Source: Rhizophagus irregularis (Eukaryota > Glomeromycota > Glomeromycetes > Glomerales > Glomeraceae). From it: a stretch of DNA of 64,000 bases. Shown here one piece after another: positions 1-64,000 of the stretch; position 1 is the stretch's first letter, and every line of letters starts with the position of its first letter. The stretch spans positions 2,323,001-2,387,000 of the forward strand of contig NC_089446.1 in NCBI RefSeq assembly GCF_026210795.1. Direction: 5' to 3'. The position numbers and the translations under genes are program-made. Under the pieces are notes generated by a model. That model made no database searches. It saw only the letters and a program-made list of their open reading frames with translations, and was not told the origin of the DNA.

Positions 1-1105
1 ATAATCGAGTTTCGTTACAAATCTACTTTAGAAGGTACAGTAAATGATTATTAGGTTTTTTGGTTATTTTTCAATTCAATAAAAATAATTCTGAAACGAG
101 ATACATACATAAATAAATCACTGAATCCAGTCTAGTTCAGAATACTTTAATATGTTTGGGGAGATATAAATCTGTACGGCAAAAAGAATTAACTAATGTT
201 TACATATTAATATTCAAACCTATACAATGTGATAAAGCCGTTTCATATTTTTATTTCATTTTAAATGTTGTTTCCTTGCACTAATGTCATTAAATTGAAA
301 TGTAATAAATTATTTAAGAATGTAACTGTGTAATTTATCGTTTGAAGTTACTTAATACCCGGTTAAAACTTAATTCTGGCCGGCATTAAAATTTGACGGA
401 ATTAATGCATTACGCAAAATTTAAATCTTAATTCCGGCCAGAATTTGTGATAATCATCGTGATCGTGACATACCTTGAGAATAAATTAACTGATTAGTAA
501 ACAATATAATATTTTAATTCTTAACCGCTTGACCATCTTAACCGGTCCAAACTCTACTTTATCGTCATATTATACTTAAACGTCAATAGTAGAACAAATT
601 TATTAATGCATATAGGCAATTTGTTAGCAATGATCTCAATTTATTTACTTAAAATCCAACACACTTTGAATAAACCGTCAGTTGACATTTAATTCTTCTT
701 ACATTTCTTGTCACTAAAGCCTTTCTTTATATGCCTTATCTAAAAAACGCACCTGTTACCTATTTTCAATAATTTATACCGATATGCCAAACACTAATTC
801 ATCTTAATTGACGAGAGTAATAAAAAGGTCAAAAAGTTGATAGATGACTAATTTATTGAGGAATATTTAATGCAGAAAAATATATACATATATTTGAAAA
901 TGAAAAATATGTACGGTAAATATCAAAAAATAAAACCAATGCACGTATGTAATATGTCAACCAAAATCTAACCTAAATAAATCTAATGTAGTTCGTTGAA
1001 CCATGATATATATTGTAAATATAAGATGGTATAACAAGAAAAAAATATTTTGCAAACACGATAAATGACATTTTTATGATTCTACTTAATACGCGTAAAT
1101 CCCAT
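1..1105. other. Gene-poor left edge with a GGCC hairpin repeat
   Basis: No convincing coding region is seen downstream of the polymerase stop codon. The one structured item is an imperfect palindrome at 372-445, whose arms read AATTCTGGCCGG and CCGGCCAGAATT. Related GGCC(A/G)GAATT or GGCCGGCATTA pieces recur near 6105, 23710-23745, 27004-27050 and 27187-27245, so this is probably a short dispersed repeat. The rest is A+T-rich sequence without recognisable features. Confidence 0.5.
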
Positions 1106-4100
1106 CTATCCAATATAATTTTCCAAAGATGAAACATCTAAATCTCTGATCAAATTCGACATCATTTCCAGGTGTTTGTCGATACGGATTTCTAATAACA
1201 CATCTGCTACAACCCATGGAAAACTCAATAGACAAGTCTTGCCTCCTCGATCAGGATGTTCTTCCTGATTATAAGTTACGTGATACCACGCGCAAGCTTT
1301 TGCTTTAGATTCATCGTTTATTGGAATCGGTATATATAAACTAAAAGGTGTGGTATCATCCGAATCATTATCATCATTGGTATCCTGAGTCAATCCAATT
1401 AAGAATCTTTTTCGATAATTATGAATGATATGCGATATTGTGCCGGCAATCGCTTCCCGTATGTCTTGCTTTTTTCTGCCATCTGTCCGTTTGTATCCCA
1501 ACAATTGTGCGGTTAAAATCTCCGCTTCCGTCTTAACTCTGTACTTTTTCATAAGATTACGAATTTCACCATTATAATTATCCCGAAAAACGATGGCCTC
1601 ATCAATATAATCTTCAAATCCATCAAACATAAAATCTTCATTTGTAGCTATGTCTTCTGCATTATATTTTAGTAAAGGGTCACTATTCGGTTTATCTATT
1701 TTGATATTGCGATATAATCGTCCAAGTATTTTTCCGGATCGATATGATTCTTTGAATTTATGCTCCATAAAATCAGGATATTTACTGATGGAGGGTAGAC
1801 TATCGTCTACTGGAACTCCCGTTTTATTAAAGTCTACTGCTTTTGAATGCTAAATAATTAAAAACATTAGTTTTTAATTAAAAGTTGCTCGAAAATATTA
1901 TTAACTACATACCAGTTCGGCTAGTTTAATACATTCTTCAGATCTAACACCGCCTATACTATGATCCGCAAAAGCTAAATGAAGATTTCCGATTTGACCA
2001 AGACGATCATTCAACATGAAATCTTTAAAAAAATCACAAACGTCGGATATTTTGACTGGTCTATCTTCTATGATTTTTCTATCCGGAGGATCGTAATTCA
2101 TTGGGTCTTCATTCGAGTTTATGCGAATTCGTTCGTCAAAACAAACAAAAAATTCGTCCCCATCTTATTTATGTAAAATAAATTAATGATTGTAATCAGG
2201 TTATGAAATAATAATAATTAATTATTACCTAAATCGCCTCCGGACTATTATGTTAAAAAATACAAAATGTATAAATTAGCTAATTTTTTTTTTTAAAAAA
2301 AAAAATTATCATTGCATACCAGAAGATTTGGCAAGGGTCTATCTCCTTTTTGACTGAATACCACGCAGTTTCTTAAATGGGATAATTCAGGGACGTCTAC
2401 TGCTTGAACTTTCCTGATATCACCAGGATGCAAACACGGGTTCCTGGTAATCACTATTAAAGAATATTGAATATTAAATAAATCAAGATGTTTTACATAT
2501 AATCTGTAATATATGAAAAACTTACTAGCTTGACCCGTCCAAACTTTGTGCTCTCTTTGAACTTTATTGTTCGCCGAATCAAATGTTTGATGTTCGGAAA
2601 CGATGGTAGAAGTTTGAATGAAAATTTCACCCTCTTCCAAAATTCCACTTTCATCAATAACACCTAGTAATAAAAATGACTTGGGCATTAAAATACGCGC
2701 TTTGTATATCTTAGAGATTTCAACGCAAAAACTCGTTTGCACTCCAAGAGTGCCTTTAGGAACGGATCAACGGTTCCTCTCATCATTCCCTAAAATTACA
2801 AATATTTTTTTTTTTTAAAAAAAAAAGATAACCTAATTGAGTCTATAGTATGATAAAATATATTCAATACGAACCGCGTCAATCATACTAAGAATTGTAC
2901 GCATAACATGGGAACACTCTCTTGTACCGATATTACGTTTTACAATTTCGCGCGCTTTTTCCTCATTAGTCATCATCGAGTCTATATCTGCACGCATTTC
3001 GTTTTGGAGAGTAATGAACACATCATCTTGTACTCCAAGCGCCGACAGTAATAATATAATCTGTCGGTTTAAATGGCCAGGCAACGGATTTTTAACCGTT
3101 TTAACAATTTCCAAAATGGAAGAAGGTGCGATAAATTTTTTTTGACTGGGGCGTATGCATAGGACGTCACCTTCAAGACTTGGATCAACTGCAACTACTC
3201 CCTAAAATAAATTTATAATAAGGTTAAATTATTTTAGGAACATAAATTGTCATTATAATCCATACCTTACATCCACCAAACCGAATTTGGAACACTGAAG
3301 GGATTTCCTTGTCTTTTGGCTTTTTTCCCCAATACCTTTTCGCTGCACGTTTGGCTAGACTCTCCGATATTTTTCCACAACCATCACTAAAAAATGATTG
3401 AAATGATTATTATTTCTTAAATTCAAAATGATGACCAAAATGGTTATCTCATACCCTCATACCTAAAGTTATAATCATTCCTTGTGATATCCGGAATAAC
3501 TACTATTTGATCTTGATTTAGAATCAACGTTCCAACAGTGCTTGTAAAACATTGGCCCATTCGAGCTGCATATAATGAAGGAGCCTGAATGCCGCTAATT
3601 AAAATAAATCACTTAAATTAATACCGTTATACGATAATTTTTATAATAAAAGATTAAAATTTATAACCTACCTGAAATCTCCCATGTTATCACGAATAAA
3701 ATTTGCGTTGAATTCTCCATCAGAAGCAACAAACCAACATGAAGCTTCTTTTAGCTGTGACGACGAAAATGCTAGAAATTCATAATGTCGTCCAGCTAAA
3801 CAAATTCCGGTATTTAGTATAGTAACTATTCTTCTTATTATATCAATACTTTCATATTTATTGACATAAAGCCTATCAAGATTCTCATCCATAAACGAAA
3901 CACGTAAGAAACGATCTATTTTATCTTCATATAAGCGTAATATTCTATTTGATGACTCATAATTAGGTCCATCGAAATACATTTTAGTTGGAGTAATGGT
4001 TGCGTGGTTTACCCATACGCAACGAGAATTATTTGCCAAAGGATCTGAAGGGCGCCAAACGTTAAATTTATCACAAAAATTTTTTAGCGCAGTTTTAAAA

Positions 4101-5233
4101 ATTGATACCGGACGTTCTTGATATCTTTTATCGAAAGGATCCCAATATTTCGTTGATATTTGATTTAGTGAATGCCACGTCATCATTTCTTGGTTTTCAT
4201 AGTAAATTAATTCAACTAATTGTTCACCCAATTCTTCTTCGATTTCATAGAATGTCAATTTTCCGTAAGACACTAAACTTTCTAATAAAAAACAAATTTT
4301 AAAAGGCAATATTTGACATATTTCATCAAAATAATGCCTTGAATAATTTAATTCAATACATTTGACCACGCATTGGGGTATAGGACGTGGAACACCTCTT
4401 ATTACAAAATTATTTAGCACATCACGCAATTGATCAAGGTTATCACTAAAGGTTAACCTATATACTAAACATCTACCTAAAATGTTAACATTTCCGGTCC
4501 AATCAAAAGTTCTGATCCAAAAATCTTGTTCTTCCTGATACCACGAAGTAATACCCATTTTTTCTGCTTTAACCAACTCGCCAGCTTTGCAATAAAGGTA
4601 CGGTGGTTGCTTTAGACTGATGTAAAGGGACATTGAACCATCTTTCTGGTTTTTTGTATCAAGAAAAATTCCACGCGAGTTTCCAGCCAAACTGCGAAAA
4701 GAAATCTTGACACGTCGTTCTTCTGAAGATTCGCCCGGTAAATTGAACCCTTCTAGTATTAAAGCTTCGTCAGCCTTTGAAAAATATATCGTAGGTGTTT
4801 CATAATAATTTGGATATATCCATTCTGTTAAGAACGTAAATTGTTCTGGAAAACCGCTATTATTTCTTCTTTCACGCATATGCGTTGTAGATAATTGCTC
4901 ACCCCAGTTTCCAATTTCAATATTTGATAAAAGAAATTTAGCTATCTCATACGCATTATTAGATTTCTCTCGTCCTTTCTTATTCTCTCTAAAGGGAAGT
5001 ATACATAAAGATGTTCCCATGCAATCCGGAGGATGAAAATCTGCAAATGAGATGCAATTTTTTGCATCATTTTCTTCCTCAAATTCTGCAAAACCAAAAA
5101 TAGAATTCTGATTTCTCATATTTTTTGGCCTTTTCAAGTCAACTTTAATAACAGGACCATATTTTGACAAAGCTTCAACTACATCTCTTGGTATAGCATC
5201 ATTTGGAATATTTTTAATAAATATTTTTGACAT
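1106..5233 (-). CDS. RNA-dependent RNA polymerase (RDR/QDE-1 type), nine exons, one apparent frameshift
   Basis: Cellular RNA-dependent RNA polymerases copy single-stranded RNA into dsRNA for silencing. My exon model from splice sites and family conservation is 3672-5233, 3463-3594, 3266-3386, 2875-3201, 2526-2789, 2453 down to about 2321, 2229-2244, 1913-2163 and 1106-1849, giving roughly 1,190 residues. Residues 1-85 form an RRM (RNP2-like IFIKNI, RNP1-like FGFAEFE). The polymerase core follows, with TPTKMYFDGP, the YAARMGQCF block, a DGCGKIS block, FGGCKGVVAVDPSL and GDVLCIRP. The catalytic SGGDLDGDEFF is rebuilt across exons 7 and 8. Donors are mostly GTATG, GTAGG or GTAAG; the exon 4 donor (GTTCG) is weak. 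In exon 5 the frame leading in (DPFLKALLECKRVFALKSL) and the frame leading out (KARILMPKSFLLLGV) differ, so a shift of one deleted or two inserted bases lies near 2700-2712. This is either an assembly error or a decaying allele; everything downstream stays open and conserved. It is divergent to the dsRNA-binding gene at 6699. Confidence 0.9.
2229..2244 (-). other. 16-nt micro-exon encoding part of the polymerase active site
   Basis: On the minus strand, TAATAG precedes and GTAATA follows the 16-nt exon TCCGGAGGCGATTTAG. Joined to the preceding exon ending in CTG and the next beginning ATGGGGACG, it yields L-SGGDL-DGDEFF, the metal-binding motif of RDR polymerases. The frame fits only if this micro-exon is included. 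Gene finders could easily miss it and so call the protein catalytically dead. Confidence 0.85.
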
Positions 5234-6698
5234 TATGTTAAAAGAATTATATCGATTATTATAATATATTGCGGTGATATTCTTTCGTTATGGGAACGCT
5301 TACTAACGTTTCTTTTCTTTTTCTTCTTTTTTCTTTTTTGTAAGGATTTCTTGATATTGATTCTTGAGACGAAAGGTAAGTTGGGAAAGTTTTTTTTTTC
5401 AATTTTTCAAATATGTTTAGGAATGAATTCTCTTTTATTACTTTGTTTATGGAGCAAAAACTCCGACTTAAAAAAAAAAGGATCTACATGAGTAAATTGA
5501 ATTAACACCGGGCATCAAAAGTAAATCATCTTTATAATGAAATATTTCCAAATATGTCTATCTACCTCACTTTGTACTACTCAGGTGACTTCACGCCTTC
5601 ACGGCTACGTTGATCTACTTTACTGATTTCTCCACTCATATGTATTACTTATCCAAACTTTTATTAACTAGACATTGAGTTCTATAATTAATAAGTATAA
5701 TTCGTGTATAAATGGCAGTGGTGGCAGTGGATAACCAATACTTTATATACCCGACGCGTGTTGCAAACATTACAATGTGGCTAATCATCAATTTTTCAGT
5801 GTGTGTAAGTAGAGTATGGATCCGTTATCCGTTTGAATAAATATTCTTTGAAAAAATTTAATTAATGGTTTAATCATAAATTTTATATATTCTCGCTATC
5901 GCTATACATAACGACCAAAACTTTGTCATCAGGTGATCATTGGCTTAGTGACTTTGTGACTATCCGCTAAACCATTTTAATCTGCAGATCTGATTTTTTA
6001 TGATCACTGATCCAAATTTATTAATATCCAGTCAATCCCAGTCAAAAGAACGGATCCAAACTCTGTGAAATTATTTATCACACATTGCTTATTTGCTTAT
6101 AATTCTGGCCAAAAAGGTCAAACCCACTCTTTTTCTTTTTACCCTTTTTACTCATTTCCCCATATTTGAGTTTAACACGTGATAATTAACCAATCAATGA
6201 TGAACATATAATGGAGTAACAAATATAATGGAGTAACGTAACCTAGTAACTATTTAGGTTTTCTCATTACCTTTAGACCTGATGATATGCATTACGATAA
6301 CGACGTACTGAACGCCTTGATTGTTCAAATAAAATCTAATCTGTACAGTAAGAATGATAGAATATTCGAATTTTAGAATATTTAAAATACATCGATTAAG
6401 CCGGAACTTGACAATTTTTTGACAAATTATGATAATAATAATAATAATAATAATAACACTGTCAGTTGTCAGTTGTCATGTTTAGTCGGCCCGGTGATCA
6501 TACCACATAAGGTTACGTAAACAAATAAGCCACAGTTTTAAGTTAAAAATAAATAGGGGAGAAATTTTTTTGTTTTTTTTTTTTTAGGGTTCTTCCTCCC
6601 TTCTTTCACTCAAAAAAAAATAATAATAATAAAATATTTTTTTGTGTTAATAGTCCTTTTTCACAACAATACTTTTGTTCTAATTATATATAATTAAA
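5234..6698. promoter_or_regulatory. Divergent intergenic region between the polymerase and dsRNA-binding genes
   Basis: This 1.46-kb gap separates two start codons pointing away from each other, so it must hold both promoters. It contains pyrimidine-rich tracts at 5310-5400 and 6560-6610, an (AAT)n microsatellite at about 6430-6456, and GGCC-repeat remnants near 6100. No coding region is apparent. Whether the two genes share control elements cannot be told from sequence alone. Confidence 0.5.
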
Positions 6699-8825
6699 AT
6701 GTATAGTTTACCACGTATTCCTCACTCCGTAAACTATATTAAAAACAACAGTTTTTCTAATTTACCAACAAAGATAAATAATGATGTTTTTAACTTTATA
6801 GATAGTAATCGTTCATCCATATTGACGAAAAACAAGGTCGCTAATATTGGTAGTAGTGGACCTTCTAATTTATCAGTAAATAATACTTTTAATACCATTA
6901 ACCGTAATAATAATGGTAATACTTCTAATTTACCGACAAAAAATAATGTTTTCCAACCAGTTAATAATAGCAACAACGGTAGTGGTGGTGGTTCCTCTAA
7001 TATGTCAGTAAATAATAACGATTATAAGCCCACTAGTCATGTTAATAGTAGTAGCTCTCCTAATATTCTTGAAGAAAAATCTTCTAATATACCAGCAACT
7101 AAAGTTCTTGAGGAAATGTATAAGACACTGGAATTGGAAATTCCTCCAGTGTTTACGTTTCGTCAGGAAGTTTTTACACAAAAATTTTTTTGCAGTGCTG
7201 GTTTTATGAATAAATGGTATGATACAAAAGAAGCATTTCCGAATCAAGAAATAGCAAGAGAAGCTGCGGCTCAAAGCCTATTGAAGATAATTATGGCTTC
7301 GAAAGAATATGAAGATTATCTTCAAGAAAAAGAAAAACAGGGTACGAACCAACAAATTAATGTTGGGAGATTATCCAAATTTTTGAAAAATTTGCATATA
7401 AGTCCCGTCACGCCTAATACGCCTAATACGCCTAATATGCCTAATACGCCTGACTCGCCTGACTCGCCTGATATTCCTGTTGCGCCCTTTACATCTGTTA
7501 TGCCTTTTACACCTGTTATGCCTGAAATAATGAAAAGAAAGAAAAAGAAAAATAAGGGTAGAAATTTTATTAATAATGGTAAATTTAGAAAAGGAAATAA
7601 GCAATCCTTTACCCCAAGGAATACGATTCAAAAATTATCCAGGAGCCAAAGGAAGAAGTTAAAGAGACAAATTAGGATGCAACAAAAAGTTATTGGAAAA
7701 CAGGATGCAGTGCAATCTATATTTTGCCCTAATCCTGTTTCCAGACAGGAAAATAAACCTAAGAAGGTGAAGTTTGATGATAAAATACTTGTTCTTGGTC
7801 AAGACTTTATACCAAAACCAAATGGTTCAAAGAGTTTAAGAGGTATAATGAGTCAAAAAAATCAAAATTCATCATACCAATATGATCAAATCTCTAATGA
7901 GCCCATAACCTACCAAATGTTGGTAAGGGAATTCTTGGAGAAGGATAAAATCTACGTTCCCCCAAGCAAGTTCTTGGATGATTTTTGCATCATCTCAAAT
8001 ATTTCGAAGCCAAATTATGATTTCTACAATGATGGTTATGGAAACTTCATTGCGGAAATTTTAGTTGGTGACGTTAAATATATAGGTGAACGAGTTTTTT
8101 GTTACGTAGAAGAAGCTCAGGAATGTGTAGCAGAGATAGCTTTTAATATATTATATAACAAAAGTGATAGGAATACAAAAACGAAATTTAAAGACAGACT
8201 TTCGTTTGCATCGCTAGATCGTTCATTGGACATGCCGGATATGCTTATGCCGGACATGCCTAGCGAAGCAGCTGCATCATTTGGTTTACTACAGCAAAGA
8301 CATGAAAGTTACATTCCAATATACCCAAACTGCAACTCCTCTTGCATACAACAATTCGGAATGCCGCCACCGCCACCTCCACCTCCACCTCCATTACCAA
8401 CAACTTATTGCAATATTCCGATGGAACCTTCTCGACCGATGTCTAATACGTCTGAAAATCCATCAACTTTTGATTCAAGTCCTTTGACGGCGCCACTTTC
8501 CGTTTCAAATCTTGGTAATGTTCAAAAAACACGTCAAGAAATTCCTACACAACAGATTCAGGTAGAACCTAAACAATCGACTACCGTACCTCGACAACAA
8601 AATGATTCAATAACACCTTACGTTTTGCACAAACTTGCTAAAGAAAGAGGGTGGGGCGTCATTGATTATCAGTACAGTAAAACCCTTAAAGGGTATAAAT
8701 GTACTTGCTATATTAGAAAATTAAAATTTACCTCAAATCCTTGTATTGACAAGGATACTGCCAAGAATCAAGCAGCTAAAATTGCCTTATTAGCATTGCC
8801 GGAATATAGCGATTGTGAAATCTAG
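6699..8825 (+). CDS. Protein with three dsRNA-binding-like domains, 708 aa
   Basis: Residues 1-130 are Asn/Ser-rich low complexity. Three regions look like dsRNA-binding domains. Residues about 135-203 have PVFTFRQEVF, FFCSAGF and a C-terminal AREAAAQSLLKII helix. Residues 402-488 have FVCY-like strands and an AQECVAEIAFNIL helix. Residues 637-704 have LHKLAKERGW, GYKCTCYIR and KNQAAKIALLAL. The helix with conserved Ala/Gln/Lys spacing is the usual hallmark, but domains 1 and 2 are degenerate. Between them lie a Thr/Ser-Pro repeat (about 237-261, from a 9-bp DNA repeat at 7408-7480), a strongly basic stretch (about 278-331) and a polyproline run (about 555-567). No catalytic domain is visible. 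Three dsRBDs without an enzyme recall TRBP/Loquacious-type Dicer partners; that role here is inference from architecture and from its position head-to-head with the polymerase. It is uninterrupted, and the start is the first ATG, in an AAAATG context. Confidence 0.75.
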   Translation: MYSLPRIPHSVNYIKNNSFSNLPTKINNDVFNFIDSNRSSILTKNKVANIGSSGPSNLSVNNTFNTINRNNNGNTSNLPTKNNVFQPVNNSNNGSGGGSSNMSVNNNDYKPTSHVNSSSSPNILEEKSSNIPATKVLEEMYKTLELEIPPVFTFRQEVFTQKFFCSAGFMNKWYDTKEAFPNQEIAREAAAQSLLKIIMASKEYEDYLQEKEKQGTNQQINVGRLSKFLKNLHISPVTPNTPNTPNMPNTPDSPDSPDIPVAPFTSVMPFTPVMPEIMKRKKKKNKGRNFINNGKFRKGNKQSFTPRNTIQKLSRSQRKKLKRQIRMQQKVIGKQDAVQSIFCPNPVSRQENKPKKVKFDDKILVLGQDFIPKPNGSKSLRGIMSQKNQNSSYQYDQISNEPITYQMLVREFLEKDKIYVPPSKFLDDFCIISNISKPNYDFYNDGYGNFIAEILVGDVKYIGERVFCYVEEAQECVAEIAFNILYNKSDRNTKTKFKDRLSFASLDRSLDMPDMLMPDMPSEAAASFGLLQQRHESYIPIYPNCNSSCIQQFGMPPPPPPPPPPLPTTYCNIPMEPSRPMSNTSENPSTFDSSPLTAPLSVSNLGNVQKTRQEIPTQQIQVEPKQSTTVPRQQNDSITPYVLHKLAKERGWGVIDYQYSKTLKGYKCTCYIRKLKFTSNPCIDKDTAKNQAAKIALLALPEYSDCEI

Positions 8826-10134
8826 ATCCGTGTCTAGGTAAATTAAAATTATTTATCATAATATTTATTCCAAATTAATGTATTTACTTTACTAATTAGT
8901 TTTGATTTCTTTTCTTTTTTTTTAAAAAAAAGATATGAAATATACGAAATAATTTTGTTTGTTCGGTTATTTGGTTTGTGATCACGGCATTAAATATTCT
9001 ACGTTTAGATTATTATTGCCATAATTTCGAGCATAGCCGCCATCTTATTAATTTTTTTTTTCTTTTTCGTTTCTTTTTCTTTCGAACATATATGTAAATA
9101 TGTTTATGGTGATGACGGTTCGAAATTGTATAATTTCGTTTTTCGTTCTCACCGTCGTTGTATATAACGAATTTTTTATTTTATTTTATTTTATTTTTTT
9201 TCTTTAAAAAAAATGTGTATATATATTAATTTTTCTCTTTCAAATGTGAAGCATTTTCTCTTCAATAGAGAAGATTTTATGTTTGGTGATAACGGGAGTG
9301 AAATGTATTTCTTTTTTATCTATATATATATATGTTTCACATTTTTATTTCTTAAAATTAAAATAATACATGTTATTTGGGATAGGGTAATTGTTTGGAT
9401 TGTATGGTTAAAAATTGATTATCACCTTTAGTGTGTATATTAGAAATTTTAATAACCATTGCAATCTTTATTAATGAATGTTTTAAAAAAATTTTATTCT
9501 CTATTTTTTTCAAAGAATTAGAATATTTAACGTTAAAACTTGGCTAATAAATGATTTGGGGGGTTTTTTTTAGATTTATTAAAATTAGATTACTTAGAGG
9601 AATTTGGGGGATTCTGTAGTATATCTACATAAAATGTACATAATTTACAAAAAATAAAAATATATACTTTAATGCTATATCTCATTTTTTTTACGTGTAA
9701 AGAATTAATCACGTGATTTAATAAATTTAAATTTTTTTTTTTTTTTTTTTGGAGGGCGAAATAGTATTTTCCAGCAAGGAATCATTAATTGAAATTATCA
9801 AACCAGAAGAATTTAATTTATATCGCTCGTTAATTTAGTAAAGTTAACGAAAAATTATTTTTAAGAAGCGTGTACGTTTCTAATTAATGATATTAAGTGT
9901 GCATTCATAAACGAAATTCTTCATAAATACTATAAATATTATGAATTCTTCATAAATTCATAAATTCTATGTATATTTATTCATAACACTCATCAAAATT
10001 ACAGAAAAAAAATCACTAAAAAGTCACGTGCGGTCACGGAAAGCGAAAAAACATTCCTACCCAACCACAATTAAATACTATTCTATCTAATATCATAACT
10101 ATAACCTAATCCTAACTCTAAAACTTGATAACCC
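8826..10134. other. Intergenic, between convergent dsRNA-binding and Sel1 genes
   Basis: This A+T-rich spacer holds a T9A8 palindrome at 8915-8931 just after the stop codon, which probably falls in the 3' end region, and runs of T near 9050-9200 and 9727-9750. Several short open frames are chance products of biased composition. Nothing else is recognised. Confidence 0.5.
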
Positions 10135-11811
10135 TCAATGCAAATAGAATGAAAGATATTCAGGATCAGGGTTGTTAAAATAAACGAAAGGTTTATCAAA
10201 CATTGAATTAACATTTAGATTATAATTATAATTATATTTATTATTATCCTTTCCTATTCCTTCTTTATAACAATAATCTAAATTATTTTGAGCATCAAGA
10301 TTTCCCGCTTCAGCAGATTTTGTATACCATTCAAGTGCTTTCTTTTCATTTAATTCAATTCCTATACCATATTGATAACAAAAAGCCAAATTATTTTGAG
10401 CAAAAGAATTATTATTTTTAGCAGATAAAAAATAATATTCAACAGCTTTCTTATTATTTATTGAAGTTCCTATACCATATTGATAACAAATTCCTAAATT
10501 ATTTTGAGCTTCAAAATTTCCTGATTCCGAAGATTTTAAATACCATTCAAATGCTCTCTTTTCATCTTTTAAAGCTCCTATTCCATATTGATAACAAGAA
10601 GCCAAATTATTTTGAGCATTAGAATTACCCTCTTTTGCAGATATAATAAATAATCTGAGTGCTTTTAATACATTCATATTCGTTCCTATACCATTTTTAT
10701 AACAAAAAGCTAAATTATTTTGAGCATCAAAATTTCCAGCATCAGAAGATTTAGAATACCATTTAAATGCTTCCTTTTCATCTTTATCAATTCCTATACC
10801 ATATTGATAACAACAAGCCAAATTATTTTGAGCAATAGGATTATTTCCTTCTTTTGCAGATTTTAAATACCATTCAAACGCTTTCTTTTCATCTTTATCA
10901 ATTCCTATACCATATTGATAATAAGAAGCTAAATTATTTTGAGCAAAAGAATTTCCTTCTTCAGCCCAATTTAAAACCCATTCAAATGTTTTCATCTTTT
11001 CTTTTTTATCCATAATTATTCGTAAAGTATAAAAAATACTTAAAATTAATTTTGCTAAAATATTATTTTTTTTATTAACTAAATTCTTATAATAATCAAA
11101 AATATTTTTTTCAATTTCATCAATATTTTTTAAACCAAATTTAACACATAATAAAAAGAAATATATATTATCATAATAATTATTATTATTATTATTACCT
11201 AAAGAATTTTTTTTTCTACATTCTTCAAAATCTTTTAAATGTTGTAAAGTTAAATTATAAATTAAATCATAATTTGAATCCAATTTTTTTATTGATAATG
11301 GTTTATTAATAATAAATTCTTTATAATAAAATAATGATAATAAATATTTTCCAATAATTACATTTTTTAATTGTAAAATGTAATCCTCAAAATTATCATC
11401 ATCATTATCACCATCATCATCATCATATTCTTCTTCTTCTTCTTCTTCTTCATTTTCTTCTCTTATATTTAAATCTATCATTTTTAAAATTTCTTCATTT
11501 TTAATTGCCAATAAATATAAATTTAAACATTTATTATAATCTATATAATAATAATCCATATAACCACATTGATGAAATAATCCATTTAAACTTGAAAACC
11601 AAATATCATGATTTTTATGATTTTGTATTAATTTAACAATATCATTAATATCATTAAATCGTCTTAATTTATCATTAATTATTTTAAATGAATTAATTAA
11701 ACATTCAGCTTGATTTTCTTTAAATTCATTGGTATTATAAATTATTGTATTAAATAATTTATTCATAAATTCTTTTAAAAATATTTCATCTTTATTATCG
11801 TTTTTATTCAT
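10135..11811 (-). CDS. Sel1-like repeat protein, 558 aa
   Basis: Residues 280 to about 515 are seven tandem Sel1-like repeats of 36-37 residues, each built on AQNNLA.CYQYGIG followed by a D..KAFEWY.KSA core and a GN linker. Sel1 repeats form alpha-solenoid scaffolds for protein-protein contacts. The first 250 residues are helical and Asn/Lys/Tyr-rich, with an acidic run of Glu and Asp at about 115-143 that comes from a TTC microsatellite on the plus strand. No kinase domain is present, although many glomeromycotinan Sel1 proteins are fused to one. No signal peptide or membrane segment is seen. The start lies beside a T9A10 palindrome (11814-11832). The gene is a single exon and intact. A partner or pathway cannot be named. 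Confidence 0.88.
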   Translation of the reverse strand: MNKNDNKDEIFLKEFMNKLFNTIIYNTNEFKENQAECLINSFKIINDKLRRFNDINDIVKLIQNHKNHDIWFSSLNGLFHQCGYMDYYYIDYNKCLNLYLLAIKNEEILKMIDLNIREENEEEEEEEEYDDDDGDNDDDNFEDYILQLKNVIIGKYLLSLFYYKEFIINKPLSIKKLDSNYDLIYNLTLQHLKDFEECRKKNSLGNNNNNNYYDNIYFFLLCVKFGLKNIDEIEKNIFDYYKNLVNKKNNILAKLILSIFYTLRIIMDKKEKMKTFEWVLNWAEEGNSFAQNNLASYYQYGIGIDKDEKKAFEWYLKSAKEGNNPIAQNNLACCYQYGIGIDKDEKEAFKWYSKSSDAGNFDAQNNLAFCYKNGIGTNMNVLKALRLFIISAKEGNSNAQNNLASCYQYGIGALKDEKRAFEWYLKSSESGNFEAQNNLGICYQYGIGTSINNKKAVEYYFLSAKNNNSFAQNNLAFCYQYGIGIELNEKKALEWYTKSAEAGNLDAQNNLDYCYKEGIGKDNNKYNYNYNLNVNSMFDKPFVYFNNPDPEYLSFYLH

Positions 11812-11832
11812 TGTTTTTTTTTAAAAAAAAAA

Positions 11833-13110
11833 TAAAAAATAAAAAATAAAAATAAAAATAAATAAATAAATAAATAGATAAATAGATAAATAAATAAAGA
11901 GTTATTAAAAGGATGGTTATCTTTATATATAAAATTTACTAATTTACGAATATTTACCTATCGTAAATTTATGTGTGAACAAGAAAAAAAAAAATTTTTT
12001 TTTTTCTCCCGTCTAATTTAAACAAACAAAAAAGAGTCTAAACCATATTAAAACGTTCGGTCATTTCCGTCCCGTGAATTTTGTTCAGGTTACACGATGT
12101 TAAAAAAAACAAGGCCTTCTTTTTGATTATTATGTAGTTAGCCGTCAAAAAAGCGTAGCCCCATTCCTGATTTGTCGATCACTCGGACCCGTATAATCGT
12201 GGAAATATCACGGAATTCCATGGAAATTCTATCGGCGATCAAAAGTGCTACTACTATTTTGCGACAAACTACATTATAATCCATCTTTGGATAGAATGAC
12301 GATCATTTTAAAGAAATAATTCGAAGCAAACTACAATAATGAAGTTGCCAAATCCAGAATCCAGGCAGGGAATTAGGAAAACTTGACTGTGAATTCTATG
12401 GGCTGGAGATTAAAATTCGTTATAGTGAGAAATTCACTATACTGAAGGTCATTTTATTATATATAAAAAAAATCTGTACCTGAACTTTTCTTCATTATAG
12501 CAAGTTATTCACTATATAAAAATTCACTATAGAAGAGGGTGAACTGTAGGTGTAATTGAAGAAAGTTATAGCAAAATAGAATCTCTAGTAAAAGAATCAC
12601 TTTTCCTTTTCTTTAAGTAAAGGCTTATTAACTTATATTTAATTCTTTCTTAATTACATGATCGTTAAAATTAATTTAAATAATTTGAAAATATTTCATA
12701 ATTTCCCATTTTAATCTCATATCATTTATTATAATTACCCTTTTTATAATAACCAAATACTGTATATCATCAAAAATTGTAACTTCAGATTACAACGGAT
12801 TACGGGTCAAAAGTACAAAAGTGTGCTGTATTAAAGTTGTAATACGAAATTATGTCGTAAATTGTAATTGGTTGTATTTCAAATTAGTGTAATATTTGTG
12901 ATTTGAAATCACAGTTACTATCAGTCTGTCGACAATCAATCATTTTTTATCAAAATTAGATTAGCAGAATTTGGACAAAATTCCAGCCCGGATTAAGTTT
13001 TTTGCTGTACTGTAAATGTGAATGAGGTGTAACGGTCAAAAATGGATGTAATGAAAAATTAATAATAGTCAATATTTTAATAGGAACTATTACCCTATTA
13101 CATAAAGTTA
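11833..13110. other. Intergenic with a decayed pogo-like MITE end
   Basis: After (AAAT)n and AT runs at 11840-11900, most of this stretch is unstructured. At about 12415-12546 lies a relic with inverted TATAGTGAA/TTCACTATA blocks whose right end reads, on the minus strand, TACAGTTCACCC, as in pogo/Tc1-type ends with a TA target. The left end is not preserved. No gene is seen. Confidence 0.4.
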
Positions 13111-13603
13111 CAACTTTTACGGCAATACGTTATCAACTTTACGACAATACGTTATCAACTTTACGGCAATACGTTATCAACTTTACGACAATATTTTATC
13201 AACTTTACGGCAATACGTTATCAACTTTACGACAATATTTTATCGACTTTACGGCAATACGTTATCAACTTTACGACAATATTTTATCGACTTCACAGCA
13301 ATACGTTATCAACTTTACGGCAATACTTTATCGACTTTACGACAATACGTTATCAACTTTACGACAATATGTTATCGTTACGGCAATACGTTATCAACTT
13401 TACGACAATACGTTATCGACTTTACGGCAATACGTTATCAACTTTACGACAATATTTTATCGACTTTACGGCAATACGTTATCAACTTTTACGGCAATAC
13501 GTTATCGACTTTACGGCAATACTTTATCGACTTTACAGCAATACGCTATCAACTTTATGACAATATTTTATCAACTTTACGGCAAATACGTCACAACTTT
13601 TAC
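13111..13603. repeat. 22-bp minisatellite, about 22 copies
   Basis: The unit AACTTTACGGCAATACGTTA, followed by TC, is repeated head-to-tail about 22 times. Copies vary at a few fixed positions: G or A in ACGRCAATA, CG or TT in ATACG/ATATT, and A or G at the start of the unit (ATCAAC/ATCGAC). Variant copies alternate, which suggests that a two-unit (44-bp) block was itself amplified. One end carries slightly longer variants (AACTTTTACGG). A short frame read through it is an artefact of the repeat. Confidence 0.95.
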
Positions 13604-14089
13604 AACCTGATTACAACAGCAAACACTACTAATCCAACTTGATATAGGCATAATAATTTTTAATTTCATAATTATTTATTTATATTATCAAATAATTCAT
13701 TAAATCTAATAAACAATAATTTCAAGTATTTTTTTAATAATATCATCTGGAGTCTGGACCAAGTATATTAGGATAATAGATTAGGATTTTTTTTTAAATT
13801 TGGTATACTCTCATTTTTTTAATAACAAATATCTTCCATTTTTTTTAAAATCGTTTCCTTTTTAATTGAATTAATTGAAATGAAGAAATTTAAAAAAGAT
13901 TTTCTTGAGTTAAATCAATTGATTCAATCAAAATTTTTTTTTTCAGGAATTTAATATCTTCAATTATGACATAAAGTACGGTATCAGGAAACATCGACAA
14001 TTAAATTTTTCAAAAAATAATTAAGTATTATTTGTTTATTATTTATTTTTGAAATATTATATTTATATAATTACTAGGTCAGCCACGAC
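13604..14089. other. Intergenic A+T-rich spacer
   Basis: Nothing recognisable; homopolymer T and A runs only. Confidence 0.4.
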
Positions 14090-14273
14090 CTGTCTAACCT
14101 CGATATACCGATATTCGATATATCGATATACTATTAAAAACTTGATATACCGATAAAATTTTATTTTCCCACTATATGTGAGGACATATAAATATCGGTA
14201 TACCATTGATATAACGATATTTTCTAAAAATTTCATATATGTCCCGACATATCATTATATAAAGGTTTGACTG
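14090..14273. mobile_element. Short pogo/Tc1-type MITE (family A)
   Basis: The left end reads CTGTCTAACCTCGATATACC. The right end, reverse-complemented, reads CAGTCAAACCTTTATA. Both ends resemble CAGTC(T)AACCTCGATATACC as seen at 26929-27410, and the right end abuts TA. The interior is AT-rich with CGATA/TATCG repeats. The internal block CCCACTATATG recurs at about 31902, so this copy and 31821-31987 are siblings. It is too short to encode a transposase. Confidence 0.65.
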
Positions 14274-14658
14274 TAATACCAAATTGTTCTTGGCCTATTT
14301 AAACAAACTCATTAGTCCCAGTGCGAAGCAATGGGTAACTGCTAGTATATAATTAGTAGTACTGTTAGGCGCAGATGAATCATGCATTACACAATTCAAA
14401 GATGATTTATACAGGCTAATCTAAACGTTAGAAGATCGACATGAATTTTTTTATTATATTATATAGATATGATATAATTAATATATCTATCGATCGATCA
14501 CATACAAAGTATTATTAGTATTATCCAATGTAAAGAATCCGCCAATAAATATCGTATATCTAAAAACATGTACCATCAAGTAAATTATTACTAAACGATA
14601 TTAAACTATAATTTAATATGATCATACATGTACAGTATGAGCTCGTTTCCCTATATTC

Positions 14659-14745
14659 AATCGTAATATCGTAATAACTAATATCGTAATATCGTAATAT
14701 CGTAATATCGCAATATCGCAATATCGTAATATCGTAATATTGTTA
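14659..14745. repeat. 9-bp tandem repeat (ATCGTAATA)n
   Basis: About nine near-perfect copies of ATCGTAATA, two of them with ATCGCAATA. Simple tandem array with no coding potential. Confidence 0.85.
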
Positions 14746-14904
14746 TCGTATTATCAGTTATCCTCATAAGTTCATGCAGATTTTACATAATTGTTATTTA
14801 GGTCAGTTACTATGTATTAGCATAATAATAAAATTAGTAACGGGAGTTTATTATAAAAATTGCATGAACGGTCCCGTCAAACCGAGAATATTATTATGAT
14901 AATA

Positions 14905-15200
14905 TTATTATTGGATGATTAAACTATATAATAGTCTAATCATCCAATAATATATAAATATTGTAATATCGTAATATGTGTAATAGTTATCCCATCGGTA
15001 TTATGTATACACTGATGGATTTTTTTGTAAATTATTCCACCGGTATAAAATCCATCGGTGTATACGCGCCATACACAATGAGATAAACTTGTTATTCCAT
15101 GGGTATCTAACCATATACACCGATGCTCCCCTCCCTTCAGGGGGCCCCAAGGCATCGGTGAATATTTCAGTTATTCATTGATACCCATGGAATAACAAGT
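14905..15200. repeat. Cluster of hairpins and a 114-bp perfect-TIR element
   Basis: Three inverted repeats lie side by side. The first is ATTATTGGATGATTA and its complement at about 14907-14951. The second is ATACACTGATGGATTTT against AAAATCCATCGGTGTAT at about 15005-15065. The third is a perfect 20-bp inverted repeat ACTTGTTATTCCATGGGTAT at 15087-15106 and 15181-15200, enclosing a GC-richer core with GGGGGCCCC. The last could be a minimal MITE; target duplication is not evident. Confidence 0.7.
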
Positions 15201-18200
15201 ATACTTATTTCACGGGTTCACGGCTGCGCCGGGAAAATCATGATATTCCAGTGACTCCGTGAAGGTATAAAGTCCTTTAATATACTTATTTTGACTAATA
15301 ATGATAGACTTTTATCTCAATATTTATTCATCTTTTAAATAAACCCCACCGTGAGAATATCAAGAAATAAAAAATCACAAATTTTTAACTAGGAACCGAG
15401 GGATAAATCGTAATATTCATTCACCCTCTAAAAATTATCAATATGATTTGGTCATTTATTTATTTTGAGAGAGGGGAAAGAAATCAACTTTATTATTAAA
15501 AAAAAAAATCAATAAAAAAAAAACGGATTAAAAGAATACTAAACTAAATCTTCACATAAAATAAATAAATAAATACTAAACTAAATAAGTTTTAGTAAAT
15601 TTTTTAAGAAAAATTCTCATGATTTTAAATTTTGATCGTCGTTTCCTAATTAGTAATTGTATTATTTTTATCTAACTTTTGTTAGATTAAGAAAAACTTT
15701 TAAGAAGAAAAGCCATACCGCGCAAATAACAATACGAATAAGGAAGATAAGGAATTGTAAATCATTTTCGAAATTTGGGTTAATAAATGGGTATTTTGCC
15801 AAAAAAAATCCTTTTGTTCTTTTTTCTTTGATATTGTTAAAACAAATATTTTTCTTTTTTTTTTTTAAATTCAAAAAAACTTGTTTTTTAACTTTTCACA
15901 ATAATTAAACTTGTATGTTTTGAGCAATAATTACTGTATATTAATATGTTTATAATATTAATTATTGATTTTCTTCATAATTTCTTTGGTTAATTTATTA
16001 ATGAAAAATTGGACCGGTTTAAATTAATTCTTCTGTTTTGCTTGAACTTTAAAAAAAAATCATCAATCGAAATTTTTTCTTTCAATAAAAAACGAACTTT
16101 CTATAATAACTTTCTATAACAATTTGTGATACAATTACTTCGTCGTTCATAAGGCTTTTGAAAACTGGCTCATGACCTGGAATGACCGGTATTATGCAAG
16201 AAGATCCCTTCTTTCTGCTTGATGAACATTTTTTCGATGGAAAAATTGTTTCTTCTAAATATTCAAAAAAGAAAGGAAATAAGGATCTTTTTTCATTGAT
16301 AATGAGGTCATAAAGTCATACGATAAAAAAGTTTTTGAGAAAAAAAAAAAGAATGTGATGATATATGATTGAAATTTGGTGCATCTGATAAAGCAATCAC
16401 ACTTTTTAACGTTGAAATTGTATGACCAATTTACTAAATTTGGGGTCGTTTGAAGCCGGTTTGATCACGTGACTTAACATTTTATAAATAGGTCATTTTT
16501 TTTAAAAATAAAAAGATTAACATAATATAAAAGTCATAGAATAAGTGTATTTTGGTCTGCCCTAAAAGTTTACTTAGGGAAAAAAAGTTGATTTTAAACA
16601 GTGTTTTTGACTTCACATATGAATGAATAATCTTTACCGATCATATCCAAAAATGGATGACGGTATACACAGCAGGTTAATCATAAGTTTGCGAAAAGTA
16701 AAAAAAATAAAATTTAAGTCATGTGATCGATCCCGGCTTTAGACGACCCCTAAAATTGGTAATTACATAAAAGGATAATCATAAACAACTCCAATGTTAC
16801 GTTCTATCATATGAAAAGATGATTACTTACATAAGTGTACGACCATGATAAATATTGGATTATCAATACCGATTCCATACGAATACCTGATACAATTAGA
16901 AGGGAATGATTATATTTAGCGTAAAAAATGACGTAAAAATCTTATTTTTAGCAAAAAAATGTTTAAAATAATGCTGCAATATTCTCTCATATAACCCTCG
17001 TATTTGAATTAAATTAATTTCATTCAAAATTCCTTGTTATGGAGGAGAGATTCCTTATTATGGAGGAAATAATAATCAGGAATTTTTGTGTAGGTTCATT
17101 TATCGAAATATTTAGATCATGCGGAAATAAAGTTTAGGGGCTAAGGAGCAATTATATAGGAAAACCTGTTTAAAAAAAAATATTTATAGGCACATTTTCT
17201 CTGAGCAAACATTTGTTTATTTTCTGTGAACAGTTCTTGATTTTTCGGATCCTTTAATATTAAAGATAAATTATTCTTTTTATCTTGTGTGATAATTAAA
17301 TAATTATTATTTAGTATATTAAAATAATTAATTGTGATGTATTTGGTAATGCTGAAATTAAATTCTACATGTTAAATTAACGTTACCGGCTATAATAAAA
17401 TTGTATTTGACATTGACTCGACATCATTCAACGTCGACTCGACATTGTTCAACATCGACTTTTCGATGTAGGTAGATTCAATATTGCTCGATATATAGAC
17501 TCAATATTACACAATTAGCCAGTAATCTAATATAGGAGTTCACCTCATTTGTATATAATAACTAAAGTCTTAATTCGTCCAAAATAATCTTAAAATTGTG
17601 GTATTAAATCTCCAAGTACTTCAATTAAAATCATCTATACACGTCCAAGTTAAAAAAATAAAGAAAATTTAGTAAGTAATGACTGTTATAGGATATTGTT
17701 GGACAAGGTTTCGTAATGCAAAACAACGTTAAAAAAAAAACCATAGTAACTATTGTTATCATATCTAGTGAATGTAACTAATAAAATAAGTAAATGTGAA
17801 ATAAAACTTACCAATCATACAATCTTTTTTTTTTATCGATTTCAAGTGTTATCATCGGGAATTCCAAAATCTGTTACGCCACCTTGTTGTATTCACGTGA
17901 TTGATTTGTAAAGCTTGATTACGTGTTCTTATAGTAAATGCAAAGTATAAACTTACTGTACCTTGTGATTCCATTCCATTCCAAAAATGCTCAACTGGCC
18001 TTGACATTTACTCCCTTTTGTAGGTATCTAAACAACTTTCTTTGTTCAACAACAATATGATGGTCAATATGATGGTCAACATGGTACAAATAAATTTTTT
18101 TCTTTTTACAAAGAATAATTAATTTGCGAAAAATATCTTCTTTATAAATATGAAGTATTATTAGAAGGTCAAAAATAATCAAATTTCATCCTTTTACATT

Positions 18201-18500
18201 GATTGCATCGGCTGTAAATGTTACCATTGAAGCTACTATCGATGTTACTATTGATATAATTCCTCTTTTCAGCTCATAACATATACATTTCTTCTTCAAC
18301 AAGAAATTTTTATTAACGAAAATTATTCATTGAAAATTTATTTCTAGATGTTGATATTCGATAACAATAATCGAAATATCCTATGTCTAAAATACAGATA
18401 TTAATAAGAGGGATTGATATTAGGAGGTATTTCTTACTTATTTATTACAGAGCTTAACAATAATTTAGGCGGGCGTGATGGTGAAATCTATTATATCAAA
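15201..18500. other. Gene-poor region
   Basis: No coding region could be supported. Apart from the foldback element reported at 16425-16760, it contains a run of CGACTCGACATT repeats at about 17408-17470 and general A+T-rich sequence. Short open frames show no protein-like composition. Confidence 0.45.
16425..16760. mobile_element. Foldback (long-arm inverted repeat) element
   Basis: The left arm at 16425-16487 and right arm at 16708-16760 are imperfect inverted copies. The left arm has GGGGTCGTTTGAAGCCGG and GATCACGTGACTTAA; the right arm, complemented, has GGGGTCGTCTAAAGCCGG and GATCACATGACTTAAA. A 220-bp loop lies between. The outer borders are unclear because similarity fades gradually. 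This is consistent with a non-autonomous DNA transposon of unknown superfamily. Confidence 0.65.
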
Positions 18501-18504
18501 TTTT

Positions 18505-18735
18505 TGTTCCAAGATTCATATTAAAGTAACATTACACCATTTTGTTCCAAGATTCATATTAAAGTAGCATTGCACCATTTTTGTTCCAAGATTCATATTA
18601 AAGTAGCATTACACCATTTTTGTTCCAAGATTTATACTAAAGTAGCATTACACCATTTTTGTTCCAAGATTTATATTAAAGTAGCATTACACCATTTTTG
18701 TTCCAAGATTCATATTAAAGTAGCATTACACCAGT
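18505..18735. repeat. 39-bp minisatellite, about six copies
   Basis: The unit of 39 bp contains AAAGTAGCATTACACCA followed by TTTTTGTTCCAAGATT. Because 39 is a multiple of three, an open frame of 13-residue repeats runs through it, but nothing suggests that it is a gene. The array ends in an inverted repeat, GCATTACACC...GGTGTAATG, at about 18722-18768. Confidence 0.92.
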
Positions 18736-18776
18736 ATTACACCGGTGTAATGCCGAATTGGTGTAATGTGCCGTAA

Positions 18777-21173
18777 TATTTCGGCATAGCTTGAACCTAA
18801 TTCACCCATAACAACATGGATACTTGAAATTTATAAGATATTCTTCTTAATAATAAAGGTTCCAATATTCTACGCTTGAATTAAGAGAATTTGAATATCT
18901 AACAATTCTCAATGATCCATAAAAAATATACTTGAAGAAAAGTTGTAAGTTGGTATATAAATGCTTTCTTAACAAGGCATATTGTCTATTATTAAATTTG
19001 ATTATAATTTCATCTCTAGGGAACAAAGTAATAAATGGGGAAGGACGACCTCTGTGTGTCTACTTATATAGGAATACGTAGAGGATGACATGACGTTTTG
19101 GCAGAGATTCTTAGATGAGATTCCCTACCTAATTCAAGCCCCCTTTCAAGCCCTCTTGATTTAAAAGGTGAAAAACTTTTTGCAATGGCTTTTACTGTAA
19201 ATGTGTATTAACGTTAAACTGATAAAAATTCTCGGTAATAATAGAGGACCAGTAAGCTTAATAATTATTATGATTAACTACTCATAACATTCTAAGCCGT
19301 TTCTATGCTTAAACAAATAAAAACATAATGTTTTTAACTAATTCAATTGAACAATCCTTTTATTGAATCAGAGTGAGATCTTTTATGATTGCTCATCAAA
19401 TGAGTTACAGCAATGATAATGACGTGTATATCGCGTAACCTTTTACCATAAATAAAATAAGAAAACAAGTCGCCATATTTTTAGCAAATGTTAATGTGAT
19501 ATTTCTTTCTCACACTAAGACTTTCTTTTCCAAGTAATTTATAATGATACGGAATTTTCTAAAATGCTGTGAAGAGAGAAAAAGGTAAAGTGTTACAATA
19601 TTTCATTGTAATTGATTTAATTGTGACGAAAAAAAAAATTTTGACCGCATAAAAAATTTTAACAATAGGTTCAATTCCTCGATTTAAATCAAATAATATG
19701 TTTTAACATAACATTGTTCTCTTAATATATTAATATATAAGCTTGCTACGCTTTCTAGGTAAGTTTATTTACTTTATAAATGATTACTAAATCTCATGAT
19801 ATACTTCTGATATATATATTATATTTATATTATATTATAGTACTATATTTTATTTTTTTTCTCGATTTAAATCTTTGAATAAATAAAATAAATAATAACA
19901 ATAATATAAAAAAATTTTTTTTTTTTCTTCTCTTCTTGAATATGCATAATATTCGGGGTGAATTCAGGGATTTATTTAGGTAGATTATCTAAACAATTAT
20001 TTATAGTATTGATAAGAAGGATTATTTAAGATTATTTAAAATATGGGGATTCTTTTTTTTTGAAAGTTCTAACCAAAAATTGAGACATTTTGGCTTTTTT
20101 GTCACACGTTAGCCCAAATTATCTGGAAACATTTGATTACGTGCACATTGAAAAAAAAAATAATTTAACCAAATTTAAACCAAATTAAGGGATATAAAAA
20201 GTTTTTTTTTTCATGTATTATCGTCATAAGAAGTCACGAATCAGAAGGAATCGAAAGGAGATGGAAAATATTTTTGATATTTTAAATGTCACATTTTTTT
20301 TTTCTCTATCCCTGGGGTTTATAATATATTAAATATTTAATATTTATATTAACGCGTCATCACAATTTTTTTACCTTTTTCAAGAGATGATCGATTACTA
20401 ATTGAAAAAATGGCTTACCAAATAAGTCAAGTTATTTATTTATAATGGAGAATTTAATCCGAAAAGGCTTATTATTGGACAATTCACGTGGTTTTTTTCA
20501 TCAGGAATGGAACATAATTTCCATAATTAAGTCATTATAGATTTTTTATATTATAATTTCTTTTTAATACAGTAATAAAAATGACATATTATTATATCTA
20601 TTATAATTATGTATTTTTTTTTATTTTTTAAAAAAAATAAAAATATAAATATAAATACATAATTATAATTATATAAACAAAGAAATATTTTATGATATCT
20701 TACGTTCATTTCTACAATTTCTTCAATATATTTATTATAATAAAAAAAAAGTTTTTTTTTTTTTATACACGTATTTATTTTAGTAAACCAAACAAAAAGT
20801 TTTCACAAGCTGTATACAATATATTTGTGGCGTGGGCGAGAGTGAACTTGATTTAGTATAGATCGTTATGAAATAGTAAACACATTTACCGTATGAATTT
20901 TTTTTTTTATACAATTTTACAATAATTTTTTCGGCTTCGGTCTAAACAGGCTGGGATGATTTATTAATAGGATAATAATACTTTATTTTAAATTTTGCGA
21001 TATAAAAAGAGTAAAAAAAATTCCATAAAAAAAAAAATTTTTTTTTAAAAAAAATAAATAAATAAAAAAAAATAAATAACAAAAACTTTCCTCTCACTTT
21101 TATTTTTTTCTTTTTCTCAGTTTATAAAATTTTTCTTATAAAAAAATTTTTTTTTTTCGACTAATAAAAAAAA
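18777..21173. other. Gene-poor region upstream of the first MATA-HMG gene
   Basis: No gene is recognised. A slightly GC-richer stretch at 19020-19150 looks like unplaced relic sequence. The last 400 bases before the HMG start are very A+T-rich with T- and A-runs, as expected of a promoter and 5' leader in this genome. Confidence 0.4.
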
Positions 21174-21914
21174 ATGTCAACACAAAATTTTTCAATCGAA
21201 GATTTAGCAATTTCATTAATTGATAGGTTGGATAGGTGTAATATTTTTCCACCACATTTAAATAATCCAGAAAAATTGATTTCTTCATCAAATACTTTAA
21301 ACGGTTTATCAATAAAACATCCAAGAAGATCTCCAAACGCTTTTTTATTATGCAGAAAAAATGTACATCAAGAAGCAAAACGTAAAGGAACTTGCAATAT
21401 GCGCGTAATAAGTAAAGTTACAGGAATTTTATGGAGGAACGCTTCACCTGAAGAAAAGAGCGTCTATGAAAGATTGGCTGATCGAGTAAATGAACTTCAT
21501 TGTAAAAGGGCTAGTATAGTGTCTGATACTCCTCCTTTAACTAAAGTTAAAGAAACTTCTGGTTTTAGACCTTATTCTATCCCTTCACATTTAAATCCTT
21601 CTATAAATTTATTAAATTCTTCATTAACTACATCGAATCTTCCTTTACCGCTTCCAATTTCTTCTTATTCTCCTTCTTCCATTTCTCAAATTACTTTAAA
21701 TAATCCTTCTTCTGCTTTTGATCAAAAAGATGACTTTTTTTTAAATAATTTAAATAATTCCACAAATTATTTTAACCCTTCCTCATCAGATTTTAATAAT
21801 AATCAGGTTATTCTTCATAACAACAATAATGATAATCATATATTATCATATATATATAATAATTATATAGTACCTCCTCCTGTATCTTCGCATACCTTTT
21901 CTAATAATTTATGA
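21174..21914 (+). CDS. MATA-HMG box protein, 246 aa
   Basis: Residues about 48-110 form an HMG box of the fungal MATA type. It starts with RRSPNAFLLCRKNVHQEA, continues with NMRVISKVTGILWRNASP and ends with EEKSVYERLADRVNELH. Such boxes bend and bind DNA in the minor groove, and related proteins act in mating-type control; in arbuscular mycorrhizal fungi the family is expanded to many copies with unknown roles. Upstream of the box, residues 17-30 carry DRLDRCNIFPP, an NIFPP signature shared with the gene at 40627. The C-terminal half is Ser/Pro/Asn-rich and probably disordered, as in many transcription factors. It is a single exon. The start ATG follows an A-rich leader, and a T9A9 palindrome (21953-21970) lies 40 bp past the stop. 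Direct mating-type function is not shown. Confidence 0.88.
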   Translation: MSTQNFSIEDLAISLIDRLDRCNIFPPHLNNPEKLISSSNTLNGLSIKHPRRSPNAFLLCRKNVHQEAKRKGTCNMRVISKVTGILWRNASPEEKSVYERLADRVNELHCKRASIVSDTPPLTKVKETSGFRPYSIPSHLNPSINLLNSSLTTSNLPLPLPISSYSPSSISQITLNNPSSAFDQKDDFFLNNLNNSTNYFNPSSSDFNNNQVILHNNNNDNHILSYIYNNYIVPPPVSSHTFSNNL

Positions 21915-22737
21915 GATTGTAAAAAAAATAGTATTGGTATTTCTTATTTTACTTTTTTTTTAAAAAAAAAGTACGCGTAAGATAATTATTCAGATATATA
22001 TTTCATCATTTCATCTACAAATGTAAATTTTCAATAAATTTCCTTTAGAGAGAGAAAATTAATTGTTTACAAAATAATAATAATAATAATAAAAAAAAAA
22101 TAAAAAAAAATTTTTATTATTAAAATATGTTACAAAGCCTAAACTTTATTTTAATTTTAAGTATTGATTTTCGTTATTTGATTGATATACAAAATATTAA
22201 CATATAACAAATAAACAAAATCAAGTAATTGATTTCTAGAAAAAATTCTCATTAAAAAATTTACATGTGATTATTATTAATAAAATATTATTATATTAAA
22301 TATGCAATTTTTTTTTTTTACGATGATAACTTGACAGTTTTTTTGTTTTTATATTTTTTTGTAACCCGAACAATTAATTGTAGATCACTCCTTCAATCAA
22401 TGAAATCAATGGAATAACTCCGATATGGTAAAAATTCTTTCTTCTTGTATACTAATTCTAGAAAATTCATCTATCGGGTGAAAAGTATCCGATTTGAATT
22501 ATTAAGGTAATTTTTAATCATTCTCCGAATAATTTTCATTTAATTTTAAGTTAACAAATAGGATTTAATTTAATATTTACTATGTGTCAATATTGTCAAT
22601 GAATAATGGTTACAAATATAGTAACAATAAAAAAGAAAAAATATATATATTATAATTCTACTTTATAAGTAATTTATTATTTATTTTGGTAAGACTTTCT
22701 TTTTAAATGTAATATATTACACAATTTTCACTCTCTT

Positions 22738-22896
22738 GGCAAAAATTGTATTGAATATGAAAAAGCCACATACCAAAATGAGCGTCAGTTGATTGAACCT
22801 ATCTTTGAACTTCAATCAGCCCCTAAATTCTTTGACATCAATCAGCAAGTTCTAAACAGAATTTATTTTTGGAATAATCAATTTCCAGTGGCTTGA
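22738..22896 (+). pseudogene. Coding-like fragment, unrecognised
   Basis: An open stretch of about 52 codons reads with protein-like composition in one frame (EYEKATYQNERQLIEPIFEL, then FFDINQQVLNRIYFWNN) up to a TGA. It has no ATG and no flanking continuation. It differs clearly from the surrounding A+T-rich noise. It may be a remnant of a captured gene or transposase; I cannot name the family. Confidence 0.35.
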
Positions 22897-23423
22897 AAAA
22901 TATCATTACCTTTAATGTTATCTAAAATCAATTTTTTTCAAAAGGAACTTCTTGATAAGGTGTTATCTTTCTTTATTATAAAATTTCATTTTATGCATAT
23001 GAATAACGATAACATTATGATGATATGATTCAATACAACAACATCACTTTTTCGTTGATTTTCATTTTCCCATTTGTGAGTTTTAAAACAGAATATTTTT
23101 TCATTTTTGGTTAACAAATATTCCCTTTTATGTTTAATAATTAAAATTACTTTATTCCGGATTCTCAAAGATATTCGTAAATATTTCGTTAAACCTTTAA
23201 CTATTTTAAAATTGGAAAAAATAAGTTGCATTATTATTATTCAATCATTTAAAATTATTTAGTGACCTATATTTGTATTCATATTAATCTTGCAAAAGCC
23301 AAGAGTAAATATTGTAATAATCGTTTTTCATACTTAAAATGGTTTAACTTGAAAAATTGCTAACCCTTTTTTTTCTTAACACCATTAAAGAACGGATGTC
23401 ATAAAAATCATTATACTATGATC

Positions 23424-23645
23424 GTTAGTGTCTCGGATTTTTTGTCGGATATCCGGTACCAACTGATAAACGGTTCGGATTTCTCGGATATTTGGATAAT
23501 GGATAATAAACCTTATCCAGTTTAGGCATTGTCCATCTATAACTATTGTATAAAAATCCGTTTATCTTTCATCCGAACATCCGTCGGAACTCGGATTATT
23601 CGTAAATCCGACGGATTTCCGGATGACGGGATCGGATACACTAAC
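23424..23645. mobile_element. MITE with GTTAGTGT ends (CGGAT-rich)
   Basis: The left end is GTTAGTGTCTCGGAT and the right end, complemented, is GTTAGTGTATCCGATCC. The interior is rich in CGGAT and ATCCG steps, so it can fold on itself, including TCGGATATCCG. The 222-bp size rules out coding. No target duplication is certain, so the superfamily is left open. Confidence 0.65.
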
Positions 23646-26600
23646 ACTACTACAACCCATGACGAATTATTATACCGTTATTAACCATTATTGGCCACCA
23701 CAATTTTGACCAGAATTATGAGGTCCTTGGCCGGCATTAAGTGTAAAAAAAAGGAGTGTTATAATATATGCTTAAATTTTCGTATTACAGTACTAATTTT
23801 TATAGGTTGCAATTCTAACCAACTATGTTTTTTAAAAAAATAAGTGGGCTCATTTAAATCTTATCAAGTAATTTACGAATTTTAATTAATTGAAGCATGT
23901 TGACAAAAATTCGTTAAAAATAAAAAAAAAATGTCATACACAGAATCATTAAAATATTCAATTATTAATAATAAAATTCTGATCACAGAAGTCACAGACA
24001 TATATACAGTTATACAATACGCATCCTTTTATTAAATGATTAAACACGGAGATAATCATTAAAAGTATTTGTCATCCCCGAATATAAACCAGACTTGGAC
24101 TCATCATTCGTGTAACTAGGTTTAAATTCGATTAATCGACTCGTAGTACTGTACCAAAATTTAATTTTTGACGATAACTTAATTAACTTATGATACTTAA
24201 AATAGTAAATTAAAGAATTTTTAGGAAAGATAGACAATAATAACAAGTATTATAAGACTTGTAAAAGGGAGTTCGATAATTTATTATATTATCTTCTACG
24301 TATATTTTTAAAGGCTTAGCACTCATTATCCACCCAAAAAAGGAAATACTATTTTTGCTCATTGACCTTTTTTTGGTAAAAGCGCTAATTACTAGCTACT
24401 AATGACTTACACCGTGTTTACCTAAATACCGGTCGGCTTAGGAGGCGTTTTCTTTCATTCAAATGTATAGTTATACTTATTTAAGTAATTTATTATAAAA
24501 AATTAACAATATATAAAATGTATAATTTTTTTTTAACATGAATATAAAAGGTATGACAATAACATGAAATTTTAAAACATACTGTACTGTAAAAAGCATC
24601 TGTTCGATTATCATCAGTTCAAGAATGTAACTTCCATGCGAATAAAAACTGAATAAAAACTGATTTGGTTCAAGCGCAGTAGCAAGGTGAAGATCGTGAT
24701 GATCAGGCAAGAAAGTTGTACCAAAGAAAAAAAAATCAAAAATTATACTGTAAATATCAGAAATTCAAAATTTTGGCATCGCTAATCGAGTTACATTCTT
24801 TGCTTTTACTAGACATCTAGACATAAACTTTGATCATTCTTTTTCATACCATTAACTTTTTTTTTTTTTAATAGATTGGGACAATTCTTGCTTCTAATAT
24901 AAATGAAGAAGATAATATTCTTCGCTTCATCATTTCAGACGCATAAAATCACCAATACGACGTTAACACAATGCATAGAATAAAATGATTTTAAAATCTC
25001 ATAATTCTTTATTTGCGTAATGTTATGCTCATTTGAATAATTAACGCGATATAAATTAAAAAATTTGCGTTTAGCGTTTGATTTGTCGTGGCCTCTATAG
25101 ATTCGTACTTACTTACGAATCTTGGCTTTTTCCGTTCTTCGGAACTCAGAAGCCCACCCGATCCTAAAAAAAGAAGAAAAGAACGGTTATCTGATGGTAT
25201 CTGATTTTATCATGCCGAATTTTATATTATAAATAAGAAAATCTTCCAGCTGAAGAAGATTTTAATGTTATAGTTTATGAAATAAAATAATTTACTTTTG
25301 TCAAATTGAAATTGAATAGAAATTAGAAAGCAGCAAGTTACTAGAGGTTATTAATATAAAAAAAACTTAAATTATTTTTAATATAACATATATACTGTAT
25401 ATATAACATATATAAAATTACTGAAATTTTTTTTTTGTCCTAATTGAGAGATCCATAAATTCAAAAAAAAAAATCACTCAATTTCAAGATCACTATGAAA
25501 ATTCCATAAAAAATATCTGTAATGATTTGTTATGTACATTAAATTCCAGCATATTAAGTGATTTTGAATTCGTGGAATTCACGTGAGCAAATTTACCAAG
25601 TGCATCGCACCGTATAAAATTTTGTAGAACTAAAGATGACTTCTTTTCGATAAGCACATCAAACAATTAACAATATCAAAGTTTATATCGTATGATAATG
25701 GATGAAAAACACTTATAAAAATTTTTTTTAGAAAATTGATCATGAGTTTTTCTGGAGTTAAAACTAGAAAAATGATCATTCATCGGAGTTTTTTCCAGAA
25801 AATTTTTTATAGGGAACGATGGATTGCTAAAGACGGGTATCTATTTTATTTTAAGTTTGATGTTTAGTAAAGAATAGAGAGAGGGGTTGGGTTATCATAT
25901 CACACAATCTAAGTGGTCTGGGAATGGACTTAAGTCTGCGCGAAAGGCCGGAGGCTATTATATCGCAGTGCCAAGAGCTATTACGTTAGGTATATTTTTT
26001 ATTCTAATTTTTTGAGAAAAACAAAGGAATAAAGATTTTTTTTATTTCATTCGCAGTTCTGACTGAGTTACTAATCATTATCTTGCTACTTCTATAGCAA
26101 CAACCCTATAAAAAATTTTTATCTGAATATTTCCGTGCTTTCGTAAAAATTCCGTGAAAATGATACATTCACGGATATCCGTGTTAGAGATGAAAATTTC
26201 CATGATTTAAGGCTATAAATTCCTACATTTACGGAGAAAAACATGGAAATATAAACACGGATCAACATTTTTTTACAAGGCAAGCACAAGACGAGGATGT
26301 AAAAATCGTTTTAAAGGAGTGTTGAAATTGAAAAAAATGAAATCGGAAAATAATTTATCGAGGATGAAGATAAAGCATGTATTCAGCATTGATATAATAA
26401 ATACGCTGGTCGAAGTGGTATGGTTTCCACTATGGAAACCTTGATGTATGTAATTTAAACTTGTCCAATTTCCATAACATTTCCACAAAACTGGAAACTT
26501 CATTGAAATCTGGCGTACACCGTAGTTTTCACCAAATTTTAATAGTATAAACTTCGTGTAAACCATATCTCTTCGACCTGTGATAATATCGGAAATAAGG

Positions 26601-26928
26601 AGCCATAAACATCATTTAAGTATTCGAATTATATGATAAATAACACAATTTCCATAGACGAAAAAAAAAATTCTCTGATAATTAATTAAAGCCTCTACAT
26701 TCGATCGGCCCTAGATATAGCGATATAATCTCTGAAAAGAATTTAAAGAATTTATTGGTAGATTCGGAATAACGAGGGGATAATGTTCAAGTGATTGAAA
26801 ATGTCAAGCAAACTTCTAAATTTATTTTAAATTCATTCTTATTTTAACATATTTTTAACAATTATATACCGCTAACTACAGTATATAGGTGATGTTTTTT
26901 TATCCTTTTTTTTAAAAAAAAAGATTTA

Positions 26929-27410
26929 CAGGCAAACCTCTATATACTGATACAGCTTTAAAATACCGGTATTGGTACATGTAATTCGTTAGCAAATTAT
27001 AATGCGGGCCAAAATCTAGTTCTTGCCAGCATTATGGTTAACTTTTTGGCCAACCAATAATAATTTCAACCCTCATATGATCGTTAACTCAGCCAAATTT
27101 ACGGTGCTGGGCAAAATTAAGTATTGATGTAACCAAAATATCGGTATATGTTGTGTACATTACTATAAATGAATAAAGGAATTAACATGGGCGGAATTAT
27201 GGCATTTTTTGGCCTGCATTACTAAATCTTGGCCTGCATTACGTGCAAAAGTTGTTGCTTATTTTCGGATGAATACGGTATGTTATATCGTGAAATTATA
27301 TAATATCGGTATAATGAGTTTTTTTATTAGTTGCGAAACGGGACAAAGGAAATTCATCGGTATATGTCAATTATCGGTATATAAACTATCGGTATATCGA
27401 GGTTAGACTG
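26929..27410. mobile_element. 482-bp pogo/Tc1-type MITE (family A relative)
   Basis: The left end is CAGGCAAACCTCTATATACT and the right end, complemented, is CAGTCTAACCTCGATATACC. Both are flanked by TA (26927-26928 and 27411-27412), the Tc1/mariner/pogo target. The interior contains several GGCC(T/A)GCATTA segments shared with the GGCC repeat family, so it may carry an older insertion. No transposase is encoded. Confidence 0.78.
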
Positions 27411-28456
27411 TAATATTAAAATTTATTTATCAAAAGGGCATTTTAAAGTTTAAAAGTATTTGACAAAAATATGCACAACAAGCAAATAAAGCAGCATCGT
27501 TCAATGTGATCGAAGTGTGATCTGTGATCTAAATTCTAAAGCGTGATCTTAAAGTGTGAAGATCTAAAAGTCAAGTTCAGAATTTACAGTGTGTAAGGGG
27601 TCTATTTATTAGAACACAAAAAAAAAATGGGTTATTAAAAAAAAAATTTCGTACGTGAGAAGACAATGTGCGTATCAATAAGTGAGAGTAATATGATTTC
27701 CTTTTATAAAGTTTTAAATGCAAAATGAATAAATAAATAAATAATGAAAAAAATAACGGTTGAACAATGAATAATAACATGTCTAAATGAAAACCAATGA
27801 AATACAATGAATAATGCATAATTGATAAAAAAAACCCCACCAACAATATTTTATTATTTTTTTTCGTCAATCGCACGATATCAAATAATCAAAGGTTTAA
27901 AATTATTATATTTGTTATTTATTTCCGGTTTTTTTTTAGTTTTTTTCGTAAAACATTCTAAGAGTTCATTTCCCACGTTATCAATAAAGTAATGTTAGTA
28001 AGCAACCTCTGAAATTTATGAAACACATTATAATTTTCAGAATTTTTATGTTTTTTTTTTATTCTTATTAGGAAAAAAAAAGGAATAATACAATTCAATA
28101 CAGGAAAAAAAAATTATATATATATATATATATATTATATAAAATATAAACACAAGAAAATTTCACCTCAAATAATTCATTGACGTTGATAAGAGATCTA
28201 GGATCGATCCCCTAAAAGGGTAAAATGTTTGACCGAATTTATCTTAACCTTTAACTCAAACACACTTTCGACTCTAATCTTCTAAGTTCTTAATCATAGA
28301 TAACTCACTCCGGATTCTCTATACTAAGAAAGGTTAAAAAAACTTTTTTTCCTTTACTTGGATCACTTGTATAATTTTGATTCATAACAGGAAAATTTTT
28401 GGTTGGGTAAAATTAATTATTTTATCTTAATAAAGCAACAAAACAGAGTTACAGTA

Positions 28457-28980
28457 CAGTGGGTTACAAAAAGTGACCAACCACTTAAAAATAAATAAAT
28501 TCAACTGTTTTCATTAATATCTTTATATTTATATTAAAATTAGAAATGTAAAATCCATTTTATGAACGTTTTTTCACGTAAGTAATAATAAAATTGTGTA
28601 TAATAAATATTCAATTTTCAAAGTGAAAAAAATTTCAACTTTTTAAACAGAATAGCTAGAGTAAAGTAAATGCTAAAAATCGATTCTTTGACTTAAAATT
28701 TGCCTATCTTCAAAATATTAGAAAGATTCGATCAGTAGTTGTTGAGGAATCCACATAATTTTATACGCAGATCATCAATTTTGCCGATTAACAACTACGA
28801 CTCAATTTTTAAAATGTTGAAATTTTTTTCTACTTTGAAAATTAAGTATTTATATATAATAGCAAGAAAATGGTTCAAAATAAGTTTTTACACTTTTAAT
28901 TTTAAATAAAAATAAAATTATTAATGAGAATAATTAATTTTATTAATTTTCAGGTGTCGGTCACTTTTTGTAACTTACTG
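28457..28980. mobile_element. 524-bp Tc1-like foldback MITE
   Basis: The ends are CAGTGGGTTACAAAAAGTGA and, complemented, CAGTAAGTTACAAAAAGTGA, each next to TA (28455-28456, 28981-28982). Internal sequence is also inverted, for example ATTTTCAAAGTGAAAAAAAT on the left against TTTTTTTCTACTTTGAAAAT on the right, so the whole element is a long imperfect hairpin. Such structure can produce dsRNA if transcribed. Confidence 0.85.
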
Positions 28981-30269
28981 TATTATGATATTTATTAATT
29001 TGGGTTCATTCACTTCATTGTCAAAGTATTCAAGTTGTTTTTTTTTTTCTTTTTTTACCGTCAATTTTGGTCATAATCCATTAAATTTAGAATAACATAA
29101 TTAATAATTGACCAAATTTAGTAAATTTATTTAAAAAATTCTTTTTTTACTTTATTTATTTAAATTATTCAAGTTTTTTTAATAAAATCCTAATGTGTTT
29201 CAATTCTATATATAAAAATTATATAAATCCTCTTTCAAAAAATAAGAACTCCCACTTACTTACTTTACGTTTATTGTTTAAATTTACCGTGAAAAAATTC
29301 AAAAAATTATTTATAATCATGCAGAGTAATTTTTGATATTACATGAAATATAATAATATGGATATCATGGATAATAAATATTCCTTTCAATGAGCTAATT
29401 TTCTTTGTGTACATGCATAAAGAAAAAATATAAGTTTTTTTAACAGAATTTTAAAAAAGTAAAAAAGTAAAATTTATGAATGGGCTAAAAAAGATGAAAA
29501 AGGTATTATAGTCTTGAAAAAACCAAACATTTCTCCAAAGGTTTTAAAGTAATTCTAAAGTAAGTTTTATTTGATTTAATTATTAAATGATCTTCATTTT
29601 GATTTTTTTTTTTATGAAATAATCTTCCCTTTTTGCACGCTTATATATTTATATTTATACAGGTGAGGTAATTTATTTAAAAACGACTAGAATATGCAAC
29701 TTACTAGTATATTTCATTTATTTACAAAATAAATTAATCAACCGGTATATTTTTTTCTATTTTTCTAATATCAATAGGATTATTATTATTATAATTTTTT
29801 TGTTTTTCCAATTTTTTTTTTTGTTATTTTATTCATTATTATATGTATTTCTTCAAATATTTTATTTAAAAAAAGAATTTCCCAAATTTAATAAATTTTC
29901 TCGTTTCAATATATTAAAATCTTTTAAAATAATCATTACTTTAATTTTATATTTTAGATGTATCATTCATAACATTTGTGACTAATAATACTCCCTCAAT
30001 TTCTTCGATTAAGAAATGATATGATTTTTTTTGTCCATTTTTATTTTTTTTTTAGAAAAATACATTTAAAGTTCGTGTTGCGTATTTCATTGGTATTTCG
30101 TTATCAACTGGTATACCCTTCCTTTGTAATTCGGGCCATAAAAAAATTTATCAAAAACATAAATAAAAGTGCCACGTTTCAAAATTAATAAGATATCAAG
30201 AGATATCAACAATTTCAGGCTATATTTACACTCATAATACGTGTTTAACCATATAATTTATTTATGTAC

Positions 30270-30375
30270 CGAGCATTGTAAGGCATTGTAAGGCACTGTA
30301 AAGCATGGGAAAGAAATTGTAAAGCATTGTAAAGCCTTGTAAGGCATTGTAAGGCACTGTAAGCATGGGAAAAGA
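30270..30375. repeat. GCATTGTAA(G/A) tandem array
   Basis: About ten copies of a 9-11 bp unit (GCATTGTAAG, GCACTGTAA) sit in two larger blocks that each end in AGCATGGGAAA, so a block of roughly 57 bp was duplicated after the short unit had expanded. Confidence 0.85.
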
Positions 30376-30830
30376 ACAATATCAACTTCTTTTTTTCAAA
30401 CAATTATGCAATTGTAACATAAATATAACGTAATCTACAATACGCATACAGTAATGTTTATTTAGCGCTCAAATAAAGTGAAAAAACGACAAACATAACA
30501 ACACAAAGAAAGTGGAAAAACTAGATTTCATGGTACAAAAAATAAAATCTTAGCCAATCTCCTTTGGCCGTTGTAGATTGCGTCTAATTTGAATTATTAG
30601 GTTTTTGCGATAAATATATTAATAAGCGTGAAATCTTGAAGATCACACCATTCCCGCGTCCAGATGAAAAATCATTTCGAAATAGATCTGTTATAAATAA
30701 CCCATTTTTTCAAGGTTTTTTTTTTTTACGAAGATTCAAAATTCATAATAAAATCAATAATTACTTTTGATATTAATTTCTTATTTCTTATACATTTATT
30801 TTTTTAAAAAAAATTATTTTATAACACGAC

Positions 30831-31469
30831 ATGAATCCAACCTACTTTCAACAATCCCTCGTTTCCACTCCTTCAAATCCTTTACGACAAAATAACACTC
30901 ATGTTAATAATGTGATTTCTGCTCAACAGACGTCCCCATACATATATCAATCACCTGTTCAAACAACACCTTCGACTTATTCTGGTCAAGGGAACACCAA
31001 TTATAATATTGCTTCTACGCATCAAAATGTTAACTTTTCAAACCAATATGATCCGATGTCGTTCCAAACTTCTATTCAAACCAACTCTCTTACACATTCT
31101 CCGAATCAAAATCCACCCGTTCACCTTAGTAAATTTTTTTATCAACCACTTAACGATACTTTCAATTACCATATTGAATGTGAAAAAATTTCTGATGAAC
31201 ATGTTATACAATTATTAAACCAACCGTTTAGTATTATGCAATTGAAAGAAAATGATTATTTAAATGTATTTTTTTATAAACAACGTTGCAACAATCAATT
31301 TTATCAGGTATCATGTAAAATTGTTTCTCCTTCCTTTTTGAATAAAAATTTTTATGGAACTGAAACTGGACAGAACATAAGCCAAGAAAAATTAGCCTTT
31401 ACTTTATATCAAAAAGAAATTCTCAAACAAGATTTAGCATTATACCTAAGCTACCACTTACTTGATTAA
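30831..31469 (+). CDS. Uncharacterised 212-aa protein, lineage-restricted family
   Basis: I do not recognise this protein. Residues 1-100 are Gln/Asn/Ser/Thr/Pro-rich and probably disordered. Residues about 100-212 look globular, with HLSKFFYQPLNDTFNYHIE, EHVIQLLNQPFSIMQL, FFYKQRCNNQFYQVSCKIV and a helical KLAFTLYQKEIL end. No signal peptide, membrane segment or metal site is evident. Coding status is supported because two decayed copies lie downstream (37232-37660 and 38974-39480) that keep the same protein-level blocks while their DNA has diverged. A T7A8 palindrome (about 30800-30814) precedes the start. It is a single exon. The function is unknown. Confidence 0.65.
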   Translation: MNPTYFQQSLVSTPSNPLRQNNTHVNNVISAQQTSPYIYQSPVQTTPSTYSGQGNTNYNIASTHQNVNFSNQYDPMSFQTSIQTNSLTHSPNQNPPVHLSKFFYQPLNDTFNYHIECEKISDEHVIQLLNQPFSIMQLKENDYLNVFFYKQRCNNQFYQVSCKIVSPSFLNKNFYGTETGQNISQEKLAFTLYQKEILKQDLALYLSYHLLD

Positions 31470-31748
31470 GTTCATAAACAAATTGAGAATCAGAATAATT
31501 CTGATTGATATTTTCGTTTCCTTGCAAAGAATAACGAGGATTAGGATCGTCATTATTTTGTACCACCTACTAAACAAGAACTGGATTTATGTTTAGTTAT
31601 ATTTATTTGCTTAAAATTATTTAAAATATATAAATAACCATAGTATTTTATATCTATTATATCATTCTTAGCATGTTTTTTTTTTTGAATTAAATTATTA
31701 ATAAAGTCAAGAGATTTTACTATAAACAATATTATACATATGTTTTAA

Positions 31749-32051
31749 TTATCGCCGTTTTCAAAATGGTGTATGCAGTTATATTTGAATAAAAAAAAGA
31801 AACCGATAACCGATGAAAACTAGTCAGACCTCAATATACCGATACTCGATATACCGATATATATATTATAAAATCGACTATAACGATAAAATTTTACTTT
31901 CCCACTATATGAGAGAACATATATAATTTGAAATAACGATATTTTTCAATGATTTTCATAATGGGACCCAAACACGGGGTTTAACTGTATTGATATATAT
32001 TCGAATATACAATTACCATAAATTGCCATATCATTTTGAAAACGGCGATAA
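31749..32051. mobile_element. TIR element with an 18-20 bp perfect inverted repeat, host of a nested MITE
   Basis: TTATCGCCGTTTTCAAAATG at 31749-31768 is matched by its exact complement at 32032-32051. Beyond these the arms diverge. Inside lies a family A MITE (31821-31987), so the outer element is the older one. No target duplication is clear. Too short to code for a transposase. Confidence 0.8.
31821..31987. mobile_element. Nested pogo-type MITE (family A)
   Basis: The left portion reads CAGACCTCAATATACCGATA and the right end, complemented, CAGTTAAACC. The internal AAATTTTACTTTCCCACTAT block matches the copy at 14090-14273 closely. Both ends are somewhat eroded. Confidence 0.65.
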
Positions 32052-33712
32052 ATATTTGATATCACTCTAAAAATAAATTTGCTATAAATATTTAATATTT
32101 GATATCACACAAAAAATAATGTGAAACAAACAATAAATAACAATCATGCAATCAATACTAGATATAGCGAAATTATAATCAGTACCCTGAATACGCCGCA
32201 GTTTTATTAATGAGACTTCCACGGATAATGGTACTACTGTAACTTTACAAATCTGTAACATTAAATTTCAGGTCCGTACACCGAGTAACTTTTTGTACGA
32301 GAAACTTTACAAAATATTTTTTAGTATATGTTATTCTGAATCATTGGATTTTCTTGACTATTTTTTTTTTGATTCATCCATGCCTCACTTCCATGGATGA
32401 ATTGGAATTATTTCTTTTGCCTGAAATTCATACTTATGATTAAATTTATTGGCAAAGAAAAAAAAAAGATCATATAATATGATAAAAAAGTACATCGACG
32501 TCGAACCCCCTGATCCCGGAGTAAATCTGTACGCGAAGGCAAAAATTCATTGTAAATTTGTATGCGAAAGCAATTTTTATTGTAAATCCGTACAACAAAG
32601 TAAATCATTGTTAGTTGAAATCCGTACTACAAACTTTGGTAAACTTTACGGGACTTTCAATTCCGTACAACGAGTGTGGGGCCTAACCTTAGTTATAATA
32701 TGAAAAATTTTGAAAAATTTTATTAATATATATTCCGTATTTGGTTTTGGTATATTAAATATTTAGAACTGTACAACCTATCTTGCTTGTCAAATTTCGA
32801 AATATGTTAATCAGATTAAAAATTTAGGATAAACATTACTAATATTAACTTTTAATTACCCTTTACCGCTTATAATACTACGGTCGTGAAACAGCGGATG
32901 GCTACTTTTAATTAAAATAAGAATCATTAATGTATTAATGTTAATGAATGTGACTGAAAAATTTAGTTAAAATTCACGATAATTCCGATAAATCAATTGT
33001 GTTTCGTCCGATAGTTGGAAAGTAAAAAAATATTTGATGATTTTACAAAAATTGGTAAATGAATTTTTCACTAAGATAGTAAACTAAAATTTATTATGCA
33101 TTAACAGGTTTTTTCTCCGATTTTCTCAATTATTTTAATGCGAATGATGCGGAGAAATCGACGAGATAGGGTTAAGAGTAATAATAGATCTTCCTGTTCT
33201 GATATTAATAATTGGATTGTTGATTAAGCAGAATACTGCGGATCTATGAAAGTGAATTATATATTGATTTTTTAAAACAACGCAAAAAAGCAAAAAAAAA
33301 AGTTGTAAATATCATAGTAAAGTCAAAAATTTCAAATGAAAAATGTATTTCGGTTTGTTTTATTTTATTTAAAATATAATAGTTCGTTTTAAGCTAAATA
33401 TATGTTGAAATACCAATTTTTAAGTTCCTGAAGTAATGCTAAATTATATTTATTGTTAAAGTTAACAAAAAAACAATAGAAAAGCTCTTAAGATCTGATT
33501 CACAAATAAAAATGGAATTGCAATACTTTGATTTTTACTAAAATCTAAAAAGTCATAATATTTCAAATTTTTCTAACAGAATAGAATTTGGTCATTTACC
33601 TCTGACTAAAATTAAACATTAATTTCTTAATAATATATTTTTGTTTATTTGCTTTTGATTTAGTCCGTGGATTTATTGCCAAAGATTTGCACTATTCGTT
33701 CTGATTTAGCTT
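32052..33712. other. Gene-poor region with CCGTACA repeats
   Basis: The stretch 32240-32690 holds repeated CCGTACAACGAGT/CCGTACACCGAGT and GTAAATCTGTACG-type words, separated by 40-60 bp, in a diverged tandem or inverted arrangement. AATATTTGATATCAC occurs twice at about 32051-32110. An 84-codon frame at 32449-32703 runs across these repeats and is probably not a gene. The rest is featureless. Confidence 0.4.
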
Positions 33713-33980
33713 CCTCGCTGCGCTCAATTTTCTACTTGGTGTGATGATAATAACATCGACCGGCAATCTTGGCTTCTTCCCGAGACCAATCGGTCTTTGA
33801 TTTTTCTTCTTCTCGGCCACAGCATCTTCCGTTGGTGTCCATGGCTCCGAGCGACAAAATTACGGGTGGTCTTTGGACTAAGCACTTGGATTTTCTGTGG
33901 CGTCGAACAGTTCGGGCTTGCGTCTCTAACTTAATTTTTGAGTTTTTTGGTAGATGTAGGTTTCGAGTTTTCTTTTGATT
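33713..33980. other. GC-rich island, unassigned
   Basis: This stretch is close to half G+C, far above its surroundings, and is open for about 70 codons on the plus strand from 33769 and for 40-60 codons on the minus strand in two frames. The minus-strand frames contain charged Lys/Glu-rich stretches. I cannot decide whether it is an exon or a relic of transferred or transposon sequence, and I recognise no domain. Confidence 0.3.
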
Positions 33981-34483
33981 GATTATTGTAGTATATTTTG
34001 ACTTTACTTATTAATTAAATTATAATACGTTTGCTGTTAAAAAAGAAACAAAGATTTATTTGTAGTAGAATTAATGTTTGGTATTATAACGATAAAAATA
34101 ACAAGAAACACATTTTAAATATGCTTATTATTTTTCATTTGCATCGATTAAATATTCATGGTTTTTACTAGATAAGAAATCTTTGAATTCCGGCTGTGGC
34201 GATAGTGATAATGGTGTAGAATGTTTTCTGAGACGGGATGACAACAAAGTATTATATGATTGGTGACGTCTTCGTTATAAGTTATATGTTAAATATAGTT
34301 ATCTTCGCTGGTATTTTCTCCTTTCTTCATCCATCAATTTATGATGTCTTGATTATTATAAAGCGATTAGAATGATTCCTAATATATTACTTACTCAGTC
34401 TTCATCTCACGTCTTAAACGTGAAACTGATTTTTTACAAATACGATATAAATATCAAATAATCTCGTTACATTATTTCTGCAA

Positions 34484-34750
34484 CACCTGGCCGCAGGAGC
34501 AGGTTTTAGCCTTTTAGATACATCAATTATCACATCTGCGACACCCAGATTGACAAATGATGCTGCGCTTTCAACGCGAGTCTGACTCTTGTTACATTAT
34601 CAATTGTTAAAACCATCGTACATCCAGCACTTCCCCACTTCGGCCGCAGGAGTAGGTTTTAGCCTTTTAGGTACATCAATTATCACATAGCCATTTCCAG
34701 CAAACACCCGGCTTGCCTTCTGTTGACACCCGGCCGCAGGAATATTGACA
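34484..34750. repeat. Direct repeat of a GGCCGCAGGA-containing unit
   Basis: CGGCCGCAGGAGTAGGTTTT (34639 onward) and its near copy at about 34489 both continue with AGCCTTTTAG, then TACATCAATTATCACAT. A third partial copy, CCGGCCGCAGGAATATTGAC, lies at about 34731. Units are separated by roughly 90-150 bp. Part of the array overlaps the possible coding frame reported at 34600. Confidence 0.8.
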
Positions 34751-35131
34751 ATTGATAATACTGATTTAAACAACAGACAAATAAAAATGAACATTTCGGT
34801 AGTAAGCTTGTGAGGATTTTCATTCAATTTGCTGGAAAACATCCGCCTCTGAAATTTTTTTGATAAAGAATATATATATCCCAGTCACAAAGACTACCCC
34901 ATAGGTTAAGATCTTTGTTCCAGTAAGCTTGAGGACCATCAACGATATATGTAAATACACAAGTAGTTTATAACATATACATTCAAATACAACAATTGTG
35001 AAGAAAAGACTTACCTGGGAAACGTAGCTATACAAGTACTCCCAACGGTAGAACGATAGTATACGTTCTAGAGTGTAACGCCCTCGGAATATACTTCCAA
35101 TACCATTTGATGCCCACCCTTTTAATAGCAC
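34600..35131 (-). CDS. Possible small two-exon gene, about 121 aa, hypothetical
   Basis: On the minus strand an open frame from an ATG at 35131 reaches a strong donor (CAG then GTAAGT, intron starting at 35014). A TTTCAG acceptor ends at 34849, and joining 35015-35131 to 34600-34848 keeps the frame. The product begins MLLKGWASNGIGSIFRGRYT and its second exon has a hydrophobic segment MFIFICLLFKSVLSIVNI that could be a membrane span. A TTTCAG also precedes the ATG by about 25 bases, so an upstream exon is possible. The second exon overlaps a direct repeat, which argues for caution. No family is recognised. Confidence 0.25.
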
Positions 35132-35879
35132 TTTGAATCTTTGGATGACTTGTTTCTGAAATTTGAAATTTTAGTCGCATGTGAATTTGTTATTAGTCTA
35201 TTTTACAAGGTAAATTTGTATAGGATTTTAGAATATAGAGTAGATAATAACTAATAAAGACCCTTACAATCGGAGCGAATTTAATAGATTCGACAAGGGA
35301 AAGTAATGTTTAAGTGATTTTACTAGGAGCGCTTATTATAACTCTATTAAGTAACGAAATATGACCAAGCAGACTATCTAAATTTACTTTAAAATTATTC
35401 TTATTTAACCTATTTTACTAAAATTAATTATCTATTATTATTGGTCAGTCTATTATGATCATGCTGATTTTGACGGACTGATATTTTTTTGTTAATGGCT
35501 AAATAATTGTTAAATATGACTATAAATTAATCCTTTAATAAGTTTTACAGTTTAGTTATTAATACTACAATAATGCCATGATCTTGCAATAACTATTATT
35601 TACAACAATGCTTAAATTTTCTACAAAATTACATGGAATACAGTTTACGACTCACATGTATGGATCAGTTAAAAGAATATTGATATTTGAGATAATTGGT
35701 ATTTCATTATTCAAAGTTGTATTATTTATTTTTGAGATTTTCTATAATTATAAAATATTTGCAAATGAGTAAATATAATGGAATCGAAATAAATTTTTCA
35801 TGAATGTCAGTCACGTGAGAGATTTTTTTTATCCCTTGAACCCATCTTTTTTTTAGGATATATTTAGGGTTTCAGACAT

Positions 35880-36325
35880 TGGTTATGTCAACTTTTTTAG
35901 CGTCAACGTCAGTGGCATCACATTGCCATTTGACTCATGTGACTTCGTAAATGACTTACTTGGCATCAAATTGATTAAAAAAATTTATAATATATTGTTT
36001 AAAGCTTCTGACCAACTCTTGATGTGAAATGACTTAGACTTTTAAAACTTTTTCGTTATAATTATAGATGATACATATGCGGTGTGTTTTCAAGGTTTAA
36101 TTTTTTTACGTACTACCATAAGTCCATAACAATAAGAAAACAGAAATGTCAGCTAATATCTCTTACTAATTATAAACAAATAATAATAATACGAATAATA
36201 ATGTTCAAATAAATTAAAAAAGTAAACCAAAGGAGATAAATATACTGTTAATTAAAAGAGTAGTAAGCACAATAAAGGATATTTTGATATGTCAAAGTTG
36301 ACATCAACGACATAACACAATATGA
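35880..36325 (+). mobile_element. Dispersed repeat, copy 1 (GGTTATGTCAAC ends)
   Basis: The left end reads GGTTATGTCAACTTTTTTAG; near the right end the complement reads TTATGTCGTTGATGTCAAC, giving a gapped terminal inverted repeat. A second, inverted copy lies at 53800-54055. The copies share GTCAACGTCAGTGGC, CTTTTAAAACTTT-like and TACGTACTACCAT blocks. No coding capacity. Superfamily unknown. Confidence 0.7.
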
Positions 36326-36455
36326 CACGTCACTAACAAATGTTTGTACCCCTAAATATGATAAAGTCAATACTAATACTACATCTACCCCAAATTATCG
36401 TATACTAAAGAATTAATAATATTAATATTCCTATTGGAACACGTTACAACATGAT

Positions 36456-36945
36456 TTACCGAATACCATTTCTCAAACATATCATTTCCCGAAAACAATT
36501 TTCCGATTTCCGATTTCCTGAACTGATCATTTCCCCGAAACTTTCAATTTTAATATATGGAAATTTTACTGGATTAATAAATGATGTATAGGTTTCTTTA
36601 TAACCCATTTCATTTTGACTTGTCCATACGGTGCATAAAAATGATTGACTGCCATGAGATTATTTGACAATTAATTAACGAAATATATAATAAAAATAAT
36701 AAGGCAATATATACGTACGTGAGAAAAAAGATCATCTGATGATTTCTTGTAGTGCATACTAGCATACAGTATATACTGTACAATAACTTGACATTCTTGA
36801 CTCAATAATTACTTTAATCCTTGTTATTATATAAAATATAAATATTGTAAAAAAAGTATATCGGGAAAATGATTTAGAAAATTGACTTCGGGAAATGGTA
36901 TAATCGGGAAAACGACATTCGGGAAGTGGTAAGTATGGTGATTAG
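36456..36945. mobile_element. Foldback element with CGGGAAA arms
   Basis: The left side has repeated TTTCCCGA/TTTCCGA words with ACCATTTCTCAAAC; the right side has TCGGGAAA words with TTCGGGAAATGGTA. The two sides are imperfect inverted copies around a 300-bp centre that contains TATACTGTATAC-like repeats. The boundaries are uncertain. Confidence 0.55.
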
Positions 36946-37231
36946 TATGGTGACCCTATTAAAATTCCATACAGTAAGCTGATATTCATACTCGATATAT
37001 TATTGACATTAATGATTTTGTTATCATCAACGAAATTTTCTATAATATAACGTAATTGAATCATTTTTAATATCTTGATCTTTAAAGAAAAATCGATCTA
37101 TTTTTTATAAATCCAACAACGGAATAAAAATTTGATCATTTTGCATTTGACCAATTTAAATATCTGATATAAATTTAAAACACATAAAAAAAGAAAAATT
37201 CTTACAATATATGGCAGTTTATGTTTAAATA

Positions 37232-37660
37232 ACATGAATCCAGCCGGTTTTATTCCTTACAGCATTCACGTTAATCATGTGATTTTTGCGCAGATGATGT
37301 CGTAGATGATGTCGTCGCGCAATAAGTTTTCACTTATTGTGATAATATGTGAATGGGTATATATCGATCACATGTTCTAACAAATTCTTTCAACGTTCCA
37401 TTTTCAAGTTATTCTGCTGTACAAGGAATTATAATGCTATTTCTGTGCATCAAAATGTCTACATTTCAGATCAATATGACTCGATAATCGATATCGATTC
37501 AACAAACGTTCCAACCTCCTATTCAAACCAACTTTTTTGTCGAATCAAATTCTACCCATTCATCTTAGTTATATGAACCGCGTAACGTCGGTAACGATAC
37601 TTTCAATTACCACGTTAAACGTAAAAGATCCTATACAATGATTAAATAAATCGTTTAGTA
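37232..37660 (+). pseudogene. Decayed copy of the 212-aa gene
   Basis: It begins ATGAATCCAGCC as the intact gene begins ATGAATCCAACC and keeps recognisable blocks in order: VNNVISAQ-like, HQNVNFSNQYD-like (HQNVYISDQYD), SYSNQLF, HPFILV-like and NDTFNYH. These blocks fall in different frames and the 3' part is lost, so it no longer encodes the full protein. It lies 6.4 kb downstream of the intact gene, in the same orientation. Confidence 0.75.
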
Positions 37661-38973
37661 TTTAATATATTTTTTTTTATTATTATTAGTTGAATTATTT
37701 TTGTGTATATTCATATAGCGATAGTGTTTTTTAATGCATACGTGTGTTGATGTGTTTTTTTTGAATTTAAAATTATATTTAGACAAATGGTTGCTATCAT
37801 CTATTATTCTATTTAAATAAGTAGAATTCTGTGAAACAATCGATAAATCAATATAGGCACATAGAGAAATTACTGAGATTCGTTAATTAATATTATAATA
37901 TAATTTACCTGCAAAATAACAAAGAATTTTTATTGATAGATTTTGTATTTTGATTGGTACATCAAACATTTTTAGAACTAAACCGAGTTGTATAATTAAT
38001 TCTATCCTAGACGTGTTACCTGCAGATATTGAAACAGACTAAAAAATAAAAAATAAAATTTAAATAATTATTAATATTAACTTTTTTAATTAATTTATTA
38101 TCATTTATAATGTTTACGCCCATAAAACAAATGAATGACCAAATTTTTTTTTTAAAAAAAAAGAAAATACCAGATTATGAATGTTTTAGTTTGGATTATA
38201 AAGATTATAAATAAATTTCTGATAAATTCATTGAAAAAAAAAACACGTATTTATATCAAACACTTTTTTTTTTTTAAAGTTTTAAAAATCAATTTTGCCA
38301 AGATTTTTTTTATATAATTATTATTTTAGAAATATACTGTAAATCATTCTTCATACGATAATAACCGAATGAAAAAAAAAAAAAAAAAATTAGATAAGAT
38401 TATTCGATAGAATTATCAGAAAATTCCAATTTTCGCAAATCATATGAATTTCCTTTTTGGTCATCATTCTTTTTAACGAGATAACTTGTATTCACGTAAC
38501 ACTTAATTATTTATGATTTCTTTTTTGGTTAATTTGGTATAACTAAAAAGGAATAAACTGGTTGATACAACCCTATGTAAAAATCAGCCAAAATACCATA
38601 TAAATTTTTTAATCTTCGCCTCAATCCTTTTTGGAAATATTACAATGCAAAAAAAAAAAATTTCACGTACGTTAGATTTTGTTTGATCTTTTACAAATAA
38701 ACAATATTTAAAAAAATCGGTTGTATTGTTTTCTTTTTTTTTTCTCAAGGTTCTTTTATAAAAAAAAAATAAAAAAATTATATTATTATTATTATTTTAT
38801 TATTTCTAAAAAAAAATCATGATGATTCTTTCTTTTTTTTACATATTATAAAATAATTAATTTATATTATATAATAATTAAAATTTTTTTTTTTTTTATA
38901 ATATTTTTTAATAATAAAATTAATATCTTTTATTACATTTTAATTTACATATAAAGATATAAAGAGTCAATAG
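37661..38973. other. Spacer between the two decayed copies
   Basis: A+T-rich with T10A9 at 38144-38162 and several long A- or T-runs. No coding region is recognised. Confidence 0.4.
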
Positions 38974-39480
38974 AATGAATCCAAATGAATATCAACAATC
39001 TCTTATTTGTCATTCCTTTAACTCTCTCTTATAACAAAATAATTTAATTATGTGTCTCTCTGCGACGTCCACAAATTTACTTTAAATAAGGGAACCGTTA
39101 ATTAATAAATTTGTTTCAACGCATTAAAAATGGCAACTTTTAAAAACCATTATGAGTCAACAGATTCAACAAATGTTTCCATTTATATCCTCCAAAAAAT
39201 AGTAATTCGCCCGTTTCGCCCGTTTCGCCCGTTTAACTTAACAATCAAACCTTTTCCAATTACAGAATTATGCGATGATCATGTTAATAAATCTATCCGT
39301 TTAGTATTATACAATTAAGAAAATGATTATTAATTACATTTCATTGTTGCAATAATCAATCATATCAGGTATCATATATAATCATTTCCCCTTCCTTTTT
39401 GAATAAAAGTTTTATAATACTATAAACAGTTAACTTTTACTTTATATGGAAAAGAAATCTTAAACCGAAATTTAAATATT
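38974..39480 (+). pseudogene. Second decayed copy of the 212-aa gene
   Basis: It starts ATGAATCCAAATGAATATCA and matches MNPTYFQQSLVS at protein level. Downstream it retains blocks matching DEHVIQLLNQPFSIMQLKEN, RCNNQFYQVSCKIVSPSFLN and the LAFTLYQKEIL end. Several stops and frame changes interrupt it. A 9-bp CCCGTTTCG repeat is present at about 39210-39235. The upstream A/T-rich leader also resembles that of the intact gene, so promoter and coding parts were copied together. Confidence 0.78.
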
Positions 39481-40626
39481 ATAAATAAATTGAATCCATT
39501 TTAAGTATATTATTGACTTTTTTAAATATTATTCATTTATATAGACACAAATATATACTGTATACTGTATATATATATTATCGTATTATAGTAATAAAAA
39601 AAGTAAACTTTATTAGTAAAAGTGAAAAAATTTAATTATTTTTGATATTAATAAATTTATACAAAATAATACCTTAATTAGAAGAAATGGTGGGAGAAAA
39701 AAAAAAAAAGCCCGGATTACTAATTAAGTTATAAAACAAAAGAAATTTCACTTTATATGCTGACTGTCTCGTGATATGTTCAAATATTGCTATATAATAT
39801 GCATGCATGAAAAAAAAAAAATATCTACATGACCGGTAATATTTTTTGTGATTGAAACAAAAAGGTAAATAATAAGGCTGTACATTGGGCATGAAATAAT
39901 TACCTTTTATGGGGTAAAAGCATAAATGATGTAAATAATGTTGATCAGGCAAAAAGGGACTCACATATTAAATATTAAGTAAAAAGAAACAATAATCACT
40001 TAAATTATAAAGACAATCCTTCCCAAATTTAAAAAACCAATTACATTTATTACATAATTTTTTAAAGATACCTATTTTAAGCATTTACTATACCCAAAAA
40101 TTATTTTCAATCATCCCATGCATTTTTTATAGTGAAATTTCATAATAGAAAAATATATATATTTTTTTTTATTTTTTTTTTTCAAAAAAAAAAAAAAAAA
40201 TACCTAAATTATTTTAAATCATTCAAACTAAATTAAATAATAATAATAATAATAATAATACTTTTTTTTTCAATTTTTTTTTCCTTTTAATTATCCCTTT
40301 TTTATAACGCGTTTTAATTAAATTTTTTTAGGTTTTATTTTTTTTAATTTTCGGGGTAACCTACATAGAACATGTGATCAATACATTGCACAACATCTAG
40401 GTGTAATAAACGTGCTAAAATTGGATTAAATGATTGGTATTTGAGAAATTTGATCAACTATTTGTATATAAATAAGAGAGTGTAACCCCATATTTTTTTT
40501 TCATAAACTTTTCGTCAAAAATTTTTATTACTTTTTTTTTTTTATCTTAAAAAAAGTCATTTTTTTAAAAAATTTGGTTTTTTTTATAAAAAAAAAAAAT
40601 AAAAACTTTTTTTTTAAAAAATATAA
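39481..40626. other. Intergenic, upstream of the double MATA-HMG gene
   Basis: Contains an (AAT)n microsatellite at about 40238-40261, long T- and A-runs, and a T9A6 tract (about 40606-40620) directly before the start codon of the next gene. No gene is recognised. Confidence 0.4.
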
Positions 40627-41724
40627 ATGGTTATGGCTCTTTTTATAAGGAATAATAATGAAGAAAAAATTGAACATGTCAAAAAAATTGACATGGTAAA
40701 TGAAGTAACCGAATTTATTAAAAAACTAGACCATTCGAACATTTTTCCACCTAAATATTCGGCGAGTGAAATAATGGTTACAGATACAGATAAAGAAGGA
40801 TTATCCAACAAAAGAACTATGACCGGTTTTTTTTGCTTTAGACATGTCGTTTACCTTGAAGTATTACAACAAGAACTTTTGGATTTTATAAAAGGCGGTA
40901 TGTTTTTCGCACAGGTCGCTAGCGTTATGTGGAATGAAGCAAGTCAAGAAGATCGTGATAAGTATAAAGAACTTTCTTTGGAATTAAAAAGGTTACAAAT
41001 TAATTGTCATAAGGATAAATCTTTTAATAATAGAAAAAAACCTTCAACTAGTCCAGTATTTAATATCAATAACATTAGCTTACAAAAAACAAAACCAAAT
41101 AATAATATTATTAAAAAGAAAAAAAAAATTATAAACAAAAAACAACTTCAATCTGAACAAACTGTTGATAAATCAATTATTGAACAAACTCCACAACAAT
41201 CAAGTACTTCTTTTCAAAGAATGTCTATAGCTTTTTTAGTGGAAAATTTATCTAATAATGAATCAAACGAAATAACTGAATTTATTAAAAAACTTGATTA
41301 TACAAATATTTTTCCACCAAAACGTTCAGCGAAAGAAATAATGGTCACAGAATTAAATAAAGAAGGTTTACCTAGAAGAGCGATGAATTGTTTTTTTTGT
41401 TTTAGACATGTCGTTTATCTTGAAATAGTACAACAAAAACTTTTAGATTTTGTAAAAGATGGAGTATTTTTTACGCAGGTCGCTAGCGAAATGTGGATTA
41501 AAGCTAGTCAAAAAGATCGTGAAAATTATAAAGAACTTGCCTCGGAATTAAAAAAACTGCAGATTAATTTTCATAAAGACAAAACTTATATTAAACACAA
41601 ACCAGCCGGCTCAGTGTTTGTTAATATGAACGACAATAATTTCCTGAGAACAAAAACAAATAATACAATTAGAAAGAGGAAAAAAAATACTAACAAGGAA
41701 CAAGTGGTTAAAATCGAGAAATAA
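40627..41724 (+). CDS. Protein with an internally duplicated MATA-HMG unit, 365 aa
   Basis: Two similar halves are joined by a basic, Asn/Gln-rich linker (about 130-210). Each has an N-terminal segment (EFIKKLDHSNIFPPKYSA and EFIKKLDYTNIFPPKRSA) followed by an HMG-like box at about 64-124 and 252-311, with FFCFRHVVYLE, FFAQVASVMWNEASQ or FFTQVASEMWIKASQ, and DRDKYKELSLELKRLQI. The halves are also alike in DNA, so a fairly recent internal tandem duplication is likely. In both boxes the usual PNAF start is replaced by TGFF or NCFF and the first helix is acidic and hydrophobic rather than basic, so DNA binding may be weak or altered. The C terminus is Lys-rich and could act in nuclear import. 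Single exon; an upstream A/T tract adjoins the start codon. Confidence 0.85.
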   Translation: MVMALFIRNNNEEKIEHVKKIDMVNEVTEFIKKLDHSNIFPPKYSASEIMVTDTDKEGLSNKRTMTGFFCFRHVVYLEVLQQELLDFIKGGMFFAQVASVMWNEASQEDRDKYKELSLELKRLQINCHKDKSFNNRKKPSTSPVFNINNISLQKTKPNNNIIKKKKKIINKKQLQSEQTVDKSIIEQTPQQSSTSFQRMSIAFLVENLSNNESNEITEFIKKLDYTNIFPPKRSAKEIMVTELNKEGLPRRAMNCFFCFRHVVYLEIVQQKLLDFVKDGVFFTQVASEMWIKASQKDRENYKELASELKKLQINFHKDKTYIKHKPAGSVFVNMNDNNFLRTKTNNTIRKRKKNTNKEQVVKIEK

Positions 41725-42035
41725 TTTATATTTATATATATAAAAAAAAAATATTTCAAAAAAAAAATTTATGATAAACTTTATGCAACATTCAATTTAT
41801 GGCTTTCTCGATTATCATTATGTTATATCCCCAAGATTAGTATTTATAATTAAGCTTTTTTTTACTAATTTAGCCTTTGATCCATTTACTTATTTCTAGT
41901 TTGTTGCTTTTTTTATTACGTTATCATAATAATATCAATTAGCTTCTCAATTTTTAGGTACCCGTTACTTTTATCTAATATATTGCAGAAGTTACTATAG
42001 ATATTTTTATTTTATTAAGAATTCCTTCTTCCTCA

Positions 42036-42121
<86 letters not shown>

Positions 42122-43523
42122 TTTAGATTTTTTTCAAAAAACATATTATTTATAATATTACTTCTCCTTATTAGTGATTTCTATATTTTTTTCAAAGGCT
42201 TAATTAAAACATCTTAGAATATATATATACACATTTTTTATATTTGATTGTATTCAAATTACATTATTATCCAACAATAAAATTTTTATAGAAATAATAT
42301 CAAAAAAAAATTCATCATAATAATAATAGTGATTTATATATCTAATTTAATATAAAATTTATGATCATAATCTCAACTTCAAATTGTTACAAGGAATATA
42401 TTACTTTGTGATGAAGGTAAAGTTAACTAAAATAGTCGTTTTAATTTCATCAATTAAGGTCATCATATATTAATTAATACTAATTGCCTTTTTATTATCT
42501 GATTTCAGCGAGAAGAATCCTTAAAATACAGTTTCATATCATTAAACGAGCTTCAAAAAAAAAAAGAATTTTAAAAAAGAAAATATTTAGGAACTAGCAA
42601 CATAGTTGTTTAGACGTCAAATCGATTGAGTACGAAAAAAATATCGTCACATTCTGTATCATCTGCATAAAATTAACAATGGAACTGTCAGGTTTAAAAG
42701 AAAATTTTGGAGATAATTATCAACGTGACTGTTTAGACGATGAATTATGAACTGTTTAAAAGCAAGAAAACGAGATAATCGTCTGTTAACGAAAACGAAG
42801 GTTGAGATGTCCATTTAGGCGGAACTGTTTGAGTGTTATTTGGACTTTATAAAAGAAAATCTTGGAGATAGTTATCAACGTGGCTGTTTAGGCGTAAATC
42901 AGCTGAGTACTTGAGTTTGGACTTAGAAAATATATGTGACACATTTCGTATATGAACTAATAACGTGTACTGTTTAGACGTTTTTTTATCGGTTTATCTA
43001 CGACACGACAAGTTTTGAGAGTGATCTTATGTTGATGAAAGATACAACTATTCATCCTAGATGTAGTAATTTTGGCATGTGGGAATATTTGGAAGAGGAA
43101 GTAGATGATCGTGGCGGCGTTCCTAAAATAATCGTAAATTGCATAATCAGATAATAAATTTCAAAATCTTAAGATAATCAGTAATTCAGTATAAAATCTT
43201 TTTGTATAACCTTATTTAAATAAAATAAATCTTTTCATTAGACAAAATTTAAAAATTATTATTTTTTTTCTTTGATTATAACAACATATAAAATAATGTA
43301 TATATTAATTATAAAGGCTTTTAATTAAGGTTGACACCTCAACTGATTTTTAAATAGTTGCGAAATTATGGCTATATAATAAAACTTAGAGTTGCGGGTT
43401 GCGGGTTGCGGATTGCGATTAGTAAGGCCTAGTTGCGGTGTCAACTCTACTCTTAACCCGCCAGGAATAATGTATGATTCTATATGCAATGTTTGAATGG
43501 GATGTTAAGTTAAACCTTTCTTT
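41725..43523. other. Gene-poor region with a long poly-A tract and diverged repeats
   Basis: A T-run followed by about 80 bases that are almost all A lies at 42037-42119. At 42600-42960 sequence containing AAAGAAAATTTTGGAGATAA, TATCAACGTGACTGTTTAGA and AAATCGATTGAGTAC-like words is present about twice as diverged direct copies, 150-280 bp apart. GGTTGCG triplets occur at about 43390-43415. No gene is recognised. Confidence 0.45.
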
Positions 43524-43586
43524 AGATATATAGCAAAAGGACTAAATTATTTACATTCCGTTAAAATTGCTCATCGTGACTTGGTA
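43524..43586 (+). pseudogene. Protein kinase catalytic-loop fragment
   Basis: The plus strand reads RYIAKGLNYLHSVKIAHRDL, the helix and HRD catalytic-loop region of a eukaryotic protein kinase, followed by GTAAGC, a plausible splice donor. No continuation (N-lobe, DFG or APE segments) is visible nearby. It resembles the kinase domains that are very numerous in arbuscular mycorrhizal fungi. Probably a relic exon. Confidence 0.65.
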
Positions 43587-43592
43587 AGCTAA

Positions 43593-44345
43593 ATGAATTT
43601 CCAAGGGAACAATAGGATAAACTTTGAGAAGAATATTTTTTTGTTTCAGAAAATATTGACTTCCCTGTTAATAGAAAATACACGTCTTTATCCATATCCA
43701 AATGAACCATATTTTTTAGGAAATCCTTGTGATGTTGCTAATTTCAAATTCAGTAAATTTTCTCGCTATTACTGATCTTAACTCTTTAAAATTTTGCATC
43801 ATGTCACTTTTCATTTTATCTCATGATAAAAACAGCCACCATCTTAGAATTTAATTCTCGTCAATATCAAAAATTCTCTATAAATGCCTCGGAACCATAA
43901 AAATCACGCATTCAAAAGAAATCATATAAACTTGTGCTGGGCAAAAACGCAAATGCATGCATTTAAAAAGGAAATACACTTACAGGGAATGCATTTATGA
44001 GGTTGATTGTACATTTTTACATAACTTCTCAATTAAAATGTTTCACTCGTAAACTATGACTTCGACGGTAAATCCACCATTAGAGCATTTAAATTAATAG
44101 CGTCTTTCCTCTTAAACATAAGTACACTATAAGTACTTCGCGAATAAATTTTAATCCCTCATTTTTTAATTTCTTCTGACCCATTCGATTTAAATTAACA
44201 TAATGAATGAATGGAGTTAAATATTTTCGAATCCCTTCGGTTTCTTTTACATATTCTTTTTTAGCTTGCATTAAGGTAGGCACAATTCCCACATTCCAAT
44301 TTCTGGTGTTGCAAAATATTTTTTAGTATCAAAAGTTCTTTCCTA
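43593..44345 (-). pseudogene. BTB-BACK-SPRY relic
   Basis: Scattered minus-strand blocks match the array genes to the right: IPFATPEI-like, KEY and IRKYLTPFIHYVNLNRM, GLKFIREV (GLGFIRGV in intact copies), a FTVEA-like segment, a KFKEG-like segment and the last PSQVYPIVSL region, all in order but in several frames. The BTB domain is absent. It is the leftmost member of the array and the most decayed. Confidence 0.75.
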
Positions 44346-45537
44346 ATAAATATTTTATATATATATCTGGAAGCAGTAGCTTTATATTTTATGCGTGCAT
44401 AAAACATTCCTATACTAGCATCCCATCCAGACGTATCCAGAGAGCATTAATCCTTAAAAAGATGCATATGTCAAGATAATGGAATGTATGAGAAAGGGTC
44501 ATTTATTTATTCTTCTTGTATCAACAACATAAGAAAGCGTTTGCATCGCTCATCATGGTCGAAAAAGGTGCCGATGAATTCAACAAGATAACAGTGAATT
44601 ATATATATATCTAATGATAATGAATTTGTAAAATATTAATATTAGAACGTGTCGCTTCTCGTGAATTCATTGTTCTAATTTTTATCCACAGCATGTTTTT
44701 TTTTACTCGCTGTTTTTACGTGAGAAAAACTTTATTTCATTTTCCTTATTAGTTGCCCTACATCAATTCAGCATTATCCCTAATTAATTAAAGTATGAGA
44801 ATTCTAAAACCTGGCTGAGGATGATCTAATTTAGTTACGCAGTTATGTCCGGAATCCTTTTTAGTACTCTAATCTTTTCTCTATCTTGTTAGGATGTTAG
44901 GACCGAAAATTTATAAGATAGGTAAAATACTCCGAAAATTTTTTACATTTTTAATTATAATACGGTCAATATTGCATCGATTAATGAATTTAACACCATT
45001 CGATTCCTTATTGAGACGGGCAGAATGCCGAGACATCAATGATCAATCCTGTAATTTGTATATTTTTTAAAACTACCTCTGTAATTCGCATTTTTTAAAG
45101 CAAACTTGGGACGTTACCAATTTAAGTATTTTTCGGGGAACATAGTATTAATTTTTTAAATTCTAGCTTTTATTTCTGTTTAAATATAATAATAAAAAAA
45201 AAAGAATGGGAAATATAGAAGAAATAATGGAGAGAAAATTTTGTCGCTAAAATTACATGATGTAATGATAAAACTATCGATAATTTATTGGATTTATAAT
45301 CACACCAATTACTAATAGCGAAACCACTTAGCAGGGTTTGTTTTCTAAAAAAAACTTTACAATTCTTACCAACATAAAAAAAATAATAAAAATAAAAAGT
45401 ATGGATTCTTTGAGTAACTTGTTAAATAAAAGTAATATATCATGTATTTTAAAGCGATACTGGGCCATTTCGATTATATTTCCCTCACGAAATTAAATTT
45501 GTACCCTCTCCCAAATAATAAATATATACGAATTGTA
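44346..45537. other. Spacer in the BTB array
   Basis: No gene is recognised. A stretch at about 44440-44580 has protein-like composition but no readable frame. Confidence 0.4.
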
Positions 45538-46830
45538 TCAATCACAAAACCCTTGTACCTCTATTCCCAATTTACTACCATGTCCCAAGGAAACAATAGG
45601 ATAAACTTGAGAAGGGATGTTCCATTTAGAAACTAAAGGTTTCTTATTATCATTTATAGAAAAGGCACAAGTTCTGTATTTCATATCCAGATGAACAGTA
45701 ACCTTATCCCCTTCTTTAAATTTTGCATCATACCATTTATATTTTTTTTCATGATAAACGTAACCATCGGATCCAAGAACCCATCCATGATAATCTTGAT
45801 CATTTTTATTTAAATCCACATTAATATTGCATACGCCAATATAGATTGTTTTACGCAACTTTTTAACTGAAATATTCCATTCGTAAACTCCTCTACCTTT
45901 AAAGACTAAATCTCCTAATATTGATTTAGACTGTGTATTATTGGCTTCAACGGTAAATCCATAATCAGAAACAATTAAATCTGGTTTATCATTTTTCCAT
46001 TTAAAAATAGGTACTCCTCGAATAAATCCTAATCCTTTACCCGATGATATGGAAAAATATGTATTTTTGATATCTTCATTCGAATAAATATTATATGGTT
46101 CAACATGTGTTTTAATTTCTTCTGGATCCATTCGATTTAAATTAATGTAACGAGCGAGTGGAATTAAATATTTTTGAACCTCCTGTTGACCATATGTCTT
46201 TGCTTTCGTTAAAGCATATTCCCATATTTCAATTTCTGGTGTTGCAAAAGACTCTTTAGTATCAATAGTTTTCATTAAAAGATACCTTAACCCTTCTATT
46301 GATAATGAATCAATTTCGTTTTTTTTCAATCTGTCCTTGGCTACCCAGCATACTAAATATCTAAGTACATCATCATCCATATCATCTATTGTTAAGGAGA
46401 ATTTATTTACAAGATCAGATAATAGTTTTTTACCGGTATCTTCATTTCCATCTTTCAAAAATGATAAAATTGCAATATACATTTCCGGCTGAAATGACAA
46501 TTTAAAATGAGCAGCTGCGTAATAAACTTCAATAAAATTATCAACATTTAAATTTTCTTCTCTAATTTTAGATGTATATAGATATTCTAAAACAACTTTC
46601 ATAGCATTTGAATTAACATTATTAAATGAAAGAATATTGTCTTTTGACTCGGTGAAAATAAGTTCGTTGAAAATTTTGGAACGTGTTGCTAAAATAGGTT
46701 TGTACCCAAATACGATTTTTCCATCTGAACATTTTAAAGCAATGTCATGAAATCTTTCATCGTTCATTAATCGTCTTAAATCTTTTTCTAATAATGTTTC
46801 TTTTTCTGAAGATGAGAATGTTTGACCCAT
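45538..46830 (-). CDS. BTB-BACK-SPRY protein, 430 aa
   Basis: Residues about 18-125 are a BTB/POZ domain (DERFHDIALKCSDGK, ILATRSKIFNELIF, MKVVLEYLYTSKI). Residues 130-230 are BACK-like (GKKLLSDLVNKF, IDSLSIEGLRYLL). Residues about 300-425 form a SPRY domain (GVYEWNI, IYIGVCNINVDL, YHGWVLGSDGYVY, GDKVTVHLDMKYRTCAFSI). BTB-BACK proteins commonly dimerise and bring substrates to Cullin-3, with a Kelch or SPRY domain as the recognition part; that role here is inferred from architecture. The MGQ start suggests possible N-myristoylation (MGQTFSS). Upstream of the ATG, GGGCGTTAA (46876-46884) next to a pyrimidine run is shared with neighbouring copies. Confidence 0.9.
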   Translation of the reverse strand: MGQTFSSSEKETLLEKDLRRLMNDERFHDIALKCSDGKIVFGYKPILATRSKIFNELIFTESKDNILSFNNVNSNAMKVVLEYLYTSKIREENLNVDNFIEVYYAAAHFKLSFQPEMYIAILSFLKDGNEDTGKKLLSDLVNKFSLTIDDMDDDVLRYLVCWVAKDRLKKNEIDSLSIEGLRYLLMKTIDTKESFATPEIEIWEYALTKAKTYGQQEVQKYLIPLARYINLNRMDPEEIKTHVEPYNIYSNEDIKNTYFSISSGKGLGFIRGVPIFKWKNDKPDLIVSDYGFTVEANNTQSKSILGDLVFKGRGVYEWNISVKKLRKTIYIGVCNINVDLNKNDQDYHGWVLGSDGYVYHEKKYKWYDAKFKEGDKVTVHLDMKYRTCAFSINDNKKPLVSKWNIPSQVYPIVSLGHGSKLGIEVQGFCD

Positions 46831-47354
46831 AATATTGGTATAGAACTGGAAAAAAGATATTTTTTTTTTTCTTTTGGGCGTTAATTTTTTATGGTTGTAA
46901 CACTTGTAACACTATCGTTTTGGAAAATCTTCTACACGTGATTTAAAATGCTTGTCCAAATGCTCGGAAAATGTACCGGACGTTATCTTTAATAGCTTCG
47001 TCTTTAATCTGCCGGCAGTCCGGCAGAAATCTATAACGTAAAGACAAATATTTTTTTTAACCTTCATTTGAATCATTTTCACTTTCTACTAAATTCCAAC
47101 CTAAGAAAGTAATAATAAAGAAATTAACTTTACTAATAGTTTTGAAATATAAAACAACAATGGGAAACATGAAATTCTAAAAAATAGTAGTTCATCAGAT
47201 ATATCTTATATTAAGACGGTCGTACTATTGCAAGCTAGTTAATATTATGAAAAGGATTTTCAGATATAAAATAATTAATAAATATTTATTTAATCAATTA
47301 TGATTATAAGTAATTACAATATATATTAAATTAAAGGAACGTTTATCATTAAGG
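46831..47354. other. Spacer with shared upstream and downstream flanks
   Basis: The right gene's 3' flank (about 47150-47240, with GACGGTCGTACTATTG) resembles the 3' flank at about 55940-55980 (GGACGGCGGTCGCACTATTA), so duplication included flanking DNA. The left end holds the upstream motif GGGCGTTAA of the 45538 gene. Confidence 0.5.
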
Positions 47355-48662
47355 TTAACAAAATTTAATTAATTCTTGTTTCACACGCAATTTACTACCA
47401 TGTCCTAAGGATGCAATAGGGCAAACTTGAGAAGGGATGTTTTTCCATTCAGAAACTATAAGTTTCCTAATATCATTTACAGAAAATGCGCAAGTTCTGT
47501 TTTTCATATCCAGACGAACTGTAACCTTGTCCCCTTCTTTAAATTTTGCATCATACCATTTATAATTTTTCTCATGATAAACGTAACCATCGGATCCAAG
47601 AACCCATCCATGATAATCTTGATCATTTTTTTTAAAATTCACATTAATATTATTGCATATGCCAATATAAATTGTATTACACAACTTTTCAACTAAAATA
47701 TTCCATTCATAAACTCCTCTACCTTTAAAGATTAAATCTCCTAATATTGATTTAGGTTGTATTAACTCATGGGCTTCAACAGTAAATCCACCATCAAAAA
47801 CTTTTAAACCAAATCCGCCGCTATTTTTCCACTTAAAAATAGGTACTCCACGAATAAATCCTAATCCTTTATCAACAGCCATGGAAAAATAAACTTCTTT
47901 GAGTTTTTTATCTGAATAAATATTAAAAGGTTCAATACGTTGTTTAATTTCTTCTGCATCCATTCGATTTAAGTTAATATAATCAGCTAATGGATTTAAA
48001 TATTTTTGAACCCCCTGTTGATTATACGCTCCATTTTTAGCTCTCGCTAAAATATATTCCCAAATTTCAATTTCTGGCGTTGCAAAAGGTTTTTGAGTGT
48101 CGAAAGTTTTTATTAAAAAATACTTTAGTCCTTCACATGATAATGAATCATCTACACACTTTTCCAATCTGTTCATGGCTACCCAATCGACTAAAATTCG
48201 AGACATTTCATTGTCCACTTCTTCTGGGGAGAATTTATTAACACACTCTGATAAAAGCTTTTTACCAGTATCTTCATTTTCAGACTTTAAAAACTCCATA
48301 ACTTGATTAATTATATGTGATTGAAATTCTATCAATCCAAAATGAATTGACGCATGATATACTTCAATAATATTATTAACAGTTAAATTTTCTTTTTTAA
48401 CTTCAGATACATATAAATATTCCAAAATTACTTTCATAGAATTTGAATTAATATTATTAAATGAAAGAATCTTTTTTTCTAATCCGGTAAAAATGAGTTC
48501 GTTGAAAATTTCTGAACGTGTTGCTAAAATACCTTTACATCCAAATATTCTTTCTTTATCTGAACATTCTAACGTAATATCATAAAATCTTTCATCATTA
48601 ATTAGTTGTCTTAAATCACTTTGTAATGAAGTTTCCTCTTCTGAAGAGAAAATTTGACCCAT
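47355..48662 (-). CDS. BTB-BACK-SPRY protein, 435 aa
   Basis: Closest by eye to the 45538 gene. BTB at about 18-120 (DERFYDITLECSDKER, GILATRSEIFNELIF, VILEYLYVSEV), BACK-like at 125-230 (SHIINQVMEFL, SPEEVDNEMSRILVDWVA) and SPRY at about 305-430 (FKGRGVYEWNILVEK, GWVLGSDGYVYHEK, FKEGDKVTVRLDMKNRTCA). It also starts with MGQ, so myristoylation is possible. GGGCGTCAA lies 35 bp upstream (48697-48705), next to a T-run, matching the neighbour. Single exon, no interruption. Substrate-adaptor function is inferred. Confidence 0.9.
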   Translation of the reverse strand: MGQIFSSEEETSLQSDLRQLINDERFYDITLECSDKERIFGCKGILATRSEIFNELIFTGLEKKILSFNNINSNSMKVILEYLYVSEVKKENLTVNNIIEVYHASIHFGLIEFQSHIINQVMEFLKSENEDTGKKLLSECVNKFSPEEVDNEMSRILVDWVAMNRLEKCVDDSLSCEGLKYFLIKTFDTQKPFATPEIEIWEYILARAKNGAYNQQGVQKYLNPLADYINLNRMDAEEIKQRIEPFNIYSDKKLKEVYFSMAVDKGLGFIRGVPIFKWKNSGGFGLKVFDGGFTVEAHELIQPKSILGDLIFKGRGVYEWNILVEKLCNTIYIGICNNINVNFKKNDQDYHGWVLGSDGYVYHEKNYKWYDAKFKEGDKVTVRLDMKNRTCAFSVNDIRKLIVSEWKNIPSQVCPIASLGHGSKLRVKQELIKFC

Positions 48663-50048
48663 AATTTCAGTAATTGAGTAGGTGGTTTTTTTTTTGGGGC
48701 GTCAAAATTTATTAACCTTTTTGGAAATAATTATGCAGCTGCACGTGAGGTCGTGTAAATATATGCTACGCCACAAGTATATTATCAATTTCTATTTATC
48801 GTAATACTTTATTTCGAGGAGTTTAATTTGTCGAGAAGAAACTCCACATTAGATTAAAATAGATTTCCACACGATCTTTTCAGCAAAACCATTGCTCTTT
48901 TTGTCTTCACTATCAAGAGAAAAAGAGATTGATCTTGTTAAGTGAAATATGGTTATACGTTTAGAAATTCATAAATACTACGTGAATTATTTTTTATTAC
49001 TCTGCGATGAAGGAAAATTCGACAGCATGCGAAAGTTGCATAAAAATAATTGCTTGAATAAATAGTCCTGGTTAATTTAAAGAATAGTTAAGTGAAAGAT
49101 AGTTAAACGACCGAATATTCAAAAAAAAAGAAAAAAAGAAAATGATGAATAACATTTACTTGGCACAGAAAATGGTGATTATCAAGGAAGAACTACTAAT
49201 TAAGAAAGCATTAAATAAAGCCAAATGATGTTTATAAAGAGCGAGTTGCCAATAAACCTAAATAAAGAAAGATCTCTAAGAGTGAACCCTAAGTCCTAAG
49301 ACTTAAATAACATGACAGTGTTTACACTGAGATAGAGAAATTACCTCTGATTTACTAAATGATTACGCGGCTTTTTACCTCGGGTACAGGACAAAATCTA
49401 AAGTAAATCAGCCAAGCAGGTCTGGAGAATTGGATAATTTATAATACAGCGAATGATTAGTGCGAATGCAAAGAAATTTTGTAATACTGCCTTTGGTTTA
49501 GATGGTATAACCTCCATAACTTAATTGACAAAACTGAACAAATCGTGTCATTTTCGTCTTTATCATCACCTATCTTCTATCTCTAATCTCTATTACATAT
49601 GAAATATATTCCTTCATATATTAGTTTAGAAAATAATTTACCTGTAAAATTTTGAGTCCTCCGAAATTTTTTGCGATATCATGGTATGTACGCACAACTT
49701 AGCTATGGAATCTAAAGAAAGTGCAAAAGAAAAAAACACAATTTTCTTTGTGATCATGATTTCACGGGATAACGTTAGCTTTGTTGGAAATTTTCTTGCA
49801 TTCTTGTAACAAGAATTATTTTATTAGGACACCGGAAATTCATAGATTTCTACATTATTAACGGGATCACGAATACAAACAATGCTTTCTTTAACTAGTA
49901 AAAAATCTCTAATTATTATTTCAAAAAAAAAAGTCCATTTCAATTTCATTGCTACAAGTTGTAACATGTTAAAGAAGTAATAATTAATACAAAATTTCAT
50001 AAATCAGAAAATGATGTAAAAAAGAAAATAATAGACTCACCAAATCAA
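48663..50048. other. Gene-poor spacer
   Basis: No gene or clear repeat is recognised. The right part borders the F-box gene's stop codon. Confidence 0.4.
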
Positions 50049-51722
50049 TTATTCCCATCTAACAAGAATTTTTTTATCAGAAGGAATGGAAAATATATCC
50101 AATTTTTTTATTTTCTTTTTTCTTTCTTCCGACCATCTTTTCACACATTCTCCAAATTCATTAATATCATTATTAGTTGAAACAACAACGTATAAAAATT
50201 TTAAATCCACCATACAATTTTCTAAAAACTTTCTAAATTCATCAAGATTATTAACTATGTGTACAAGTCGTATGTAATCTGTTTTCTTGGGAAAAGCCTT
50301 CACTAAATCAATAATAAATCCAGTACTAAGATTCATTGGATATCCTGGATTTAATAATTGAAACTCTTTAATATTTGGATTATTTCCAAGAATATTAAAT
50401 AAATATTTTATATCATCATCTGCTGTTAATTGTGTTGTGAAATTAATCAAATTTCTACAATTTTCACTAATTGATTTTAATAAGTTGTGATTTTTAATGT
50501 AAGTATTTAGGAGATGAAGACTTTTTAAATTTAGCGATATACTCTTGTTTTGTAAAATCATTTGAATTGGATTAAATTGACTGACATATTCCTTGTTGCT
50601 CCAATTATAAACTAATTCCAAAGAGCGTAATTTTGAGAATTCCGCTAAAGCAATCCATTCAAAATTCTTAATTGAAACATATGAATCTTCTAATTTTAAA
50701 ACTTCTAGATTTTTACAATTACCAATAAATTTAAATGTCTCATCATTCATCATTTTTATTCCACATATTTCAATTCTCTTGAGTGAATGAGCAGCGGTAT
50801 TTAATGATGAAATTATTTCAAATATAGCATCATGATAATCAGCCATATACGCATTATGAACTCCATAAATGATTATATTTTCCAAATTATTCTGATTTTT
50901 GATTAAAGATACCAACGGCCTTAAAATCAATTGAAAAAAAGGATGTTCAATTTCAACTGTTTTTAAATTCTTACACATCGAAAATGCTTCCAAAATTGCA
51001 ACCTTGAAACTTGAACGATCAAGTTCCAAATATTCTAAATTTTCAAAAAAATTTTTTGATTCATTAAAATCATCCAAGTTTAAAAAGGTTGTGATGATAT
51101 TTTCAATCTTATTAACTATATTATATCTCATTTCAACATTTGATCCAACTATTCTCTCATCATCCACGTAAAAATATTCCACATCATCATTTTCTTTTCC
51201 ATTGTTACTGAGAAATCCTTTAATGTCGTTATATCTTATATCAAATTTAAACCATTGAATGTTTGCTCTTCTCCTTGCCATATTCACTAAAATTAATAAA
51301 ATAATAACCCAAATTTGTCCGAATCCTGGCCACTTATCATATTCTAATTTAGAAAATATTGAAGGTAATGTATCATCTTGTTCCATTAAACCCATAAAGT
51401 ATTCAACTTCATTTTCATTATTATCGTAAAACTTCGAAGTGATCCTGAAAAGATTATCAAAATCTAAATGAGTAATAAAACTAGGATAATCAAAGAAAGT
51501 ATTTTTATCCTTTTTTAAGAACGAAAGTAAAACGGGAATGATTTTTGTATGATTATAATCAATTTCTTTACGAAACGGATTTTTCCATAAAAAGATAATA
51601 GCATTTTCACACCATGTATGATTTACTTGAATAATGGAGAATAGCGTTTTAGTATCTTGTACATTACTAAAAATTTGTTGGTAACATTCGTTTGGTAGTC
51701 TTGAACTCATTCTTTGATACAA
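50049..51722 (-). CDS. F-box and leucine-rich-repeat protein, 557 aa
   Basis: Residues about 7-52 fit an F-box (RLPNECYQQIFSNV, DTKTLFSIIQVNHTWCEN, LWKNPFR). F-boxes bind Skp1 and recruit substrates to SCF ubiquitin ligases. The remainder, from about 190, contains irregular leucine-rich repeats such as FFENLEYLELDRSSF, CKNLKTVEIEHPFF, CKNLEVLKLEDSYV, FSKLRSLELVYNW and SLNLKSLHLLNTYI. These are typical of the large glomeromycotinan F-box family. No transmembrane segment. Two Met codons lie close together at the N terminus (MYQRMSSRLPNE); the second fits the F-box boundary equally well. Single exon. Its place inside a BTB array is noteworthy because both families feed cullin-RING ligases. Confidence 0.85.
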   Translation of the reverse strand: MYQRMSSRLPNECYQQIFSNVQDTKTLFSIIQVNHTWCENAIIFLWKNPFRKEIDYNHTKIIPVLLSFLKKDKNTFFDYPSFITHLDFDNLFRITSKFYDNNENEVEYFMGLMEQDDTLPSIFSKLEYDKWPGFGQIWVIILLILVNMARRRANIQWFKFDIRYNDIKGFLSNNGKENDDVEYFYVDDERIVGSNVEMRYNIVNKIENIITTFLNLDDFNESKNFFENLEYLELDRSSFKVAILEAFSMCKNLKTVEIEHPFFQLILRPLVSLIKNQNNLENIIIYGVHNAYMADYHDAIFEIISSLNTAAHSLKRIEICGIKMMNDETFKFIGNCKNLEVLKLEDSYVSIKNFEWIALAEFSKLRSLELVYNWSNKEYVSQFNPIQMILQNKSISLNLKSLHLLNTYIKNHNLLKSISENCRNLINFTTQLTADDDIKYLFNILGNNPNIKEFQLLNPGYPMNLSTGFIIDLVKAFPKKTDYIRLVHIVNNLDEFRKFLENCMVDLKFLYVVVSTNNDINEFGECVKRWSEERKKKIKKLDIFSIPSDKKILVRWE

Positions 51723-52795
51723 CAGAATAAGAAAAAATGGACGATTAACTATTAAGTAATTAGGATATTTGTATTACAAAATAAAAAAAAATAAGGTTAC
51801 ACAAATACGTACAATCTAGGCACAAACACGAATAGCCACATAATTATCTGAGTAGAACAAACAGATCTTGCTCGGTGCTTTCTTTAAACATCAAGTATAC
51901 ACGTTATAAAGTCGTATACATGAATCATTGTTGGAGGGAGACCTGTTCGTTGACAACGCAAATTTCAATTTCTTTATTTTTTTTTTATTTTCGCTCGTAT
52001 TAAGATTTCTAACTTCGATTGTTTCTTTTTGTTTGTCCTTTCAGTATTAAAATAGACATTACATTCAATCCAAATATCAAATTAATACTAGAATATAATA
52101 AAGAATGATTAATTATTTTGTTTCATAAATGTAAAATAATAAATATCGAAAAAAAGAAAATTTAATTTTTATATGAACAAAACCCAATAAATCCCCTGCA
52201 TACTTCGTGCAATAAATAAAAAAAGAAATATTTTTCCGCGTAGATCATACTTATTATTAGATACTATTATGCGAAGGAGCGTTACATTTATGTATATTAT
52301 ACAGAGAAGGATAATGGATAATTATTTTAATAAAATAAAAATTTAGGAATTATATTTGTTTATTAATTTGGTAGAACAAAAGTTTCATGTTAAAAGTCTA
52401 GAACTGTGGTAAAGACGATTAACTGTACTGAATTAGTAAAATTTGCGCTAACCCCTGTTTTCCCTGTCACAAACATCACTTTTTATGATCATCATTATGT
52501 AAGATGTAACACTTTCAAGATCGCGTAACAGTGTGTTTGTGCGACAAACTTGTACTTTTCGAGTAATAATTAATATACAAAATATACACGTAATTATTCT
52601 TGAAAGCCTGTGACAGATACAAACTACAAAATACATGGATATGTTAAATAAAGATTAGCCAATCGAGCCATGTTTCTGGTGAAGTCGGACCCAATCTTTA
52701 TTAGTTATGTATTACTGTATTAATCGACTACAGTTCTGAACATTTCGACCGCAAAAGAACCATATTGTGTTACGTTGTTGAAGTAAATTCATACG
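51723..52795. other. Spacer upstream of the F-box gene
   Basis: No gene is recognised. A stretch at about 51890-51965 is GC-richer (GGAGGGAGACCTGTTCG) but has no feature I can name. Confidence 0.4.
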
Positions 52796-52994
52796 CAGTG
52801 ATGTGCATAATGAATTTTTATTGGAATTGGAAGGCTTGGAATTGGAAGAATTGGAAGATTCCAAGATTCCAATAATTTTCAATACATTAGTTTTTATATA
52901 TACGAATATATATTTCTATGTGCATTGGAAGCTTCCAAAAAATTTATTGGCATTGGAAGGCTTGGAGCTTCCAATCTTCCAATGCACATCACTG
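52796..52994. mobile_element. hAT-like MITE, 199 bp
   Basis: The ends are CAGTGATGTGCATAATG and, complemented, CAGTGATGTGCATTGG, the CAGTG(A/G)TG type seen in hAT elements. The interior is built of GGAATTGGAAG/CTTCCAATTCC repeats that give it hairpin-forming ability. No convincing 8-bp target duplication is seen, so the superfamily call rests on the ends only. Confidence 0.7.
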
Positions 52995-53107
52995 GCTTAA
53001 CATATCAAAATATAAATATTCTTTAACAAGTTCGAAAATTATTATTTATTTTTTTATGTATTAAAAATTAAATTCCATTTTCCTTTATTACAATTACTAC
53101 CCTTATA

Positions 53108-53689
53108 CACAGTGAAATTCGATATAACGGAACCATCCGTTCCAGTAAAAATATCCGGTATATCGAGACTTCCGATATATCAAAAAATTTAAAAAATTTC
53201 GATATACCGGATTTTATATATAAATCACATGAAATTCCGTTATATCAAGTTTTTATTTGTGCGACATGTGCGACGAACATTGAAAATTTAGATTATTTTT
53301 ATTTAAAACATTATTTGAGAAATTTTATACACTGAAATTTACCAAAACTTAAAAAAATTTTGCTTTTTCTTACTATCCGAAATAATTTTTTATAAAAAAA
53401 AATTATCATGTTGCTCAAAAAAAATGAGATTATCTGTATCACGTGAAAATACTGTAATTTTATTGGTTTAAAATTGTGAATCGTCACGTGTTCCGGTATA
53501 TCGAACCATTTTTATTATAACCGTTCTGTTATTTGTTCCGTTATAGGCTTATAGCTATTATCGAGATTTTACTAATAAATTCCGTTATATCAAACTTATT
53601 TTAATATATGTGATTAGGTTCCGGAAAAAAGTTCCGGTATAAGGCCAGTTCCGGTTTATTGGGGTTCCGTTATATCGGATTTCACTGTG
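53108..53689. mobile_element. 582-bp pogo-like MITE with TA target
   Basis: Terminal inverted repeats CACAGTGAAATTCGATATAA and CACAGTGAAATCCGATATAA continue with CGGAACC on both sides (about 27 bp, one mismatch). TA flanks both ends (53106-53107 and 53690-53691). The interior repeats TTCCGGTATA and TTCCGTTATATC words. Tc1/pogo-type ends and target agree. No transposase is encoded, and the near-perfect ends suggest recent activity. Confidence 0.88.
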
Positions 53690-53799
53690 TAATTAACAGT
53701 ACTATTTATCTCCTTTGGATTAATTAAATTAATTGGATCGACACTCTCTCTTAGCATTAGTTTAATATTTATATTTGTTTTTATGGAGTAATAGGAAGT

Positions 53800-54055
53800 T
53801 TAGTGGTTATGTTAGCTGACATTTCTGTTTTTTATCATTATGGTAGTACGTAAAAAAAAACCTAAACTTGAAAACACACAAGTGCATGTGTACCAATTCT
53901 ATAATTACATGTCGAAGTTTAAAAATCTAAGGCATTCCATATCAAGAGCTTAGTCAAAAGCTTATGAAGTCTACGGCAAAAAGCTATTTTACGAAGCCAC
54001 ATAGCAATGTGACGCCACTGACGTTGACGTTAAAAAAGTTAACGTTTCAAATGTT
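53800..54055 (-). mobile_element. Dispersed repeat, copy 2 (inverted)
   Basis: Read on the minus strand this follows the 35880-36160 copy: GTCAACGTCAGTGGCGTCAC, TTCGTAAAATAG, CTCTTGATATGGAATG, TTGTGTGTTTTCAAG, TACGTACTACCATAA and AGAAATGTCAGCTAACAT. The far end beyond about 53800 is lost. It begins only 110 bp from the pogo-like MITE. Confidence 0.7.
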
Positions 54056-54216
54056 TCAATATCTGCACCTCTAAACCAATTATAAATTTTAACGCTTTCA
54101 ATTACAGATTCGCAATAACAGACTTGCAGCAGAAAAAGATATTATTTTTATTGTTTGTTTTCTTTCTTTAAAAAAAAAAATACTTTAAAATAAACAAGAA
54201 AAAAATATACTCCATA

Positions 54217-55626
54217 TTAGTTCTTATTCACATGGGGTTCTATACGTAATTCACTACCAACTCCCAAGGAGGCGATAGGATAAACATGAGAAGGAATCTT
54301 TTTCCATTCGGAAACTATGGGTTTCTTAATGTTATTTACTGAAAATGCACATTTTTTGTTTTTCATGTCTAGATGAACAGTGACCTTATCTCCTTCTTTA
54401 AATTTTGCATTATACCATTTCCATTCGTTCTTATAATAGACATAACCATCAGATCCAAGAACCCATCCATGGTATCTTTGGTCAGATGTTGTTTTAGTCA
54501 AATCCTCATTAATATCACATATACCGATATAGATGTTTCCACATAATTTTCGAATCAAAAGATCCCATTCATAAATTCCCTCACCTTTAAAAATCAAATC
54601 TCCTAATATAATTTTGTGATGTGTAAGTGTAACCAAATCTTCCAACACTGACGCAAACTCAATTTTCCAAACTGCCTTTACAGTGTATTCATCATCAGAT
54701 GTAATTAATTGTTTATCTACTTTATTATTCCTCCACTTAAAAATTGGTACTCCGCGAATAAATCCTAATTCTTCATTCATTGCTTTAGAGCGATAAACAT
54801 CTTTGAACTTATCAATTGTATGAATATTGAAAGGTTCAACATGTTGTTTGATTTCTTCTACATCCATTCGATTTAAATTGATATAACCAATCAATGGAGT
54901 TAAAAGATTTTTTACATTTTCAATTTCTTTTGTATCGCATATTGAAAGAGATCTTTCATTTAAGATTTTTTCAACGAGAGTTTTGTTTTGTATGACCTTT
55001 CTTATAACTTTTACTAAAGTATATTCCCAAATATTGAATTCGGGTGTCGCGAAAGGAATTTGAGTATCAAAAGTTTTATCTAAAAGATATTTTAAACCTT
55101 CTAATGATAATGAATCAATTTCACTTTTTTCCAATTTATTCTTAGCAACCCAATTAATTAATATTCGAGACATTTCATTGTCTTCCGCTCTTAATGAAAA
55201 ATTTTCAACATATTCTGATAAAAGTTTTCTACCGACATCCACGTTTCCATTTATCAAAGATTTCGTAAATTTAATAATATGATCTTGAAGGTCAATCAAG
55301 TCAAAATGAACGGACGCATAATAAACTTCAACGATATTATCAACATTTAAGTTTTCAACTTTAGATGTATATAAAAATTCCAATATAACTTTCATAGCTG
55401 TTGAACTAATATCATTAAATGAAAGATTGTTATTAATTTTTGTTGATTCATTGAAAATGGATGAGTTGAAAACGTCAGAACGAGCTGCTAAAATAACTTT
55501 ACATCCATGTATCGTTCCATCCGAACAATTTAAGGTAATATCGTGAAATTTTTCATCATTCATTAATCGTCCAAAATCATTTTCTAAAGATCTTCCTCGT
55601 GGTAATTGATCTTTTTCAGTTTGCAT
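54217..55626 (-). CDS. BTB-BACK-SPRY protein, 469 aa
   Basis: BTB at about 12-115 (DEKFHDITLNCSDGT, VILAARSDVFNSSIF, MKVILEFLYTSKV), BACK-like at 120-215, a longer hinge (WEYTLVKVIRKVIQNKTLVE at about 205-245) than in the 45538/47355 pair, and SPRY at about 335-465 (GEGIYEWDLLIRKL, YHGWVLGSDGYVYYK, FKEGDKVTVHLDMKNKKCAF). It belongs to the subgroup with a PRGRSLE N terminus together with the copies at 56071, 59117 and 61229. Intact single exon. An insertion of about 20 residues precedes the SPRY domain (IEFASVLEDLVTLTHHK), unique in the array. Cullin-3 adaptor role inferred. Confidence 0.9.
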   Translation of the reverse strand: MQTEKDQLPRGRSLENDFGRLMNDEKFHDITLNCSDGTIHGCKVILAARSDVFNSSIFNESTKINNNLSFNDISSTAMKVILEFLYTSKVENLNVDNIVEVYYASVHFDLIDLQDHIIKFTKSLINGNVDVGRKLLSEYVENFSLRAEDNEMSRILINWVAKNKLEKSEIDSLSLEGLKYLLDKTFDTQIPFATPEFNIWEYTLVKVIRKVIQNKTLVEKILNERSLSICDTKEIENVKNLLTPLIGYINLNRMDVEEIKQHVEPFNIHTIDKFKDVYRSKAMNEELGFIRGVPIFKWRNNKVDKQLITSDDEYTVKAVWKIEFASVLEDLVTLTHHKIILGDLIFKGEGIYEWDLLIRKLCGNIYIGICDINEDLTKTTSDQRYHGWVLGSDGYVYYKNEWKWYNAKFKEGDKVTVHLDMKNKKCAFSVNNIKKPIVSEWKKIPSHVYPIASLGVGSELRIEPHVNKN

Positions 55627-56070
55627 TGTAAGAAAATATGTCGCTAAAGAAAATGTTTATTAAATAGAATTTTGGAAGCAAAAATTTTTTTTTTGAATTC
55701 TACCGCCATTTTATTCTATTTGTTTGGTTTGCTTGATATTGTGTAACATACAAGTGGTTTTCTCGCAATGAAGCCAATCATGCATCTGGTCTAATCAATA
55801 AAAGTTAGTTATCTTTACAATAAATATTACCATCATTGGTAAAACTGTGAAAGAAATTTTAAAATAGAAAATGGCCAAACAGATTATTTAGTGAGATTAA
55901 TAATATGAAACTTTATTTCATAAAATAGTTAAAATTGTATAATTTTGAACGGACGGCGGTCGCACTATTATAAAGTGCACAAATCATTTATGATATAATA
56001 AATAATAAACCACTATTTTCTAATAAAATAAAAATAGAAATTTACATACTACACATAAACTTAATTTAAT
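55627..56070. other. Spacer in the BTB array
   Basis: Contains the duplicated 3' flank GGACGGCGGTCGCACTATTA at about 55950. No gene. Confidence 0.45.
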
Positions 56071-57481
56071 TTACGTCGTTATCATTTCTTTTAACAGATC
56101 CATGGAAATTATTTGAGGTCCCATTCGCAATTTACTACCACATTCCAAGGAAACAATAGGATAAACTTGAGAAGGAATATTATTCCATTCAGAAATCACA
56201 GATTTCTTATTATTATTTATAGAAAAGGCACATCTTCTGTTTTTCATATCTAAATGAACAGTAACCTTATCTCCTTCTTTAAATTTTGCATCATACCATT
56301 TCCATTTTTTCTTATAATAAACATAACCATCAGATCCAAGAACCCATCCATGATATTTTTGATCAGTTTTATCCAAATCCTCATTAACGTCACATATACC
56401 GATATAGATATTTCCGCATAATTTTTCAATCGAAATATCCCATTCATAAATTCCATTACTTTTATTACTCTTAAAAATCAAATCTCCCAATATTGATTTA
56501 GGTTGTATTACTTCGGCAACAAATCCACCATTAGTTATAATTATTTGATTATCTGATGTACTTGATTTATAGTTTATCCACTTAAATATAGGTATTCCAC
56601 GAATAAATTCTAATTCTTCATCTAGTGCTTTGGAACAATAAACATTACTAATATCTATAGCTGAAAAAATACCAAAAGGTTCAACATGTTGTTTAATTTC
56701 TTTTGTATCCATTCGATTTAAGTCAATATAACTGATTATTGGTGCCAAATGATTTTTTATTTCTTCAACTTCTTGTGGTTCACAAGTTGAAAAAGAACTT
56801 TTATCCAAAATTTTGTCAATGAGCGTTTTGTATAACTTTTCTAATAGCTTTTATTAAAGAATATTCCCAAATATTAAATTCTGGTGTTGCAAACGGAATT
56901 TGAGTATCAAAAGTTTTTTCTAAAAGATATCTTAAACCTTCTAATGATAATGAATCAATTTCATTTTTTTCTAATTTATTTTTTGCTACCCAATAAATTA
57001 AAACTCGAGACATTTTATTGTCGGCTTCTAAAGAGAATTTTTTAACGCATTCTGATAATAACTTTTTACCAACATCTTCATTTTCATTCATCAAAGATAA
57101 TTTTATTGTAAATTCTATAATATGTTCTTGAAGATCTATCAAATCAAAAAGAATTGATGCGAAATAGGATTCAATAATATTATCAACATTTAAACTATCA
57201 AATTTAGATGTATATAAAAATTCTAATATAACTTTCATAGCTGTTGAATTAATATCATTGAATGAAAGATTATTATTCTTCTCTACTGATTCATTGAAAA
57301 TATATGCGCTGAAAACATCGGAACGAGTTGCTAAAATAGCTTTACACCCATATATAGTTACTCCATCTGAACATTTTAAAGCAATGTCATAAAATCTTTC
57401 ATCATCAATTAATAGTCTAAGATCATCTTCTAAAGATCTTCCTCGCGGAGAATTATAATTTGCATCGGTTTTAATTTTCAT
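56071..57481 (-). pseudogene. BTB-BACK-SPRY gene with one frameshift
   Basis: The 5' part (56816-57481) encodes BTB and BACK and ends at VIQNAH. The 3' part (56071-56808) continues from the hinge through the SPRY domain. Comparison with the intact paralogue at 54217 (CAAAACAAAACTCTC) and with 59117 (CAAAACGAAACAATC) shows CAAAACGCTC here, a 5-bp deletion within an AAAC repeat, near 56826-56836. All else is well conserved, so the loss is recent or an assembly error. The upstream motif TGGCGTAAA lies at 57529-57537. If the shift is real, a truncated BTB-BACK protein of 221 residues without SPRY would be made; such a product could still dimerise. Confidence 0.85.
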
Positions 57482-58149
57482 TATACAATTTTAATCGAAC
57501 GATGAAAGAAAAAAAAAAAATTTGAATATGGCGTAAAATTTCCCCAAAAATTTGGCTAGAATATTCCCTGGTCTAACTAATTTAAGTTAGAATTTTTCTT
57601 TGTCAAAGAATAAATTTCTGGATGATTCTAATTGGCTAGTAGAATGCATATTACATTTTTACAAGTAAAAATTATCATTTCCTTATCTCCATATAAATGT
57701 ATTGTCCGGAATATATTCAGGATTTGTCTAGGTGTTACCAGAAATCAGAAAAGGAAAAAAATAATGGTTACCGTAAACCGATCTACCGATATCTGAGTCT
57801 TCATTCGTTAAAAATCAAACGATTAATATTGGAAGTAAGATAAATTTGTAGCTCGATCATCGTCAATTAATTTAAATCACTTTCTTCGTGGATTATATAA
57901 ACGTGACGGTTAATGTTTATGTATATTATTTGAAGAAAAATACAGAGTATGTCGTTACAGGAAAAGCTAATATGCTAACAAAAAAAGCATTGAAATCAAC
58001 ATAAATGATGTCGATGTCACGACCGTCACGTGATCGATTATTATAAAAAAAGTCCTTAGCATCCAAATCTTTATATAACTCTTATAAAGATAACCATCTG
58101 AATTGATTCATTATTCTTTGTTAAACCAACAATTTGTCCATGTATGACT
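57482..58149. other. Spacer upstream of the frameshifted BTB gene
   Basis: Apart from the promoter motif at 57529-57537 and a TCTAACTAATTTAAGTTAGA palindrome at about 57574-57593, no feature is recognised. Confidence 0.45.
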
Positions 58150-58981
58150 TTAAGGGTCCAGTATATTACGTCATCCCCTATATGGCAAAAAATTGGAGAT
58201 CATCTTTTTCTTACTTTCGTTACAAGAAAAAATTTTTTAATATTTTTCAAACTCCTGCTTAAAAATATCTGTTAGAGAGCCAAAGTTTCTGATTTTTCAA
58301 ATAAACTTTAAAAAAGTATAGTATAAATATAGTTTACAACGAAAAACTACCATATGAAGTTAACAGTAGTTGCGAATTCTCTAAGGTAAGTTGCGAATTC
58401 TCTAATTAGACTAACTTTAAATTAACTTAAAACTTGCGAAACTTTGAGACTTAATAATATAGTAATTAGTTAAATAATTTATATCAAAAAATTAGCAAGC
58501 ATCATATTCAAATAAAAATTTTTACTAATAACATTTTATTTTTTTATTATCTTAATAAGCGTATTTGTTCCTTTAAACTAAATACAAAATATTTCATGTG
58601 TTGTGAAGTAATAATTAGATTATTATAATTTTATAATGAAATGGAAAGGCAAATAAATTAATTTAATAACCTTGAATTATATATTTGGCGTTTGTGGAGT
58701 TATTATTTATTTATTTTTAATGTACAATATCAATCAAGCAAATGGTATTTTCATTAAGTTTTGTCCATAAAAATATATAGAAATATTAATAAATGGTTAA
58801 AATGTAGATAGGATGCATTATATTTATTATTTGAACGTATATTTAATAAAATTCATATGGTAGGTTGGGAAATATTTTATTTTTCCAAGAGTTTTCTCGT
58901 CAATTTCGTGGTCACGTGATCATATAAAATGATCGTCATATGGTCATATACAAATGATGACGTAATATACTGGACCCTTAA
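58150..58981. mobile_element. TTAA-flanked MITE with perfect TIRs, about 824 bp
   Basis: GGGTCCAGTATATTACGTCA, then TC, follows TTAA at 58150-58153, and its exact complement precedes TTAA at 58978-58981. TTAA targets are typical of piggyBac elements. If the TTAA is instead part of the repeat, the perfect inverted repeat is 26-27 bp and other superfamilies with a TA target are possible. The interior contains a direct repeat AGTTGCGAATTCTCTAA at about 58367-58405 and no transposase. Perfect ends suggest a young insertion. Confidence 0.82.
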
Positions 58982-59116
58982 ATCGATGAATTTCCGCCAA
59001 TACTTAAGGTACAGCTAATACTACATTCACGTAAAATATAAGCGATTGGCATGATCGATTGCAGAATTCTTTGATAAAAAAAAAGTAATAACGCAATATT
59101 TAAGTGATAGAGTTTA

Positions 59117-60468
59117 CTAATTTTTAGGTTCGATTCGCAATTTACTAGTGTGTCCCAAGGAAGCAATAGGGTAAACTTGAGAAGGAATATTTTGCCATCC
59201 AGAAACTACAAATTTCTTATTATTATTTATAGAAAATGCACAGGTCTTGTTTTTCATATCTAGATGAATAGTAATCTTATTTCCTTCTTTAAATTTTGCA
59301 CAACACCTTTTCCATTTTTTCTCATGATAAGCGTAACCATCAGATCCAAGAACCCATCCATGATAAACTTTATCATTTTCATTTAAATTCACATTAATAT
59401 CACATATGCCGATGTAGACTTTGTTATTTAGCTTTTCAATTAAAATATTCCACTCATAAACGCCTTTACCTTTAAAGATCAAATTTCCCAATACCGATTT
59501 AGGTTTTACGAGACCATTACCTTCAACGGTGAATCCATCAACAGATATCTTTAAACTAGATCCGTTATTTTTCCACCTAAAAATAGGTACTCCACGAATA
59601 AATCCTAACTCTCTACCATTTAATATGGAACTATAACTCTTTTTAAGCTCTTGAGTCGGATAAGTACCGAAAGGTTCAACATGTTGTTCAATTTCTTCTC
59701 CGTCCATTCGCTTTAAGTTAATGAACTTAATTAACGGAGTTGAATGATTTTTTATTCCTTCAATTTCTTGTGGTTCACACATTGAAAAAGATTTTTTATC
59801 CAAGATTCTCTCAATGATTGTTTCGTTTTGTATAACTTTTCTTATAAATTTTGCTAAAGTATATTCCCAAATATTAAATTCTGGTGTCGCAAAAGGAATT
59901 TGAGTATCATAAGTTTTTTCTAGAAAATATTTTAAACCTTTTAAAGACAATGAATCAATTTCACTATTTTCCAATTTATTCTTGGCCACCCAATTGATTA
60001 AAACTTGAGACATTTTATTATCTACGTTTATGGAGAATTTTTAACACATTCTGATAAAAGTTTTTTTCCAACATCTACATTTTTATCCATTGAAAATTTT
60101 CTTGTAGATTCAATAATATGATCTTGAAGATCAATTAGATCAAAATGTATGGATGCATAATAAACTTCAACTATATTATCAACAGTTATTAATCCTTCAA
60201 CATTAGATGTATACAAAAATTCCAATAAAACTTTCATTGCTGCTGAATTAATATTTTTGAATAAAAGGTTATTATTACTCTCTAATGATTCATTGAAAAT
60301 GCATGAGTTAAAAAAATCTGAACGAGTCGCTAAAATAGCTTTACAACTATATATCGTTTCTCCGTCCGAACATTTTATAGCAATATTGTGAAATCTTTCA
60401 TCATCAATTAGTCTTTTAAAATCTTTTTCTAAAGATCTTCCTCTTGGGGAAGAATTATTAGTTATCAT
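59117..60468 (-). pseudogene. BTB-BACK-SPRY gene with a one-base deletion in an A-run
   Basis: The 5' part (60028-60468) encodes BTB and the start of BACK and closes with ECVKNSP and a stop; the 3' part (59117 to about 60030) continues in another frame through BACK and SPRY. Paralogues read GAATGTGTTAAAAAATTCTC here, whereas this copy has one A fewer (GTTAAAAATTC) near 60040. A single-base change in a homopolymer is the kind most often produced by sequencing error, so the gene may be intact. The SPRY region has changed residues (YHGWVLGSDGYAY, KWKRCCAKF) relative to its neighbours, hinting at relaxed constraint. A T9A9 palindrome starts right at the ATG (60468-60485). Confidence 0.85.
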
Positions 60469-60872
60469 TTTTTTTTAAAAAAAAATTCAAAACTGATTTT
60501 TTATTTACAGAATATATTTATACACTATATACGGCTAATTATGCGACGTCTTGATTTTCAAAAATTAGATTTTGTGTAATTAATTATGTTTGTGACTATA
60601 AACAATGTAAAAAGTCTTGTAATTATCGCAATGGCGCTCCTGATCTCTTTGTTGTTAATGTTTGCATAGCGTGAGATTTCTGATTTTTGGATAAATCACA
60701 TTAAGTATTAAATGATTTACATATTTTTGCTCTAAAGCGAAAAAGGTTTAAAACTCATTTAGATGATGTCATGAGGCACTTACGTATCAAACCATGTTCT
60801 TTTGTAGTAAACCAGAAGTTATTTTTATTAAGTAATCATATTATGATATTAATAATAATGGATAAATCTAAT

Positions 60873-61197
60873 TGTATCAGCCTGTTACGCGTCTTATTTG
60901 TAACAACCCCAATTTTATCCAATTAAAATTTAAGATCAGGCGTAATGTAAACAAAACCAAAAGATCAGTCGTGTAACTAAGACAAAAGAATTTTTTAAAA
61001 AATTTCAAGAAACTGCTTATAACTTAAAATTTTGTCTATGAAACTGTCTTAAATACATTAAGTAAAAGTTTTCCAAATTAAATTTTGCATATAAAATTTT
61101 ATTTGTGAATTTGTGAAACACATATTATATTAAATTTATTATTAAAAAAAAATAAAAAAAGGATGTTACAAATAAGATATGTAACAGGCTGTTACAA
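60873..61197. mobile_element. MITE with CAGCCTGTTAC ends
   Basis: The ends read TTGTATCAGCCTGTTACGCG and, complemented, TTGTAACAGCCTGTTACATA, followed on both sides by TCTTATTTGTAACA. This is an inverted repeat of about 33 bp with few mismatches; the repeats themselves contain GTAACA/TGTTAC inner palindromes. No clear target duplication. It ends about 30 bp from the stop codon of the 61229 gene and could supply its 3' end. Confidence 0.78.
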
Positions 61198-61228
61198 ATA
61201 CATTTTTTCAATAATAATATATATAATA

Positions 61229-62584
61229 TTATTCAATTCGCAATTTACTACCATATCCTAAGGAAACAATAGGAGAAACTTGAGAAGATATATTCCATTC
61301 AGAAACTGTGGGTTTCCTAATGTTATTTACAGAAAATGCACAGGTTCCATTTTTCATATTCAGATGAATGGTAACTTTATCCCCTTCTTTAAATTTTGCG
61401 TCATACCATTTCCATTTTTTCTCATGATAAACGTAACCATCAGATCCAAGAACCCATCCATGATAACCTTGATCATTCTTATTTAAACTCACGTTTATAT
61501 CACATATGCCGATGTATACTTTGTTATTTAGCTTTTCAATTAAAATATTCCACTCATAAACTCCTTTACCCTTAAAAATCAAATCTCCCAATACCGATTC
61601 CTGTATAAAAGCCGTGACAGTAAATCCATTATTCGGAACATTGAAAAGTTTATTCATTCCATTATTTTTCCACTTAAAAATCGGTGCTCCACGAATAAAT
61701 TCTAGTTCTTCATTTAATGCTTTGGAATAATAAACGTCACTAATCTTTTTATCTGAATAAATATTAAATGGTGCAACCTGTTGTTTAATTTCTTTTGCAT
61801 TCATTCGATTTAAGTCAATGTAACTAATTAATGGAGTTAAACAAAGGTTTAATTCTTCAATTTGTTGTGGATTACATATTGAAAAAGAATTTTTATTCAA
61901 AATTTCCTTAACAAGCGTTTCTTTTTTCATAACTTTTCTAATAGCTTTTGTTAAAGAATATTCCCAAATATTAAATTCTGGTGTTGCAAAAGGAATTTTA
62001 GTATTAAAAGTTTTTTCTAAAAGATATCTTAAGCCTTTCAATGATAATGAATCATTTATATCTCTTTCCAATTTATTTTTGGCTACCCAATCAACTAAAA
62101 TATGAGATATTTTATTATCCACTTTTAGGGTGAATTTTTCGACACATTCTGATAAAAGTTTTCTGCCAATATCCACGTCCCCATTAACCAAGGATTTTGT
62201 AAATTCAATAATATGATCTTGAAGCTCAATCAACTTAAAATGGATGGATGCATAATAAACTTCAATGGCATTATTAAAAGTTAAGCTTTCAACTTTAGAT
62301 GTATATAAAAATTCCAATATAACTTTCATTGCTGATGAATTAATATCTTTGAATGAACAGTTATTTTTGCTTTCTGCTGATTTGTTGAAAATGTATTTGT
62401 CGAAAACATCTGAACGAGTCGCTAAAATAGCTTTACATCCATATACCGGTTTTCCATCTGAACATTTTATGGCGAAATCGTGAAATCTTTTATCATTAAT
62501 GAGTTTTCTAAAATCTTTTTCTAAAGAACTTCCTCCTGGAGAAAAATTATCTTGATTATTTGTAAAATGGTTTTCAGTTTTCAT
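61229..62584 (-). CDS. BTB-BACK-SPRY protein, 451 aa
   Basis: BTB at about 22-125 (DKRFHDFAIKCSDGKPVYG, ILATRSDVFDKYIF, MKVILEFLYTSKV), BACK-like at 130-225, hinge helices (KAIRKVMKKETLVKEIL), and SPRY at about 325-450 (FKGKGVYEWNILIEKL, YIGICDINVSLNKND, GYHGWVLGSDGYVYHEK, FKEGDKVTIHLNMKNGTCAF). Its SPRY is nearly the same as in the 59117 copy, and both genes share an upstream block (CGTCTTG, TTTTCAAAA, GGATTTTGTG at 62658-62700 versus 60543-60585), showing a recent tandem duplication. Intact single exon; the C terminus ends with KLRIE just before the stop. Adaptor role inferred. Confidence 0.9.
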   Translation of the reverse strand: MKTENHFTNNQDNFSPGGSSLEKDFRKLINDKRFHDFAIKCSDGKPVYGCKAILATRSDVFDKYIFNKSAESKNNCSFKDINSSAMKVILEFLYTSKVESLTFNNAIEVYYASIHFKLIELQDHIIEFTKSLVNGDVDIGRKLLSECVEKFTLKVDNKISHILVDWVAKNKLERDINDSLSLKGLRYLLEKTFNTKIPFATPEFNIWEYSLTKAIRKVMKKETLVKEILNKNSFSICNPQQIEELNLCLTPLISYIDLNRMNAKEIKQQVAPFNIYSDKKISDVYYSKALNEELEFIRGAPIFKWKNNGMNKLFNVPNNGFTVTAFIQESVLGDLIFKGKGVYEWNILIEKLNNKVYIGICDINVSLNKNDQGYHGWVLGSDGYVYHEKKWKWYDAKFKEGDKVTIHLNMKNGTCAFSVNNIRKPTVSEWNISSQVSPIVSLGYGSKLRIE

Positions 62585-63009
62585 GATTTAAAAATTTTTA
62601 AAATTTTTAAAATTGTTTCAATTTTCTATATATATACAGTATGGGAAATTCCCTAACTGTGCGCCGTCTTGTTTTTCAAAATTGGATTTTGTGAACCTGA
62701 TCTAACTATTTATGTTCGTGATTATTTGGAAGCGATAATAAAACGTATTATCTTTGATCTGTATCATATGTTATTTTTAGCTGCTCCCTTTAAAGATGAT
62801 CAACGTATCGACTCATGACAAATTTTTTTAAGCCGCTATTTAAACTTATTAACGTAATTCATCTGGTCTAAGAATTTGATGAGTGTACAAAATTATTTAA
62901 TTAACCAACTTTTAAATATAAATACTATATTAATATCAGCAGTATAAAGTTTAAATCATACATGCCAATCCGATAAATTTATTAAGGACGCGGTGTGTCT
63001 GGTGCTGAA
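62585..63009. promoter_or_regulatory. Upstream region of the 61229 gene
   Basis: About 75 bp above the start codon lies GCGCCGTCTTG with a following TTTTCAAAA and GGATTTTGTG, a block also present in the same place above the 59117 copy. It is either a regulatory site or simply shared by recent duplication; sequence alone does not decide. Confidence 0.4.
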
Positions 63010-63066
63010 TCTAATTTCTAGTTCAATTCGCAATTTACTACCGTGTCCTAAAGAAGAGATAACGTT
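63010..63066 (-). pseudogene. Terminal SPRY fragment of a BTB-SPRY gene
   Basis: The minus strand reads ISSLGHGSKLRIELEI, the last residues of the SPRY domain in the array genes, with unrelated sequence on both sides. A truncated relic of a former copy. Confidence 0.8.
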
Positions 63067-63337
63067 AAGATAAACTATAATAGTAGTGTAAAAATATACC
63101 TTATATCTCATGTCGAGCCACTGTGGAAAATAATAGTGCTTAAATGAAGTGGTTTGCTTATAATAATATAACTGCAAAAAACATTAGCCTTTCTTCCCTT
63201 GTTCTTTTAATAAAAATTTTAAAAGAAACTATATCTTGTCATATTTAATATATTTCACGGAATTTTAAGCCTACTGCATAATGAATGAACCTTACTTTTT
63301 TACTCTTGCCCCTTTAAATAAAGAAAACCCGCTTCTT

Positions 63338-63440
63338 CTGGTTACTTTTCGTGCATTACACATTATTTATATACTTCACAGTTCATACAAAATTATACCC
63401 GGTTACTTTTCGTGCATTACACATATTTATATACTTCAAA
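63338..63440. repeat. Direct duplication of about 60 bp
   Basis: GGTTACTTTTCGTGCATTAC followed by ACAT(T)ATTTATATACTTCA occurs twice, at about 63340 and 63401, with one short indel. Local tandem duplication; no gene. Confidence 0.9.
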
Positions 63441-63870
63441 TTATGTGATCATAGCGACTTTTGTTAATGTAATTTTGTATAATGAATTTTTAGTCAGATT
63501 AAATTATTCCTTTGCGGCTCTTCACTGTTAAAAAACCGAATTTTTTAATTTATTCAGAAACTTTTTTATTAACTAATTAATTGGTTAAATTTAAAAATTC
63601 ACTTGAACTCTCGATATTCATATCATTAAATCTTTGCAAGTAATTGAAATTCGGCGGATTTGTTCAACATTCGTAATTTATTTTTAGTATTTTTAAAGTC
63701 ATAGCTACAGAAAAATGATTAGTTGTTTCTCTTTAATAACAAGAACAAACTACCTATCCTAATTATGTTGTATTTTTTTTTATTTTTATATATAGGCACT
63801 GAAGATATTGAAAAATTTAAATATTTATGGTAAAACAACTCATAAAAAATTTTAGATAAAGCATGTAAAC

Positions 63871-64000
63871 CTAATACGTGATTGTGATTTTACTACCATG
63901 TCCCAAGGAAACAATAGGATAAACTTGAGAAGGGATTTCCCATTCAGAAACTATAAGTTTCCTAATATTATTTACAGAAAATGCACAAGTACTGTTTTTC
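63871..64000 (-). CDS. BTB-SPRY gene, 3' end only (runs off the window)
   Basis: The frame is open to the right edge and encodes the end of a SPRY domain: KNSTCAFSVNNIRKLIVSEW and then EIPSQVYPIVSLGHGSK, followed by ITITY and a stop at 63871-63873. The end differs from other copies, which finish KLRIE or similar. The rest lies beyond the window, so completeness cannot be judged. The array therefore continues to the right. Confidence 0.85.
   Translation of the reverse strand, partial: KNSTCAFSVNNIRKLIVSEWEIPSQVYPIVSLGHGSKITITY

Follow-up and report, generated by a model that had tools for sequence, protein, structure and literature searches.

Do an RNA-dependent RNA polymerase (RDR) gene and a double-stranded RNA-binding-domain (dsRBD) gene that stand head to head in Rhizophagus irregularis form an RNA-silencing pair, or are they neighbors with separate histories? 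The window analyzed here is a stretch of 64,000 nucleotides (NC_089446.1, positions 2,323,001 to 2,387,000), in which a sequence-only reading had described an RDR-type polymerase with an N-terminal RRM, arranged divergently about 1.46 kb from a gene for a protein with three dsRBD-like regions and no catalytic domain, and had taken the two as a candidate silencing pair in which one makes dsRNA and the other binds it. The parts and their arrangement are as described: the two genes lie head to head with 1,465 bp from ATG to ATG (Table 1), and both the polymerase assignment and the three dsRBD-like regions were borne out by the profile searches given below. The intergenic region has only short stretches similar to other sites in the genome, and the idea that the pair as a whole derives from a mobile element was set aside on that ground. 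The next gene codes for a Sel1 protein, and its end lies 1.3 kb further on.

Table 1 Features of the RDR and dsRBD genes, in positions of the window
Feature	Position	Strand	Remarks
RRM + RdRP (RDR2-like) gene	1106..5233	-	nine exons; frame broken in exon 5; from exon reading, Pfam, and alignment with two sister genes
RDR exon 1	5233-3672	-	RRM aa 4-62; middle region; RdRP domain start aa 413-520
RDR exon 2	3594-3463	-	
RDR exon 3	3386-3266	-	
RDR exon 4	3201-2875	-	
RDR exon 5	2789-2526	-	net two-base excess near 2.70 kb vs. both sister genes
RDR exon 6	2453-2320	-	
RDR exon 7	2244-2229	-	16-nt micro-exon with SGGDL; sequence read directly
RDR exon 8	2163-1913	-	begins with remainder of catalytic motif (DGD)
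RDR exon 9	1849-1106	-	
Region between the two start codons	5234..6698	.	1,465 bp
Single-exon dsRBD gene	6699..8825	+	708 aa; three dsRBD-like domains
dsRBD 1	7089..7298	+	aa ~131-200; basic helix-2 motif lost
dsRBD 2	7956..8165	+	aa ~420-489; basic helix-2 motif lost; net charge -6
dsRBD 3	8607..8810	+	aa ~637-704; K..AK kept; net charge +7

The RDR matched RRM_1 at residues 4-62 (Pfam, E = 2.5e-9), and its exon 1 alone matched the RdRP domain (E = 1.9e-28, 99.9 bits against a curated cut-off of 23.8). Several exon matches to PF05183 in the window exceeded the cut-off in the profile search, and the middle region of exon 1 gave matches to PH_fung_RdRP and RDR6_2nd, both sub-threshold. The nearest solved structures to exon 1 are RDR2-type enzymes (chains 7w84 and 7eu0). 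The genome holds two sister RDRs (C18 at 2.72 Mb and C16 at 1.615 Mb): exon order is identical across all three genes, and exon 1 is 53.7% and 48.1% identical to its counterparts in the sisters; in the comparison with eight further RDR loci, identity was 28-46%, and the aligned stretches were shorter. The window gene can be placed, on this likeness, as one of a probable trio of RDR2-like genes within the RdRp expansion already known from this fungus, for which Silvestri et al. 2019 (PMC6399891) give 21 RdRp proteins, 40 Argonaute-like proteins, and a single Dicer, and RNA-seq expression of 19 of the 21 RdRp genes. Hand grouping of 62 profile-match rows yielded at least 23 RDR loci (14 substantial and nine fragmentary). 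The long matches L001, L002, and C12 contain stops, perhaps reflecting introns.

The reading frame of the window RDR is broken in this assembly. In alignment, exon 5 has a net excess of two bases relative to both sister genes, and a straight reading of the spliced gene reaches a stop at codon 748 of 1,183 (747 aa), ahead of the catalytic motif SGGDLDGDEFF (DxDGD type), which spans the junction of exons 7 and 8. No single open frame therefore includes the motif, and straight splicing of the gene as sequenced would give no full-length enzyme. The sister gene L017 is open across all nine exons (1,136 aa), and the remaining splice sites of the window gene look intact. We searched for splicing that would rescue the frame among alternative intron 4 acceptors used with the present donor and among GT-AG introns of 40-140 nt within exon 5. 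Such rescue is possible on paper (four in-frame open acceptors and seven introns restore the frame), and each of these splices removes residues that the sisters also have: intron 2732-2680 costs the fewest, 17, and acceptor 2709 costs about 27.

The ratio dN/dS between the window RDR and its sisters is low on both sides of the break (0.12-0.27, Nei-Gojobori, rough values given dS above 1), with 0.12 and 0.22 behind the break in the pairs that involve the window copy, which suggests that the gene was constrained until recently at least. The break may be an assembly error rather than a real lesion: for the nanopore assembly published for the species, PMC10234402 gives 146.77 Mb, 32 scaffolds, and QV 36.27, and this quality would allow roughly one error in 4 kb if the window comes from that assembly. 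The locus could alternatively yield a truncated, noncatalytic protein with a regulatory role, made up of the RRM and the front of the RdRP domain, as the straight reading of 747 aa would permit. The species does express short RdRp-domain proteins (six of the 21; PMC6399891), although those reportedly have the conserved RdRp domain only; the constraint on the rear part of the window gene, however, argues against a truncated product, which we consider very unlikely. The break is relevant to any count of working RdRp genes.

The dsRBD gene lies in a stop-free frame of 713 codons, which would arise by chance with a probability of about 3e-24 at the local base composition. Pfam recovered dsRBD 3 alone from the 708-aa protein, below the cut-off (E = 0.0023, 18.9 vs. 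23 bits), and no other Pfam domain at E up to 1, hence no detected catalytic domain. Profiles built from the same-position domains of own-genome paralogues (n = 3) recovered the three window dsRBDs in order, at residues 136-193 (30.8 bits; best of 2,000 shuffles 7.6), 423-487 (41.4 bits; best of 2,000 shuffles 5.9), and 642-696 (23.5 bits; best of 2,000 shuffles 4.3), so that the three regions are real by homology. Single-sequence structure models were of low confidence (mean pLDDT 53.5 for domain 1 and 42.6 for domain 2) and gave no confirmation of the alpha-beta-beta-beta-alpha fold. Against solved structures, the dsRBD 1 profile matched DRB4 best (E = 1.4e-10, combining two stretches of E = 4.2e-5 and 0.085), with Staufen dsRBDs among its weak matches (E about 0.5); the dsRBD 2 profile matched solved dsRBDs weakly (best E = 0.0076); and the dsRBD 3 profile matched PKR best (E = 3.7e-5), with HYL1-type at E = 4e-4. 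The list for dsRBD 3 also has an unrelated chain, EIF1 (E = 0.018). Aligning the three window dsRBDs with one another gave a result that appeared misaligned and was left out.

The basic motif through which dsRBDs contact dsRNA, KKxAK, stands at the start of helix 2. Alignment with the paralogues showed it to be absent from domains 1 and 2 of the window protein and partly kept in domain 3, whereas all eight aligned paralogue domains keep AK preceded by a basic residue. The net charge of domain 2 is -6, as against -1 to 0 in the three paralogues, and the linker at residues 206-400 is strongly basic (net +25).

Three paralogues in the same genome matched the whole window protein (L010 on C11, E = 2e-4; L011 on C28, E = 4e-4; L012 on C17, E = 0.0016), and their PF00035 scores (58.4, 46.9, and 40.3 bits, respectively) all exceed the cut-off of 23. 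The order of dsRBDs is as in the window, with three found in L010 and L011 and the first two in L012; window dsRBDs 1, 2, and 3 are 25-26%, 26-35%, and 21-25% identical to the paralogue domains. Judged by its sequence, the window gene belongs, as a divergent member, to a small family of genes for stand-alone proteins with several dsRBDs. The genome search with PF00035 gave seven matches and recovered neither the window gene nor the C28 paralogue, so further dsRBD relatives may exist in the genome. Two dsrm matches on C19 came up in the same search, and the dsrm matches on C9 were rejected as family members because they belong to a DEAD/DEAH-type helicase. Among pattern matches in viral contigs, none encoded a relative of either protein (0 of 47 and 0 of 3), a result that concerns viruses and is uninformative on fungal synteny. 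Among the papers listed in literature searches, none had a title or abstract opening that described a stand-alone multi-dsRBD family in this fungal group.

If the two genes worked as a pair, the pairing might be kept among their paralogues, and it is not. Neither sister RDR has a dsRBD gene of the family in the roughly 13.6 and 13.8 kb searched upstream (0 of 2), where two matches of very short length (E = 0.016 and 0.2) were put down to chance; none of the three dsRBD paralogues has an RDR neighbor among the 62 RDR profile matches (0 of 3). The proposal of an RNA-silencing gene pair thus found no support; as to the idea that one protein makes dsRNA and the other binds it, the RDR and dsRBD assignments stand, and the idea itself is weakened on both sides, by the broken frame and by loss of the motif from two of three dsRBDs. 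The adjacency is most likely incidental. A working pair, in which the RDR is intact in life, a bidirectional promoter is shared, and the dsRBD protein channels the polymerase product to Dicer, would accord with the head-to-head order, the spacing of the start codons, and the low dN/dS on either side of the break. With at least 23 RDR loci, four dsRBD-family loci, and 30,209 genes (PMC10234402), one chance adjacency has an a priori probability of roughly 0.6%; this figure is, however, post hoc, as many gene pairs could have drawn remark, and the spacing is ordinary locally, as the Sel1 gene shows. Given also the unpaired paralogues, the frame break, and the lost motifs, we regard such a pair as quite unlikely. 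Still less probable, with a slim chance at best, is that AM fungi evolved their own triple-dsRBD Dicer-partner family alongside the expanded RdRp and Argonaute sets, with the window member promoter-wired to an intact RDR in a module passing newly made dsRNA to Dicer.

We therefore return to neighbors with separate histories, a frame-broken RDR2-like gene and a gene of the dsRBD cofactor type, as the probable reading of the locus. The dsRBD protein would most likely act as a dsRNA-binding cofactor, with dsRNA held by domain 3 and the basic linker. Domains 1 and 2, having lost the RNA-contact lysines, may instead make protein contacts, by analogy with TRBP-, Loquacious-, and HYL1-type Dicer partners, in which nonbinding dsRBDs do so. 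It could also act outside silencing, in mRNA localization or translation control like Staufen or by sensing or buffering dsRNA: the stand-alone multi-dsRBD plan with long low-complexity linkers suits Staufen as well as DRB, Staufen is among the weak matches of domain 1, and PKR is the best match of domain 3. Among solved structures, however, domain 1 is closest to DRB4, of the Dicer-partner type, although function does not follow from a domain match, and we hold a role outside silencing to be somewhat unlikely. A stand-alone multi-dsRBD family would be a candidate Dicer-partner layer in this fungus, which reportedly delivers small RNAs to its host (PMC13106029).

The window RDR shares its RRM front, PF05183, and SGGDLDGD with RDR2-type enzymes (7w84 and 7eu0) and with the R. 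irregularis RdRps, of which it is one among about two dozen loci by the published and hand-grouped counts; it differs from them in that its frame, in this assembly, is broken before the catalytic motif. It is also split into nine exons, one of them a 16-nt micro-exon, whereas loci L003-L008 have stop-free matches in open frames of 743 to 1,264 codons. For the dsRBD protein, the closest comparison is with TRBP, Loquacious, RDE-4, and R2D2, which are Dicer partners, and with DRB4 and HYL1, for which the same is stated in PMC12663654. This group is among the matches of the domain profiles, and the window protein shares with it two or more dsRBDs in a stand-alone protein with no Pfam catalytic domain, a likeness of domains rather than of established common descent. 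Its long low-complexity and basic linkers, and the absence of the basic motif from its first two domains, set it apart from the DRB, TRBP, and Loquacious proteins.

The RNA-silencing pair proposed in the sequence-only reading comprises an RNA-dependent RNA polymerase (RDR) gene and a divergent single-exon neighbour with three double-stranded RNA-binding domain (dsRBD)-like regions. Both genes stand on contig C18, of which the window covers 2323001-2387000. The 708-aa product of the neighbour gave one dsrm match in Pfam, below the cut-off. Searching its own genome (146.7 Mb, 32 contigs) with the protein returned three more loci, with weak best E values (2e-4, 4e-4, and 0.0016; contigs C11, C28, and C17), whose ORFs of 754, 542, and 379 aa all exceed the dsrm cut-off. 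Domain profiles made from these paralogues, with the window protein left out, locate three domains in it at residues 136-193, 423-487, and 642-696 (30.8, 41.4, and 23.5 bits; best of 2,000 shuffles: 7.6, 5.9, and 4.3 bits, respectively), which bears out the three dsRBD-like regions and confirms their homology at the level of sequence. Each profile scores highest at the corresponding position, and the domain-3 profile matches domain 2 too (18.2 bits). A third dsRBD was sought in the C17 paralogue and not found.

Features of the window
Feature	Position	Strand	Basis
RDR gene, nine exons	5233 to 1106	minus	exon order read from sequence
dsRBD gene, ORF of 708 aa	6699-8825	plus	sequence
Sel1-repeat protein, convergent neighbour of dsRBD gene	10135-11820	minus	domain scan
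HMG-box ORFs, two, just over cut-off	21168-21914 and 40627-41724	plus	Pfam
F-box-like protein	50049-51773	minus	domain scan

The polymerase with an N-terminal RRM also held up: exon 1 encodes the RRM (RRM_1, 37.3 bits) and the beginning of the RdRP domain (99.9 bits), and the catalytic motif SGGDLDGD is formed at the junction of exon 7, just 16 nt long, with exon 8. RdRP-domain matches in the genome number at least 62, and manual grouping assigns them to 23 RDR loci; the available text of Silvestri et al. (2019; PMC6399891) counts 21 RdRp proteins for R. irregularis, 19 of the 21 genes being expressed by RNA-seq, and 17 for R. clarus, and that of a spore proteomics study of R. irregularis (PMC8647823) reports no RdRp detected. 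Exon 1 was compared with 10 of the 23 loci, no fragments among them. Two sister genes, L016 (C18, 2.72 Mb; 53.7% identity) and L017 (C16, 1.615 Mb; 48.1%), have the exon order of the window gene, and the other eight show 28-46% identity over shorter stretches.

The anatomy of the gene pair was read correctly before, but a frame break was overlooked: in an alignment with the two sister genes, the window RDR carries a net two-base excess in exon 5, near 2.70 kb, and a straight reading meets a stop at codon 748 of 1,183, upstream of the catalytic motif. All nine exons of L017 are open (1,136 aa, one terminal stop). L016 (C18:2717001-2727000) has an in-frame stop within exon 1, so that two genes of the trio are broken in the assembly. 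The tested forms of alternative splicing can restore the frame, but at the cost of 17 or more residues shared by the sisters.

The break may be either an assembly error or a real lesion. The former is consistent with the quality of the published nanopore assembly, given in the available text as QV 36.27, about one error in 4 kb (PMC10234402). The latter is favored by six other RDR loci (L003-L008) whose matches lack internal stops (open frames of 743 to 1,264 codons), although three further loci (L001, L002, and one on C12) do have internal stops, which may be introns. In pairs with the window copy, dN/dS is low both before (0.18, 0.27) and after the break (0.12, 0.22), which argues that any loss would be recent.

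Functional pairing of the two genes, whose start codons lie 1,465 bp apart, is unsupported, though possible. In the sequence upstream of the two sister RDRs (about 13.6 and 13.8 kb), no dsRBD-family gene turned up; a pair of very short hits, of 15 and 18 residues (E = 0.016 and 0.2), was put down to chance. Among the at least 62 RdRP-domain matches, none neighbours any of the three dsRBD paralogues; of the contigs that carry these paralogues, only C17 has such matches, 3.8 Mb off. A rough estimate, computed post hoc, puts the probability of one or more adjacencies of this kind at 0.6% (from 4 dsRBD-family genes with 2 neighbours each, 23 RDR loci, and the 30,209 genes stated in the available text of PMC10234402).

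Three intergenic stretches (about 5805-5838, 5918-6064, and 6596-6720) resemble other places in the genome. The last has copies at L027 and L028: on C16 of the dsRBD-gene leader alone (86%), and on C1 of the leader plus start-codon region (83%). No ORF resembling the dsRBD gene was seen beside either copy (best protein match E = 0.05). Farther along the window, similar minus-strand ORFs form a row (45538-62587) that looks like a local tandem array, including the F-box-like ORF; two scanned members (45541-46911 and 54220-55656) match BTB and SPRY, the SPRY of the second just under cut-off, and others look similar by eye. The second HMG-box ORF seems to contain its HMG-box region twice.

Of these results, the small family of stand-alone multi-dsRBD proteins is the one to retain. 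No description of such a family in Rhizophagus, Glomeromycotina, or arbuscular mycorrhizal fungi was found among titles and abstract beginnings, a scope outside which subscription papers mostly fall. Elsewhere in the genome, a 1,549-aa helicase on C9 (L035, C9:2374001-2384000; 2550-7199, minus) has dsRBDs N-terminal to its DEAD, HA2, and OB-fold matches. The strongest 2 among 7 dsrm matches fall in open frames of roughly 300 aa (C19:954970 and C19:1080915), which may correspond to the bacterial-type RNase III genes mentioned for R. irregularis in the available text of PMC6399891.

The KKxAK motif at the start of helix 2 contacts RNA in dsRBDs. All eight aligned paralogue domains keep AK with a basic residue ahead. 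In the window protein, domain 1 has AR without preceding lysines, domain 2 has AQ with acidic residues ahead of it, and K..AK is retained in domain 3; their net charges are -1, -6, and +7, and that of linker 206-400, calculated for this protein only, is +25. From motif and charge, the protein looks like a single-good-dsRBD type, with one good predicted dsRNA-binding domain and two that would be free for other contacts.

A comparison of RDR exon 1 with solved structures gave, at E about 5e-17, the RNA-dependent RNA polymerases 7w82 and 7w84, the latter a plant RDR2, followed by the RDR2 entries 7eu0 and 7roz at about 4e-15 and by RRM proteins. Single-sequence fold predictions for dsRBD domains 1 and 2 were of low confidence (mean pLDDT 53.5 and 42.6) and do not confirm the fold. 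With profiles that include the window domains, domain 2 matched only weakly (best E = 0.0076), to chains of the dihydrouridine-synthase-like and HYL1 types; domain 3 matched PKR (E = 3.7e-5) and HYL1-type chains (E = 4e-4), with one unrelated chain, EIF1, lower down (E = 0.018); and domain 1 matched double-stranded RNA-binding protein 4 (DRB4) of Arabidopsis at E = 1.4e-10 in two stretches (26.7 and 16.1 bits).
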